Shown: positions 1-64,000 of the stretch, in pieces | Numbering within the stretch: the first letter of the stretch is position 1 | How the letters are laid out: every line of letters begins with the position of its first letter | NCBI RefSeq assembly: GCF_035582795.1 | Contig: NW_027445651.1 | Location: 430,970 to 494,969 of the forward strand | Length of the DNA: 64,000 bases | Direction: 5' to 3' | Source: Mycteria americana | Lineage: Eukaryota > Chordata > Aves > Ciconiiformes > Ciconiidae | Position numbers and translations under genes: made by a program | Notes under the pieces: model-generated | The model's database searches: none | Told to the model about the DNA's origin: nothing | What the model saw: only the letters and a program-made list of their open reading frames with translations

Positions 1-3000
1 ACAGTCCAGTTCCCTGTGTGTTGTAGAAGACAAAGAGGAGCTTTGGTGTGGCTGGACGGCGGGGGCTTCCAGCAGTTCATACTTGTTGCTGCATGGCATG
101 CTGTGAGGGGAAGCAGTCATGTGAGGCTCCACATAATGGTTCTGCATGAGATAAAACAAAGGATTGAATTTCATGGACAACTTGGAAGTGGGGGTGTCTC
201 CTCTAGTACCCTGAATGCAGCCATTAGCTCTGCATGCTGACTGCTGTCCCCACCCATTTTGCTGAGCTGGAGGAAAGGTTGCAGCCTTCCACCATTTTGC
301 TGAGCTGGAGGAAAGGTTGCAGCCTTCCACCACCTCCCTCCCTTAACATATCTGGCTGATCTAGGTCTGTGAACTAGGCACAGCGTGGCTGCTCAGGGCT
401 GGGGTGTTTGTGTGGTGGGGCTTTCTGAGCACAGGCAGTGCTTAACAGCTCCAGGTGAGGGTTGGTCATGTCTGTCAATCCTGTTTGGTCTGTTTTCTCC
501 TGCACTGATTTGGTGGGGACATGGCTTTGCCTGCATGGAAGTATGCTGTTCCCATTTTGCAGTGCTGGATTGTTGTGCTTTTTACGGACTCATTTCTCAG
601 CTGTGCTCTCTCGTAGTGTCCACGACATTTCCCTTGTGCCTCCTCAACATCTTGCTGGGTAGGTGCAGTCAGCAGGTTGTCACCAGCTTAAGGGGACAGC
701 TCACACCTTGGGGACAGGCTGCACTCCTCCTAGTGCTGGGTCACAGGCCTCCTGGGAAGGCAGGGGGCTGTGCCCGTGCCCCTGAGGCAGCACAGCAAAC
801 ACACATCAGCAGCCTCTGGCTGCTCTGGCAGGTTGACGCTATGGGGAGCAACCACAGTCCCATGCAGATGGCTGTGCCCAAAAGCCGGTAACCTACGGTC
901 CTGTGCCAGGACGCAGCTGCTTGCTTTACAGGCCAGACGGGGTTCTTGACAGGCAGTGTGTCTGCTGGACAACCCCAGCTTCTGACAATGTTTTACTAGT
1001 TGGAGGGGTGTCAGCATGCCCCGGGGCAGCCGGTCCTGCTCGGAGACTACAGTCCTGGAGGGAGGGGCCTGCACAATGTGGGGGGCACAATCCTCCCCAC
1101 TGTGAGCTGAGCAGATATGGAAGGAATATTTTCCCCCACTGGATATTAAAAGTCTTTCCTGCTAACAGATCGTGGCCTGTGATGTATTGGGGCACTCTTG
1201 GAGCCCACCCCAAGCTGTAAGCGGTGAGTACTCTCCTGGGTGCAAGATTAGAAAGTCTTTTTGGGACAACTCTTCTGCCCCTCCCTCACCCTGGTTTTGT
1301 TAGCATTCATCACTTTATTCTGGGGGTAATGGGGCAGATTTCCATGAATTAGGGTTACCTCTGCCCTGGTATCTAGCAGAGCCATAACCCATTGCTTATG
1401 ACACTGGCTCCACAGTGTTACAAGCAGAACACAAGGGCTATGTTCATTCCTGCCCATGCCCGTCCCTGTCCCCATCCCTGTCCTCATGCTGAAGACGGGA
1501 CATCCCTTCCCTGGGCTTGTTTGAAGGGAAGGGGGGATGCCAGCCTGTGTGCCCCCTGCTCCATGCCCCTACCCCGCCATTTGCTGCCCAGATCCCTTTG
1601 AGCTGCTGCACCTGCATCTCACGTGAGCCCAGTGCTTCAGCTCCAATCATCCCCATGTCCACTTCAAGAAAGTTAGTAACAACCACGAGTTCAGCACAAG
1701 TTTTCCTTGCCTTTTCCCTGCTCTACCCTCTGCTTCTTGAAACAAGTTAATACTTCAGGTGGGCTGGGACATTCAGCTAATTCCTCCTCACTTTCTCAAT
1801 TCACCAGGAAAACCACCTGGGCCAAGTGTCTTGTGACAGCCCCCTCACAGCTGTGCGCAGGGCCAGCCAGGCATTCAGTCTATCTCTTCTTCACTATCCT
1901 TTCTCTACAAAGGCGTTTCCCACTGGGACCTGCCGACTACACCAAAATGTCTTGCACCGGGAGCTGCTGGTTTGTTTTGATTCCTGTAAGAAAGGCACTC
2001 ACGCTCTGTAAAGTATCGTTTAAAATGCCATTTCTTCACCTAAGACTATGAAGAAAGAGAAGGCAATATAGATGATCCTGTGTCCTTCAGATGGTAGGAG
2101 TCCTAAGGTATATCCTGTCAAATAGGCGGCTCCAGTCAGGGCACAGTGTGCCACGCAGCTCCTGCCCAAGAAAGGGTTACCGGGTTTTGGTCAGTCACGC
2201 TTTTAGAGGATTTTCATAAAATATAACAGCTCTAGTCATCATTTCTGCTGTGAAACAGAAAGATGTTCACGTGAGAACCTCTTGCCGCACTTTTAGATAC
2301 AGGCAAGGACACCCAGGTACTGTAATCACTGACACCGAGCAGGAGCTGAGGTACCTTCTGCTTATTTCGAGGTTTAGTGTGGTAGGGTTAGGAAGTCCAA
2401 CTGCGCTGCTGTTGATGATGGTTATTAATGGTATGATGAGGGAAAAAGGATTTCAGACATGCAAGTGAAATGCCCTTATAAAGCTTGTGGCCTTCAGGCA
2501 TTCTGAGATATGCTTTATGAGCCATAATTCCCTGTGGGTGGAGGACATTGGTGTGGGAATTTCCATTCTTCCACTTGTACACTTCTGTCAAGACACCTAG
2601 ATTTTCATGCACAAAATAAGGTATGAGACTATAGTAGTTACCGAGAGACATTTTCACCGATCAGAAGGGATGAGATTTCCATGTCAAAGAATCCTCTCCC
2701 CCCACAATGGCAGCCAATTCCTGAGCACAAACTCTCTGCGGGGACCAATGAAGCAGTCAAGAGCTCTACACCTGCCTGCAGCTCTCTTGGGAAGTGCACC
2801 CAGTTCCCTCGTCCTTACTGATCTTCACATTCACCTGCACGCTCTGTATCAGAGCAATTTCCTTTCCCTCAGAAATACACCGTTTCACTGTCCCCATTTC
2901 TGTGCTGACTGCTCTCAGCTCCCACACACTTAGCTCCAATTCCCAGCCTCAACGCATTCAGTGGCACGAGTGACGTTTCCCTGCTACTCCTGCAAATGCA
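1..3000. other. No recognisable gene
   Basis: Apart from the 38-bp tandem repeat, I recognise no gene, transposon or RNA here. Open frames are short and overlap on both strands without familiar motifs. Confidence 0.5.
255..330. repeat. 38-bp direct tandem repeat, two copies
   Basis: A 38-base unit beginning CATTTTGCTGAGCTGG occurs at 255-292 and again at 293-330 with no visible difference. No coding role is apparent. It is a local tandem duplication in otherwise unremarkable sequence. Confidence 0.9.
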
Positions 3001-3024
3001 TGCTGGCCATGACCCCTAGATTGG

Positions 3025-3854
3025 GTGGTGGAGGGGAGAGGAAGGTGGAGTAGCAGCTGTGGGCCATCCCAAAAGCTGTTCCCTGCTTTACCACTCCTGC
3101 CATTCTGCAAAGCAAATCATCTTCTGCATCCCCACATCTACCTCCTGCCACCTCAGCAAAGCTCTGGCCATAGCAAGAGGAACACCCTTCCTCAAGAGCT
3201 CATGGGGCTGCTGACCCCTCAGGGCCTCCTCCCTCTCTGGACATTTGTGGGCAGAGACACAGCAAGGCAAGGGCTGATGGTCACTTGCAGCAGAGCAGCC
3301 AGGGATGTCTTCCTCAGCTCTAAGGGATGGTGCCCAAAAGAGGAGCCACTGCAGGCTGTCCCAACCTCCCATTCCTCTGTGAATGGAGAAGGGTCTCCTT
3401 CTGCCCTCACCCCTTTCCACCCCAGAGCAACACCCTTCTCCTTTGGGAGACACTTTGGGAAGTGTCCACAGACGGAAGGACCACATGGACTGAAAAGCCA
3501 GGCTTGAATGCAGCAGAACATTAATGAATACAAAGAGAGAAAGAAAGTCACTCCAAGTGGAGGACAGCAGTGCAGGGAGCCCCAGAGGCAACTGAGAGTC
3601 TGCAGTCCTTGGCTGTGGAGAAGTTTCTACGTGATGTATGTGTGCCTGCCCCATAGAGGGAGAAGAGACAGATGGTCCCTACCAGGCTGGCCTCGGTGGG
3701 ACCTTGTTGCCAATGGGAACGGAAGCAAACAAAGAAAAGGAAGAGAAAGGCAAAGCCATTCATCTATAGTGAAAACCATCCAAACTCTCGATCCTCTGCC
3801 CAGCACCATGTTCTGAGTTCCTCAAGGTGTCTCCCTGGGGCTTTCCCAGCATCT
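3025..3854 (-). other. Keratin K1 3' flank/UTR-like paralogous sequence
   Basis: This stretch lies downstream (on the - strand) of the K1 keratin relic. It shares blocks with the flanks of the other keratin copies, for example the aagaggaacac...aagagctcatgggg...ctgctgacc block near 3175-3220, which matches 34800-34840. It probably marks the edge of the repeated unit. No ORF in it looks real. Confidence 0.5.
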
Positions 3855-4161
3855 TTAGCAGGGGAGACACCTTCTGCCATAGTAGCAGCTGGAAATGCCA
3901 GGGAGGTCACAGCACCCAGAGGTGATGGGCACTCCATCACAGCTGAGGATGTTGCCAACAGCAGCAGAGGTGGACGATCCCACAACGGTGTTCTGTGGGA
4001 AGGACCTGAGGATGGGGCCGGGCAGGTCACACCACCATGGGAGAGGGCTGGATGACAACGGTGGAGTTGTGGCACTGCCTGACACAGGGCTCATTGCAGC
4101 TGTTGGCCAGCGGGGTCGGGCCACAGGGCTGGCATGGCAGGCATTGGTCATAACACGACAT
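3855..4161 (-). pseudogene. Feather-type beta-keratin relic K1 (frameshifted)
   Basis: The reading begins ATGTCGTGTTATGACCA at 4161 and gives [13 protein letters not shown], the cysteine-rich start of feather beta-keratins. It continues through the central beta-sheet core to [15 protein letters not shown] and ends GRRCLPC, the usual C-terminus. Relative to the other copies there is one extra base after the MVV codons (near 4028-4032), which creates an immediate in-frame TGA; the rest of the core lies in the next frame. The span is about one base longer than three times the usual ~100-codon family size. An acceptor CTCTCCCAG/GTGC lies 21 nt upstream of the ATG, as expected for a gene with a non-coding first exon. 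Feather keratins form structural filaments in cornifying feather cells; this copy cannot encode a full one. Confidence 0.85.
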
Positions 4162-4600
4162 GTCTCTGCGCTGGAGATGCACCTGGGAGAGAGGGCAGGG
4201 AGGAAGCAGAGCACAAAGATGGGTGAGGAGCAGCCTGGTTACACAATCACAAAGGAGCCAAGGCCACTACTGAGCAGGGAGCTGGAAGCTGTGCCAGGAG
4301 CCACACGGTCTTTGTCGCCCTATAAACAGCAGCCTGACCCAAGGAGGCTTCCTCCTATTTCATAAAACAGAAGCCCACTCAGCCACGTCCCAGCGTCTCT
4401 CTAAGCAGACCTTCTCCCCGCTTCCCTCTATCAAGACAAGATGCTCCAAACCCCAACACAAGGCAGAGCCAGTATCAGCTGAGAGGTCCACTGAGGAGAG
4501 ATCTCATTTTGGAAGAGGAGGAGAAGAGGCTTCAGACTCAGCTGGTTCCAAAGGAGAAGGAGGCAAGAGAAGAAGATGAGAGACCAGGGACTTGGGCTGC

Positions 4601-4608
4601 CTTTTATA
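4601..4608 (-). promoter_or_regulatory. TATA box of keratin K1
   Basis: The - strand reads TATAAAAG, about 440 bases upstream of the K1 start codon, at the place expected for the short non-coding exon 1. The other keratin copies have a TATA-like element at the corresponding place. Confidence 0.6.
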
Positions 4609-4954
4609 CCTGCCCTTCATTGCCGCAGGCCCAGAGCCACCCTTTGCAGATATAACAGTTTTCTGACAAGTTCATCTTGAATCCAAACCCTCGCAATTAA
4701 TGATATGGGCTGTGCTTTGATTTTCTGCACTGCTGCCTTTTCATTTCCAGGTTTGTGCCATGCCCATTCCCCAAAGAAGGCTGCTTCTGAGTACTGGGAT
4801 GAAAGGCCCCAGCATTTGTAGCACAGGAATGCAGCAGTGCAGGCAGAAGACTCAGCTCAAGTGCTGGACAGGTCCAGAGCAGGCAACTGACATCAGCCTG
4901 GGTCACTCTGGTGGGGCTGTTTGAAGTGTTGTTCTCAGGAAGAAGCTCCAGCAT

Positions 4955-6424
4955 TCCTCAGCTGGACGCCATGGGCTCCCATGCATTAGGACGTGCCATG
5001 TCCTTGTCTTTCCCTCCCTCCTCAGCTCACCACGATGGTCACTTCTTGTTGCCTCCCCAGGTGTGGGCATTGTGCTCCTAGGTTTTGACCCCATCCTGCC
5101 TAGCACTGCCCAGTCCCCAGGGGTCTTCAGCAGAGTCCATGGTTCATGGTGTTCCCATGTGTGTTCTTGTCTTGTGCATACTTGTAAGCAGCCAGGATTG
5201 TGTGGATGCATGTTGGAGCACAAATTTGTGTATAATTGCAAGCCCGTGTGCATGAGCCTCTGTGTGTGTTTTGTATCCTTGAGTGCCCGTCATTAGGAGG
5301 TAATGTGCTGTTCATGGCAGAGGCACTCTCCACTGCTCTGTCCATGAGCACCACAGAGCAGCAGATTCCCAGGGTCACGAGGAGGCTGAGTGCAGCTGAG
5401 CACCAGCCTGCTAGAGACCTGTCCACGGAAGAGGCCCTGAAATGCAGCCCCTGCTTCCTGAGCCCTCCTTTTCCTGCCCCTCCAAAGCTCACACTCTGCT
5501 GCTGCCAATTTCAGGCCCCAACAAGGGTGGTTTCACTCCAGTTTGGATCCTGAGTTTAATTCAGTGTAACAATCTTGGGAGTACCTCAGCATGGCTGGCA
5601 GTCTCCCCTCCCTGCCTCTCCAGGCCAGGACACAGCTGCTCTCTCCAGTGATAGAGAGTTCAAAAGAATGGGAATTGTTTTATGGACAAGGAGAAAGGCT
5701 GAGGAACCCTGCCAACCATGTGCTGGCCATCCCTGAGTGGATCTGCTTCCAATGCAGTGTTGGTGGTGTCTCGGGTGGGGCACAGCCCTCTCTCACATCC
5801 ATGTCAATGCCTAATGTACTTGTGCAGTTCATTGACCCGGTACCGCATCAGGCAAGGGCTGAGACCTTGAATCAAGCAGGTACTGAATTACATTAACATG
5901 AAGCCTAGTATTGCTGTGCTGTGAGTGGAAGGACAGACCCTGTGGCTTGCACAGGAAAGCCAAAGAAATGGTGACTGCCTTGGACTACAGATGACAAGGC
6001 CCTTCATGTCCCACACTGGAATCTAAGTCTGAGTGCTCAGCAACTACACCTGGGAGGGAAGGGACATTGGATTCAAGACTGCAAAGCCAGCTGCTGTCCC
6101 GTAGGGCTCTCCTGTATAGACCCTCTTTCAACAAGGGCTCTGCACAGTGGGTAAAATTTTCTAAGCCAATCTCCCTGCCTGAATGTCTGTCTGCCTGGAC
6201 TCAGGTCGAGCTTGGAGGCAGTGCAGTTGAGTGCTTTCTCCCTTCCCTTTAGTGTCCTCAGTGAGATCAGTGCCACGGAGCTCTTCCGGGAGAGCTCAGC
6301 CAGGGCTGATTTCCCTCTTTGAGGGTCTGCTTTTGACCTGAGGCTCCAGTGTATCTCAGGGCCAAAGTCATTGCTTTCTCATGAGGTAACGGGTACTGTG
6401 GAAAACGGGAAGTGCAGGGGAGGT
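4955..6424. other. Duplicated flank without a recognised gene
   Basis: Keratin 5' flank continues near 5000-5060 (a pyrimidine-rich block also seen near 28860 and 54790). The rest has no family I recognise. It is repeated in copy B. Confidence 0.4.
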
Positions 6425-7342
6425 GAGTACCTAGAATTTAGCAAGATCTTTGACAGCCTCTCCTGTTCTTCTTTTATGACCAAATTGGAGATGAACGGGT
6501 TCAGTTAGAGGATGACAAGGTGGGTGGAAAAATGGCTGGACTACTAGGCTTAGAGAGTTGTGACCATGGTGCAAAGCCCAGGTAACCAACACTTACTAGT
6601 GTGATCTAGTAGTGGGGGTCAGTAATAGGACCAATACAGTTTAATGTTTTCATGAATGCCACGAGTAGTGGGCGGTGGGGAACTCCCAGCAAGCTTACGG
6701 ATAACACCCATTGAGGGCAAGGGGCCATAACTGTCAGACAGGGCTCCTATTCAGAGGAGCTGGACAGGCTGGAGAAATGGGCTGACTGGAACCTCATGAA
6801 GGCCAAAAAGAGCAAGGGTGAGGTTTTGCATCTGGAGGAAGAACCAGCCCATGCAGGCATGCAGGCTGTGGACTGGCTGCCTAGGAAGCAGGTCCACAGA
6901 AAAGGATGTTGGGTTTTGGGAGACACCCAGCTGAACATGAGACAGCAGTGTGCCTTTGCAGCAAACAGGACCAACCACTGCCATCCTGAGCCGTGTTAGT
7001 CCAAGTGTTGCCAGCAGGTCCAGGAAAATGACCCGGCCCCTCTGGCCCTTGTGAGACCACGTGTGGAGTACTGCATCCAGGTTGGGGGTCCCTAGTCCAG
7101 CAAGGATATTGACATACTGAAGCGAGACCAACAAAGGCCACCAAGTCAATTAGGGGGCTGACAAACATGACATGTGAGGAGAGGCTGAGAGAAGTGGGCC
7201 TGCCCATCTTGGAGAAGACATGTCTCAAGGGAGACCTTTTGCTTTCTACAACTACTTTTTCAGAGGAGACAGAGAAGATGGACCTAATCTCTGGAAGTGC
7301 CCAGAAGGTAGAACATGGGGAGTTCTGATTAAGTAATAGGTT
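6425..7342 (+). mobile_element. CR1 LINE fragment, 3' part of ORF2
   Basis: Conceptual translation across frameshifts shows CR1 reverse-transcriptase landmarks: an FSKTFDS block near 6440, a degenerate D(D/N)T block near 6700, then ELDRLEKWADWNLMKAKK and PRVEYCIQ further on. Multiple stops and frame changes show a dead copy. It continues at 7922-8118 after a solo LTR insertion and is duplicated at 38640-39557. Confidence 0.8.
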
Positions 7343-7921
7343 TGTCGTGGTTTAAGCCCAGCCGGCAACTAAGAACCACACAGCTGCTCGCTCACTCCCC
7401 CTCGGTGGGATGGGGGAGAAAATCAGAAGAGTAAAAGTGAGAAAACTCGAGGGTTGAGATAAAGACAGTTTAACAAGTAAAACGAAAGCCACGCACGCAA
7501 GCACAGCAAAATAAGGAATTCATTCACTACTTCCCATCAGCAGGCAGGTGTTCAGCCGTCTCCAGGATAGCAGGGCTGAATCACGCGTAACTTTTTCCTT
7601 GGGAAGACAAACGCCATCACTCCGAACGTCCCCCCGTTCCTTCTTCTTCCCCAGCTTTATATACTGAGCACGACGTCATATGGTATGGAATAGCCCTTTG
7701 GTCAGTTTGGATCAACTATCCTGGCTGTGTCCCCTCCCAACTTCTTCTGCACTTGGCAGAGCATGGGCAGCTGAAAAGTCCTGGACTAGTGCAGCAACAA
7801 CTAAAACATCTCTGTATTATCAACACTGTTTTCAGTACAAATCCAAAACATAGCCCCATATCAGCCACTATAAACTCTATCTCAGCTGAAAATTAACTCT
7901 ATCTCAGCTGAAACCAGAACA
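7343..7921. mobile_element. Solo LTR A (ERVL-type, TGTCGTGG family)
   Basis: The element starts TGTCGTGGTTTAAGCCCAGC and ends AAACCAGAACA, with TG...CA ends. It contains a TATATA near 7670 and no internal retroviral sequence. Flanking pentamers aggtt (5') and atgtt (3') differ at one position and may be a decayed target duplication. It splits a CR1 copy. The same insertion is in the duplicate at 39558-40121, so it predates that duplication. Confidence 0.8.
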
Positions 7922-8118
7922 ATGTTAAAAGAAACAATTAGAAAATGAATGTGTTTCCCAAGGAGGTTCTGCAATCTGCATCCTGGGAGGTGTTCAAGGA
8001 TGGACTGAATGTGACCTTGAGCAACCTGATTTCATGGGATCTGTTCCGAGCAGAGAGGTGATCGAGATGACCTCTGCTGGTCCCTTCTCACCTGCATTCT
8101 GACTCTGTGATTCCTATT
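7922..8118 (+). mobile_element. CR1 3' end, continuation
   Basis: The sequence contains the typical CR1 3' text (gaggtgttcaaggatgga..., gatgacctctgctggtccc) and ends in a CTGTGATTCCTATTCT-like tail. It is the downstream half of the CR1 interrupted by solo LTR A. Confidence 0.75.
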
Positions 8119-8502
8119 CTGCCCCTGCCCTCCTTGAGCCCTACACACCCATGATGGGCACATGTGTCCTCACATCCCCTTTGCCACAACACAACTTTTA
8201 GGCATTGTACTGAGACTGCAGAGAGGCAGCTGAAGGGAGGCTCTCAGCCTCCTCACTCCCAACCACAGGAAATCAGTGGCTGCTGTTTGCAGCCCCTGAG
8301 CTCAGAGGCAGCTCTGGGAAGCTGGTCCATCTCCTGGGTCAGGGCCCTGCAGCTTTCCCAGACTGCACCTGGCACAGTGCACGCTTATTCTTGCTGAGGT
8401 GTCCTTGCTGTAGCACAGGGAGACAGTGATCTGCCCATGCAGAGCCACTGAGCACTCTTAGCCCGGGTGAGACTCTGGGCAGCAGTGGCAGAGCAGTGGG
8501 AT

Positions 8503-8566
8503 ATGACAGTGCCAGGGTGCAGGGCTGGCAGGGTTGGCCGTGGTGCTCCTGGGTGCATGGGGCAGG
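8503..8566 (+). pseudogene. Relic of a family-A TCR V leader exon
   Basis: The block gtgcagggctggcagggttggccgtggtgctcctgggtgcatgg closely matches the leader exon of V1 (10587-10645), which encodes GAGLAGLAAVLLGAW. Near its start two bases are missing relative to V1, so an ATG at 8503 is out of frame. No matching V exon follows before the OR relic. The same relic is at 40703-40766. Confidence 0.6.
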
Positions 8567-9129
8567 CTCTGGGCTTCTTTGGTGGTCAAGGGGAGACCTA
8601 TTTAATCTGGGGAAGGAGTCTGAGTTGCTTGGTACACCTAAGCCCACTGCAATGGCAGGTACCTCTTGTCACAGACATCTGAGTTACCACCTGCCCATGC
8701 ACAACCTTGAACACTCCTGCAGCTCTTGTGGAGTGCAAGGGACAATCCAAGCAAGGGACCTGATGCCTCTGCCCCTGGCTGGGGCACAGGGCTAGCCAAG
8801 CTCTGCCCTTGGTGTTCATGGAGGTGCACGAGGTAACCTGGAAATCTCTGCTCTGGGGAACTCTGGGCACTTCCCCACCCTGGCCGTGCTCCCAGACCTG
8901 AGATGCTAAACACTGAATGGCAGCCCCATCCCTCCTTCCACAGATTCCTCGTGTGGATCCCTACTCCTTTCCCCATGCCTATCTGAATGGATAGAGTGAA
9001 CATTAGCTTTGGCTCCATCCACCTCCTGTGACATCCAAACTGTGCTAAGGCCAGTTGGTGGGGCCACCAACCTCAACTCATTGTTGGTCACCACTCAAGG
9101 GTGGTGATCTTCCATGACATGGGGTTCAT

Positions 9130-9420
9130 CACTATGACCCATTTCACCCCCCTCCTCACCTCCTATGTGTGCATCATCTCATCCGTCCTGAGGGTCCACT
9201 CTGCCTTAGGCAAGTGTCATACCTTCTCCATCTGCACAGCCTACCTCAATGTAGAGGCCAGCTATTAGGTGCCTGAGGTCTCATGTACCTGAGGACAGGA
9301 TCCCAGAACCCTGTGCACAGCATGGCTGCTGACTTCTGCACCACAAAGATGCCCCTGTTGAATCCCCTCCTGTTCACCCTGAAGAATCAGGAGATGAAAG
9401 CTGACCTCACCAGGTTGTCT
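9130..9420 (+). pseudogene. Olfactory receptor relic (TM5-TM7)
   Basis: One frame reads PLLTSYVCIISSVLRV, then S-A-L-G-K-C-H-T-F-S-I-C-T-A-Y-L, which is the TM5 / third inner loop / TM6 pattern of odorant receptors. A frame change follows, then SMAADFCTTKMPLLNPLL and FTLKNQEMK, the TM7 PxLNPxxYTLRNxEV signature. An in-frame TAG (near 9266), a TGA and a frameshift mark it as dead, and TM1-TM4 were not found. In mammals OR genes border the TCR alpha/delta locus. The duplicate is at 41330-41620. Confidence 0.75.
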
Positions 9421-9989
9421 GGTGGGAGGGGACTGGGCCAGAGTCAGTGGGTATTTTCCCTCTACATGAGACACTTGTGCACGGAGGAAGAGGAGGAAGG
9501 ATCAGGGGCTTGTGAGTCATGATGCCAGCTGGGGAGAGAAGCTGCCTGAGAAAGTGCAGGAAAGGAGGGCTGCGTTTGTTCTTGTGTTTGAGAGGGAGGA
9601 AGGATCCATCTGACTCCAGAAGGGTGCTGTTTCTCTCCCAGCAGCACGGATTTCTCCTCTTATACATTCAGCTTCTCCCCCTCTACTTGTTCCATCTCCC
9701 CTGCTCCCACAGCCTCCTGCCCTACTCACCCTCCTTGCCCTGAGAACTGCCCTTCAGCACTTGGTTCTTCCTGCGTGGTTCCCTGAGACTCGACACCTGC
9801 ATGGTATCCCCTGGAGACTTCACCCGATAGCTTACCTTCCCTTTTATATTGATGGATGAGAGCATCCAGCAAAATCCCGTGCCCTTTCCTTCCAGATCTA
9901 GTTTTAAACGTCCACTTTTCCAATGAGACATTTTGAGGAAATAAGAGTACTGTCAAAATAGCAAGCACTTAACTTCCAAAGCTTCCTGC

Positions 9990-10670
9990 CACGCGCTATT
10001 GCTGTGCCGATCCCCCTCCCCTTTGGCTCCTTCAGGGCAGCAGCGTCCCCGTGGCCGAGGTGCCCATGCCGGGGACAGCCTCTGCCCGCACTCCCGCGCA
10101 TCCAGTGTCGCTGCGGCCAGCTTCGCTCGGGCCGCTCTCTGCCGCGGCACGGCGTTCCTGCTGGCCCCAGCCGCTGTTCCCGGGCCGCTGCCGGCCTTTC
10201 ACGGGCCGCTCGGCCGGCGGTACCGGCTGCAAGGGCAGCACCAGCCTGAGGGGCTCGGGAAGGGTTCGGTGTGCTTTCGGGGTGCCTTGTCCCAGGGTTT
10301 CCTGAGCTACGGCAGCGCCGGGTCCCCCCGCGACGGCGGCTCGTCCCGCCCCAGTCTGCGCCGGGCAGCGCGGGCGGACCAGGGCTCGGCAGCGCCGCGC
10401 TCTCCGGCCCGCTCTGCTCCCGGCCCGCCCGCCCCGGCCCCGCCGCCAGCGCAGGGCGCAGGGCTCAGCCCCGGGGCGGAGCTGGCAGCACCGGGAGGAG
10501 AAGAGGCGGCGGAGAGGAGGCGCCGCGGCCGGCGCAGAGAGCGGGGCTGGCGGGGGACAGCGAAGTGTGGACGGCGGCGCGGCGGGATGCGGCGGTACCG
10601 GGGCGCAGGACTGGCGGGGCTGGCCGCGGTGCTCCTGGGTGCGTGGGGCTGGCGGCGGTGAAGGGGGGGC
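9990..10670. promoter_or_regulatory. CpG-rich island at V1 leader/promoter
   Basis: GC content and CpG density rise sharply from about 9990 to 10670, ending just after the V1 leader exon. The long open frames here on both strands are a GC effect. The region is repeated at about 42190-42880. Confidence 0.6.
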
Positions 10671-11462
10671 GGGGATGATCCTGGGGTTGTCCCCGCTCAT
10701 TCCTGGAGGCTTCAGACGCCTTTGGCTTCTTCACGGACCTCTGCTCCCAAACCATCCCCCCGTCCATCCCTCCCTCCGCTACCATCCCACATTCCCTCAG
10801 AAAACTCATTGCTCTATTCTTTGTCCAAACCTCCCTGTTTCCTTCCTTTCCTCCGTGTCTTTCCATATAACTCATGCAGTCATTCCTTCCCTCTTGCTGC
10901 TTTCTTTCTTGCCTTTGCCCCTCTTTTTTTCTTCAGTGACTCCACCCTTCCAGCTACCATTCAGGCATTCATCTCTCCACCAATTATTAATGGACACTTC
11001 CATTAGTGCACATGCTGACATCCTCTGGAAACTCTTCTCCTCATCATCTCTGGCTGCTGTTCCTGACAGCTGTTCCTGACGGCTTCTGCGGGATTTGTTC
11101 TGGGAAACAAGAGGCAGTGCTGGGCAGAAGGCAGGTTTTGACGATTAATTGTTCTTTTTGTCCTTGGCAGTGGCTGCGGGCAGAGCCCAGGTGCAGCAGG
11201 ACATGTCGGCAGAGACCACCGAAGGCACCAGCATCAGCATCAATTGCTCACACCCCAACATACAGTCTTACGACTTCATCCACTGGTACCGGCAACTCCC
11301 GGGCCGAGGCCCCAAGTTCCTCGTGAGCAGTAACAAAGGGTCCAAAGAGCTGCCGGACCCGCCGGGGCGGCTGTCGGTGGCGGCAGACCGCCGGTCCAGC
11401 TCCCTGTGGCTCGCCGGGCCCCGGCGCGGGGACGCGGCGGTGTATTACTGCGCCGTGGGAGA
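10587..11462 (+). CDS. TRAV: TCR alpha/delta V segment V1 (family A), two exons
   Basis: Leader exon 10587-10638 starts MRRYRGAGLAGLAAVLL, a hydrophobic signal peptide, and ends at donor G/GTGCGT. The acceptor TTGGCAG/TG precedes exon 2 at 11171-11462. Phase-1 splicing gives VAAGRA followed by mature QVQQDMSAE. The V-domain hallmarks are present: first Cys in SINCS, Trp in IHWYRQ, and YYCAV with the second Cys at 11449-11451 (mature residue 88). No stop occurs. A 23-bp-spacer RSS follows directly. The product is the variable domain of a T-cell receptor chain after V(D)J joining. CAV is usual for alpha, but delta use cannot be excluded. It is nearly identical to V2 (42797-43672) except at the CDRs. 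Confidence 0.9.
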
Positions 11463-11501
11463 CACGGCGAGAGGAGCCGGGGCTGCGGCCGGGCACGAAC
11501 C
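11463..11501 (+). promoter_or_regulatory. 23-RSS of V1
   Basis: Heptamer CACGGCG (11463-11469), 23-base spacer (11470-11492), nonamer GCACGAACC (11493-11501). The spacing is exactly that of a V-side 23-RSS. The first three heptamer bases CAC and most of the nonamer core fit consensus; CACGGCG and the spacer are unusually CpG-rich. Confidence 0.85.
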
Positions 11502-11554
11502 GCCGTGGGCGGGACCGGGCGTGTGTGTCAGGGTCGGCGGGACAGCGCCCACCG

Positions 11555-11573
11555 GGCCCGCCAGGGGGCGCTG
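11555..11573 (+). promoter_or_regulatory. CTCF-like motif 3' of V1 RSS
   Basis: GGCCCGCCAGGGGGCGCTG closely fits the vertebrate CTCF core (CCACCAGGGGGCGC type). It lies 53 bp beyond the V1 nonamer. The same motif lies 3' of V2 and in a relic at 21896-21914. Confidence 0.75.
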
Positions 11574-12300
11574 CCGCTCCGCCTGCCGGGGTCGGCTCGC
11601 CCCGCCCGGCCCCGGTACCGGCACTGGCATCGGGCCCGTCGAGGCTTCTCAGCCACTGTGCCCCGGGAGCCCACCGAGCAGAAACCTTCTCCCTCCCCTC
11701 ACCCGCTCTCGTTCCCCGCACTCCCACTGGGACGCAGAAAAATTCCCCGCCACAGTGGAGGAGGCCGGTAATGAATCGGGACGGGAGAGGTCGCGGTCCC
11801 CGGCCGTGCCCGGGAAGGAGGGATTCCAGCCGCCGGCCCCGCTGGCTCCCGGCGAGGAGCAGCGCCTTTCTGCTCTGCACAGGGGGGCGGGCAGCAGAGA
11901 TCCTACTGCCCACAAGCAGCCGCACAGCCCTCGGTCCTGCTGCAGGGACTGGCCACTGCTGACATGGAACATACAGGGCCTCTTCTCGGGCTTCTGCCTT
12001 ACCCCACTAGGACAGCCAAGGGAACCCTGAGCAGGTGCTTTCCTCTGCTCTGGAAACACAGGGACTCCAGGGCTGAATTGCTAATGCAAAACGTGACATA
12101 GAAAAGAAAAAACAGTGGGTGTTTCTCATGTCATTACTTTGTTAGAGCTCATATATACTTCAAACTGTGTCCTACAGCTACAGGCTTTCACAAAGATTTC
12201 AAAACGTTCCAGCTAGCATTACAAAGTCATCCCATAGAGTCAGGAGTTCAAGCTCCACACCAACAGGAGAAGGGGATGTCGTGGTCACAGGCACCTTCAA

Positions 12301-13358
12301 GTGCTCCTCAGGGTCCATGCTGGCCTGAGAGCTCCAAGCTCCTGCCCCAAACTAATCTCCACCTGGCTGTCCCCAGGCCTCAGGAATTCTGCTGCAGGGC
12401 AAGGGACAGGGAGTCTTCTCTGCCTGGGTTTTGCATCCACTCCTGATTTGCTTCCTGCAGCCTGTCCCAGAGCACAGCTGCTGATCTTCACTTTCTTCCA
12501 GGCAGCATGGGGCAGACCACTGTCACCCAGCAAGAAAGACAAATCACAGTAGAGCAGAGAGACACCTTCCAAACAACCTGCACATACCAGACCTCATACT
12601 TTCAGGGCTTGCTCTGATACCAGTGTAGTCTAACAGCATAGTCTAACAGGAGCTGGTGGAAGGCCAAGGCTTAGGAAAAGCTGATAAGGGGCATTCAGGC
12701 TGGAAAGCGGAACGTCTAAACAAGAATTACTATCCTTGGGAGTAAAGCACATCCTGGAGAAATATGTAAGCTAATTAAGATGTTTTGGGAACAATCTGAA
12801 ACTACTAGTAGGAGTGTGAGAAGAAGCACCCTCACTCAAACTATCCCCATTATAATACTAAAAGTCACACCCCTTGAGCTGGAGACCCCGGCCCAAGCAG
12901 AGACCCCTCACCTTTGAGCATGCGCAGAATATTAAAGTAGCACTGTAGCTTTAAGCTGCAATAAGAGAAATGTAGACCGATAGAAAACTGCTTTGTGTAA
13001 TGACTTATGCATATGCATAACTAGACTGAATAAATACTGTACCTGTATGACCAAAACTTTGTGCTGGCTTTGTGGAGCTACGACCTAGCACCCATCTCTG
13101 CGCAGACGTGAAATAAAATACCTCTGCCCTGTGTGTATATTGGCATCTCGCACACGGGGTAAACAACCTCACACTTGTGGGATAACACCAGCAGAGGAAA
13201 GGACAAGTTCCCCGGCCTGGCTCATATCAGCCAGCAGCTGGCTCCAAGCACACCGGCCATCTCACCATGTTGCTGAACACCACAGGGAAGTACAGCCTCC
13301 TGCGGGTGGAGGAAGTCGAGCTGTCTGACAGTGCCTTGTTCCTCTGTGCTGTGCAAGA
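12301..13358 (+). pseudogene. TRAV: TCR V pseudogene V5 (family B), split by a solo LTR
   Basis: From about 12301 the sequence matches the 3' part of the V4 intron (51735-51925), followed by an acceptor at 12500-12501 and a V exon beginning 12502. It reads like V3/V4 (TVTQQE..., CTYQTS) until the conserved Trp codon, which is TGA (12615-12617). At 12624 a 564-bp solo LTR is inserted. The V exon resumes at 13188 (CAGCAGAGGAAAGGACAAG) and runs to ALFLCAVQD. The leader exon is missing: 5' of 12300 is family-A flank. With no leader, a nonsense codon and an insertion it cannot be expressed, although its RSS is intact. Confidence 0.85.
12624..13187 (+). mobile_element. Solo LTR inserted in V5
   Basis: The insert begins TGTAGTCTAACAG and ends GGGATAACA (TG...CA). 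It is flanked by the 4-bp direct repeat CCAG (12620-12623 and 13188-13191), a target-site duplication. Two AATAAA-type signals occur at about 13029 and 13111, giving the probable orientation. It differs from the TGTCGTGG LTRs and from the provirus LTRs in this window. Confidence 0.8.
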
Positions 13359-13397
13359 CACTGTGGTGCAGGGAGCTCCTTGGCTGTGCAACAAGCC
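13359..13397 (+). promoter_or_regulatory. 23-RSS of pseudogene V5
   Basis: Heptamer CACTGTG (13359-13365, a canonical form), 23-base spacer, nonamer CAACAAGCC (13389-13397). The spacer has one base fewer than the homologous stretch after V3/V4. The RSS looks usable although the V segment is dead. Confidence 0.7.
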
Positions 13398-14659
13398 AGG
13401 GGAAGGAGGGCATGTGTCTGTGCAAGGCTGAGCTTGGGGCAAGGAGCCCTCAGCTCTCCCCTAGCAGTGCTGCTTCCCCTCTGCACCCAGGGATCTGCAG
13501 GGTAAGATCATCTTTCTGGAAAGGTCCAGTGTCAGTGACTGTGGAGATGGCTGACCCTGACTGTAGGGCAGAGCCTCCTGGAAACCAGGATGTCAGGGGC
13601 TTGATTACAGCCCCTCAGACTCAGTGTTAGTAAATTCCTGCAAGGCCATGACTAATTAGGTAAATCAACGACTGGCCGACCCCACCCAGAGGCCCCTAGA
13701 GGGCATTTTGACAGGATTTGTGAGCTTTTTCCTTTCTTTAATCAGTAAGGAATTAAACTGGATTTGAGTCAAGCCACCAGGTTATCTCCACATGTTCAGC
13801 CAGTCCCAGTGCAAAGTCTGTGCCTGAGGGGCAGAGCAAACCACACAGAGCAGCCCCAATTGCCAAAGGCCCTGGAACTCTCCATGTTCATAACCAATAA
13901 GCAAAGGAACCAACATACAAATGAAGCCTTACAAGCCCCTGGGCTCCTTGCAGTCTCCTCAAGGGACTTAGGGGGATCTATGATCCTCTGCCGCTCCTAC
14001 ACAGGGAGTGGTGTCGTAGTGATGAGCTCCCACAGTAGCAGGGGACTGTGTGTCTGGGACAAGCCAGACTTGCAGCAGGCTGCTGTAGGGGAATTTTTAT
14101 GTTACCCCTTGAGATGAATTAAACACATGTTTGTGATTAAATAGTTTAAAAAAATAATTAATGAACAACGCCTTGGGCAGAGTCCTACTGCCATAAGTGG
14201 TTCTACAAGGGGTCTGCAAAGATGCATCAGGAGCCAATTAGTTATATACTCTTGCACCAACACCAATCCTCCGAGTGGCTGCATGGGGCACCTTAGCCCG
14301 GCCATGGGTCCATCCCTCAATGCAGCTCTGCTGCCCAAAGGTGGCTCCTGATCTTTCTCATTCCAGGATCATTACAAGACAATAGTGAGACTGTTTCTTA
14401 TCTGAGATAGAAAGAAGGGAAACTTCACTCCCCTACAGGGATTCATTCTGTCTCTGGCATCCCTGCTTCCAGCCAGTTTAACCCCTTCTGAACTTGGGCC
14501 TTCTTGCCTTCCATGACAGACCATTCCTTGGTCACAAATTACCATTGCTGAGCAGTTACAATTTGAATTTCCCCTTCACTGCAAATGCTGAGGCTGGGCA
14601 CATGAAACGAGGCTGTGCTCATGAAGCTTCCTTCCCCATCACAAACTGTATTCTATGTG
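13398..14659. other. V5 3' flank and unassigned sequence
   Basis: To about 13530 the sequence matches the 3' flanks of V3 and V4. The rest up to the provirus boundary has no recognisable gene or repeat. Confidence 0.4.
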
Positions 14660-14663
14660 GTAT

Positions 14664-14995
14664 TGTCACCAAAATCGGAAATCAAACTCCTTAACACCAA
14701 CGTAGTATTAAGAAGCAGGCATTCTTTACTACGGTGCCAGATGCACGGGGGATCGGTCCACCTAGCGTGTATACCGCAGGTTACATCAACCAAAACTTAT
14801 ATTGTCCGATTACATACATATACATCAGATTTCCTGAAGTGATCAGGCATATTCATTCTATTTCCCAGAACTAATTCTCATTTTTGCATGGTCATTACGC
14901 ATGTGTCCTTGAACTCCGAGGAGCTTCCGTGGGGGTCTGTGGTGGTCCTTGGGGGTCATACATGTGTGTCCTTTAGTTGACCCATTCTTCTTTAA
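14664..14995 (-). repeat. 3' LTR of provirus, truncated in U3
   Basis: It matches 18689-19018 of the 5' LTR with few differences. At about 14995 it passes directly into the env TM tail, so the outer ~330 bp of U3 and the polypurine tract region are absent. The env frame runs on into the LTR. Confidence 0.8.
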
Positions 14996-15247
14996 ACATT
15001 GATAAACCAAACAAATCATCAAAACAACTGTAATCAAAATGATTAGTGTCTGTACCAACTCAGTTATCTCTCCTTTAAGAGAAAATCCAAAAGGTCCCAA
15101 AATTTGGCCTGACCAATTTGTTTGCATTTCACTCCTTAAACCATGAGTGTGCTGTGCCACCCTCTTTGTATCATCTATTTGTGCATTCAAAGCAGCTGTA
15201 ACATTTGGGATGTGCACACAGCAATCTTGATTCCTGTAAATCCACAA
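14996..15247 (-). pseudogene. Retroviral env transmembrane subunit fragment
   Basis: A CC pair near the start resembles the end of the CX6CC motif of gammaretroviral-type TM subunits. It is followed by a coil-like segment and a strongly hydrophobic span (LIILITVVLMICLVY) that would be the membrane anchor. The surface subunit and fusion region upstream are missing; the sequence before it belongs to a different, RNase H-side frame. It is a non-functional remnant. Confidence 0.7.
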
Positions 15248-15539
15248 TCATCTCTTCAATTCCCCCACGTGTTTCTCTTTTTTTTTCTCGCTATTTTTAT
15301 CATTATTTGTGGGGTAGCTATGACTTGCTGGGTGGGTGTTACTCACCATCCATCCTCATTTTCTACTGCTCTCAACTGTTCTGCCAATGCATTACTGCTA
15401 CTTCCTTGGGCTGCTGGATGTCCTGAAGGAGTTGAAGAATTTCTTCCTTGTATTTAATGGGCAATCCTTGAGCTGCCAGCAGTCCTCTTTCCTTCCAGAT
15501 AGCTCCATGTCTGTGAATCTGCTTTCTGTGCTGATGTAT

Positions 15540-17535
15540 TCACAGGGAGGGCTTCAGCTTTCATCACTTGGGTGGTGATAACCACTGCATACCCTGCCAT
15601 TTGTTTTCCATCTCAGACAAAGCTGCTTCCATCTGTTAACAGCTCCAAATCAGCATTAGGCAGCGGTTCGTCCGTCAGGTCCTGTCTGCTAGAATATACC
15701 TGCTCAATAGTTTGCAAACAATCATGGTGTAAAGACTCACCCACTTCCAAGCTCAAAAACATTGCTGGATTCACTGCTGTTGTAGTTTTAAGTTCCACAT
15801 CGTCCTGTTCCAAGCGAGTGACCTGGTATTTGAGCATGCGGCTCGGGGACAGCCATTGCCCCCCTTTTTGCTCCAAGACAGAAATTACCATATGTGGGAC
15901 ACAAACCGTAATTTCCTGCCCCATGGTTAGTTTCCTTGCTTCTTGGATTAAGAGTACAGTTGCTGCCACAGCTCACAAACATCCAGGCCATCCCTTGCTG
16001 ACATTATCCAATTGCTTAGAAAAATACCCAACGGCCCGTTTCCAAGTTCTTAATTTTTGAGTCAGCACGCCCAAAGCAAGATGTTATCGCTCATGTACAA
16101 ACAATTCAAAAGGCTTTGCTAAATCTGGGAGTCCTAACGCAGGTGTGGACATCAAAGCCTTCTTCAGATTTTTAAAAGCTGTCTGACACTCAGGTGTCCA
16201 CAACAGGTGATCCTCCTGGGATCCTTTCAAAGCTGCATAATTGAGGATCCACCATTGACACCACCTGACCATACCCAAAAATGTCCGCAATTCCTGTATC
16301 ATTCTGGGTTCTGGAACTTCACAAATTGCTTCCTTTCTGCCTGCTCCCAATCTTCTTTGTCCTTGTGAAATTTCAAAGCCTAAATATATCACAGTCTCTT
16401 TCCCAATCTGGGCCTTGCTTTTTGATACTCAGTATCCTGCTTGTCCCAAAAAATTCAACAAGCTGATGGTGACTTGTAAACAGTCTTCCTGAGTCTCTGC
16501 TGCTATCAGGATGTCATCTACATACTGCAATATTATTCCATCTGAATTTTCTTTTTTCCCACACTTCCAATTCCTTTGCCAACTGATTACCAAATATTGT
16601 AGGACTATTTTTGAATCCTTGAGGTAGCACCATCCAGGTGAGTTGGGTCTTGCGTCCAGTGGTGGGGCTTTCCCATTCAAAGGCAAACATTGCCTGGCTA
16701 TCTTTGTCTAGAGGTATGCAGAAGAAAGCATCCTTGAGATCAAGTACAGTAAACCACTTATGTTTTTCTTTTAAAGACCTCAGCAAGGTATATGGGTTAG
16801 CTACTACTGGGTGAATGTCTTGAACAATCTGATTGATGGCTCTTAAATCTTGAACTAACCCATATTCCTTGCGATTCTGCTTTTTCACTGGCAATATTGG
16901 GGTGTTATATTCTGATTCACACTCTATCAATAATCCATCATTCAAAAATTTTGTTATTAATTCTTCCAACCCCTTTCTAGCTTCCCACTTAATAGGATAC
17001 TGGTTTTGTCTTACTGGTTTGCTTCCAGGTTTTAGAACAACTTTTACTGGTTCCGCCAATTTAGACCGACCTGGGATTCCACTTGCCCATACCAAGGGTG
17101 TTACTGTATCCTCCACTTCTGCAGGAATTTCTTCCTTCAGTCTTGGTGTGTTCTGTAACATTAAAATTCTCGCTTCCACAGCGTTTGATTCAGGTATTAA
17201 CAGCTGAATCTCCCCATTTAAAAAAAAAAAATTATTTTGTGCATTCAATTTACTCAATATACCTCTTCCCAACAAAGACGATGGACATTCTGGCATATAC
17301 AAAAATTGATGAGTTACCCATTGCTTTCCCAATTTGAATTTCGAAGGTTGTAAAAATGGCAGGTTTTCCTTCTGCCCTGTCGCCCCAAAAACACTTACAG
17401 TTTTGTGACTAAACCCCCTTTACATATATTTACTACTGAATATGCTGCCCCTGTATCAACTAAAAATTCTACTTCATCATTCCCCAGCTTTAATGTAACC
17501 AGGTGTTCAGCTGGGGTTGACTCCCCCGGTCTCCG
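15540..17535 (-). pseudogene. Retroviral pol remnant (protease, RT, RNase H)
   Basis: Going 5' to 3' on the - strand: protease with LVDTGA near 17450; RT with LPQGFKNSPT near 16610 and the YVDD catalytic box near 16515; connection region 16084-16392; RNase H with ELLTDGSSF near 15625. The motifs fit gammaretrovirus-like RT. A stop just after the protease active-site region and several frameshifts break the frame. No integrase (HHCC or DDE) was found; sequence jumps from RNase H to env TM. Confidence 0.8.
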
Positions 17536-18173
17536 TCAGTCCTCATCATTCAGAGTCATCAGCTTAATTGCCTGTAGCGAAAGATCCAATTCTCTCACTT
17601 TGGGACATTCCCTTTTCCAATGCCCCCTCTCCTTACAAACAGCACACCGACCTTCTGCCAACCGGGGAGGTCTAAACGGAGGTGCTGCTCCTCCTGGTGG
17701 TCCTCCTCTTCCCCTTCCCCTACCTATTCCTGCTTTCCCTCCTCCTCCTTTCCACATTTCAAACACCTTTTCCCAATGCTACAGGCAGAGCAGCATCATC
17801 TTAAACTCTTATTCCTTCCCTGTTTTTTTCCAAAGTCAATACCATAGAATCTTGCAGGATAATCCCACACTGGTTTTGACACTCTGGATGATTTCTCAAA
17901 GCGAAAAATAAATACCTCATAAGGTATTTCATCTCATTTACCCTCCCACCTACAAACCAACATTAATTGCAAGATGGTATTATACCTCAATGTACTATTC
18001 TTTGGCCAGTTTTCCCCACTATCCAAAGTATACAGTGGCCACCAATGATTACAATATTCCATCAATTGTTTCTGAGTTAGTGGATCTCCTCCTAGAGTTT
18101 TCCAATGCCTTAATATACAGCCTAGAAGGGATGTACTCGGTTCCTCCCCTTCCAGCGACTGCTGACTTCCCAT
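17536..18173 (-). pseudogene. Retroviral gag remnant (matrix and nucleocapsid)
   Basis: It starts at ATG 18173 with MGSQQS, a glycine-2 myristoylation-type matrix start, and continues through a conserved DPLTQKQLMEYCN block. Most of capsid is missing. Near 17640 a single CCHC knuckle, CAVCKERGHWKREC (C-X2-C-X4-H-X4-C), marks nucleocapsid, preceded by a Gly/Pro/Arg-rich stretch. One knuckle fits gammaretrovirus-type gag. Confidence 0.75.
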
Positions 18174-18666
18174 TATAAAATAATACAACACAAAACCATA
18201 GAGACTATATCCAAACACACAGCAAAGTCATAGCTCCAATATTCAGACCAAAATTCAAAAACCAATATGACAACACAAAACCATAAAAACTATATCCAAA
18301 CGCACAATAAATCCGTAGTTCCAATATCCAGACCAAAATTCAGAAACCAATAGCCAGCTGGGGACTCTAACCCCTTTGGGGACTCTAATCCCGACCTTTA
18401 GCCAGAGCTCCACAGGCTTTTGCCTAGCAGAGAGTAGCTACCTTAGGTACCTTTTTTAGCCCAACCCTGCGTAGCTTTCGCTGTGCCTTACAGGTAGGCA
18501 ACCAACCCTTGTTACCGGTATACTCAGAAAGAATGCCTTATTACCTTGTTCCAGGGGATCTTGCTCAGAATTCTTCGGTCTGGGGATCGGAGATTCTCCC
18601 CAAGAATCCCTTGGTGCCGGCTGGAGGTCCTGCAATTCCTCAGATCCGTTGAAATTCAGAAGCAGG

Positions 18667-18684
18667 GTCCCATCTGGGTTGCCA
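18667..18684 (-). other. Primer-binding site of provirus
   Basis: The - strand reads TGGCAACCCAGATGGGAC, four bases past the 5' LTR edge. From memory it is complementary at about 16 of 18 positions to the 3' end of a tRNA-Arg (CCT-type). The tRNA assignment is less certain than the location. Confidence 0.6.
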
Positions 18685-18688
18685 AAAC

Positions 18689-19346
18689 TGTCACCAAAAT
18701 CGGAAATCAAACTCCAGTCAAACTCCTTAACACCAACGTAGTATTAAGAAGCAGGCATTCTTTACTATGGTGCCAGATGCACGGGGGATCGGTCCACCTA
18801 GCGTGTATACCGCAGGTTACATCAACCAAAACTTATATTGTCCAATTACATACATATACATCAGATTTCCCAAAATGATCAGGCATAGTCATTCTATTTC
18901 CCAGAACTAATTCTCATTTTTGCATGGTCATTATGCATGTGTCCTTGAACTCCGAGGAGCTTCCGTGGGGGTTTCTGGTGGTCCTTGGTGGTCATACAGG
19001 TGTGTCCTTTAGTTGACCCCTTCTTCTGGACATGCGCAATATCACCTTGCTTATGTAACTTGCTTCCCTTCTTCATGGTGCATGGTCCCTAACAGTGATT
19101 TGGCACCCTTAACACAAACCAATTATTCTAACCACCCTCGACTCGTCGTCAAGATGGGCTGGGGCTGTACTGGGAACATAGCAAGATGTCCATACTACTC
19201 CTCATCCAATTCTCTTTGGGCATAGTAGCATATCCATAGCCACAGATGTACAAACACAACATTAAAGTATTGTCTACCCTGCTCCTATCTCTATGTTGCT
19301 TAGTTACAAAAGAACGAACTAATCATTTTGGTTACATCTGGTTACA
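18689..19346 (-). repeat. 5' LTR of provirus, full length
   Basis: It is 658 bp. Read on the - strand it starts TGTAACCAGATG and ends TTTTGGTGACA, giving TG...CA ends. It abuts GTAT at 19347-19350, matching GTAT at 14660-14663. Confidence 0.8.
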
Positions 19347-19350
19347 GTAT

Positions 19351-20780
19351 TTTGATATCCCCAGGCTTGAGGAAACTCCCCTATCTGTGCTGTAATTCTT
19401 CCTGTCCATTTCGGACATAAATTTATGCAGACAGGGTCTTAAATGTTCCCATAGCACACTACATGAAGGTGCAGTTGTCTTACTGTCAGTGATGTAAACA
19501 TGCATGGAAAGCTCTGCTGTCTGGTTAAGTCCAAGCTGCACATACATGAGCCATTGCATTTACATATTAGCGATTTGTTCATCTTGACCACTATTAAGAA
19601 CAGGAGACACATCCACCCTCCCTGAGAGCAACTGGGTTTCTCTCGTCTTGAGACAGAGACATCTTAAAACTGGTTCCATTATGTTATTTTTCTGTTGAAC
19701 TTCAGCCATGGCAGTTGATGTAAAGAGCTGCTGTACCTTCTCCTTCTCCTATCTGCGTGACTAACGATAAAACAAAACAAATGCAAACAAAGAAAAGCTC
19801 TACTCGGGCAGCTCCCAGCATGGGGCATCCATGGGCCCTCATCCCCTGTGTTCTCTGGGGAGACAGCCCCAGCCTCAGCCCCAGCCTCAGCAGCTTTCTC
19901 ATCTACCCCACTCATAGAAACAAAGAATGCATGACAATCTCCCTGGTGGTCTTTGTGATCTCCTTCAGGGAGACCGGGGTGTCTGGAACCAGCCCTCCCA
20001 GCTCCTATGCAAGAAGCAATGCTGCAGCAGAGGATTGTGTGTCTGCCACCAGCCCAGCTTCCTGCAGGCTGCAAATGCTGAGGTCTGCACGCAGAAATGA
20101 GGTTGAACTAATGATTTGCTCCCAGGTATATTTGCAAGTAAATGCATTCTCCTCAAATGCCACTCCCCGACCCCCTCCCCGCCCCGCCCTCCCCCCCCCC
20201 CCCTCCCCCCGCTAATAGCAGCTGAGAGGAAAAGGAGATTTTGTGTCAGTGTAACAGCGTTTCAGTTCACGTGTCTGTGTCGCGTTAGTTACCTCCCCTC
20301 TCAGTAGCTTTTCCTCCCTCCCCTCTTGGGCTTTGCTTGTGAGGAGTTTGAAGATGTGCGGAGTCACAGAGCGCGTCATGTCTCTGCTGCCAAACCAGCC
20401 CCTGAGCAAGGCTTGGGGCAGAGGCGTTTCAGCAAGTCTAGCACTTTCCTGCAGCAGTTCAGTAGGTCCCCTTCCACAGGGAGAAGACACTCCAACCCCT
20501 CTGCGGGTAAAAGCAGTAATTTGGAAAGCTTCTGGCCACCATTGGGACACTTTGGAAGCAGCCCCAGCCTCTCTTCCTGCTGTGCCTCTCTCCTGCTTCC
20601 CTCTCCCCTCTACACAGGAAATTGTGCTAGCCTTCAAGGTCATCTTCTGCCTAGCTGCCTCCCAGCAAAACTCCAGGCAGACTAGGAGGAAGATCCGTCC
20701 CCAAGAGCTATGGGTCTGATGGGGTTGCCAGCCTCCCACTGGACTACTGCTGTGGTGTAGGCTGCTCACTTGAGGACACC
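19351..20780. other. Unassigned sequence with a C-rich tract
   Basis: No gene recognised. A C-rich run lies at about 20162-20210. The opposing open frames here have no familiar motifs. Confidence 0.4.
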
Positions 20781-20784
20781 ACTG

Positions 20785-21040
20785 ATCAGGCTCCCCACCC
20801 ACAGGACATGCTCAAGAGGGCACTTCTAGGCAGAGACAAAACAAGGCAGGCCACTCTGGTGGGGTGGTTTGTGTCCCTGTTTGCAGGGAGGGGCTCAGCT
20901 GCTTCCAGCCCTGTAGTCCTCAGCCCTACACCCAGGCTCCTATCCATGAGGACCTCACACCCTGGTCTCTCCCTCCCTTTCTTCCTCCCTAGTTCTTCCC
21001 TCCCTGGCCCCCACACACCCACAAGTCCATTGGTCCCCAC
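20785..21040. other. Keratin flank remnant without keratin body
   Basis: The block ctccccacccacaggacatgctcaagagggc near 20790 resembles the keratin 3' flanks at 53315 and 34890. The following ggggctcagctgcttccagccctg...gaggac...tctctccctccc resembles the far 5' flank of K4 (54716-54810). The keratin gene that should lie between is absent, suggesting an internal deletion. Confidence 0.4.
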
Positions 21041-21732
21041 AGCCTCTTCACCTTGCAAAAGTGTCAGGCATTGGCTTTGGGCTGCAGATATGCACCCAGA
21101 GGGAGGCTCTCGTCCTGTTCTTTCCTGTTCCCAGGAAGTCAGTGGACACTCTCTCCAGCTCCTGAGCTCTGGGACTGGGATGGCTGCCACTGCCAGATGC
21201 CATCGCCGCTCAGCTGTCCCAGGCTAGGGATGTACCTGTGCAGACTTAGTCTTGCTGGGATTCTCCAGGCAGGCTTCCACTTTCTCCTCCTCTGCTGACA
21301 GAGTGGTTTTAGCCTTTTCCCACCTCTCCTTCTTTTGCTCCTGTCTCCTGGGCTGGGCTGGAAGAAGGGGAGGGTCAAATTCTGAAGTGTCAGCACTCCC
21401 GCTTCCTAGCAAACACAACTGCAAGCACAGGAGCTGTTTCCCAGATAACATCCAGCAGGGACGGTGCAGCAGTCCTGGGCAAACCTAGACAGTCACCGTA
21501 ACTTGCCCCTGTGGGATGTCTGAGCCAGCCCAGAGTTTCACTGCAGGTTTCAGTTGGACTCTTGTTCTCAGCCGTTGATATCACAAGCGAATGGAAGGAA
21601 TTGCACAGCCTTGTACAGGCAGATGCACAAGAAAAAATGCTCACGTCCACACACACAGGGTGCACACACATGTCCATCCCTAGGGTCACACAGCTGTGTG
21701 TGGTCACAAGCATACATGCACACAAATGCCCC

Positions 21733-21888
21733 ATCATTGGAAGTGTTCAAGGTCAGGTTGGATGGGGCTTTGAGCAAGCTCATCTAGTGAGAGATGTCCC
21801 CGCCAACGGCGGGGGTGTTGGACTAGATGGTCTTTCAAGGTCCCTTCCAACCCAAAGCATTCGATGATGCTGTAATTCTACGACAGCT
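21733..21888 (+). mobile_element. CR1 3' end fragment
   Basis: It carries typical CR1 terminal text (ggaagtgttcaaggtcaggttgg, ggtcccttccaaccca, tgatgctgtaattcta). It stops a few bases before the CTCF-motif relic. Confidence 0.85.
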
Positions 21889-22110
21889 CCGGCCAGGCCC
21901 GCCAGGGGGCGCTGCTGCTCTGCTCGCCGGGGCCACCTTGCCACACGCAGCCTCGTCCAGCCACGGGCCCCGGGGCAGTTCCCCTGCCCCCAGGCATTGT
22001 CATCAACATCAGCACTGGCACCGGCATCAAGCATCGGCGTTGGAATCGGCTTTGGGCTTCTTCTGAGCTTCTCCACTCTTTCCCCCCAAGGGGATCTCTT
22101 CCTGTACTCA
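21889..22110 (+). other. Family-A V 3' flank relic with no V segment
   Basis: The sequence aggcccgccagggggcgctgctgctc and the following GC-rich stretch match the 3' flank of V1 (11552-11650) and V2. The V exon and RSS that should precede it are gone, and a CR1 tail sits there instead. Confidence 0.65.
21896..21914 (+). promoter_or_regulatory. CTCF-like motif in V-less relic
   Basis: The same 19-base CTCF-like motif as 3' of V1 and V2 is retained without a visible change, although the V segment is lost. Confidence 0.7.
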
Positions 22111-22339
22111 GAAGCCATCCCGCAGAGCCAGGCGTTTGAGCTCAACGCAGATGTAAGACAATGATGTAGAGGTGACCAAAACCCTCAGGTTTTTCTCCAT
22201 AGGTTCCAGACCTATGCTAGTAAGCTGTTGTAGAGGATTTCCCTCCACACCAAGTGCAGAGCCTTTTGTTGTGTAGGTGAAGTCCTGGAGATGGGATGAA
22301 AGCTTGGGCATGTCTTGTAAAGACACATTTGCCAAGATC

Positions 22340-23300
22340 ATGCGTCAGAGGCAATCAGAAAGAGAATTGCTGGGTTGCCTAAGGGGCTGAAGGTCTGAGG
22401 TTTGCTGAAGCTGAAAGCCGTCCCCTGACGGGAGAGTTCTCTGTCTAGCTGGTCCCCAGGGAAGATGTGTGGCTCTAGTAGCTCACTCAAGTGTTTGAAG
22501 TCCATGTGCTTGGGCTTCAGAAGCAGAGAGGGAAATCTGGTTTGTGCAAAGGCAGAGGCCCCTATTTTCAACTGGCAAAGGATCCTTTCTCCAGGCATTG
22601 CTTGGATGAGCTTCAAACAGGCCAGACAGCATGCTTGCCTCAGTGGTGGTGTCTTGGAGCCCAGGGCAGCGCAAGCAGCCAAGGATTCTCCATGAGGGTA
22701 CTTGAAGGGATGGATGGAGCCTGTCTGTAAAGTGAAGGGCAACTTCATGCTGCAAGTTGTGGTGAGGCTGGGTCCGTGTCTCCCCAGCCTGTGTGCCAGT
22801 GAGGAAATCTGTTGAGACATGCACGGGTGTGACAATTTCAGCCAAGTCCGCGCCCGGGGACTTGGGACACAGGAGTGGATGCTCAGCAGAAGTATCCTAC
22901 CTGCTTGTCTTGCTCTTCTGCTTCCCTCAGCATCCACTGATGGCCGTTGTTGGAGAGAATGGCTTTTGGCAGGAGTCCTGGGTGCTCCCGATTGCTCCTG
23001 TTTTTTTTTCCTGGCCAGATTAGCCCAAGGAGGGAAAAAATCCCTTTCCTGCCTCAACTCTAGAAATTGTCTGAACCTTGAGCATGCAATATCAGACCGT
23101 TCAGATACATGGATCAGTCTTTGGGAGCTTAGCTGAAGTACCTTTCTGGCTTTACAGATCATGTGCAGGAGGAATGTGTGCTTCCGTTCCCAACAGAAGC
23201 AACCACCCAGCTAGGACACAACAAAACAGGATGTTTGTCCAACGGCCTGAGTCAAGAGCAACCAGTCCCTCTGGGGACAGGCACCTTTCAGCTTCGTGAT
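22340..23300. other. Paralogous spacer shared with 44660-47560
   Basis: 22350-22520 resembles 44664-44840; 22880-23060 resembles 46385-46540; 23265-23300 resembles 47525-47560. All are in the same orientation and order, which ties the two large units together. An open - strand frame of 274 codons (22338-23162) has no recognisable domain and is not called a gene. Confidence 0.5.
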
Positions 23301-23399
23301 GGAGCTTGGACCGTGCTGTAGACAGAGGTTACAGGTCACACACCTGGGAAGGCAGGGGATGCCTGGTGGCCAATGGCTGAAGGTGAGTCAGCAGTGTGC

Positions 23400-24016
23400 C
23401 CTTGTGGCAAGGCAGACCATCTGCACTCTGAGATAGATGGCTTAGCAAAAGTGTAGTCAGCACACCCAGGGAAGTGATCCTTCTCCTCTATTTGGCACTC
23501 ATGAGACCATGCCTGGCGTCCTGTGTTCAGTTTGGTGCTCCTGGGTATGTAGGAAAGATGCTGACATGTGCGAGTGAGTCCAGCAGAAGCCTCCAAGGCG
23601 CTCAGGGGGCTTGAGGATAGGAAGCAATAAGAGAGCCTGAGGGAAAAGTGCCTTAGGAAAAGAAGGCCCAAGGGAGACCTTATGGGTGTCTACAAGTATG
23701 TGCTCTAAGGATGTGGAAAAGATGAAGCCAGGCTCTTCTCAAAGGTGCACAGCGGTAGGACAAGAGACAACAGACACAATTTGGAATCTGGGAAATTCTA
23801 TTTAAATATTAGAAAGTCCATTTATTTTTCTTTTTTTTTTTACCCTGAAAATTCTCAAGTACTGGAAGGTACTGTCTACAGATGTTGTGCAGGCTCTGGC
23901 CTTGGAAATCTTCAAGACTTGACAGACACAGCCCTGACCAGCCTGATCTAATGAGGCCTGCTCAGAGCAGGGACTTGGAATGGGTGATCTGCAGAGGTCC
24001 TTTCCCACCTAAATTA
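23400..24016 (+). mobile_element. CR1 LINE 3' fragment
   Basis: Diverged CR1 text is visible: a cctcatgagac...cctgtgttcagtttggtgctcc block, gagaaggatgaagcc-like text, and a terminal ggtgatctgcagaggtcctttcccacc. It is non-coding and heavily mutated. Confidence 0.65.
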
Positions 24017-24706
24017 TGCCATGGAAAGAGTAAAAACAGTTTGGCATGTTTGTTTGTTAAAGGCTAGAAGTAAGGAGAGGACAAATGCAGATCCTACTTG
24101 TTTTGAGGAAACGGAGAAAGGGAGGGTTATGGTCAAGTGAAAGGACTGTTTATTTGGGTTTGAGTGGGTTGTTTTCCCCAAAAAGGCTTTTCAGAAGCTG
24201 ATGTATGAGATGGGATGGGCAGGGTGGCAGGAAGCTTCATTTATTGGTTCCTGAGCTAACTTGTTTTTGCTAGAGGGAGAAAGTCCACAGTGTCTGGGGG
24301 GCTGAGTGGGACAGTTGGTGTCTGCAGGGTTTGGGTGTGTTGAGCATTGCGTTTGTGAGAGCTGCAGCCTTGGGGTGTGCTGATAGGAGCCTGGGGCTAG
24401 ACACTGTGCAGGAGGCAAGAGAGGCCAAGTCAGCCATGGTCTTGAGGTTGGTGTGAGAGGAGGCACAAGGCATCAAGGAAGGAGAGACTCCCAAGATGTT
24501 GCACCAGAGGATGTGTTAGAGAGGTTGGTCACCAGGAGCAGGTCTATCCCCCTTTTACCCTTCACCTTGGAATGGCTGAAGATGTTGCCTACAGGAGCAA
24601 CACGTGTAACTGCTGGAGGAGAGAAAACATGCACAGGCATTTCAGGCGTGCTAAGAACAAGCATTTTCTCCTCCCCATTTCATTCTTTGTTCCCCTTGCA
24701 GAGTCA

Positions 24707-24713
24707 TTTCCGG
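24707..24713 (+). promoter_or_regulatory. ETS-like element upstream of V3
   Basis: GAGTCATTTCCGGCA at 24701-24715 contains TTTCCGG, 90 bp before the V3 ATG. V4 has GAGTCGTTTCCGGCA 83 bp before its ATG. Conservation between the diverged paralogs suggests a promoter element. Confidence 0.4.
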
Positions 24714-24796
24714 CACCTCTGCTCTCTCGCAGCTCTTGGTGGGGATTTGTGGGTTTTTTGTGTCTCTCTCACACATGCAGGAGGATCAGTCTCAGC

Positions 24797-26108
24797 ATGC
24801 ACCTCGGCTATCTCGTCCTCGCTGCCTTCCTTAGGCAACCACTGGGTAAGCATTGGCTTTGACTGGAGGCACTATTCCTCTTCCCCCCAGGAGACCCTCA
24901 CCCCCTCAACAGTTCTCTGCAGGGAGCTGCTCTTCAATTATGGGCAAATGTTGGGAAACATCAGATTGCAAGTGTAGTTTTGCACCTGCTTCCGCAAGGT
25001 GCTGTTACTGATAGAAAAGACAAGACGAGACCGAGAAGAAACAGCTCCTTTCCTGATCATCTTAGACTCCTTGCCTTCCTGTTCTCTTGCCAACCGTCCA
25101 CCTCTCTCTGCCTCTCTCTTCTGATCCATCTAGGCCCAGTGTTTCACAGACATATCATTGCAGAAGCTCTCTTCTATCTCTGCACTACACCTTTTCTGAC
25201 GCACAGGACTTTTGAAAGCTGATGCAGGCACAGGAAAGTTCTCTCATCGCACTCACATTGTTAGGGTGTCCCAGTGTCTCTCCTGGCTGGCACATGTCAT
25301 GCAGCATGCCCTGGCTATCCATTCCTCTGCATGTCAGCAATGCCAGGGCTTCCTTTTCCCTCCCCTCCCTTGACCTTGGAGCCTTCTGAGAGCACCGGGA
25401 ATGGGGAGCAGGGTGAAACTTCTCACAGGAGGTCCCAGGTCCCTCACACGGCTGCAGGTGTCCTGGACCCAGCACAGGAGGGCCAGGCACTGCAATCTCT
25501 TTCCTAGAGACTCTGGGCAGCAGGAGAGTCAGGATGGAAGACCTGGGTCATCTTCCACAGCTCTCACACAGCTTTCACACAGCTCTCTCTGGGGGTATCC
25601 CTGTGGGAGGCAACTGTCATTCTTGTGCTGTGGGATCCATGTTGAGCTGAGGTCTCAGAGCTCCTTCCCAAAGACACTCACCACCTTGCTGTTCCCATCT
25701 ATGGGGCTTTGGCTGCAGTACAAGGCACAGGGAGCCTTCTCTCTGACACTTTGCATCCCCTCTTGTTTTGCATCTCGGAGCCTTTCCTTGCACAGTCTCT
25801 GACCCTTGCTTTCTTCCAGGCACCATGGGGCAGATCACCGTCACCCAGCAAGAAGGACAAGTCACAGTAAAGGAGAGAGACACCTTCCAGACCACCTGCG
25901 CCTACCAGGTCTCTAACTTTTATGGCTTGTTCTGGTACCAGCAGAAGAAAGACCAAGCTCCCCAGCTGGTCTCATACCATGCAACAGCTGGCCCCAAGCG
26001 CAGCGGCCGTCTCACCACGTTGCTGAACACCACAGAGAAATACAGCCTTCTGCGGCTGGAGAAAGTCGAGCCCTCTGACAGTGCCTTGTACCTCTGTGCT
26101 GTGCAAGA
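24797..26108 (+). CDS. TRAV: TCR alpha/delta V segment V3 (family B), two exons
   Basis: Leader exon 24797-24845 encodes [16 protein letters not shown] and ends G/GTAAGC. Exon 2 is 25820-26108, after acceptor TTCTTCCAG. Spliced, it reads [14 protein letters not shown], then Cys in TTCAYQ, Trp in FWYQQKK, an FR3 with [19 protein letters not shown], and [10 protein letters not shown] with the second Cys. There is no stop. An RSS follows. Family B differs clearly from family A: it has YQQ rather than YRQ and YLCAVQD rather than YYCAV. Its nearest paralog here is V4, and V5 is a dead relative. The product is the variable domain of a TCR chain after rearrangement; alpha versus delta is unresolved. 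Confidence 0.9.
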
Positions 26109-26147
26109 CACCGTGGTGCAGGGAGCTTCCTTGGCTGTGCAACAAGC
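26109..26147 (+). promoter_or_regulatory. 23-RSS of V3
   Basis: Heptamer CACCGTG (26109-26115), 23-base spacer, nonamer GCAACAAGC (26139-26147; a one-base shift gives CAACAAGCC). It follows directly on the CAVQD-coding end. Confidence 0.75.
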
Positions 26148-27662
26148 CAGGGGAGGGAGGGCATGTGTCTGTGCAAGGCTGAGCTTGGGGGAAGGGGCCC
26201 TCAGCTCTCGCCTGGCAGTGCTGCTTCCCCTGTACACCCAGAGCTCTGCAGGACAAGATCCTCTTCCAGGAAAGGACGGTGTCAGTGGCTTGAAAGGAAG
26301 GAGAAGGTGGTGAAAGAGTCTCAGGTTCCCTTACTTTCACCGTGGGTTATGTGGTTATTCTGCCCGATGACTCTGGTGAGGTGCTGGGCAATGCAGGAGG
26401 TTGGGACTGCTTGTGCAATGATTCCTTGCTGCTGCTCTTGCTTCATGGTTTTCTCTACCGCACATTGCATCTTCAGGGTTTCCTGCTGGCCTGTCTCTTA
26501 GAGTACCTGCTCTGGGATGTGTCCCTCAGAGGTCAGAGTTCAAAACAAGATGAAAAACATAAATAACATCATGCCATCTGGCAATGCTCCTTCCTGGAAT
26601 TACCTATGATTACAACAAATTTGGAAAATGCTCAGAACTACTCTGTGGACCCTCCAGTTGCCACATGGCGGTGTGCTGAGATCTGGAGGACCTGCTCCCC
26701 CCAGTGTCCTCTGCCCATCCTTAGAGCCCTCCTCATTCCCTACCTCATGGGCTTCCCCCAGACCTGCCTCATTGCTTCTGCAGTGGGACCAGGCTGTACA
26801 GCTCTATCCAAGATTTCAGTGGGGGAAGACACGACCAGGCAGAAGTGGGCAACAGGCCCTGCCAAGAGAAGAGCTGGCCTTGGGGAAAGCTGCTTCATGC
26901 CTGGGGGAAGGCCAGGCACCAGAGAGCAGCCATGGGGGCTTGGGTACTGGCTGCTGTCCTTGGGGTGCCCTGTCTGGTGGGAGCTGAGAGTGTGTGAGAG
27001 GCATGAGGGCCCTGGCGTGTTCCCTGGCCAGGCTGATTTCAACATCAACCTGTGAGTTGCCTTAGCCCTGCACATCTGTGTAACTGTTGGGCTGTGCAGG
27101 GAACTGTTTAGGGGTAGAGGGTATATAGGTGACCTGTCCTTGCTACCCTTGCCCTTGGGTGCAGGCCATGCTCTCTCATTCTGGGGACAGGTAGGAGGAT
27201 GAGGAGGAAAAGGTGGGGCTGCTTTAAGGGGTTTTTCTCTACACCGTCCCCACTCCTGCAAGGAGTCCACCAAGAAAAGGATTATGTGGAGGCAGAGGCT
27301 GGGATGTGGAAAACCCTAATGACTCTGATGTGGGAAATGAGTTCTCCTGTAGAGGAGGAGGCCAGAGCAGGGAGAGCACCACCAGCTGCAGAAAGTCTGC
27401 ACCCATTGCCCACAGTGAAGATCCTGCAGGGCATCCATCTGCCTGCCCCGCACAGGGAGAGGGGCCAGCTGATCCCCCAGATTGTCTCTGGGGGTCTTAC
27501 AGCACAGAAGAGCAGAAGACGAGAAAGAGATGGGAGAGAGAGTAAGGCAGGGGATTTAGCCTTTGGCCAAGTTTTCAGAGAGTCCCAGCCACCCTCCTTT
27601 GGAAGGGCAGCACTGGATGCTCAGCTTCTCTGAAACTGACGGCCAGGAGCTCTGTCCTCAGT
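26148..27662. other. V3 3' flank meeting keratin K2 3' flank
   Basis: 26150-27060 is collinear with 52250-53130 downstream of V4. 27060-27660 carries keratin 3' flank blocks, including aaaaggattatgtggagg near 27277, shared with 53595. V3 and K2 are convergently oriented. No other gene is evident. Confidence 0.5.
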
Positions 27663-28028
27663 TCAGCCTGAGCTTCTGGGTTCCAGGCGGTCCTTGTCCA
27701 GGCTGTCACCAGTGGCTTTAGCGGCGGGGGGCAGGCAACTTCTGCCACAGTAGCAGCTGGAAATGCCAGAGAGGTCACAGCACCCAGAGGTGACGGGCAT
27801 TCCATCACAGCTGAGGATGCTGCCAACAGCAGCGGAGGTGGAAGAGCCCACAACGGTGTTCTGTGGGAAGGAGCTGAGGATGGGGCCAGGCAGGGTCACC
27901 ACCACGGGAGAGGGCTGCATGATGACGGTGGAGTTGTGGCACTGCCTGACACAGGGCTCACTGCAGCTGTTGGCCAGCGGGGTCAGGCCACAGGGCCAGC
28001 ATGGCAGGCACTGGTCATAGCAGGACAT
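27663..28028 (-). CDS. Feather-type beta-keratin K2 with altered C-terminus
   Basis: ATG at 28028 opens [14 protein letters not shown], then [16 protein letters not shown], the hydrophobic core [18 protein letters not shown] and [10 protein letters not shown]. The frame is uninterrupted through the core. At the end, where relatives read CLPC-stop, a few extra bases shift the frame after SCLP and translation runs about 20 residues further to TGA at 27663, giving 121 residues against the usual ~98-100. The extra tail ([13 protein letters not shown]...) is charged and unlike keratin. The 3' splice acceptor and 5' UTR are conserved. It is the least damaged keratin copy here and could be translated, but loss of the terminal CLPC cysteine may impair cross-linking. 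Confidence 0.7.
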
Positions 28029-28456
28029 ATCTCTGCACTGGAGATGCACCTGGGAGAGAGTGTCAGGAGGAATCAGAGTACAGGGACCTGTGAGGAGCAG
28101 CTTGCCATGAGTCTGTCACCCTGCCGTGAGTGTTTCAAAGGTACCTGCTGAGCCAGGAGGTAGGAACTGAGCAGTAAGGCAAAAGGGTTTCTCGGCCTCA
28201 TCCTGACACAGGACTGCAATGTGTTGCCAGGCTCAACGAGGATGCTGAATACCTCTTGAAAGAAGAGCCTCCTGAGGCATGTTCCAGACACTGTCTTATT
28301 CCTTCACCCTTCTTTCCCCTCACACGACAAGCAGCACCAAGACCTAGCACAGGATGGAGGAGCATGCATCTGCATGAGGAAAGGGCTTCAGACCCACCTG
28401 GTTCCCAAGGAGAAGGGGGTGAGAGAAGTGGATGAGAGAGCAAGGAGTTGGGCTGG

Positions 28457-28464
28457 CATTTATG
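28457..28464 (-). promoter_or_regulatory. Degenerate TATA element of K2
   Basis: The - strand reads CATAAATG where K4 reads CATAAAAG and K1/K3 read TATAAAAG. It is the weakest of the four. Confidence 0.4.
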
Positions 28465-28980
28465 GTGGCCCTGACCTGCCCCAGGACCAGAGGTCGCTTC
28501 TATGAAGGTGGCAATTTTCTAAGGTGCTCATGATGATCAGAAAACATCCCAGCTAATGACATGGGCTGGGTGGTTGTTTTCCCTGATGGTGCCTTTTCAT
28601 TTCCTGGCTTACGCTGTACACATTCCCTCACAGAGGTTTCTTCTGAGTGCTGGGATTGAGAGGTCCCAGGAGTTCCAGGACAGGAATGTGTCAGTGTTGG
28701 CAGGAGACTCAGCTCAGGTGCCGGATGGGTGTGGTGCAGGCAGGTGATGTTGGCCTGGGGTACGCTGGTGGGGTTGCCTGGGGCTGCGTTGACAGGAGGG
28801 GGCCCTGAAATCCTTGGCTGGTCACCCATGGGCTTCCTTGCTTGAGGACGTGCCATGTCTTTCTCTTTCTCTCACTCCCAGCAGGGTCACTCCAACTTGT
28901 AGGGTGCAGGCGGGCTGCACTGCTGGGTTTCATAGACTTTAAATCTCTTACCCATGAAATGAAGCAGCCCTCCCCAAGCC

Positions 28981-29130
28981 TTGGATATTGAGGGCTGCAA
29001 AGGTCATTTCCCCCATTTTTTCAACGCTGCTCAAAATCAAATTTATGTGCGTCCTCTGCTACGACCGCGATATTACAAGGTGGACAGCATGATGCTTGAA
29101 GAGAACAAAATCACTTCTTGGCATGGCACA
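28981..29130 (+). pseudogene. Polinton/Maverick-like DNA polymerase B fragment
   Basis: The frame from 28981 contains CKGHFPHFFN, then an N-Q-x-Y block and YYKVDSM. This resembles the KG(Y/W)FPHxFN...NQxYxGP...YYxxDxM signature of protein-primed polymerases of Polintons and adintovirus-like elements. The similarity fades after about 50 codons, and the frame ends at 29226. No polymerase active-site block follows; CR1 sequence begins near 29330. A different PolB-like part is preserved in unit II at 56067-56460. The call rests on recalled motif patterns only. Confidence 0.55.
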
Positions 29131-29329
29131 CAGATAATCAGAGGAAGGCTTTTGCCTTGCAAAACACCTGAGTTACCATTGCCTACAAGATGTAAGTATT
29201 TTGAGAGAGGTCTCCAGTTTGCTTAAGTATTGCCAGCCTGATCCTACCCCTGCAAGAGTACATCTCCCTTGCTCTAGACTTCCTCCCTGGTATCAAGGAC
29301 ATAGGATTCCTAAAGATTGATCTTACTCG

Positions 29330-30660
29330 TAAAGATTGAGGCACAGAAGGCATTCAGCACCTCAGCCTTTTCCATGTCCTGTGTTGTCAGGCTGTGCAGC
29401 ATCAGCGAAGGCCCACTCATTCAGCAGTGGGACCACATTTCCCTCAGCCTTCCTTTTGTCACCTGTGTCCTTACAGAAGCCCTTCTTGTTGCCATTGGCA
29501 TCCCTTGCCAGATTCAGTTCCACTTGAGCTTTGACTTTCCTAATCCCATCCCTGCATGCTTTGACAGTGTCTCTGTATTCCTCACAGGTTACCCATCATT
29601 GCTTCCATCTTCTGTATGCTTCCTTCTTGTGTTTTGGTTTTGCCAGGAACTCCTTGTTCATCCATACAGGCCTCCTGACATGCTTTCCTGACTTCCTCCT
29701 CATTGGGATGGACTGCTCTTGAGCTTGGGGGAGGTGGTCCTTCATGTGAAATGAACTTTCCTGGGCCCCTCTTGCCTGAAGGGTCATATCCCATGGCACT
29801 CTTCCAAGCACATCTTTAAAGAGACGGAATTCTGCTCTCCTGAAGTCCTGGGTTTTGAGCTTGCTATTTACCTTCCTCCCTCCCCTCAGGATCCTGAACT
29901 ACACCATCTCCTTGCCACTGCAGCCAAGGCTGCCTTTGATCTTCACATCCCCAACAAGCCCTTCCTTCTTGGTGCGTATGAGGTCCAGCAGAGCACCTGT
30001 CCTCCTTGGCTCCTCTGTCACTTGGGTGATGAAGCTGTCATCCATGCACTCCAGGAACCTCCTGGCTTGCTTATGTCCTGCTGAGTTTTCCCTCCAACAG
30101 ATACCGCAGTGGTTGACGTTCCCCATGAGGACCAGGGCCCATGAATGTGAAGCTGATCCTATCTGCCTGTAGAGGGCCTCATCTGCTCGTTTGTCCCGGT
30201 CAGGCCACCTATAGCAGACACCCAGTACAATGTCACCCTTACCTATATTCTCTTTCTTCCTTGCCCATAAGCCCACAGTTAGCTCATCACCCGTCCCCAG
30301 GCAGAGCTCCATGTACTCCAACTGCACTCCCACAGAAAGGGAAAGTCCCCATCCTCCTCTTCTCAGCCTGTCTTTCCGACATGGCCTATATCTCTCCATT
30401 GCAACACTCCAGAAACGGGAGCCATCCCACCCCATCTCCGTGATCCCAATGTGATCGTAGCCCTGCAACTGCACCCAGATCTCTAACTCCTTGTGTTTAT
30501 TCCCCATGCTGCGTGCATCAGTGTACAGGCACTTGACAGGGGCACCCCAGCATGTTGACTTCCTAGAAAGGGTTTTGGCAATTTCTCCACAATGATGCCT
30601 TGCAGGCACTTCCTTGCTTCCATGCAACTGCTAGGGGTGACCCCACTTCAGCCCTGTTTC
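29330..30660 (-). mobile_element. CR1 LINE, ORF2 endonuclease part
   Basis: Read on the - strand, a largely open frame (30627 to 29899) shows the CR1 endonuclease: CLYTDARSMGNKHKELE, GITEMGWDGS, GDIVLGVCYRWPD, ALVLMGNVNHCGICWRENSA, RRTGALLDLI and KGSLGCSGKEMVEFR. The catalytic D of the usual GDFNH is changed (GNVNH). RT-start text continues toward 29330. The copy is incomplete. Unit II has it at 56565-57800, with more divergence. Confidence 0.85.
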
Positions 30661-30769
30661 CTTCATCTTGTCCTCCCTACCTGGCACATCACCCCAGGCC
30701 CTTTGCTCATCACCTGTGTCCATCAGTCCCTCACAGGGCTGCTGGGTACTCTCTCCCTCCCCCATCATT

Positions 30770-31490
30770 CCTAGTTTATAAGCCCTCCTTATCAGGTCAG
30801 CCATCCTACTGGCAAAGCTAACTTGGCCCTGCTTGGTGAGGTGGATCCCACATCTCCTGGGCAGATGCTGCTCTGCAATCAGGTTCCCATGGTTGTAGGA
30901 CCTGACCCCCTGTCACCAACTCCAGTTCCACAGCCAGTTATTGACCTGCATTATCAGTGCTCTCCTCCTCACACCCTTTCCCCTCACCAGCAGGATTGAG
31001 GACAGCACTACCTGGACCCATGTGCCCTGGACTACTTCCCGTGGAGCTCTGTCATCACTTTTGATTCTGTCCAAGTTTCCCCTAGCATATCATTTGTGCC
31101 CATAAGGAATAACAGCAGGGGGTAGTGGTCAGAGAGCCGAGCAAGCTTTGGCAGTCCCTCCATAACATTCCAGATGTGGGCCCCTGGCAGGCAGCAAAGC
31201 TCTCTAGGTGACAGGCCAAGTTGGCATATCGGTGCCTCTGTCCCCTGTAGCAGAGAGTCACCCATAAGGATCACGCGCCGCTTCTTCCTGGTGGCCGTGC
31301 ATGGTTTAGGGTCAGGCGGACCAGATCCTTTGCTTCAAGGCACGTCTGGCTCCTCTTTAACTTTGAGGACGGTGAACCGATTTTGTAGTTGTAAGCCCTT
31401 AGGTGGAGCAGGAGCCTGCCGCTTGGTGCCAGAAGTCACCAGCTTCCATCCTGAGATTGTTCCCTGGGGATCTGCTTTTGAGGGCTTTAG
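30770..31490 (-). mobile_element. CR1 ORF1 remnant with SGNH-esterase-like domain
   Basis: The - strand frame 31274-31032 reads LMGDSLLQGTEAPICQ and later YPLLLFLMGTNDMLGE: a GDS block and a GTND block, as in SGNH hydrolases and the esterase domain of CR1 ORF1 proteins. It lies upstream of the ORF2 endonuclease on the same strand, as in an intact CR1. It is nearly identical at 57915-58640 and has a third, more diverged copy at 60440-61135. Confidence 0.65.
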
Positions 31491-31499
31491 AATCTATGA

Positions 31500-32709
31500 G
31501 TGGTGGTCACTTTTTAAGAACCACCTTTTAAAAGCACAGGAGCAGGCAATTCCATTGTGTTGTAAAGTAAGCAAGCAGGGCAGAAGACCAGCTTGGCTGA
31601 AGAGGGATCTCCTCATGGAACTCAAGAGGAAAATTGTACAATCTCTGGAAGCAAAGTCAGGCTTCACACGAAGATTACAGAGCTGTGGTTCGCATATGCA
31701 GGGAGAAGACAGAAAAGGCCAAAGCCGAACTAGAGTTGAGACTGGCCAGTGTTGTGTCAGACAACAGGAAGGGCTTTTTTAAGTATGTTAACAGCAAGAG
31801 GAGGTCTAAAGAAAACATTGGACCAATACTTGATGAAGATGGTCACCTGAGAAACAGGGATGAAGAAAAAAACAGAGACACTCAATGCTTTTTTTGCCTC
31901 ATTCTTTAATAATACTGATAGACCTTGGGCTGCCCGGTCCTCTGAGTTGGAGGACCATGACTGCAGGAACAGTGACTTTCCATTTGTGGACACTGAAATT
32001 GTAAGGGACCAGCTATATGAGCTGAATGTTCACAAGCCTGTGAGGCCAGATGGGATTCAGCCCAGAGTACTGAAGGAGCTGACAGATGTTACGGCAGGAC
32101 CTCTCTCCATCACCTACCAAACGTCTTGGGAGTCTGGGGAGGTCCCTGCTGACTGGAAGCTGGCCAATGTTATTCCAGTCTACATGAAGGGTGTGAGGGA
32201 TGTCCCAGGGAACTACAGACCTGTTTGTCTCATCTCGGTTCCTGGAAAAATTATGGAGAAGGTCATGCTGGGTGCTGTTGGAAGGCATTTAAAGGACAAT
32301 GCAATCATCAGGCACAGTTACATGGGTTTACAAAGGGAAAGTCCCGTGAAACTAATTTGATATCCTTCTATGATAAGGTCACCCACCCAGTGGAGGAAGG
32401 GAAGGTGGTGGATGTGGTTTTTCTGGATTTTAGTAAGGCTCTGCATACTGTCCCTTACAGCATCCTTCTGAACAAGGCGTCCAACTGTGAGATGACCAGG
32501 TACACAGTGCGATGGGTGAAGAACTGGCTGAACAGCAGGCTCAAAGGGTTGTAGTGAATGGGGCTACACCTGGCTGGCGACCCATCACCTGCGGTGTTCC
32601 TCAGGGCTCAATTCTAGGGCCAGTGCTGTTCAATATCAGTGATCTGGATGCAGGAGTTGAACGTACCATGAGCAGTTTTGTTGATGATACCAGACTGGGA
32701 GGTGCCTAA
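31500..32709 (+). mobile_element. CR1 LINE, ORF2 reverse transcriptase part
   Basis: On the + strand, in three or four frames, CR1 RT is recognisable: [66 protein letters not shown] and [12 protein letters not shown] (the usual FADD box altered to FVDD). It lies head-to-head with the - strand CR1 ORF1 piece at 30770-31490. Frameshifts make it non-functional. Confidence 0.85.
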
Positions 32710-32754
32710 AACCCAGTGATGCACCCTGTGAAGTTTACTGTTAAAACGAAAATA

Positions 32755-32845
32755 TTCATAGGATCATGGACTCATAGGATGGTTTAGGTTGGGAGAGACC
32801 TTTAAAAGGTTGTCTAGTCCAACCCCTCCTGCCATGGGGGTTTAT
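32755..32845 (-). mobile_element. Short CR1 3' tail
   Basis: It is the reverse complement of the common CR1 end: ataggatcatggactcatagg, tttaggttgggagagacc, tctagtccaacccctcctgccatgg. Confidence 0.8.
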
Positions 32846-32963
32846 ATTCATAAAATCTTTAAACTTTGCTGTCTGTAGTGTCCATTTGAGAAACATGTTG
32901 GGGTGGGGTGGGCTGAGCTTAAAGAGCACACACTAAGCCGAGCAGTTGGGTTGTAAACTTTAT

Positions 32964-33462
32964 TTACAGAATACGTTTATGAAAATGGCTGCAAGAGATG
33001 CTGGTCTGGGTCTTCTGAAACTTATTTTGAGTAGCTGTGGTCATGGAGAAAGCTCCATCTTCATCTTTTACAAAATGCATCAGCATCTGATCATTTTGTA
33101 CTAGACTGTTAGAATACAGTTTTAAAATCTGTTCAAAAGATAATTCCTCATAACGGTGATGTAGGAAAAAGAGAAAGTGGTATCCACAGGCCATGGAGGA
33201 GGGGATGCTGCAGTTGCTTCCTCTGGAAAGCAATATCTGTAGCATTATGCTTTAAAAAGGCCATGATGGTCTCAGAAAAGAGAGCACTGTTTGGAGGGTA
33301 ACGACGTGAGTCAAAAAACTCCGTGTCATTCTGGTCTGCCAGGAAAATTGTTAGCCGATGCTCTCCAGGCTAGTTATGAGGATGCGTATTAACCATCGCG
33401 CTCACTGGTCTTGGGGAAACATGGGCCCTAGGGAGCCAGTTGCTCGGGTAAGCACCTAGAAA
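32964..33462 (-). pseudogene. Polinton/Maverick-type cysteine protease relic
   Basis: On the - strand from 33462, a broken frame resembles the adenovirus-type protease carried by Polintons and adintovirus-like elements. An NTHPHN block is followed by PGEH (the catalytic-His position, with the usual following Trp replaced by Arg), then EFFDS. After a frame change comes MACGYHFLFFLHHR, with the catalytic-Cys position, and a C-terminal QNDQMLMHFVKD. An in-frame TAG lies at 33370-33372 and a frameshift near 33228. In these elements the enzyme matures capsid proteins. This copy is inactive. Only the C-terminal half is in unit II (60116-60397). Confidence 0.65.
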
Positions 33463-33469
33463 TGTTTCC

Positions 33470-34700
33470 TGGTGTAGGGCTCTGCTGAGAAAAAACAAGA
33501 GAGCTGGTCCATCTCAGACTTCTGTCTTAGGAGATAATTCTACCCCAGAAGCATCTATTGATTATTTCTGTAATCTAGGCAACAGATGTGTAGGGGGTCT
33601 CAGTCCCAGGGTCAGAGCTGGTGCTGGGGCCCAGGCCAAGGCCAGACTCAAGAGAGGACGAGGTGAAGGCTCCATCCACTCACTGCCGTGGACTATCTAG
33701 CAGCCTGGCCTGGCCAGGAGGACAACAGTAGCCCAGGCCAGACACAGGCACAAATATGGCAGAGCTGGGGCAGGCCTGCATAATGCCTGAGCTCTCCTAG
33801 AGACCCTGGGCCAGGGGACAAGCCAGAGCTGGGACCCATGGTTGCACGGGGTCTAAGTGGGCTTCATCCTGATGCTTATTGTCCCTGTGTTACCACCTGA
33901 CTCAGCACTGCCGCCCACAGAATCTGGCCCAGGTGCCGTCAAACCTCACCCCATGCAGGAAAGACCCTGTCCACCATCCTGGTCCTATGGCGCTGGTCGT
34001 GTGTGGGGTTTGTGTGAAAGCAAAGCCCCCACACCACAGGGCCCCAGAGTCTGCAGATGCGGGAAGACTCTGGCCTGTGTGTGGGGAGCAGCAGTGCTGC
34101 CCGGAGCACAAGGGCCACTTCAGCGCCACGGCTCTGGGAGTGCCAAAGGAGCTTGGTGCCTCGGGGAAGGCACTCCAACGTGTGCTCTATGGTTGGGCAC
34201 CAGCCCAACCTGTGCCATTCACAGACAGCTCATGGATGCTGCTGAGTGTAGAACCAAATCGCACTGTCAGTGCTATGTCTCCTCTCACACAGCACCTTAC
34301 TGGACTGGAGTTGGGAGGTGGCCCTTGTGGGGCTGTAGGGTTCCTGGGCCTCAGGAAAGCTCTGCTTGAGGAAGACAAGACAGCACAGAGAAATGTTGCA
34401 TGTTTGGGCACCAGTCACTGTCCTGGGGTGTTGGGTTCACCCAACACCCAACACCAAGGGGGTGTTGGGTTCACAGAGACAGGGGACTCCAGTGTGTGGC
34501 CTGCTGTAGCTGATACCAATACTAACTTGTGAACACTTCAGCCCTATGCATGTTGGCAACAGGTGGGTCGTGCCACATGCTGTGCTGAAGGGTGATATGG
34601 CTGCATGGGAAAGCTGTCCTTGCTACCCATGCCCAGGCACGCTGACCATGGCCCCTAGACCAGGGGATGAAGGGAAGGGGCAGGTGGAGTAGGGACTGCG
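33470..34700. other. Unassigned junction between units I and II
   Basis: No gene recognised. It contains the hairpin at 34427-34448. Overlapping GC-rich frames here have no known motifs. Confidence 0.4.
34427..34470. repeat. 10-bp perfect inverted repeat with extra copy
   Basis: GGTGTTGGGT (34427-34436), two-base loop TC, ACCCAACACC (34439-34448), then a further direct copy GGTGTTGGGT at 34461-34470 that could pair alternatively. Confidence 0.85.
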
Positions 34701-35594
34701 GGCCATCCCCAAGGCTATTTACCATTTCCAATTCCTGCCATCCTTTGGGAACATTGTCTGCTGAGCCTCCTTCCCCAGCATAGCTCCACCAAAAGCAAGA
34801 GGAGCATTCTTCCCCAAGAGTTTGTGGGACTGCTGACCTCCCCGGGGCCCACAGTTCCTCTCTGGAGGACTGCAGTTGTCAGGATTCCTGTTCACATGAC
34901 ATGCTCCAGGGCCAAGAGGGTATTTCTGAGCAGAGTCACAGCAAGGCAAGGACTGATGGCCATTGGCTGTGGAGCAACTAGGGTTGTCTTCCTCAGCTTC
35001 AGGAGGCAGTGCCTGAAAGAGGACTCACTGCAGTATGTCCCACCCTCCAGTCCCTCTAGGAGCGATGGAGGGTTCCCCTGTTCCCCTACCTAATTCCTTG
35101 CGCAAAGCAATGGCTTTCTTCATCAGCAGTCAGTACGCAGATGGAAAGGCCCCCTAAGGGACACAGGCAGGGTTGCAGCAAATTTTAATGAGTCTTTTAA
35201 GAGGGAAAAGAGGTCATGGCAAGTGGAGGCCCCCAGTGCAGCGAGGAGCAGGAGCAGCCAAGAATCTGTTCCCCTCTTCCTGTGGCAGAGTTCCCACAGG
35301 ACATCTGGTCAGGCTAGCAGGTCACTCCAGGCTGGTTTCTGGGGTCCTCACAGCAGGTTTGATGGGAGCACAAGACAACAAAGAAAAGAGAGAAAAAGGG
35401 TGAGTGGAAGACAGGAAAGGTAGACATTGGCCATGTTTTCATAGAGCCCAGGCTGGTCCCTTCCAGTCTTGCCCTTGCAGGACATACCAGAGATGGTCAG
35501 CTGGTCTTAAAATGATGGCATGAAGTTTGACGATCTGTCCAGCAGCATGTTCTGAGTTCCTGGGGATCCTTATCCAGGGCTTTTGCCAGCACCT

Positions 35595-35908
35595 TTAGCA
35601 GGGGGGGCACCTTCTGCCACAGTAGAGGCTGGAAATGCCAGGGAGGTCACAGCACCCAGAGGTGATGGGCATTCCATCACAGCTGAGGATGCTGCCAACA
35701 GCAACAGAGGTGGAAGAGCCCACAACGGTGTTCTGTGGGAAGGAGCTGAGGATGGGGCCAGGCAGGGTCACCACCACGGGAGAGGGCTGGATGATGACAG
35801 TGGAGTTGTGGCACTGCCTGACACAGGGCTCACTGCAGCTGTTGGCCAGTGGGGTCGGGCAGCAAGGCTGCAGGGCTGGCATGACTGGCACTGTTCATAG
35901 CAGGACAT
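35595..35908 (-). pseudogene. Feather-type beta-keratin relic K3 (N-terminal frameshift)
   Basis: ATG at 35908 opens [13 protein letters not shown], but eight extra bases relative to the other copies shift the frame near 35863-35875, so it runs out of frame. The rest of the protein ([31 protein letters not shown], ending GRRCPPC-stop at 35595) is intact in another frame, with an in-frame ATG at 35891 that would skip the Cys-rich start. The CLPC end is CPPC. The acceptor and 5' UTR are conserved. It is most similar to K1, its counterpart in the duplicated unit, but K1's lesion is different, so the two were inactivated separately. Confidence 0.8.
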
Positions 35909-36212
35909 GTCTTGCGGCCTAGAATGCACCTGGGAGAGAGGGCGGGGCAGAAGCAAAACATGGGGATGCGTGCGGACCAGCCTGTCAGCACACCATGAGG
36001 GAGCAAAAGAACATGCAGGGCCAGGAGGCGGAGGCTGTGCAGAGATGCATTAGGGCTTTGTGACCTCATCCTGACAGGCTCCAAGAAGAACCACCAACCC
36101 CTATGCAGCTACTGCCTATCCACTGAGTGCAGAAGCTACCTCAGTACAGTTCCAGCTTCCCTCCATGTTCCTAAGGAGAAGGAGGCAAGAGAAGTGGATG
36201 AGAGACGGCTGG

Positions 36213-36238
36213 CTTTTATACTTGGCCTGGCTTTTATA
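36213..36238 (-). promoter_or_regulatory. Duplicated TATA box of K3
   Basis: Two TATAAAAG elements on the - strand (36213-36220 and 36231-36238), 18 bp apart, come from a short tandem duplication of a ggcttttata.-cttggcct unit. K1 has only one. Confidence 0.6.
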
Positions 36239-37506
36239 CCTGCCCTTCATTGCCGCAGGCCCAGAGCCACCCTTTGCAGATATAACAGTTTTCTGACAAG
36301 CTCATCTTGAATCCAAACCATCACTGCTAATGACGTGGGCTGTGCTTTGATTTTCTGCACTGCTGCCTTTTCATTTCCAGGTTTGTACCATGCCCATTCC
36401 CCAAAGAAGGCTGCTTCTGAGTACTGGGATGAAAGACCCCAGCATTTGTAGCACAGGAATGCAGCAGTGCAGGCAGAAGACTCAGCTCAAGTGCTGGACA
36501 GGTCCAGAGCAGGCAAGTGACATTAGCCTGGGTCACTCTGGTGGGGCTGTTTGAAGTGTTGTTCTCAGGAAGAAGCTCCGCATTCCTCAGCTGGACGCCA
36601 TGGGCTCCCATGCATGAGGATGTGCCATGTCCTTGTCTTTCCCTCCCTCCTCAGCTCACCACGATGGTCACTTCTTGTTGCCTCCCCAGGTGTGTGTGTT
36701 GTGCTCCTAGGTTTTGGCCCCATCCTGCCTAGCACTGCCCAGTCCCCAGGGGTCTTCAGCAGAGTCCATGGTTCATGGTGTTCCCATGCGTGTTCTTGTC
36801 TTGTGTGTACTTGTAAGCAGCCAGGATTGTGTGGATGCACATTGGAGCACAAATTTGTGTATAATTCGAAGCCGGTGTGCATGAGCCTCTGTGTGTGTTT
36901 TGTGTCCTTGTGTCCTTTTGTCCTTGTGTGCCCCTTATCACAAGGGAATGTGCTGTTCGTGGCAGAGGCACTCTCCACTGCTCTGTCCATGAGCACCACA
37001 GAGCAGCAGATTCCCAGGGTCAGGAGGAGGCTGAGTGCAGCTGAGTGCAGCTGAGCACCAGCCTGTTAGAGATCTGCCCAGGGAAGAGGCCCTGAAATGC
37101 AGCCCCTGCCTCCTGAGCCCTCCTTTTCCTGCCCCTCCAAAGCTCACGCTCTGCTGCTGCCAATTTCAGGCCCCAACAAGGATGGTTTCACTCCAGTTTG
37201 GATCCTGAGTTTAATTCAGTGTAACAATCTTGGGAGTGTCTCAGCATGGCTGGCAGTCCCCCTTCCCTGCCTCTCCAGGCCAGGACACAGCTGCTCTCTC
37301 CAGTGACAGAGAGTTCAAAAGGCTGGGGACTGCTTTATGGACAAGGAAAAAGGCTGAGGAACCCTGCCAACCATGTGCTGGCCATCCTTGAGTGGATCTG
37401 CTTCCAAGGCAGTGTTGGTGGTGTCTGGGGTGGGACACAGCCCTCTCTCATGTCCACGACAATGCCAAATGTACTTGTGCACTTCATTGACCTGGTACTG
37501 TATCAC

Positions 37507-38082
37507 TGTCGTGGTTTAACCCCAGCCAGCGACTAAGCACCACACAGCTGCTTGCTCACTCTCCCCCGGCGGGATGCGGAAGAGAATTGGAAGAATAAAA
37601 GTGAGAAAACTCATGGGTTGGGATAAAGACAGTTGAAGAGGTAAAGCAAAAGCAGCGCACGCAAGCAAAGCAAAAGAAGGAATTCATTCACTACTTCCCA
37701 TCAGCAGGCAGGTGTTCAGCCATCTCCAGGAAAGCAGGGCTCCATCACGCCTAATGGTTCCTTGGGAAGACAAACGCCATCACTCCAAATGTCCCCCACT
37801 TCCTTCTTCTTCCCCAACTTTATATATTGAGCATGATGTCATATGGTATGGAATAGCCCTTTGGCCAGTTTGGATCAACTATCTTGGCTGCACACCCTCC
37901 CAACTTCTTGTGTGCCTGGCAGAGCACAGGAAGCTGCAAAGTCATTGACTAGTGTAAATATTACTTAGCAACAACTAAAACATCTCTGTATTATCAACAC
38001 TGCTTTCAGCGCAAAACCAAAAAATAGCCCCACACTAGCTACTATAAAGAAAATTAACTCTGTCCTGGCCAAAACCAGCACA
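37507..38082. mobile_element. Solo LTR C, inserted after the duplication
   Basis: It runs TGTCGTGGTTTAACCCC to AAACCAGCACA, with flanking 5-bp repeats atcac (37502-37506) and atcag (38083-38087). Copy A has the empty site (gcatcaggcaagg near 5847), so this insertion is younger than the duplication. It is of the same LTR family as A and B. Confidence 0.85.
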
Positions 38083-38639
38083 ATCAGGCAAGGGCTGAGA
38101 CGTTGGATCAAAAAGGTACTGAATGGAAGGTACTCATGAAACATAAATGGTACGCATGAAACATGAAGCCTGATATTGCTGTGCTGTGAGCGCAAGGACA
38201 GACCCTGTGGCTTGCGCAGGAAAGCCAAAGAACTGATGACTGCTTTGGACTTGAGCTGACAAGGACCTGCACGTCCACATTGGAATCTAAGTCTGAGTGC
38301 TCAGCACCTGCCCCTGGGAGGGAAGGCACATTGGATTTGAGACTGCAAAGCCAGCTGCTGTCCCGCAGAGGTGTCCAGTATAGACCCTCTTTCTGACAAG
38401 GGCTCTGCACAGTGGGTAAGCCCAGCTTGGAGGCAGTGCAGTTCAGGGCTTTCTCCCTTCCCTTTAGTGTCCTCAGTGAGATCAGTGCCACGGAGCTCTT
38501 CCGGGAGAGCTCAGCCAGGGCTGATTTCCCTCTTTGTGGGTCTGCTTTTGAGCTGAGGCTCCAGTGTATCTCAGGGCCAAAGTCATTGCTTTCTCATGAG
38601 GTAACGGGTACTGTGGAAAATGGGAAGTGCAGGGGAGGT

Positions 38640-39557
38640 GAGTACCTAGAATTTAGCAAGACCTTTGACAGCCTCTCCTGTTCTTCCTTTATGACCAAAT
38701 TGGAGATGAACGGGTTCAGTTAGAGGATGACAAGGTGGGTGGAAAAATGGCCGGACTACTAGGCTCAGAGAGTTGTGACCATGGTGCAAAGCCCAGGTAA
38801 CCAACACTTACTAGTGTGATCTAGTAGTGGGGGTCAGTAGTAGGAGCAATACAGTTTAATGTTTTCATGAATGCCACGAGTAGTGGGCAGTGGGGAACTC
38901 CCAGCAAGCTTGTGGAGAACACCCGTTGAGGGCAAGGGGCCATAACTGTCAGACAGGGCTCCTATTCAGAGGAGCTGGACAGGCTGGAGAAATGGGCTGA
39001 CTGGAACCTCATGAAGGCCAAAAAGAGCAAGGGTGAGGTTTTGCATCTGGAGGAAGAACCAGCCCATGCAGGCATGCAGGCTGTGGACTGGCTGCCTAGG
39101 AAGCAGATCCACAGAAAAGGATGTTGGGTTTTGGGAGACACCCAGCTGAACATGAGACAGCAGTGTGCCTTTGCAGCAAACAGGACCAACCACTGCCATC
39201 CTGAGCCGTGTTAGTCCAAGTGTTGCCAGCAGGTCCAGGAAAATGACCCGGCCCCTCTGGCCCTTGTGAGACCACGTGTGGAGTACTGCATCCAGGTTGG
39301 GGGTCCCTAGTCCAGCAAGGATATTGACATACTGAAGCGAGACCAACAAAGGCCACCAAGTCAATTAGGGGGCTGACAAACATGACATGCGAAGAGAGGC
39401 TGAGAGAAGTGGGCCTGCCCATCTTGGAGAAGACATGTCTCAGGGGACAGCTTTTGCTTTCTACAACTACTTTTTCAGAGGAGACAGAGAAGATGGACCT
39501 AATCTCTGGAAGTGCCCAGAAGGTAGAACATGGGGAGTTCTGATTAAGCAATAGGTT
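38640..39557 (+). mobile_element. CR1 LINE fragment, copy B
   Basis: Duplicate of the CR1 at 6425-7342, with the same stops and frame changes and few substitutions. Confidence 0.8.
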
Positions 39558-40121
39558 TGTCGTGGTTTAAGCCCAGCCGGCAACTAAGCACCACACAGCC
39601 GCTCACTCACTCCCCCTCGGTGGGATCGGGGAGAGAATCAGAAGAGTAAAAGTGAGAAAACTCGAGGGTTGAGATAAAGACAGTTTAACAAGTAAAGCAA
39701 AAGCCACGCACGCAAGCAAAGCAAAACAAGGAATTCATTCACTCCTTCCCATGGGCAGGCAGGTGTTCAGCCGTCTCCAGGAAAGCAGGGCTCCATCACG
39801 CCTAATGGTTCCTTGGGAAGACAAACGCCATCACTCCAAATGTCCCCCCTTCCTTCTTCTTCCCCAGCTTTATATACTGATCACGACGTCATATGGTATG
39901 GAATAGCCCTTTGGTCAGTTTGGATCAACTATCCTGGCTGTGTCCCCTCCCAACTTCTTCTGCACCTGGCAGAGCATGGGAAGCTGAAAAGTCCTGGACT
40001 AGTGCAGCAACAACTAAAACATCTCTGTATTATCAACACTGTTTCCAGTACAAATCCAAAACATAGCCCCATATCAGCCACTATAAAGAAAATTAACTCT
40101 ATCTCAGCTGAAACCAGAACA
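39558..40121. mobile_element. Solo LTR B (duplicate of LTR A)
   Basis: It starts TGTCGTGGTTTAAGCCC and ends AAACCAGAACA, at the same site in CR1 as LTR A. It lacks a short duplicated ctctatctcagctgaaaatt-type stretch present in A near 7870-7900. Confidence 0.8.
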
Positions 40122-40318
40122 ATGTTAAAAGAAACAATTAGAAAATGAATGTGTTTCCCAGGGAGGTTCTGCAATCTGCATCCTGGGAGGTGTTCAAGGA
40201 TGGACTGAATGTGACCTTGAGCAACCTGATTTAATGGGATCTGTTCCAAGCAGAGAGGTGATTGAGATGACCTCTGCCGGTCCCTTCTCACCTGCATTCT
40301 GACTCTGTGATTCCTATT
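40122..40318 (+). mobile_element. CR1 3' end, copy B
   Basis: Duplicate of 7922-8118. Confidence 0.75.
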
Positions 40319-40702
40319 CTGCCCCTGCCCTCCCTGAGCCCTACACACCCATGATGGGCACATGTGTCCTCACATCCCCTTTGCCACAACACAACTTTTA
40401 GGCATTGTACTGAGACTGCAGAGAGGCAGCTGAAGGGAGGCTCTCAGCCTCCTCACTCCCAACCACAGGAAATCAGTGGCTGCTGTTTGCAGCCCCTGAG
40501 CTCAGAGGCAGCTCTGGGAAGCTGGTCCATCTCCTGGGTCAGGGCCCTGCAGCTTTCCCAGACTGCACCTGGCACAGTGCACGCTTATTCTTGCTGAGGT
40601 GTCCTTGCTGTAGCACAGGGAGACAGTGATCTGCCCATGCAGAGCCACTGAGCACTCTTAGCCCGGGTGAGACTCTGGGCAGCAGTGGCAGAGCAGTGGG
40701 AT

Positions 40703-40766
40703 ATGACAGTGCCAGGGTGCAGGGCTGGCAGGGTTGGCCGTGGTGCTCCTGGGTGCATGGGGCTGG
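40703..40766 (+). pseudogene. Relic of a family-A TCR V leader exon, copy B
   Basis: Duplicate of 8503-8566, with the same two-base deficit relative to the V1/V2 leader. One base near its end (ggggctggctct) is closer to the functional leader than in copy A. Confidence 0.6.
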
Positions 40767-41329
40767 CTCTGGGCTTCTTTGGTGGTCAAGGGGAGACCTA
40801 TTTAATCTGGGGAAGGAGTCTGAGTTGCTTGGTACACCTAAGCCCACTGCAATGGCAGGTACCTCTTGTCACAGACATCTGAGTTACCACCTGCCCATGC
40901 ACAACCTTGAACACTCCTGCAGCTCTTGTGGAGTGCAAGGGACAATCCAAGCAAGGGACCTGATGCCTCTCCCCCTGGCTGGGGCACAGGGCTAGCCAAG
41001 CTCTGCCCTTGGTGTTCACGGAGGTGCACCAGGTAACCTGGAAATCTCTGCTCTGGGGAACTCTGGGCACTTCCCCACCCTGGCCGTGCTCCCAGACCTG
41101 AGATGCTAAACACTGAATGGCAGCCCCATCCCTCCTTCCACAGATTCCTCGTGTGGATCCCTACTCCCTTCCCCATGCCTATCTGAATGGATAGAGTGAA
41201 CATTAGCTTTGGCTCCATCCACCTCCTGTGACATCCAAACTGTGCTAAGGCCAGTTGGTGGGGCCACCAACCTCAACTCATTGTTGGTCACCACTCAAGG
41301 GTAGTGATCTTCCATGACATGGGGTTCAT

Positions 41330-41620
41330 CACTATGACCCATTTCACCCCCCTCCTCACCTCCTATGTGTGCATCATGTCATCCGTCCTGAGGGTCCACT
41401 CTGCCTTAGGCAAGTGTCATACCTTCTCCATCTGCACAGCCTACCTCAATGTAGAGGCCAGCTATTAGGTGCCTGAGGTCTCATGTACCTGAGGACAGGA
41501 TCCCAGAACCCTGTGCACAGCATGGCTGCTGACTTCTGCACCACAAAGATGCCCCTGTTGAATCCCCTCCTGTTCACCCTGAAGAATCAGGAGATGAAAG
41601 CTGACCTCACCAGGTTGTCT
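41330..41620 (+). pseudogene. Olfactory receptor relic, copy B
   Basis: Duplicate of 9130-9420, with the TM5-TM7 motifs SYVCIMSSVLRV and FCTTKMPLLNPLL. It shares the same in-frame stops, so it was already dead before the duplication. Confidence 0.75.
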
Positions 41621-42189
41621 GGTAGGAGGGGGCTGGGCCAGAGTCAGTGGGTATTTTCCCTCTACATGAGACACCTGTGCACGGAGGAAGAGGAGGGAGG
41701 ATCAGCTTGTAAGTCATGATGCCAGCTGGGGAGAGAAGCTGCCTGAGAAAGGGCAGGAAAGGAGGGCTGCGTTTATTCTTGTGTTTGAGAGGGAGGAAGG
41801 ATCCATCTGACTCCAGAAGGGTGCTGTTCCTCTCCCAGCAGCACGGATTTCTCCTCTTATACATTCAGCTTCTCCCCCTCTACTTGTTCCATCTCCCCTG
41901 CTCCCACAGCCTCCTGCCCTACTCACCCTCCTTGCCCTGAGAACTGCCCTTCAGCACTTGGTTCTTCCTGCGTGGTTCCCTGAGACTCGACACCTGCATG
42001 GCATGCCCTGGAGACTTCACCCGATAGCTTACCTTCCCTTCCCTTTTATATTGATGGATGAGAGCATCCAGCAGAACCCCGTGCCCTTTCCTTCCAGATC
42101 TAGTTTTAAACGTCCACTTTTCCAATGAGACATTTTGAGGAAATAAGAGTACTGTCAAAATAGCAAGCACTTAACTTCCAAAGCTTCCT

Positions 42190-42880
42190 GCCACGCGCTA
42201 TTGCTGTGCCGATCCCCCTCCCCTTTGGCTCCTTCAGGGCAGCAGCGTCCCCGTGGCCGAGGTGCCCATGCCGGGGACAGCCTCTGCCCGCACTCCCGCG
42301 CACCCAGTGTCGCTGCGGGCAGCTCCGCTCCGGCCGCTCTCTGCCGCGGCGCCGCCTTCCTGCTGGCCCCGCGCTCCCAGCCGCTGTTCCCCGGCCGCTG
42401 CCAGCCTTTCACGGGCCGCTCGGCCGGCGGTACCGGCTGCAAGGGCAGCACCAGCCTGAGGGGCTCGGGAAGGGGTCGGTGTGCTTTCGGGCTGCCTTGT
42501 CCCAGGGTTTCCTGAGCTACGGCAGCGCCGGGTCCCCCCGCGACGGCGGCTCGTCCCGCCCCAGTCTGCGCCGGGCAGTGCGGGCGGACCAGGGCTCGGC
42601 AGCGCCGCGCTCCCCGGCCCGCTCTGCTCCCGGCACGCCCGCCCCGGCCCCGCCGCCAGCGCAGGGCGCAGGGCTCAGCCCCGGGGCGGAGCTGGCAGCA
42701 CCGGGAGGAGAAGAGGCAGCGGAGAGGAGGCGCCGCGGCCGGAGCAGAGAGCGGGGCTGGCGGGGGACAGCGAAGTGTGGACGGCGGCGCGGCGGGATGC
42801 GGCGGTACCGGGGCGCAGGGCTGGCGGGGCTGGCCGCGGTGCTCCTGGGTGCGTGGGGCTGGCGGCGGTGAAGGGGGGGC
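42190..42880. promoter_or_regulatory. CpG-rich island at V2 leader/promoter
   Basis: Duplicate of the island at 9990-10670. It overlaps the leader exon of V2. Confidence 0.6.
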
Positions 42881-43672
42881 GGGGCTGATCCTGGGGTGGT
42901 CCCCGCTGATCCCTCGAGGCTTCAGACCCCTCTGACTTCTTCACGGACCTCTGCTGCCGAATCATCCCCCCGTCCATCCCTCCCTCTGCTGCCATCCCAC
43001 ATTCCCTCAGAAAACTCATTGCTCTATTCTTTGTCCAAACCTCCCTGTTTCCTTCCTTTCCTCCGTGTCTTTCCGTATAACTCATGCAGTCATTCCTTCC
43101 CTCTTGCTGCTTTCTTTCTTGCCTTTGCCCCCCTTTTTTTCTTCAGTGACTCCACCCTTCCAGCTACCATTCAGGCATTCATCTCTCCACCAATTATTAA
43201 TGGACACTTCCATTAGTGCACATGCTGACATCCTCTGGAAACTCTTCTCCTCATCATCTCTGACTGCTGTTCCTGACAGCTGTTCCTGACGGCTTCTGCG
43301 GGATTTGTTCTGGGAAACAAGAGGCAGTGCTGGGCAGAAGGCAGGTTTTGACGATTAATTCTTCTTTTTCTCCTTGGCAGTGGCTGCGGGCAGAGCCCAG
43401 GTGCAGCAGGACATGTCGGCAGAGACCACCGAGGGCACCAGCATCAGCATCAATTGCTCACACTCCGACATAAAGACCACCGACTTCATCCACTGGTACC
43501 GGCAGTTCCCGGGCCGAGGCCCCACGTTCCTCGTGAGCAGTCACAAAGGGTCCAAAGAGCTGCCGGACCCGCCGGGGCGGCTGTCGGTGGCGGCAGACCG
43601 CCGGTCCAGCTCCCTGTGGCTCGCCCGGCCCCGGCGCGGGGACGCGGCGGTGTATTACTGCGCCGTGGCAGA
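42797..43672 (+). CDS. TRAV: TCR alpha/delta V segment V2 (family A), two exons
   Basis: Leader exon 42797-42848 encodes MRRYRGAGLAGLAAVLL with donor G/GTGCGT. Exon 2 is 43381-43672 after TTGGCAG. The mature domain starts QVQQDMSAE and has the first Cys in SINCS, IHWYRQFPG, and YYCAV before the RSS. There is no stop. Compared with V1, exon 2 differs at ten codons that change the residue and two that do not. Five changes lie in or beside CDR1 (HPNIQSYD versus HSDIKTTD), one is at CDR2 (N to H), and one is in the last CAV-x-D position. Donor, acceptor and RSS are unchanged. It should be usable in rearrangement. Confidence 0.9.
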
Positions 43673-43711
43673 CACGGCGAGAGGAGCCGGGGCTGCGGCC
43701 GGGCACGAACC
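43673..43711 (+). promoter_or_regulatory. 23-RSS of V2
   Basis: CACGGCG (43673-43679), 23-base spacer, GCACGAACC (43703-43711), identical to the V1 RSS. Confidence 0.85.
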
Positions 43712-43764
43712 GCCGTGGGCGGGGCCGGGCGTGTGTGTCGGGGGCGGGGGAACAGCGCAGGCCA

Positions 43765-43783
43765 GGCCCGCCAGGGGGCGCTG
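43765..43783 (+). promoter_or_regulatory. CTCF-like motif 3' of V2 RSS
   Basis: GGCCCGCCAGGGGGCGCTG, 53 bp beyond the nonamer, as at V1. The sequence between RSS and motif differs at several positions between V1 and V2, whereas the motif itself does not. Confidence 0.75.
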
Positions 43784-44520
43784 CCGCTCCGCCCGCCCGG
43801 CCCCGCAGTCCAGGGACGGCTCATCCGATCGCCCGGTACCGGCAGCAGCTTCAGGCCCGTCTGGCCTCGCAGCCACCGTGCCCCGGGAGCCCGCGACCAG
43901 AAACCTTCTCCCGCCTCTCACCCCCCGCTCATACCCGCAATCCCACCGGGATACAGACAGAAATCCCCCGCGACACTGGCGGCGGCGGGGGAGGAATCGG
44001 GACGGGAGAGGTCGCCGTGCCTGCATGCCCGGGAAGGAGCGATTCCAGCCGCCGGCCCCGCTGGCTCCTGGCGAGGAGCAGCGCCTTTCTGCTCTGCACA
44101 GGGAGGAGGGCAACAGAGATCTTCCTGCCCACGGGCATCCGGGCAGCCCTCGGTCCTGCCGCAGGGACTGGCCACTGCTGGCATGGAACATACAGGGCCT
44201 CTTCTCGGGCTTCTGCCTTACCCCACTAGAACAGCCAAGGGAACCCTGAGCAGGTGCTTTCCTCTGCTCTGGAAACACAGGGACTCCAGGGCTGAGGTGC
44301 TAATGCAAAACCTGACATAGAAAAGAAAAAACAGGAGGGGATTCACATTTCGTTACTTTGTTAAAACTCAGATATGCAATTACAAACTGCATCCTCCAGC
44401 TACAGGCCTTCACAGAGCTTTCAAAATGTTCCCACTTGTGTTACAAAGTCATCCCATGGAGTCAGGAGTTCAAGCTCCACACCAACAGGAGAAGGGGATG
44501 TCGAGGTCACAGGCACCTTC

Positions 44521-46110
44521 AAGCGCTCCACACAGTGGCTCAGTGTTGAGACCACAAGCGTGTTTGACAGGATTCAGAACCTTTGGAGTAGAGGCCCGGG
44601 AGACAGCATAAAAGCTTGGACTGGACACCCTACCGCAGCCTCAAGGGATGCCAGGTTCCTGCTTGATGAGTGAGTCAGAAAGAGATTTGCTAAGTTGCCC
44701 TAAGGGGCTGGAGGTCTGAGGTGAGTGAGAGCTGGAAGGAGGCCTCTGGGAAGAGACTGCAGGCTCCAGCCAGTCCCCAGGGAACTCTGTGTGGCTCCAG
44801 TAGCTGACACAGCTGTCCAGAGCCCATGGTCAGAGGCTTCAGAGGCACAGAGTGAGGACCAGCCCTGCTCCCTGTCCCAGCGGGACTTCATAACTGTGTT
44901 TGCAGGGAACTACTGGCAGGTGGACAAACAAGGCAGAGCAACAGGCATGGCCAGGTGAGCACACAGATCAGACATGTGTTCACATGGAATCGGCCCCTCT
45001 CATGCCTACCTCCATCTGCCTTCCCATGCTTGCTCCAGGCTAAACTGCCTTGATCTTTCCCTTTCCCTGTCTTTGCTTCTTGCCCTAAGCATCCCATGTC
45101 CTGCGCTATCCAGAAAAAAATTTCCATTTCATCCCATAAGGGGTTTGATCCCCTTGTATGCAAAAACACCCCTGAGTTTATAAGATGATCCTATCTTCTC
45201 ACCGTTTTGGAGGGTGCCATCCCCAGGCTGAGCAGCATACCTGAATGGATGGGGAGTAGATGTCTGTGATGAAGAGGATTGTGCTGGATGTCCTCCTGCC
45301 AGAGGGAGGTGGTGTTTCTGACGCTGTGTGGGGTGTTAACAGCAGGCGTTCTTGGAGGAGAAGTTTCCCTTGAAGGGCCTCATCCGTGGCCAGGGAGAAG
45401 GGAGAGAAAACCGCTGTGGGGAGAAGGCGTCAGAAAGCTGTTTCCTGGTGCCTTTGGCTGTTCCTTATTCTGCCTCCTTTCAGACACTACCGAGGGACAA
45501 GCAGCGCATGAGTGGCTGCAAAGGGGCCTGTCTCCAAGCCGAGAGAGCTGGGTGCAGGTGCCTGTCTCTGGCTGGGCACTGGATGGCAGGAGAGGGTCAC
45601 CATGGACACTCCTCCCTTGCTGCGGGCTGGTTGTGATCTCCAGGAGGAGCAAAAAGCAGGAAAACAGCCTGCAGCCTCCTATTGCCTGACAGCAGGCTGC
45701 TTGATCTCTTCCTTCAGGCTCCTACTTGAATTTTCATTTGCCCAGGCCCCTTTGGCAATGTGACCTGAAGCTGAGAGGCAGTGTTTCTACACCAGGATTT
45801 GTCTGCCTGAGAAGATAGGCAAGCACCTTCTGACTTGGAGGGTTGTGAGAAGCCCAGCTGTGGCCTGACTGCCCAAAGAACCATGCAGTGCTGAAAAACC
45901 TCCCTTTAGCCCTTGCAAACCTGGAACACAGTAAGGGGCACAGCTTAGTATCTTTCCTTTTCTCACAGAGGTGTGGAGTCCCAAGCACACCTGACTCAGA
46001 AGACACTCTTCTTCAATCCCTCCCATCGGCTATATACACACATTGCCAAGATCCCCAATGAGCCTTCTCTTCCCCAGACTCCACACTGCCAGCCCTCTCA
46101 GATGATCCTC
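44521..46110. other. Unassigned spacer
   Basis: 44664-44840 matches 22350-22520. The rest has no gene or repeat I recognise. Confidence 0.4.
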
Positions 46111-46119
46111 ACAGGAAAG

Positions 46120-46335
46120 ATGCCCCAGTTGCTGCACCATTTTGCTAGGCTCGCTCTAATATCTTCCTTGTACTGGGGAGCCCAGAACTGCACCCAGCGC
46201 TCCAGATGTGGCCTCGGCAGCGCTGAGTAGAGAGGGAGGATCACGTTCTATATCCTCCTGGCAAAGTTCTTCCTGCTGCAGCCCAGGGATGCTGTTGGCC
46301 TTCCTTGCCACGAGGGTGCATTGCCTCAGCAGACT
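46120..46335 (-). mobile_element. CR1-like fragment
   Basis: The text tactggggagcccagaactgc, ctccagatgtggcctcggcag and ggccttccttgccacgagg is the reverse complement of a common avian CR1 region. Confidence 0.6.
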
Positions 46336-46384
46336 CAGGAATACCCCTGAGCCATTGAAACGGAATGGGACACAACAGTGAGTA

Positions 46385-47955
46385 TTCAGGAGAAGTATCC
46401 CAGCTGCTTGTCCAGCTCTAACTCTTCCTCAGCATCCACCAGTGACCACTGTTGGAGAAGGCAGCTCTTGGGAGGAGACATGACTGCTCCTGTGGCTTTA
46501 CCTCCTAGCTAAAGAAGCTGAAGGAGGGAAAATGTCTTCCTGGCCCTGCATGTTGGGGATTGCTGAAAGCCTCAAAATGTGAACAAGACCCATCAGCCAG
46601 ACACTGGATAAGATTCTGTGTTCGACCTCTTGAGCCATCCCCCTGCATTTCACATCTCTTCTCCACCTCTGTGGACTCACCAGCGCTTGGCCTGGGGGGG
46701 TCCCCATGTCCCTTAGTCCCTCTGGGTTCTCTGCCCAACAGAAAACCACTGGTGGCTGCATTCCTGAGACGTGCATTTCTGGGATCTAATTTGTCCCCCT
46801 GTGCACATGTCTCTTGTTATGCTAAGTCTCTTTTGAAAAGCAAAGATCTGGCCCTGGAGAGGAGAAGCTGTGGGGAAAGCTGACAAAAGCAGCCATGGTG
46901 GCAGACCAACATGTTCTAATTAATGCAGGGATGTCACCTCAGTAGGCCACGACAGCAGGTGTTTGCAGTGAGAATTTTTGAGGTGAAAAAGAAAGTTCAG
47001 GCTTTGTAGAAGAGAGCTGGTTGTGAATGTCCAGAGAAGAGGTGGGCCAGAGGGAAAGAGAAGGAGGAAAGAAAGTGAGGCACCTGGAGAAAAGTGTCTC
47101 TATGAGTCTCTATGACATACTGGTATCTGGATGAGAAGCCTCATTTCCACCTGGATGGAAAAGCTATGGTTTGGAATTCAGGTGTGTGCTTATGCTGGGC
47201 TGTACACAAAGACCTATGAGAGGATCTTGCAGGAAACACAGGACAGCTGGGAGGGCAAACAATAAATAAGTTGGAATATGGGGGCACAAACTATCACTTT
47301 CCACACATTTTAAGTGACCTGAGTTCTTTTGCACACCCACTTTACATCTGAAACTGATTGCTCATTTGCCCAATCTTTCCCTTTTCCTTCATGTTTGTAA
47401 CTTCTCAGGTGTTCTGAAAAGTGAGGGCCATGACAGCATGGCTGCAGGTGTTGCAGGGAGACACTTCAAAGACTGAGCTCAACATGGGGTTTCCCCCCCA
47501 GAGCCTAGACTCAAGAGCCCCAGTTTCCTCTGGGGACAGGAGCCTTTCAGTGTCTTCAGGAACTCAGACACATGAGCAAGTTCAGCAGAGGCCACTGTCA
47601 GGGCATGTTGAAGGTGAGAGGTGCTGGTTCTCTAAGGCTGTCAGATCAAGTCCCTTTGCCTTTCAAAGGGAAGAAGAAGTAAAAGGACAAGTGATAAAGA
47701 AAGCACACACTGACACCAATCTCTAAGGAAGTGATAAGGGAGACAAGGAGGGAGATCAGAGCTCTGCAGCTGCTAATTGATGGGCCATTGAAACTGCAGG
47801 TGTAGCTTTGAAGTGGGTCAGGCTGAGCTTTGTAAGTGACAACAGGTCACAAGAGGAACATGAAGATTATGGATGGCTGAGAGGGGGCCTGCAGGACTAG
47901 GCAACACTTATTAAGGCATGCTTGGGGAAGGGTCAAAGGTGGGGGGCAAGGTGAG
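46385..47955. other. Paralogous spacer, no gene recognised
   Basis: 46385-46540 and 47525-47560 match 22880-23060 and 23265-23300. The remainder is unassigned. Confidence 0.4.
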
Positions 47956-47984
47956 GAGTGGGCAGGAGCAAGCAGAGGCAATAG

Positions 47985-48130
47985 AGAGGAGAAAGGATAA
48001 AAGGAGGAACCTGCACCTAAGCAGGGGCTGGTCAGTGCACTTGTTGGGCTGAGCCCTGTGCGTGATCACAAGAGTCCCCCTGCCTTCTTATTAAACCCTT
48101 TCTTAACCATCCTGCTGTGTATCTTCACTC
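47985..48130 (+). other. Possible LTR-like promoter/polyA segment
   Basis: GGATAAAAGGAGG near 47995 resembles a TATA box, and an ATTAAA signal follows at about 48091 before a pyrimidine-rich stretch. This layout is LTR-like, but no ends or target duplication were found. Confidence 0.3.
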
Positions 48131-48195
48131 CCTTTCCCATGTGTGAGTGCTGCATGGTCTGAGTAAATGGAGTGACTGATGTGAAAGAGATGTGG

Positions 48196-48510
48196 GTGCC
48201 AGTAACTGGGCAAACAACCAATGGCTGCAGGAATTTTAGGCCTGGATGGCAGTAACTGGATGGACCAGGGGGGTTGTGTGGCAAGGTCGAAGTGCCAGCA
48301 ACTGGAGAAGAGGCCTCTGGTCACAGGGCCTGTTGGTCTCTGTGCCAGCAGCTGGAGGGACTGCGGTGTAAGCAAAGGTCTGGGTGCCAGCAACTGGAGA
48401 AGGAAGAACCTGTCACAGGGCTCATACGTCCTGCTGTCAGCAACCGGAGGGACCACACTGCACATGTATGTGTGAGAGGCCAAAGGACCAGTGACTGCAG
48501 GGACCTCAGT
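48196..48510. repeat. Degenerate minisatellite, ~50-bp period, seven units
   Basis: The core GTGCCAGCAACTGGAG recurs with its AG(T/C)AAC-type anchor at 48201, 48251, 48297, 48347, 48389, 48439 and 48490, i.e. steps of 50, 46, 50, 42, 50 and 51. Confidence 0.75.
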
Positions 48511-48984
48511 GTGTTTCTCATTTTTCTTTGTGAATTGAACCAGATGTGCGTGTGTGCTTATGTGGAATTTGGTAGCATATCTCAAGTTGGCCTAGCCAGT
48601 GAGTGGGAAGAAAATCAGGACCTGAAGTCTGAGCCAGAGGTGGGTAATGGAGCCCAGGGCCCATACATGGGTATGAAGCAGGCTGATATTACCAGCCCAT
48701 GGTAATGTCTGAGGGATCCAAGAGTGTGGGGGTAATTGTGAGATGAGTGGATGCTTGCATGCATGTGCTTGCTAATGAACATCAGGCTGGCCTGGCCAGA
48801 GAGAAACAGGTGCTGGGTAAGAGGGCCCAGACTCCAGGCAGGGCTATTAGATGGGCTGAGGGCCTGTCATGATATTTGAGAGATGCACAAATGCAGGTGT
48901 GCTTCTGACTGCAGAGGGTGAGGGGGTGTGTGTTTTCACTAGGGAACTGCATGTCACAGGCATACTGGAGACAGTCAAGTGAGT

Positions 48985-49420
48985 GGCCATTTAGATGATG
49001 AATACACTGGAGCATCTCTCATTTGGAGAAAGGCTGGGAGAGCTGGGACTGTTCAGCACAGAGAAGAGAAGTCTCAGGGGAGGAGTCTCATCAATGTGTA
49101 CTAATATCTGAAGGAAGGCTGTGAAGAATGCAGAGACAGACTCTTCTCCATGGTGTCCAGTGACAGGACAAGAGGCATTTGGCTCATACTGAAACAAAGG
49201 AGGCTTTGTCTGAACACCAGGAACCCTTTTTCACAGTGAGGGTGAGGGATCACTGGCACAGGATGCCCAGAGAGGTTGTGGAGTCTCCATCCTTGGAGGT
49301 ACTCAAAATCCCTCTGGACATGGTCCTATGCAACCAGCTCTAGGTCACCCTTCCTGAGGTGGGGTTTGGACACGATCACTTCCAGAGGTCTCTTCCAAAT
49401 TTACCAATTCTGTGTTGCTG
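48985..49420 (+). mobile_element. CR1 LINE 3' fragment
   Basis: Recognisable CR1 text: tttggagaaaggctgggagagctgggactgttcag, ccagtgacaggacaagaggcat, ttcacagtgagggtgagg, and a terminal cttccagaggtctcttccaa...aattctgtg. Confidence 0.85.
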
Positions 49421-49620
49421 TAGTACGAGACATGAAGAGAGGCTGAGAGAAGTGGCCTTCTTCAGCCTTCAAAAGAGAAGCTTCAGAGAGAGCTTTTTGA
49501 TGCTTCTAACACTTGACTGGGGGACGAAAGGCCAGATGTAGCCAAACTCTTCTTCAGCAAAGTGACAGAGCGAAAGGCAATGGACACGATCTGGAGCAGG
49601 GGGAATTCCTACTAGAAATT
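49421..49620 (+). mobile_element. Second, adjacent CR1 fragment
   Basis: The sequence restarts at tacgagacatgaagagaggctgagagaagtgg, a block already passed in the preceding copy, then continues through cttcagcaaagtgacagagcg to gaattcctactagaaa. This is a second, shorter CR1 insertion or a tandem piece. Confidence 0.55.
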
Positions 49621-50700
49621 TGGAATTGTGCTTTTTTTAATGATGAGGGTGGAGCATGGCTGTAGATAGAGCCGAGTAAGAATGGGACTCTGGCTCCACA
49701 AAGTGTTGCTTAAAATACCATTAAATGCAGATAACACAAGATGGTAAAGGGGATAGCATGGGTGACATTATGCCCCTTCAGATGCTGGGAATCCTGAGTT
49801 ATGGAGCATGAGGTGGAACTTGAGCTGGGGTTTAGCACATAGTGCAAATCCTGCCCATGCTGAGACTCACTGGCATTGTCATCTTTTAAGTTTCCATGGG
49901 ATTTTCTTAGAAATAAACCACTCCTAATTTCTACTGTTGAGCAAAAGGACATTTCTATGAAAGCACGATGCTTCACTCCTAGATCAACACAAGGATGTGT
50001 TTGTGGCAACGTTGCCAAGGTTGCCAAGTGATATATACAGCTCAGCACAGCCAGGTCTGTGCCTACTCAGTTCAGGTTAATTTAACGATAATGACCAGTT
50101 TGTTATCTCTGCCATGACTGGTGCATGGGATCACTTTGGAGTTAATGTGGAAAGGGTGTGGGAGTAGGGGTCCCCACCTGCAGTACTCCCCCCACCCTTC
50201 ACATGCCCTTTCAGCTCTGGGGTGCAGGGCTACCCTATCCCCACCCCTTGCAGTGCAGCACTCCAATGGGTGCTCCATGTGGTCCCTGGGAGTGGGGGTG
50301 ACCCCCTGATCTGCCATCCTGTTCCCTGCTGACCCCTCACCCTTTCCCCTAAAGTAGGAGAAGGTTGTCCTTGTCATCTCTGCATTTGTGGTATCCAACA
50401 GCAGTGTCAGAGCCAGGTTCCTCTCTTGTGCTGTGGGTTATCCCACCAGAACAAGGCACAGCCATAGCCCCTGGGCTGCTGCACAACAGGGTTTACATCC
50501 TGTTTAGGGGGATTTGGGGGAGAGGCATTGTTCCCAGGCTGCTGAGGAAAGAAAGGGGAGAATTGAGAGAAACAGAAGAGGCTTCTGTTCCCAGAAGAAA
50601 TACCAGTGTCCCCAGGGAGCTGAGGACCCCAGGGGAAGATGTGATAGCTCAGTGGGGAAGAAAGCCCTGACCTCCCAAATGGCCCAGCAGTGGGTGTGCA
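49621..50700. other. No recognisable gene
   Basis: No gene or repeat family recognised here. Confidence 0.4.
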
Positions 50701-50951
50701 GAAGAGCAGGCGATTCTAGCTGGGGAGGTGAGGACTCCCCTGTGAGATGAGTGGGAACAGCCTCTTCCCACGACTGGGGCCCCCAGTGGGAAGAGCCACC
50801 TCATTGTCGAAATGTTCAGAATGCCATTGACTGAGGGAGCCACAGGTGTTGCTGCTGGAGGAGGGAGAAAGCCAGAAGGAGCATTTCAGGCACAGGAAGA
50901 ACAGAACTGTTTCTCTTCCCCGCTTCTTCCTTTGCTCCCCCAACAGAGTCG

Positions 50952-50958
50952 TTTCCGG
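50952..50958 (+). promoter_or_regulatory. ETS-like element upstream of V4
   Basis: TTTCCGG within GAGTCGTTTCCGGCA, 83 bp before the V4 ATG, conserved with V3. Confidence 0.4.
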
Positions 50959-51034
50959 CAGCTCTGTTATCTCGGCGCTGGGAGGTGGTTTTCTGACTCT
51001 CTCTCACTCAACAAACAGGTGGCTCGGACTTGGC

Positions 51035-52214
51035 ATGCACCGCGGATATCTCGTCCTCACTGCCTTCCTGGGACAATTGCTGGGTAAGTCCTGGTTTGTC
51101 ATCACACGTACTTCTCCCAAGGAAACCCTTGCCAGCCTTATCAGGATCATGCAGGCAACTACTTTTGAATTACAGGAAAATGCTGGGAAATGTCACCTCA
51201 CATTTGTGGGTTTGCACTGGTTCTCTCAAGACACTCTTACTGTTTGAGAGAGGAGAGAGACCTCAGACCCCTTCTCCTGCCTTTCTCTCCCCTTTAATCT
51301 ATCTCCCTCTGCCTCTCTCTTCTGATCCACCTGCTGTCACCATAAGAGATCTCAGCTGTCTCTGCTGTCCCACATTTCTCTACTTCCAATGCAAATTAGC
51401 AGATCCTCTCAAAGCTGCAACAGGAATGTTGAATGTGTCCCCTGGCTGTGCCTCCTTGCTGGCTGCCATGGCCTCCAGTTTCCTCCTGGTTGTCAACACA
51501 GCCAGGGCTCCCTCTTTCCAACATTCAGCTCAGCACTGCATGGATTCAGGGAGCTAGGAGCCCTCTGAGATGACAGGGATGGGGAAGCAGGATGAATCTT
51601 TTTGCTGTAGCTCCCTGGGCTCCTCAACCTGCTGGAGGGGTGCTGGTCCCAGCACACAAAGGTCAGGGATGACAGGCTGTTCCCTGGTCCTCTGGACAGT
51701 AGGAGCAGGAGCAGGGAGGAGGAGCAGGGACAAAGCACAGCTCTCCTCAGGGTCCACACTGTGCTGAGAGCTCCTGCCCAAAACTGCTCTCCGCCTGGCT
51801 GTCCCCTCAGGATTTTCCTGCAGGGCAAGGGACAGGGAGCCTTCTCTGCCTGGGTTTTGCATCCACTCCTGGTTTGCTTCCCAGAGCCTTTCCCTGCAGA
51901 GCTGCTGACCTTCCCTTTCTTCCAGGCACCATGGGGCAAATCACCGTCACCCAGCAAGAAGGACAGATCACGGTGAAGCAGAGAGACACCTTCCAAACAG
52001 CCTGCACATACCAGACCTCGTACTTTCAGAGCTTGCTCTGGTACCAGCAGAGGAAAGGACAAGCTCCCCAGCTAATCCTGTTTCAGGCAGCATCTGGGTC
52101 CAAGCACAGCGGCCGTCTCACCATGTTGCTGAACACCACAGAGAAATACAGCCTTCTGCGGCTGGAGGAAGTCGAGCTCTCTGACAGTGCCTTGTACCTC
52201 TGTGCTGTGCAAGA
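51035..52214 (+). CDS. TRAV: TCR alpha/delta V segment V4 (family B), two exons
   Basis: Leader exon 51035-51083 encodes [16 protein letters not shown] and ends G/GTAAGT. Exon 2 is 51926-52214 after TTCTTCCAG. It reads [14 protein letters not shown], Cys in TACTYQ, Trp in [20 protein letters not shown] and [10 protein letters not shown]. There is no stop and an RSS follows. It is paralogous to V3, with differences concentrated in the CDR1 region (TSYFQS versus VSNFYG) and around CDR2 (LFQAAS versus SYHATA), and to the pseudogene V5. It should be rearrangeable; alpha versus delta use is unresolved. Confidence 0.9.
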
Positions 52215-52253
52215 CACCGTGGTGCAGGGAGCTTCCTTGGCTGTGCAACAAGC
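52215..52253 (+). promoter_or_regulatory. 23-RSS of V4
   Basis: Heptamer CACCGTG (52215-52221), 23-base spacer, nonamer GCAACAAGC (52245-52253), identical to the V3 RSS. Confidence 0.75.
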
Positions 52254-53610
52254 CAGGGGAGGGAGGGCATGTGTCTGTGCAAGGTGAAGCTGAAGGGAAA
52301 GGCCCTCAGCACTCTTTTTTTATCAATGCACCCAGAGATTTGCAGGCTAAAATCCTCTTTGAGGAGGGGACAGTGCAATGACTTGAGAGGATGGAGAAAG
52401 TGATGAAGGATTCTCAGGTTCCCTTGTTTTCGCCATGGGTTATGTGGTTATTCTGCCCAAAGGATCCAGTGAGGAGGCAGGCAATGCAGGAGATGAGGGC
52501 TGCTTGTGCAATGGTTCCTTGCTGCTGCTCTTTGCTTTCTGTTTTTCCCTGCTGCACATTGCATCTTCAGGGTTTCCTGCTGGCCTGTCCCTTAGAGTAC
52601 CTGCTCCGGGATGTGTCCCTCAGAGGTCAGAGTTCAAAACAAGATGAAAAACATAAATAACATGTCATCTGGCAATGCTCCTTCCTGGAATTACCTATGA
52701 TTACAACAATTTTGGAAAATACTCAGAAATACCCTGTGGACCCTCCAGTTGCTACATGGCCATGTGCTGGGATCTGGAGGACCTGCTGTCCTCCAGTGCA
52801 CTCTGCCCGTCCTTGGAGCCCTCCTCATTCCCTACCTCATGGGCTTCCCCCAGACCTGCCTCATTTCTTCTGCAGTGGGACCAGGTTGTACAGCTCTATC
52901 CAAGATCTCAAGGGGGGAGCAGATCACCAGGCAGAGGTGGGCAACAAGGCCTGCCAGGAGAAGAGCTGGCCTTGGGGAAAGTGGCTTCACACCTGGGGGA
53001 AGGCCAGGCATGACACAGCAGACGTAGGCTTGGGCACTGGCTGCTGTCCTTGGGGTGCCCTGTCTGGTGGGAGCTGAGGGTGTGTGAGGAGCATGAGGGC
53101 CCTGGTATGTGGCCTGGCCAGGCTGATTTCAGCATCAACCTGTGAGTTGCCTTAGCCCTGCACATCTGTGTAACTGCTGGGCTGTGCAGGGAACTGTTTG
53201 CAGGGTGGAGGGTGTATAGGGTGTATAGGTAGAATTCCCTTCTGCACAGGCTTGTCAGCTGTTGACCTCTCAGAGCCTCCAGTAGCACCAGGCTCCTCAC
53301 TGGGGGATAGCAGAGGTTGGGCTCCCCATCTGCAGGACATGCTCTGAGGCCAAGGGGCCGTATCTGAGCAGAGGTGCCAGAATGCAGACCCCGATCTCCA
53401 CCAGCTGTGGAGGAGCTGAGTATGTCTTCCTCAGCTCCAAGAGACAGTGACTGCAAGGGACCCATTGTCCTGTGTCCCTCCCTCCCCTTCCTCTGGGAAT
53501 GATGAAAAGTCTGCTTGTGTCCTCAGCTTCTCCCCCTGCCGCCACCCAAGGCAATGCCTTTCATCCTGGGCAACCTGAGACAATGTCCACCAAGAAAGGA
53601 TTATGTGGAG
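52254..53610. other. V4 3' flank meeting keratin K4 3' flank
   Basis: Collinear with 26148-27660. Keratin 3' flank blocks appear from about 53260. No other gene. Confidence 0.5.
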
Positions 53611-53678
53611 GATTATAACTTCTGCCACAGTAGCAGCTGGATTATAAAGGATTATAACTTCTGCCACAGTAGCAGCTG
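53611..53678. repeat. 39-bp tandem duplication across the K4 stop region
   Basis: The unit gattataacttctgccaca...gcagctg begins at 53611 and again at 53650. It copies the keratin SSCYCGRS-coding end into the 3' flank and supplies the new stop codon at 53642-53644. Confidence 0.9.
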
Positions 53679-53947
53679 GAAATGCCAGAGAGGTCACAGC
53701 ACCCAGAGGTGATGGGCACTCCATCACAGTTGAGGATGCTTCCAACAGCAGCGGAGGTGGAGGAGCCCACAACGGTGTTCTGTGGGAAGGAGCTGAGGAT
53801 GGGGCCAGGCAGGGCCACCACCACGGGAGGGGGCTCAATGACAACGGTGGAGTACTGGCACTGCATGACATAGGGCTCATTGCAGCTGTTGGCCAGCGGG
53901 GTTGGGTCACAGGGCCAGCATGGCAGGCACTGGTCATAGCAGGACAC
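53642..53947 (-). pseudogene. Feather-type beta-keratin relic K4 (start lost, C-terminus replaced)
   Basis: The frame is open through the whole keratin body: [24 protein letters not shown] (a Cys-to-Tyr and Arg-to-Met change), [25 protein letters not shown]. However, the start codon present in K1-K3 reads GTG here (53945-53947), and the next in-frame ATG falls within the CxxQC block. The last residues are SYNPL instead of RCLPC because of the 39-bp tandem duplication. TATA (CATAAAAG at 54374-54381) and acceptor are present. Without an initiator Met a normal protein is unlikely. Confidence 0.75.
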
Positions 53948-54373
53948 GTCTCAGGTCCAGAAGTGCACCTGGGAGAGAGGGCAGAGAGGAATCAAAGCAC
54001 AGGGACATGTGAGGAGCAGTTTGCCACAAGTCCACCACCAAAGTCAAAGGCACCTGCTGAGCCGGGAGGTAGAAACTGGGCAGTGAGGCAAAAGGGTTTC
54101 CTGGCCTTATCCAGACATGGTACTGCAAAGTGTCGCCAGGCTCAACAAGGCTGCTGACCATCTCTTAAAAGAAGAGCCTCCCTCCAGAGGCATGTCCCAG
54201 ACACTGTCTTTGTCAGACCTTCACCCTTCTTCCCCCTCCCACGACAAGCAGCACCAAGACCCAGCACAGGATGGAGGAGCATGCATCTGCATGAGGAAAG
54301 GGCTTCAGACTCACCTGGTTCCCAAGGAGAAGGAGGTGAGAGAAGTGGATGAGACAGTGTGGACCTGGGCTGG

Positions 54374-54381
54374 CTTTTATG
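54374..54381 (-). promoter_or_regulatory. TATA element of K4
   Basis: The - strand reads CATAAAAG, ~430 bp upstream of the K4 start region, at the same relative place as in K1-K3. Confidence 0.5.
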
Positions 54382-54399
54382 GTGGCCCTGACCTGCCCC

Positions 54400-55270
54400 A
54401 GGACCAGAGGTCGCTTCTACAGAAGTGGCAATTTTCTAAGGTGCTCATGATGAAGGGAAATCATCCCAGCTAATGACATGGGCTGAGTGGTTGTTTTCCC
54501 TGATGGCGCCTTTTCATTTCCTGGCTTATGCCGTGCTCATTCCCTCACAGAGGCTTCTTCTGAGCACTGGGATTGAGAGACCCCAGGATTTCTGGGGCAG
54601 GAATGTGTCAGTGCCGGCAGAAGACTCAGCTCAGGTGCCAGACGGGTGCAGTGCAGGCAAGTGATGTTGGCCTGGGGCACGCTGGTGGGCTTACCTGTGG
54701 CTGCATTGACAGGAAGGGGCTCAGCTGCTCCCAGCTCTGCAAGCCTTGGCTGATCACCCAGGAGCTTGCCTGTGTGAGGACGTGACATGTCTTTCTCTTT
54801 CCCTCCCTCCCTCCCTCCCAACTTGCTCCAATGTTCACTTGTGGTCAGCTTCCCAGGCAGGTGGGCTGCACTGCTGCATTGCAATTCTCTTCCTCCTAAA
54901 CCCGCCCTCTGGAGAAATTTGTTGACCTCTTTTGGCATCTTACTGGCAGGGGATCATGGGGATCACAAGGGACCTTAATGCAAACTGTTTTTCTGAATGT
55001 GGTGGGCCCATGAACATGTCTCCCATGAGGCCAGAGGAGGACCTCCTGGAAGGCACTTCCCGGTTACTGCAGTCCCTCACAGTGCAAGAGGCGGTTGAAC
55101 ACAGTGAGGTTGTCTCCCTGCAGAGGCTGCCTGCTGCACTCCCAAGTCCCGAGGAAGCATTTCAGAGTCCATTTTGGTCCCCACCCTCAAATGCAGCAGC
55201 AGTTGAAGGAGGCAGAAGTCTGCCCCATGGCTTCCATGGAGCATGCAAAGCTCTGGGACTGGCTAGTCCA
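54400..55270. other. Keratin 5' flank, then unassigned
   Basis: 54400-54830 matches the K2 5' flank (28490-28880). 54830-55270 has no recognised content. Confidence 0.45.
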
Positions 55271-55305
55271 GAGGTTTGGAGCCAGACAGTATCTAGAAGT
55301 ATACA

Positions 55306-55530
55306 GATTTATTAATTTACATCAGACATCACTCACTACATGAAGCTTATGACAAATTTCTTAGGGGTGTAGAGCACATTTTTCATCATTTGCACCAGCT
55401 GTTTGAACCTGGTGATTATGCTCAGCTCCATCTTGAAGCTGTCAGCATGCATGACTTCATATTCTCCTGCTGGTAATTGAAACAATGTGAACACTGTGAC
55501 ATTTTTAGACTGGGTCAGAACTCCCCAACA
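55306..55530 (-). other. Possible coding relic of unknown origin
   Basis: On the - strand about 60 codons read as a plausible protein end (TVFTLFQLPAGEYEV ... ITRFKQLVQMMKN), followed after a stop by an AATAAA signal (near 55310). I do not recognise the family. It lies next to Polinton-like sequence and could belong to that element, but nothing in it proves this. Confidence 0.3.
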
Positions 55531-56066
55531 AAGTAAAAGAGCGCTGTGTTCTGATCAGACTTTCCACCAGGCTGTCATTATTGTGAAAGCCTTTGTGCGT
55601 GGGGTACACAGAACCTGCAGTCTATCCCCCATTCCAAAGTTAGAGACAAAAAGTGGTGCTATTTCATTGATCTAAATAGCAGTGACAATTATCTCTGTTT
55701 TGCAGGGAGTAACACAGCACTTACAGCTGCAAGGGACCTGACAGGTGCAGAATCGTTACGCAGAACAAAAGAGCTACAAGACCAACTGGGGTGGTCTGTG
55801 CACAGGAAGGTCACGCTGAGTGACATCCCCTTGTCTGGGGACATGTTAATATATGCACCATCCTCCTGTCGGAGGGGAAAAAGGATTGGGGGACTTTTAA
55901 ACCAAGCGACAGCCTCAGATATTGCAAGACCTGTTTCCTCCTTTTACATCTTCATTATTAATGTGTTAAGGATGTCAGGAAGGTGTTTGGAGTGAGAAAC
56001 TCTTGTGGGCTTTGTCATACATTCTATAACCATGGCCAGAGCTGTACATTTTGTTGACGGCTCTGC

Positions 56067-56460
56067 TTGTCTCGTGACTGTGCATTTAAGCTGGGGAGAA
56101 GGAAAAGGTGCCCCAGTTGCCGGCTGTTGTGCAGGTCTGGGGAATGCTTACAGAGGCACAAGGCCACGCCTGTTAAAAAAGAAGTTGACGGTTTAGCTAT
56201 GATTTTCTGTGAGAACTTGAAGGCCGAGGCAGAAAAACAGCACGAATGTAAAGTTGGAAGTGCGGGATGTGCGATAAACAGATCTGTAATGTAAACCAGC
56301 ACCAGTGTTTCACACGTGGGAACAAAAATCCAGAAAAAGGGCAGGGCTATATTATCTATGAGAGGGAGTGTATGCAGGAGACTGGGACACATGACCCAAA
56401 CTCCATTTTTCCTATGGTGTCAGCACCAGATGGACTTATGTACGTGCAGTTTGCTTACAG
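56067..56460 (+). pseudogene. Polinton/Maverick-like DNA polymerase B N-terminal relic
   Basis: A first frame (56067-56294) has CPSCRLLCRSGECLQRHK; a second frame (56267 on) has CDKQICNVNQHQC followed by YERECMQETGTHDPN. This order of Cys/His blocks, then a degenerate FDFEC-like exonuclease block followed by Q-E-T-G-x-H-x-P-N, is as I recall it from PolB of Polintons and adintovirus-like elements. The exonuclease DxE is not intact, a frameshift separates the two parts, and the palm domain is missing. CR1 sequence follows from about 56560. It corresponds to an upstream part relative to the fragment at 28981-29130. Confidence 0.6.
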
Positions 56461-56564
56461 TATTCCCTGACCTGATCCTCTTCCACCAAGGGTACGTCTC
56501 CCTTGTTGCAGACAAGGGAGACCCTCTGGTCTCAGGGATGTAGGACTCTGAAGGCTGATCTTGC

Positions 56565-57800
56565 TAGTAAAAATTGAGGCACAGAAGGCATTCAGCCCCT
56601 AAGCCTTTTCAATGCTACCTGTCCTTACAGAAGCCTTGTTGCCATTGACATCCCTCACCAGATTCAGTTCCACTTGAGCTTTGACTTTCCTAATCCCATC
56701 CCTGCATGCTTTGACAGTGTCTCTGTATTCCTCGCAGGTTACCCATCCTTGTTTCCATCTCCTTTATGCTTCCTTCTTGTGTTTTGGTTTTGCCAGGAGC
56801 TCCTTGTTCATCCATACAGGCCTCCTGGCATATTTGCCTGGCTTTCTGTACGTTGAGATGGACTGCTTTTGAGCTTGGAGGAGGTGATCCTTGGCTATTA
56901 ACCAGCTTTCTTGGGCCCCTCTGGCCTCCAGGGCCTTATCCCATGGCACTCTCCAAGCAGATCTTTAAAGAGACGGAAGTCGGCTGTCCTGAAGTCCTGG
57001 GTTCTGAGCTTGCTATTTACCTTCCTCCCTCCCCTCAGGATCCTGAACTCCACCATCTCCTTGCCACTGCAGCCAAGGCTGCCTTTGATCTTCACATCCC
57101 CAACAAGCCCTTCCTTCTTGGTGTGTATGAGGTCCAGCAGAGCACCTGTCCTCCTTGGCTCCTCTGTCACTTGGGTGATGAAGCTGTCATCCATGCACTC
57201 CAGGAACCTCCTGGCTTGCTTATGTCCTGCTGTGTTTTCCCTCCAACAGATACCGCAGTGGTTGAAGTTCCCCATGAGGACCAGGGCCTGTGAATGTGAG
57301 GCTGCTCCTCTCTGCCTGTAGAGGGTCTCATCCGCTGGTTGTTCCTGGTCAGGCAGCCTGTATCAGACACTCACTACAATGTCACCTTTACCTGTCTTCT
57401 CTTTAATGCTTACCCATAAGCTCTCAGTTGGCACATCATCCACCCCCAGGCAGAGCTCCATGCACTCCAACTGCTCTCTCACAGAAAGGGAAAGTCCCCA
57501 TCCTCCTCTTCTCTGCCTGTCCTTCTGAAACAGCCTCTATCCCTCCAGTGCAACATGCCAGTCACAGGAGCCATACCACACCGTCTCTGTGATCCCAACA
57601 TGATCGTGGCCCTGCAACTGCACCCAGATCTCTAACTCCTCGTGTTTATTCCCCATACTGCGTGCATTAGTGTACAGGCACTTGACAGGGGCACCCCAGC
57701 ATGTTGACTTCCTAGAAAGGGTTTTGGCAATTTCTCCACAATGATGCCTTGCAGGCACTTCCTTGCTTCCATGCAACTGCTAGGGGTGACCCCACTTCAG
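56565..57800 (-). mobile_element. CR1 LINE, ORF2 endonuclease part, unit II
   Basis: Counterpart of 29330-30660, with a GNFNHCGICWREN block (57245-57275), LLDLIHTKKEGLVGD and CLYTNARSMGNKHEELE. It is more decayed than its unit I copy between about 57300 and 57600. Confidence 0.85.
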
Positions 57801-57914
57801 CCCTGTTTCCTTCATCTTGTCCTCCCTTCCTGGCACATCACCCCAGGCCCTTTGCTCATCACCTGTGTCCATCAGTCCCTCACAGGGCTGCTGGGTACTC
57901 TCTCCCTCCCCCAT

Positions 57915-58640
57915 CATTCCTAGTTTATAAGCCCTCCTTATCAGGTCAGCCATCCTACTGGCAAAGCTAACTTGGCCCTGCTTGGTGAGGTGGATCCCAC
58001 ATCTCCTGGGCAGATGCTGCTCTGCAATCAGGTTCCCATGGTTGTAGGACCCGACCCCCTGTCACCAACTCCAGTTCCACAGCCAGTTATTGACCTGCAT
58101 TATCAGTGCTCTCCTCCTCACACCCTTTCCCCTCACCAGCAGGATTGAGGACAGCACTACCTGGACCCATGTGCCCTGGACTACTTCCCGTGGAGCTCTG
58201 TCATCACTTTTGATTCTGTCCAAGTTTCCCCTAGCATATCATTTGTGCCCATAAGGAATAACAGCAGGGGGTAGTGGTCAGAGAGCCGAGCAAGCTTTGG
58301 CAGTCCCTCCATAACATTCCAGATGTGGGCCCCTGGCAGGCAGCAAAGCTCTCTAGGTGACAGGCCAAGTTGGCATATCGGTGCCTCTGTCCCCTGTAGC
58401 AGAGAGTCACCCATAAGGATCACGCGCCGCTTCTTCCTGGTGGCCGTGCATGGTTTAGGGTCAGGCGGACCAGATCCTTTGCTTCAAGGCACGTCTGGCT
58501 CCTCTTTAACTTTGAGGACGGTGAACCGATTTTGTAGTTGTAAGCCCTTAGGTGGAGCAGGAGCCTGCCGCTTGGTGCCAGAAGTCACCAGCTTCCATCC
58601 TGAGATTGTTCCCTGGGGATCTGCTTTTGAGGGCTTTAGA
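57915..58640 (-). mobile_element. CR1 ORF1 (esterase-like) remnant, unit II
   Basis: Same as 30770-31490, with GDSLLQGTEAPICQ and FLMGTND blocks unchanged. Confidence 0.65.
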
Positions 58641-58649
58641 ATCTATGAG

Positions 58650-59861
58650 TGGTGGTCACTTTTTAAGAACCACCTTTTAAAAGCACAGGAGCAGGCAATT
58701 CCATTGTGTTGTAAAGTAAGCAAGCAGGGCAGAAGACCAGCTTGGCTGAAGAGGGATCTCCTCATGGAACTCAAGAGGAAAATTGTACAATCTCTGGAAG
58801 CAAAGTCAGGCTTCACACGAAGATTACAGAGCTGTGGTTCGCATATGCAGGGAGAAGACAGAAAAGGCCAAAGCCGAACTAGAGTTGAGACTGGCCAGTG
58901 TTGTGTCAGACAACAGGAAGGGCTTTTTTAAGTATGTTAACAGCAAGAGGAGGTCTAAAGAAAACATTGGACCAATACTTGATGAAGATGGTCACCTGAG
59001 AAACAGGGATGAAGAAAAAAACAGAGACACTCAATGCTTTTTTTGCCTCATTCTTTAATAATACTGATAGACCTTGGGCTGCCTGGTCCTCTGAGTTGGA
59101 GGACCATGACTGCAGGAACAGTGACTTTCCATTTGTGGACACTGAAATTGTAAGGGACCAGCTATATGAGCTGAATGTTCACAAGCCTGTGAGGCCAGAT
59201 GGGATTCAGCCCAGAGTACTGAAGGAGCTGACAGATGTTACGGCAGGACCTCTCTCCATCACCTACCAAACGTCTTGGGAGTCTGGGGAGGTCCCTGCTG
59301 ACTGGAAGCTGGCCAATGTTATTCCAGTCTACACGAAGGGTGTGAGGGATGTCCCAGGGAACTACAGACCTGTTTGTCTCATCTCATCAGTTCCTGGAAA
59401 AATTATGGAGAAGGTCATGCTGGGTGCTGTTGGAAGGCATTTAAAGGACAATGCAATCATCAGGCACAGTTACTTGGGTTTACAAAGGGAAAGTCCCGTG
59501 AAACTAATTTGATATCCTTCTATGATAAGGTCACCCACCCAGTGGAGGAAGGGAAGGTGGTGGATGTGGTTTTTCTGGATTTTAGTAAGGCTCTGCATAC
59601 TGTCCCTTACAGCATCCTTCTGGACAAGGCGTCCAACTGTGAGATGACCAGGTACACAGTGCGATGGGTGAAGAACTGGCTGAACAGCAGGCTCAAAGGG
59701 TTGTAGTGAATGGGGCTACACCTGGCTGGCGACCCATCACCTGCGGTGTTCCTCAGGGCTCAATTCTAGGGCCAGTGCTGTTCAATATCAGTGATCTGGA
59801 TGCAGGAGTTGAACGTACCATGAGCAGTTTTGTTGATGATACCAGACTGGGAGGTGCCTAA
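58650..59861 (+). mobile_element. CR1 ORF2 reverse transcriptase part, unit II
   Basis: Same as 31500-32709. The FVDD box and frameshifts are shared. One 3-bp difference (atcatcagttcc versus atcggttcc) lies at about 59385. Confidence 0.85.
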
Positions 59862-59904
59862 AACTCAGTGATGCACCCTGTGAAGTTTACTGTTAAAACG
59901 AAAA

Positions 59905-59997
59905 TATTCATAGGATCATGGACTCATAGGATGGTTTAGGTTGGGAGGGACCTTTAAAAGGTTGTCTAGTCCAACCCCTCCTGCCATGGGGGTTTAT
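59905..59997 (-). mobile_element. Short CR1 3' tail, unit II
   Basis: Same as 32755-32845. Confidence 0.8.
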
Positions 59998-60115
59998 ATT
60001 CATAAAATCTTTAAACTTTGCTGTCTGTAGTGTCCATTTGAGAAATATGTTGGGGTGGGGTGGGCTGAGCTTAAAGAGCACACACTAAGCCGAGCAGTTG
60101 GGTTGTAAACTTTAT

Positions 60116-60397
60116 TTACAGAATACATTTATGAAAATGGCTGCAAGAGATGCTGGTCTGGGTCTTCTGAAACTTATTTTGAGTAGCTGTGGTCATGGAG
60201 AAAGCTCCATCTTCATCTTTTACAAAATGCATCAGCATCTGATCATTTTGTACTAGACTGTTAGAATACAGTTTTAAAATCTGTTCAAAAGATAATCCCT
60301 CGTAACGGTGATGTAGGAAAAAGAGAGAGTGGTATCCACAGGCCATGGAGGAGGGGATGCTGCAGTTGCTTCCTCTGGAAAGCAATATCTGTAGCAT
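60116..60397 (-). pseudogene. Polinton-type protease relic, C-terminal half
   Basis: It carries MACGYHSLFFLHHR and QNDQMLMHFVKD, as in the unit I relic. At about 60408 homology stops abruptly, so the His-containing N-terminal half is absent. Confidence 0.65.
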
Positions 60398-60439
60398 TAT
60401 GCTTTAAAAAGCAAAAAGCATAAGTTTAAAAACTTTCCC

Positions 60440-61135
60440 AGTTTATAACCCTCCTTATCAGGTCAGCCATCTTACTGGCAAAAATAACTTTGTCCTGTTT
60501 GGTGAGGTGGATCCCACACCTCCTGAGCAGACGCTGCTCTGCAAAAAGAGTCCCTTGGTTGTAGGACCCAAAACGCTGTCACCAATTCCAGCTCCACAGG
60601 CAGTTATTGACCTGAATTATCAGTGCCTTCCTCCTCACACCCCTTCCCTTCTCCAGCAGGATTGATGACAGCACTACCTGGGCCCACATGCCCTTGACTA
60701 CTGCCTGCAGAGCTCTGTCATCACTTTTGATTCTGTCCAGGTTTCTCCTAGCCGTATCATCTATGCCCATAAAGAATAATAGCGGGGGGGGCAGTCAGAG
60801 GGCTGAATGACCTTCATCAGTCGCTCCACAATATCCGGGATCTGGGCCCCTGGCAGGCAGCAAAGCTCTCTAGGTGACAGGACAGGTTGGCAGATTGGTG
60901 CCTCTGTCCCCTGTAGCAGTCAGTCACCCATAAGTGTCACTTGCTGCTTCTTCCTGGTGGCCTTGCATGGTTTAGGGTCAGGCGGACCAGATCCTTTGCT
61001 TCAAGGCACATCTGGCTCCTCTTTAACTTTGAGGAGGTGAAACTATTTTGTAGTTGTAAGCCCTTAGGTGGAGCAGGAGCCTTCCGCTTGGTGCCACAAG
61101 TCACCAGCTTCCATCCTTCAACTTCTCCAGAGATT
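60440..61135 (-). mobile_element. CR1 ORF1 remnant, third copy
   Basis: It resembles 30790-31450 but is clearly diverged. The - strand reads MGIDDTARRNLDRIKSDDRAL. Its presence directly at the unit II end suggests that the breakpoint lies in CR1 sequence. Confidence 0.65.
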
Positions 61136-61139
61136 GCAC

Positions 61140-61640
61140 TTACCTTGTCTACCTAGGGGTAGACACTGCCTGCTTCTCCACTGCATTTGGGGTCGGGGGC
61201 TCTTCAAGATGTTGCATCTCGGAGAAAATTCTGCCTACCTCCCTATCAACTTCTCTAATGCTGCACAGTTGGCTCACTTGCAACCACTGGACAGCTGATG
61301 AATGCCAACCCCTTGCTGTCTGTTATGCCTGAGAAAATTCTGTGATGTTCACAGTTGCTGGCAACTGCTGTATTGGGAAGTGCTCTGGAAGTATCCTTTC
61401 ATCAAATTTGTGGAGGACTTAAGTTTTGCTCTTCTGCTCATTGCAGGGCTTTTGGTAAAGCAATGACGGGCTGTGTGAAAAAATGGATCTGGTACCTGCA
61501 AATCAGCTGGAGCAGCTATGGCTGCTGCCATTACCTGGGGAAGACATGAGGGCTGATACAGACCACTCTTTGGATGCTGAAATGAGGGACATGTTCCAGA
61601 AACACAGAGTGCTTCTAACTGAGCACTTCCTGGTCCAAAG
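61140..61640. other. Unassigned, one protein-like stretch
   Basis: A + frame at 61483-61690 (MDLVPANQLEQLWLLPL ... LTEHFLVQRRRK) looks protein-like but has no family I can name. It may be part of the eroded Polinton, without proof. Confidence 0.25.
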
Positions 61641-61650
61641 GAGGCGCAAA

Positions 61651-62030
61651 GCCAATCACAAGGCTGCCGCAGAACATGTTTGTTTGATGGTGTCAAGAAG
61701 GTGCTGTCAGCCAGTCACAGTGCAGTATGAAAACACATGGGAAATGCCACATCCAGAGTGGCAGCCTCCCTGTATCTAATGGTAAGGGGCTGCCTTTTCT
61801 GACATGCTTCCGGGTAAAATGGGAGGGGTGCCTAGTGCTGCTAGCCAGTCACAGGGCTGCCTGAGAACACAGAGCTATGACAGTATCAAGAAATGGCCAC
61901 CAGTCAGTCACAGAGCAGTGTGATGTTTACAAAATGGGAGATCTCTGCTGTAAAATAGCAACGCCTGCTCCTAAAATGGTGGTCGAGAAAAAAAAGGCTT
62001 CCCCTGTGTCTCTAGGGGAAGGGCCTTATA
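61651..62030. repeat. Diverged tandem repeat, 193-bp period, two units
   Basis: gccaatcacaaggctgcc at 61651 aligns with gccagtcacagggctgcc at 61844, and cagtcacag at 61712 aligns with cagtcacag at 61905, both 193 bp apart. Matching text (tcaagaa, agcagtgtg, aaaatggga) lies between. Confidence 0.6.
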
Positions 62031-63048
62031 GGTCTGAGGTATGTCCAGGTAAACCTGAAGGCATAGCAGGTCCTGTCAGCCAATCGTAACAATGCACATG
62101 ACCAGAAAAGGGGAGGGACTTTCAGGGTCTGCGGAGGCTGCTGGGAAGGGGGTGGATTTCCTCTGGAAGCTGGCGGGCGGGGAACCTGTCACATCGCATC
62201 TTGGGTATCAGTGGTACCTGCACTACTCATGTCAGTCACTTAAGGACACGGCAAATGGGTGCCATGTAGTCACGAATGGACTGATGGTAATTGTTCCAGA
62301 GGGATACTCACTTTTTAGGTGTCTCATCATAGCTCAGCTCTCTTGAGCAAACGCATCAACAGCTGTCACCCAGCTTTCCCTCATCTTTCCCACCACACAT
62401 ACCAAGGTCTCTGTTGAATTTTTATCCTACAGCCCGTAAGCACTTTGGACATTCACCTTAGGCAAATAAGAATGAAGCAATTAAGTACCGATGAACCCAG
62501 GAATTACCAGATGTATAACGAGTTGCAATGGGAGTCAGGCCTTGCATGGCAGTGGTTCATTCCACCAAACCAGAAGAGTATTTCAGAGCTCTGCCAGGTC
62601 CTCTTTACTCTGATCTAACGTGCTCCTCAGCTCTGGCAGGGTCCGTCCTTCAACGGTGGTAAGCTGGTGACCTTCATTCACTGTTTTTCCCTCCTCTACC
62701 ACAGAGACGAGGGCTGTGGCCCACCACAGCTTGAGCTCCCGCCTCGTGCCTGGGTAGTTGATTCCTTCTGGACATGGCAAAGCTCTTCCAAACAGGACAA
62801 CGTGTTGCCGCTATAGTAACACAAACATAATCAAGCAAGGAAATGGTGAGGGAGAGGACCTAGAAGATGGCTGGGGCTGACAAGGCTCCCTCTAAGTTCT
62901 TTCCAGAGAATCAAAAATCTGGAATTAATGTTGGAAAGAAAGAAATCATGCAAGGAAGACTAGCACAGCTCAGAGTGAAGAAGGAACACATTGAAAACTG
63001 TTGTTACATCATCTTCTTCCAGCATTCAGTGACCCAGGTCAGAAATAG
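62031..63048. other. No recognisable gene
   Basis: Nothing recognised before the satellite. Confidence 0.4.
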
Positions 63049-63057
63049 ATGAACAGA

Positions 63058-64000
63058 AAAAGAGAAGGCAAGGCAAGACAAGGCAAGGCAAGGCAAGAGA
63101 AAGCAAGGCAACACAAGGGAAATCAAGGCAAGGAAACACAAGGCAAGACAAGGAAGGGCAGGACAGGGCAGGACAGGGCAAGGCAAGGCAGGGCAGGGCA
63201 GGGCACGGCATGGCAGGGCACGGCAGGGCAGGGCAGGGCAGGGCAGGGTAAGATCAGGCAAGCAAAGGCAGGGCAACGCAAAGCAAGGCAGGGCAAGGCA
63301 AGGCAGGGCAGGTCAAGGCAAGGCAAGGAAAGGCAAGGCAAGGCAAGGAAATGCAAGGCAAGGCAATGCAATGCAGGCAGGTCAAGGCAAGGAAAGGCCA
63401 GACAAGGCAGGGCAGGGCAGGGCAGGGCAGGGCAGGGCAGGGCAGGGCAAGGCAAGGCAAGGAAAGGAAAGGAAAGGCAGGGCAGGGAAGTGTAGGGCAA
63501 GGCAAGGCAAGGCAGCGCAGGGCAGCACAGGGAAGGCCAAGGCAAGGCAGCGCAGGGCAGCACAGGGAAGGCCAAGGCAAGGCAAGGCAAGGCAAGACAG
63601 GGCAGGGCAGGGCAGGGCAGGGCAGGGCAGGGTGGGGCAGGGCAAGGCAAGGCAAGGTAGAGAGAGAAGAGAAGAGAAGAGAAGAGAAGAGAAGAGAAGA
63701 GAAGAGAAGAGAAGAGAAGAGAAGAGAAGAGAAGAGAAGAGAAGAGAAGAGAGAGAAGAGAAGAGAAGAGAAGAGAAGAGAAGAGAAGAGAAGAGAAGAG
63801 AAGAGAAGAGAGAGAAGAGAAGAGAAGAGAAGAGAAGAGAAGAGAAGAGAAGAGAAGAGAAGAGAAGAGAAGAGAAGAGAAGAGAAGAGAAAAGGGAAGG
63901 GAAGGGAAGGGAAGGGAAGGGAAGGGAAGGGAAGGGAAGGGAAGGGAAGGGGAAGGGAAGGGAAGGGAAGGGAAGGGAAGGGAAGGGAAGGGAAGGGAAG
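63058..64000. repeat. Pentanucleotide satellite: GGCAA/GGGCA, then GAAGA, then GAAGG
   Basis: 63058-63658 is built from GGCAA and GGGCA-type pentamers with higher-order variation. 63660-63890 is AGAAG repeats with two phase slips (near 63750 and 63808). 63891-64000 is GGGAA repeats to the window edge. From 63660 on the + strand is purine only. Long open frames on both strands follow from the 5-base period lacking stops. Confidence 0.95.

Follow-up and report, generated by a model that had tools for sequence, protein, structure and literature searches.

A predicted CTCF-binding element beside the RSS of bird TRAV1 segments: an IgH-like layout with looser spacing in a TCR alpha/delta locus

Does a V family of a bird TCR locus use the RSS-adjacent CTCF layout known from mouse Igh? 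The question is raised by a 64,000-nt stretch of Mycteria americana DNA (the window), in which a sequence-only reading had noticed a 19-mer that stands unchanged at two V segments, V1 and V2, 53 bp beyond the nonamer of each, and had proposed such a layout. An exact search of the window for this 19-mer, GGCCCGCCAGGGGGCGCTG, finds three copies, starting at 11555, 21896 and 43765, all on the + strand and thus in the orientation of transcription of the V segments. Copy 1 (11555-11573) lies 3' of V1 and copy 2 (43765-43783) 3' of V2, each at a measured 53 bp past the nonamer, whereas copy 3 (21896-21914), which that reading had missed, is accompanied by neither a TRAV1 exon nor an RSS. In shuffled sequences (n=100), the mean number of matches to the 19-mer allowing up to three mismatches was 0.03. 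Scored with a CTCF matrix (after MA0139.1), the 19-mer reaches 16.2 bits (p 1.7e-6 at even base composition, 1e-5 at local composition), so the low score proposed earlier as counting against a CTCF site was not what we obtained. With both strands scanned, the three copies are the top three matches of the window, and the 19-mer differs from the published CTCF consensus CCASYAGRKGGCRS by one mismatch. The 2 kb preceding each TRAV1 leader contain no match of at least 10 bits. The motif is CTCF-like, a predicted CTCF-binding element.

V1 and V2, the family A of the sequence-only reading, are TRAV1 segments. On the + strand, V1 has an inferred leader exon (10587-10638), whose joined translation reads MRRYRGAGLAGLAAVLLVAAGRAQVQQ as in the Mycteria model P0001, an intron (10639-11170), a V exon (11171-11462) whose translation has a QVQQ start and bird TRAV1-type matches, and a 23-RSS (11463-11501) consisting of CACGGCG, a 23-bp spacer and GCACGAACC. 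V2, on the same strand, has an inferred leader exon (42797-42848), likewise placed by the joined translation, a V exon (43381-43672; translation 90% identical to V1 by tblastn) and a 23-RSS (43673-43711) identical to that of V1 at 39/39 bases. The QVQQ start, which the chicken TCR paper PMC10972964 gives as a mark of chicken TRAV1, goes together with the 23-RSS and a V-set domain; PF07686 is among the database matches, as are models of rearranged TCR alpha chains, P0036 for example. The Mycteria TRAV1 models P0001 and P0242 match V1 and V2 only partially. The stork TRAV1 leader appears to occupy its own exon (10587-11170 and 42797-43380); for chicken TRAV1, leader and V are described in a single exon (PMC10972964). 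With two and three mismatches to the RSS consensus, the heptamer and nonamer of TRAV1 make a weak RSS, and a search of the window for the exact-base consensus RSS gave no match because both V families have divergent RSSs. V1 and V2 do not differ anywhere in the TRAV1 RSS, the 23-bp spacer included, and many of the bird proteins described below show a GAGAAAG-like peptide where the spacer is translated; the TRAV1 RSS thus appears divergent yet well kept. No J or C segment was found in the window with two V-J-C models as queries, so the placing of J and C is our inference; under deletional joining, the motif would face them.

V1 and V2 lie within a 6.1-kb stretch of 95.6% identity and are recent duplicates. 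As had been noticed earlier, the bases between RSS and motif vary (44/53 agree) while the motif does not (19/19), and the following ~200 bp agree at 154/196 aligned bases. Because the duplication is young, the identity of the motif in V1 and V2 is weak evidence taken alone, and we set it aside as proof of selection.

A comparison across species was made indirectly. Gene models of bird TRAV1 proteins often read through the RSS, and for this reason several of the segments carry wrong names in public databases, such as 'CASP-like protein 4A2' (Aquila, P0017) or 'E3 ubiquitin-protein ligase TRIM33-like' (Molothrus, P0104). We searched the tails of such proteins for the peptide that the motif would encode. 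The set comprised 146 TRAV1 proteins, namely 120 listed of 216 matches and 26 new ones among 120 listed of 217, of which 115 were readable, with the RSS visible and at least 14 residues beyond it. Among these listed matches, sequence compatible with the motif was present in 82 of the 115, spread over 14 of 16 named bird orders, so that the absence in related species proposed earlier as counting against the layout was not what these tails showed. The peptide occurs in three codon phases (GPARGRC-like in 46 proteins, GPPGGAA-like in 32, ARQGAL-like in 4), a recurrence that points to the DNA rather than to a protein. The peptide patterns were defined post hoc, after the proteins had been inspected; shuffled tails carried them in at most 6 of 115 (300 trials), and among distinct tails the figure was 68/100 against at most 8 in shuffles. 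Codon degeneracy masks bases in the other birds, and proteins from one genus are not independent. With these limits, an exact match to CCASYAGRKGGCRS is compatible with 51/98 proteins and with 32/56 genera or unnamed entries, a number reached by 1/400 scrambled consensuses, while tail shuffles (200) gave at most 14. Allowing one mismatch, the stork sequence's own level, gives 48/56, a count that 18/400 scrambles equal and that hardly discriminates. Likelihood ratios for single translated tails were too weak for a decision (best corrected p 0.045; in translated V1 and V2 the top-scoring position is not the motif) and were dropped.

The pattern is missing in 33 of the 115 readable proteins. The models of owls (0/5), curlew (0/4) and crane (Grus, 0/3) appear to splice away ahead of the site; swans (0/4) each show a near miss; parrots carry the pattern in 1/5, with an altered core in most; kiwi gives 0/1, and the remaining misses are single. 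With kiwi as query, two further kiwi models were found, neither readable beyond the RSS. Searches of viral contigs and prokaryote genome contigs for the bird DNA gave no relative. Where the third residue fixes column 6 of the motif (one codon phase), G is present in 11/12 proteins of named non-passerine Neoaves, giving a CpG in the CCG, and in the same phase all 27 passerine proteins have Ser, which fits A at this column. Methylation may therefore control the site in non-passerine Neoaves.

Among readable birds, the distance from nonamer to 19-mer ranges from 10 to 74 bp, mostly from 20 to 53. It is 53 bp in 13 of the 18 motif-bearing proteins of non-passerine Neoaves (47, 51, 52, 52 and 74 in the rest), 46 bp in ducks and geese (7/7), 31-38 bp in galliforms, 44 bp in crows, manakins and antbirds (10 proteins), and 20 bp in other songbirds (19 proteins), with 10 bp in one. 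Judged from these translated tails, the distance to the RSS seems to drift between clades while the motif persists; together with the V1/V2 counts, this changing gap length marks the motif as better kept than the bases that separate it from the RSS.

How far does this arrangement resemble known ones? Like the CTCF sites that accompany the RSSs of IGHV segments in mouse and human (PMC6746451, PMC6439775), the stork motif matches the CTCF consensus, lies 3' of a V 23-RSS, points the way the V segment is transcribed, is kept better than the intervening bases and is confined to some V families. Its 53 bp at V1 and V2 also fall within the 100 bp of the RSS reported for CTCF sites in several mouse VH families (Table 2 of PMC5859386). 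The distance past the nonamer differs, being 17-19 bp in mouse and 19 or 48 bp in human (PMC6746451); neither the 53 bp of the stork nor the clade-dependent gaps of other birds agree with a fixed distance of about 18 bp as in mouse, and we therefore class the bird site as a variant and not as a plain member. Moreover, the bird site belongs to a different locus (TCR alpha/delta) and a different class, and the stork motif has a CpG in its CCG that the mouse and human VH motifs lack, according to PMC6746451. The V region of mouse TCR alpha/delta is the same locus type and also has many CTCF sites among its V segments, but, according to PMC5859386 and PMC10516640, many of these lie upstream of the V promoter, others are intergenic (PMC5859386), and both orientations occur, whereas the stork site is 3' of the RSS and not upstream of the V promoter. 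The CTCF site of the globin insulator shares the CCG start and the GGGGGC run (CCGCTAGGGGGCAG vs CCGCCAGGGGGCGC) but does not adjoin an RSS. On sequence grounds, the layout of the bird TRAV1 site, though found in a TCR alpha/delta locus, appears IgH-like, with a looser spacing. Among the open-licence papers listed, judged by titles and the openings of abstracts, none dealt with CTCF next to the RSSs of bird V segments, and the word CTCF is absent from the chicken TCR paper PMC10972964 and the duck TCR paper PMC5278385.

We consider it fairly probable that this RSS-adjacent predicted CTCF element acts as a cohesin loop-extrusion brake that keeps the V segment near the recombination centre. In this mechanism, CTCF would bind the 19-mer in thymocytes, and cohesin would halt there as chromatin is reeled past the downstream recombination centre. 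The halted cohesin would keep the weak TRAV1 RSS, and perhaps that of the paired TRAV2, within reach, and the use of TRAV1, of the TRAV2 downstream of each copy, or of both would rise. Comparable effects are known from mouse, where mutation of the VH81X CTCF site lowered VH81X use and repair of the VH5-1 site made VH5-1 the most used segment (PMC6439775). Inversion of the VH81X site lowered its use only modestly in the same work, and the orientation of the stork motif is therefore weak support. Chicken points another way: according to PMC10972964, TRAV2 makes up more than 90% of spleen alpha chains and TRAV1 is found there very rarely, although a TRAV segment is used by roughly one delta chain in four or five. 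This TRAV2 dominance speaks against a simple model in which CTCF boosts its neighbour and does not fit a plain copy of mouse IgH; because of these usage data, an anchor for the whole cassette, or a function in the joining of delta or early alpha chains, is a good alternative. The proposal of an avian TCR V family with the mouse-Igh layout is thus upheld in part: matrix score, orientation and recurrence favour it, and the lack of a fixed spacing, the V-less third copy and the rarity of chicken TRAV1 do not.

The first of these alternatives depends on the other V family of the window and on the third copy. What had been called family B is TRAV2, with three segments on the + strand. Downstream of V1 lies a TRAV2 pseudogene (12504-13377), recovered by tblastn in two pieces (12504-12623 and 13150-13377) and split by an insertion of ~0.56 kb (12624-13186). 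A second segment lies downstream of copy 3 (25822-26133 by tblastn, with the RSS CACCGTG at 26109, the end of the match), and a third downstream of copy 2 (51928-52239, RSS CACCGTG at 52215), with 79% tblastn identity to the other TRAV2. The second segment, as query, is 100% identical to the Mycteria model P0122 over 87% of its length, in keeping with wood stork or a close relative as the source of the window. Two 3.8-kb copies with reverse-transcriptase-like frames (29466-33259 and 56620-60411, 96.7% identical) belong to a large duplication around the TRAV2 segments.

The claim that family-B segments lack the motif held in the window and in other birds. Within 1 kb 3' of the TRAV2 RSSs of this window there is no CTCF-matrix match of at least 10 bits, the best reaching 9.4-9.8 bits. 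Among 118 new TRAV2 proteins, 54 passed the tail pattern and 15 of these were rearranged or spliced, leaving 39 readable; the motif peptide occurs in 0/54 and in 0/39 of the readable tails. An exact CCASYAGRKGGCRS-compatible match was also found in 0/54, a count that, against a shuffle mean of 0.66, is by itself no depletion.

The window holds further elements. The fourth-best CTCF-matrix match (17685, minus strand, 14.5 bits) lies within 14682-19027, where LTR-like direct repeats (14682-14991 and 18718-19027, 96% identical) flank minus-strand frames that look retroviral by eye; this element appears to be an old endogenous retrovirus. At the 3' end, 62001-64000 shows strong purine skew (GC skew 0.30, AT skew 0.44), and long low-complexity frames on both strands at ~63004-63495 belong to a simple purine-rich repeat.

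Copy 3 begins 12 bp after a tail that we take to be CR1-like, and tblastn finds neither a TRAV1 exon nor any other V segment at it. Its surroundings are nevertheless related to those of the other copies. Around it, identity to V2 is 87% over a 52-bp block and identity to V1 is 74% over a 99-bp block; 3' of it, to just before TRAV2, pieces of 58-77% identity to the V2 cassette follow in the same order save for one inverted piece; and 5' of it 20995-21257 resembles 40325-40596 at 65%, a match that may be a repeat. To judge by these alignments, copy 3 probably sits in a paralogous cassette, upstream of TRAV2. The odds that all 19 bases are kept by chance, taken as identity raised to the 19th power, come to 0.0003 at 65%, 0.004 at 75%, 0.011 at 79% and 0.054 at 86%; the TRAV2-containing blocks of the copy-3 and V2 cassettes are 86% identical, which leaves the cassette's age uncertain and the odds anywhere between ~0.0003 and 0.054. 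The 19/19 match beside no V exon is suggestive of upkeep of the motif without TRAV1.

It is accordingly conceivable, with a modest share of the likelihood, that the element serves the TRAV1-TRAV2 pair, and chiefly TRAV2, rather than the adjoining TRAV1. Along the window, each of the three motif copies is followed by one of the three TRAV2 segments, and copy 3, its TRAV1 lost, still precedes TRAV2. In chicken, TRAV1 and TRAV2 are repeatedly paired ~2 kb apart and many TRAV1 RSSs score low, as PMC10972964 reports, and TRAV2 dominance of spleen alpha chains is in keeping with such a role. The cassettes are only three, however, two of them related by duplication, and the distance from motif to TRAV2 varies from ~0.9 to 8 kb; the position of the motif within ~10-74 bp of the TRAV1 RSS in readable birds is not something a TRAV2-only role requires. 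In its boldest form, which we regard as doubtful, every bird TRAV1-TRAV2 cassette would contain one CTCF anchor of its own, predating the split of ducks, fowl and songbirds. TRAV1 with its poor RSS would mainly carry the anchor, the anchor would bring the neighbouring TRAV2 before the recombinase and thereby shape the TRAV2-dominated repertoire, and selection would keep the anchor alone once TRAV1 is lost.

That the motif is a leftover without function, whose copies stay similar through recent duplication, through gene conversion or because a CpG-rich flank changes slowly, seems unlikely to us. The close identity of V1 and V2 over 6.1 kb would follow from such descent, the nonamer-to-motif region is also similar among several non-passerine birds, and the TRAV1 V segment lies in a CpG-rich stretch (CpG observed/expected ~0.8). 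Against this, a compatible motif recurs across 14 of the 16 named orders despite length changes on its RSS side, and the 19/19 retention in copy 3 is suggestive of upkeep, though not conclusive. Quite improbable is a site for another GC-rich zinc-finger protein, INSM1- or Sp1-like: the stretch GCCAGGGGGCG looks like the INSM1 consensus, and CTCF was the sole matrix scored, but the full 19 bp fit CTCF and the exact CTCF consensus is admitted by those 51/98 bird proteins. A chance match in a GC-rich island (local GC around the site is 78%) is extremely improbable, since, given the local composition, a single strand of 400 bp is expected to hold only 0.004 matches of such score, and the recurrence in other birds would be left unexplained.

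In summary, the preferred reading remains a putative loop-extrusion brake beside TRAV1. If bound by CTCF, the element would extend the IgH-style, RSS-adjacent type of CTCF site to a TCR alpha/delta locus and to birds. This would suggest that loop brakes at the level of single V segments have separate origins, or are separately retained, in different antigen-receptor loci. The clade differences in spacing, together with the altered core seen in these parrot proteins, provide a natural experiment on RSS distance and motif strength, and the site provides a testable account of why chicken alpha chains favour TRAV2, a bias so far unexplained.
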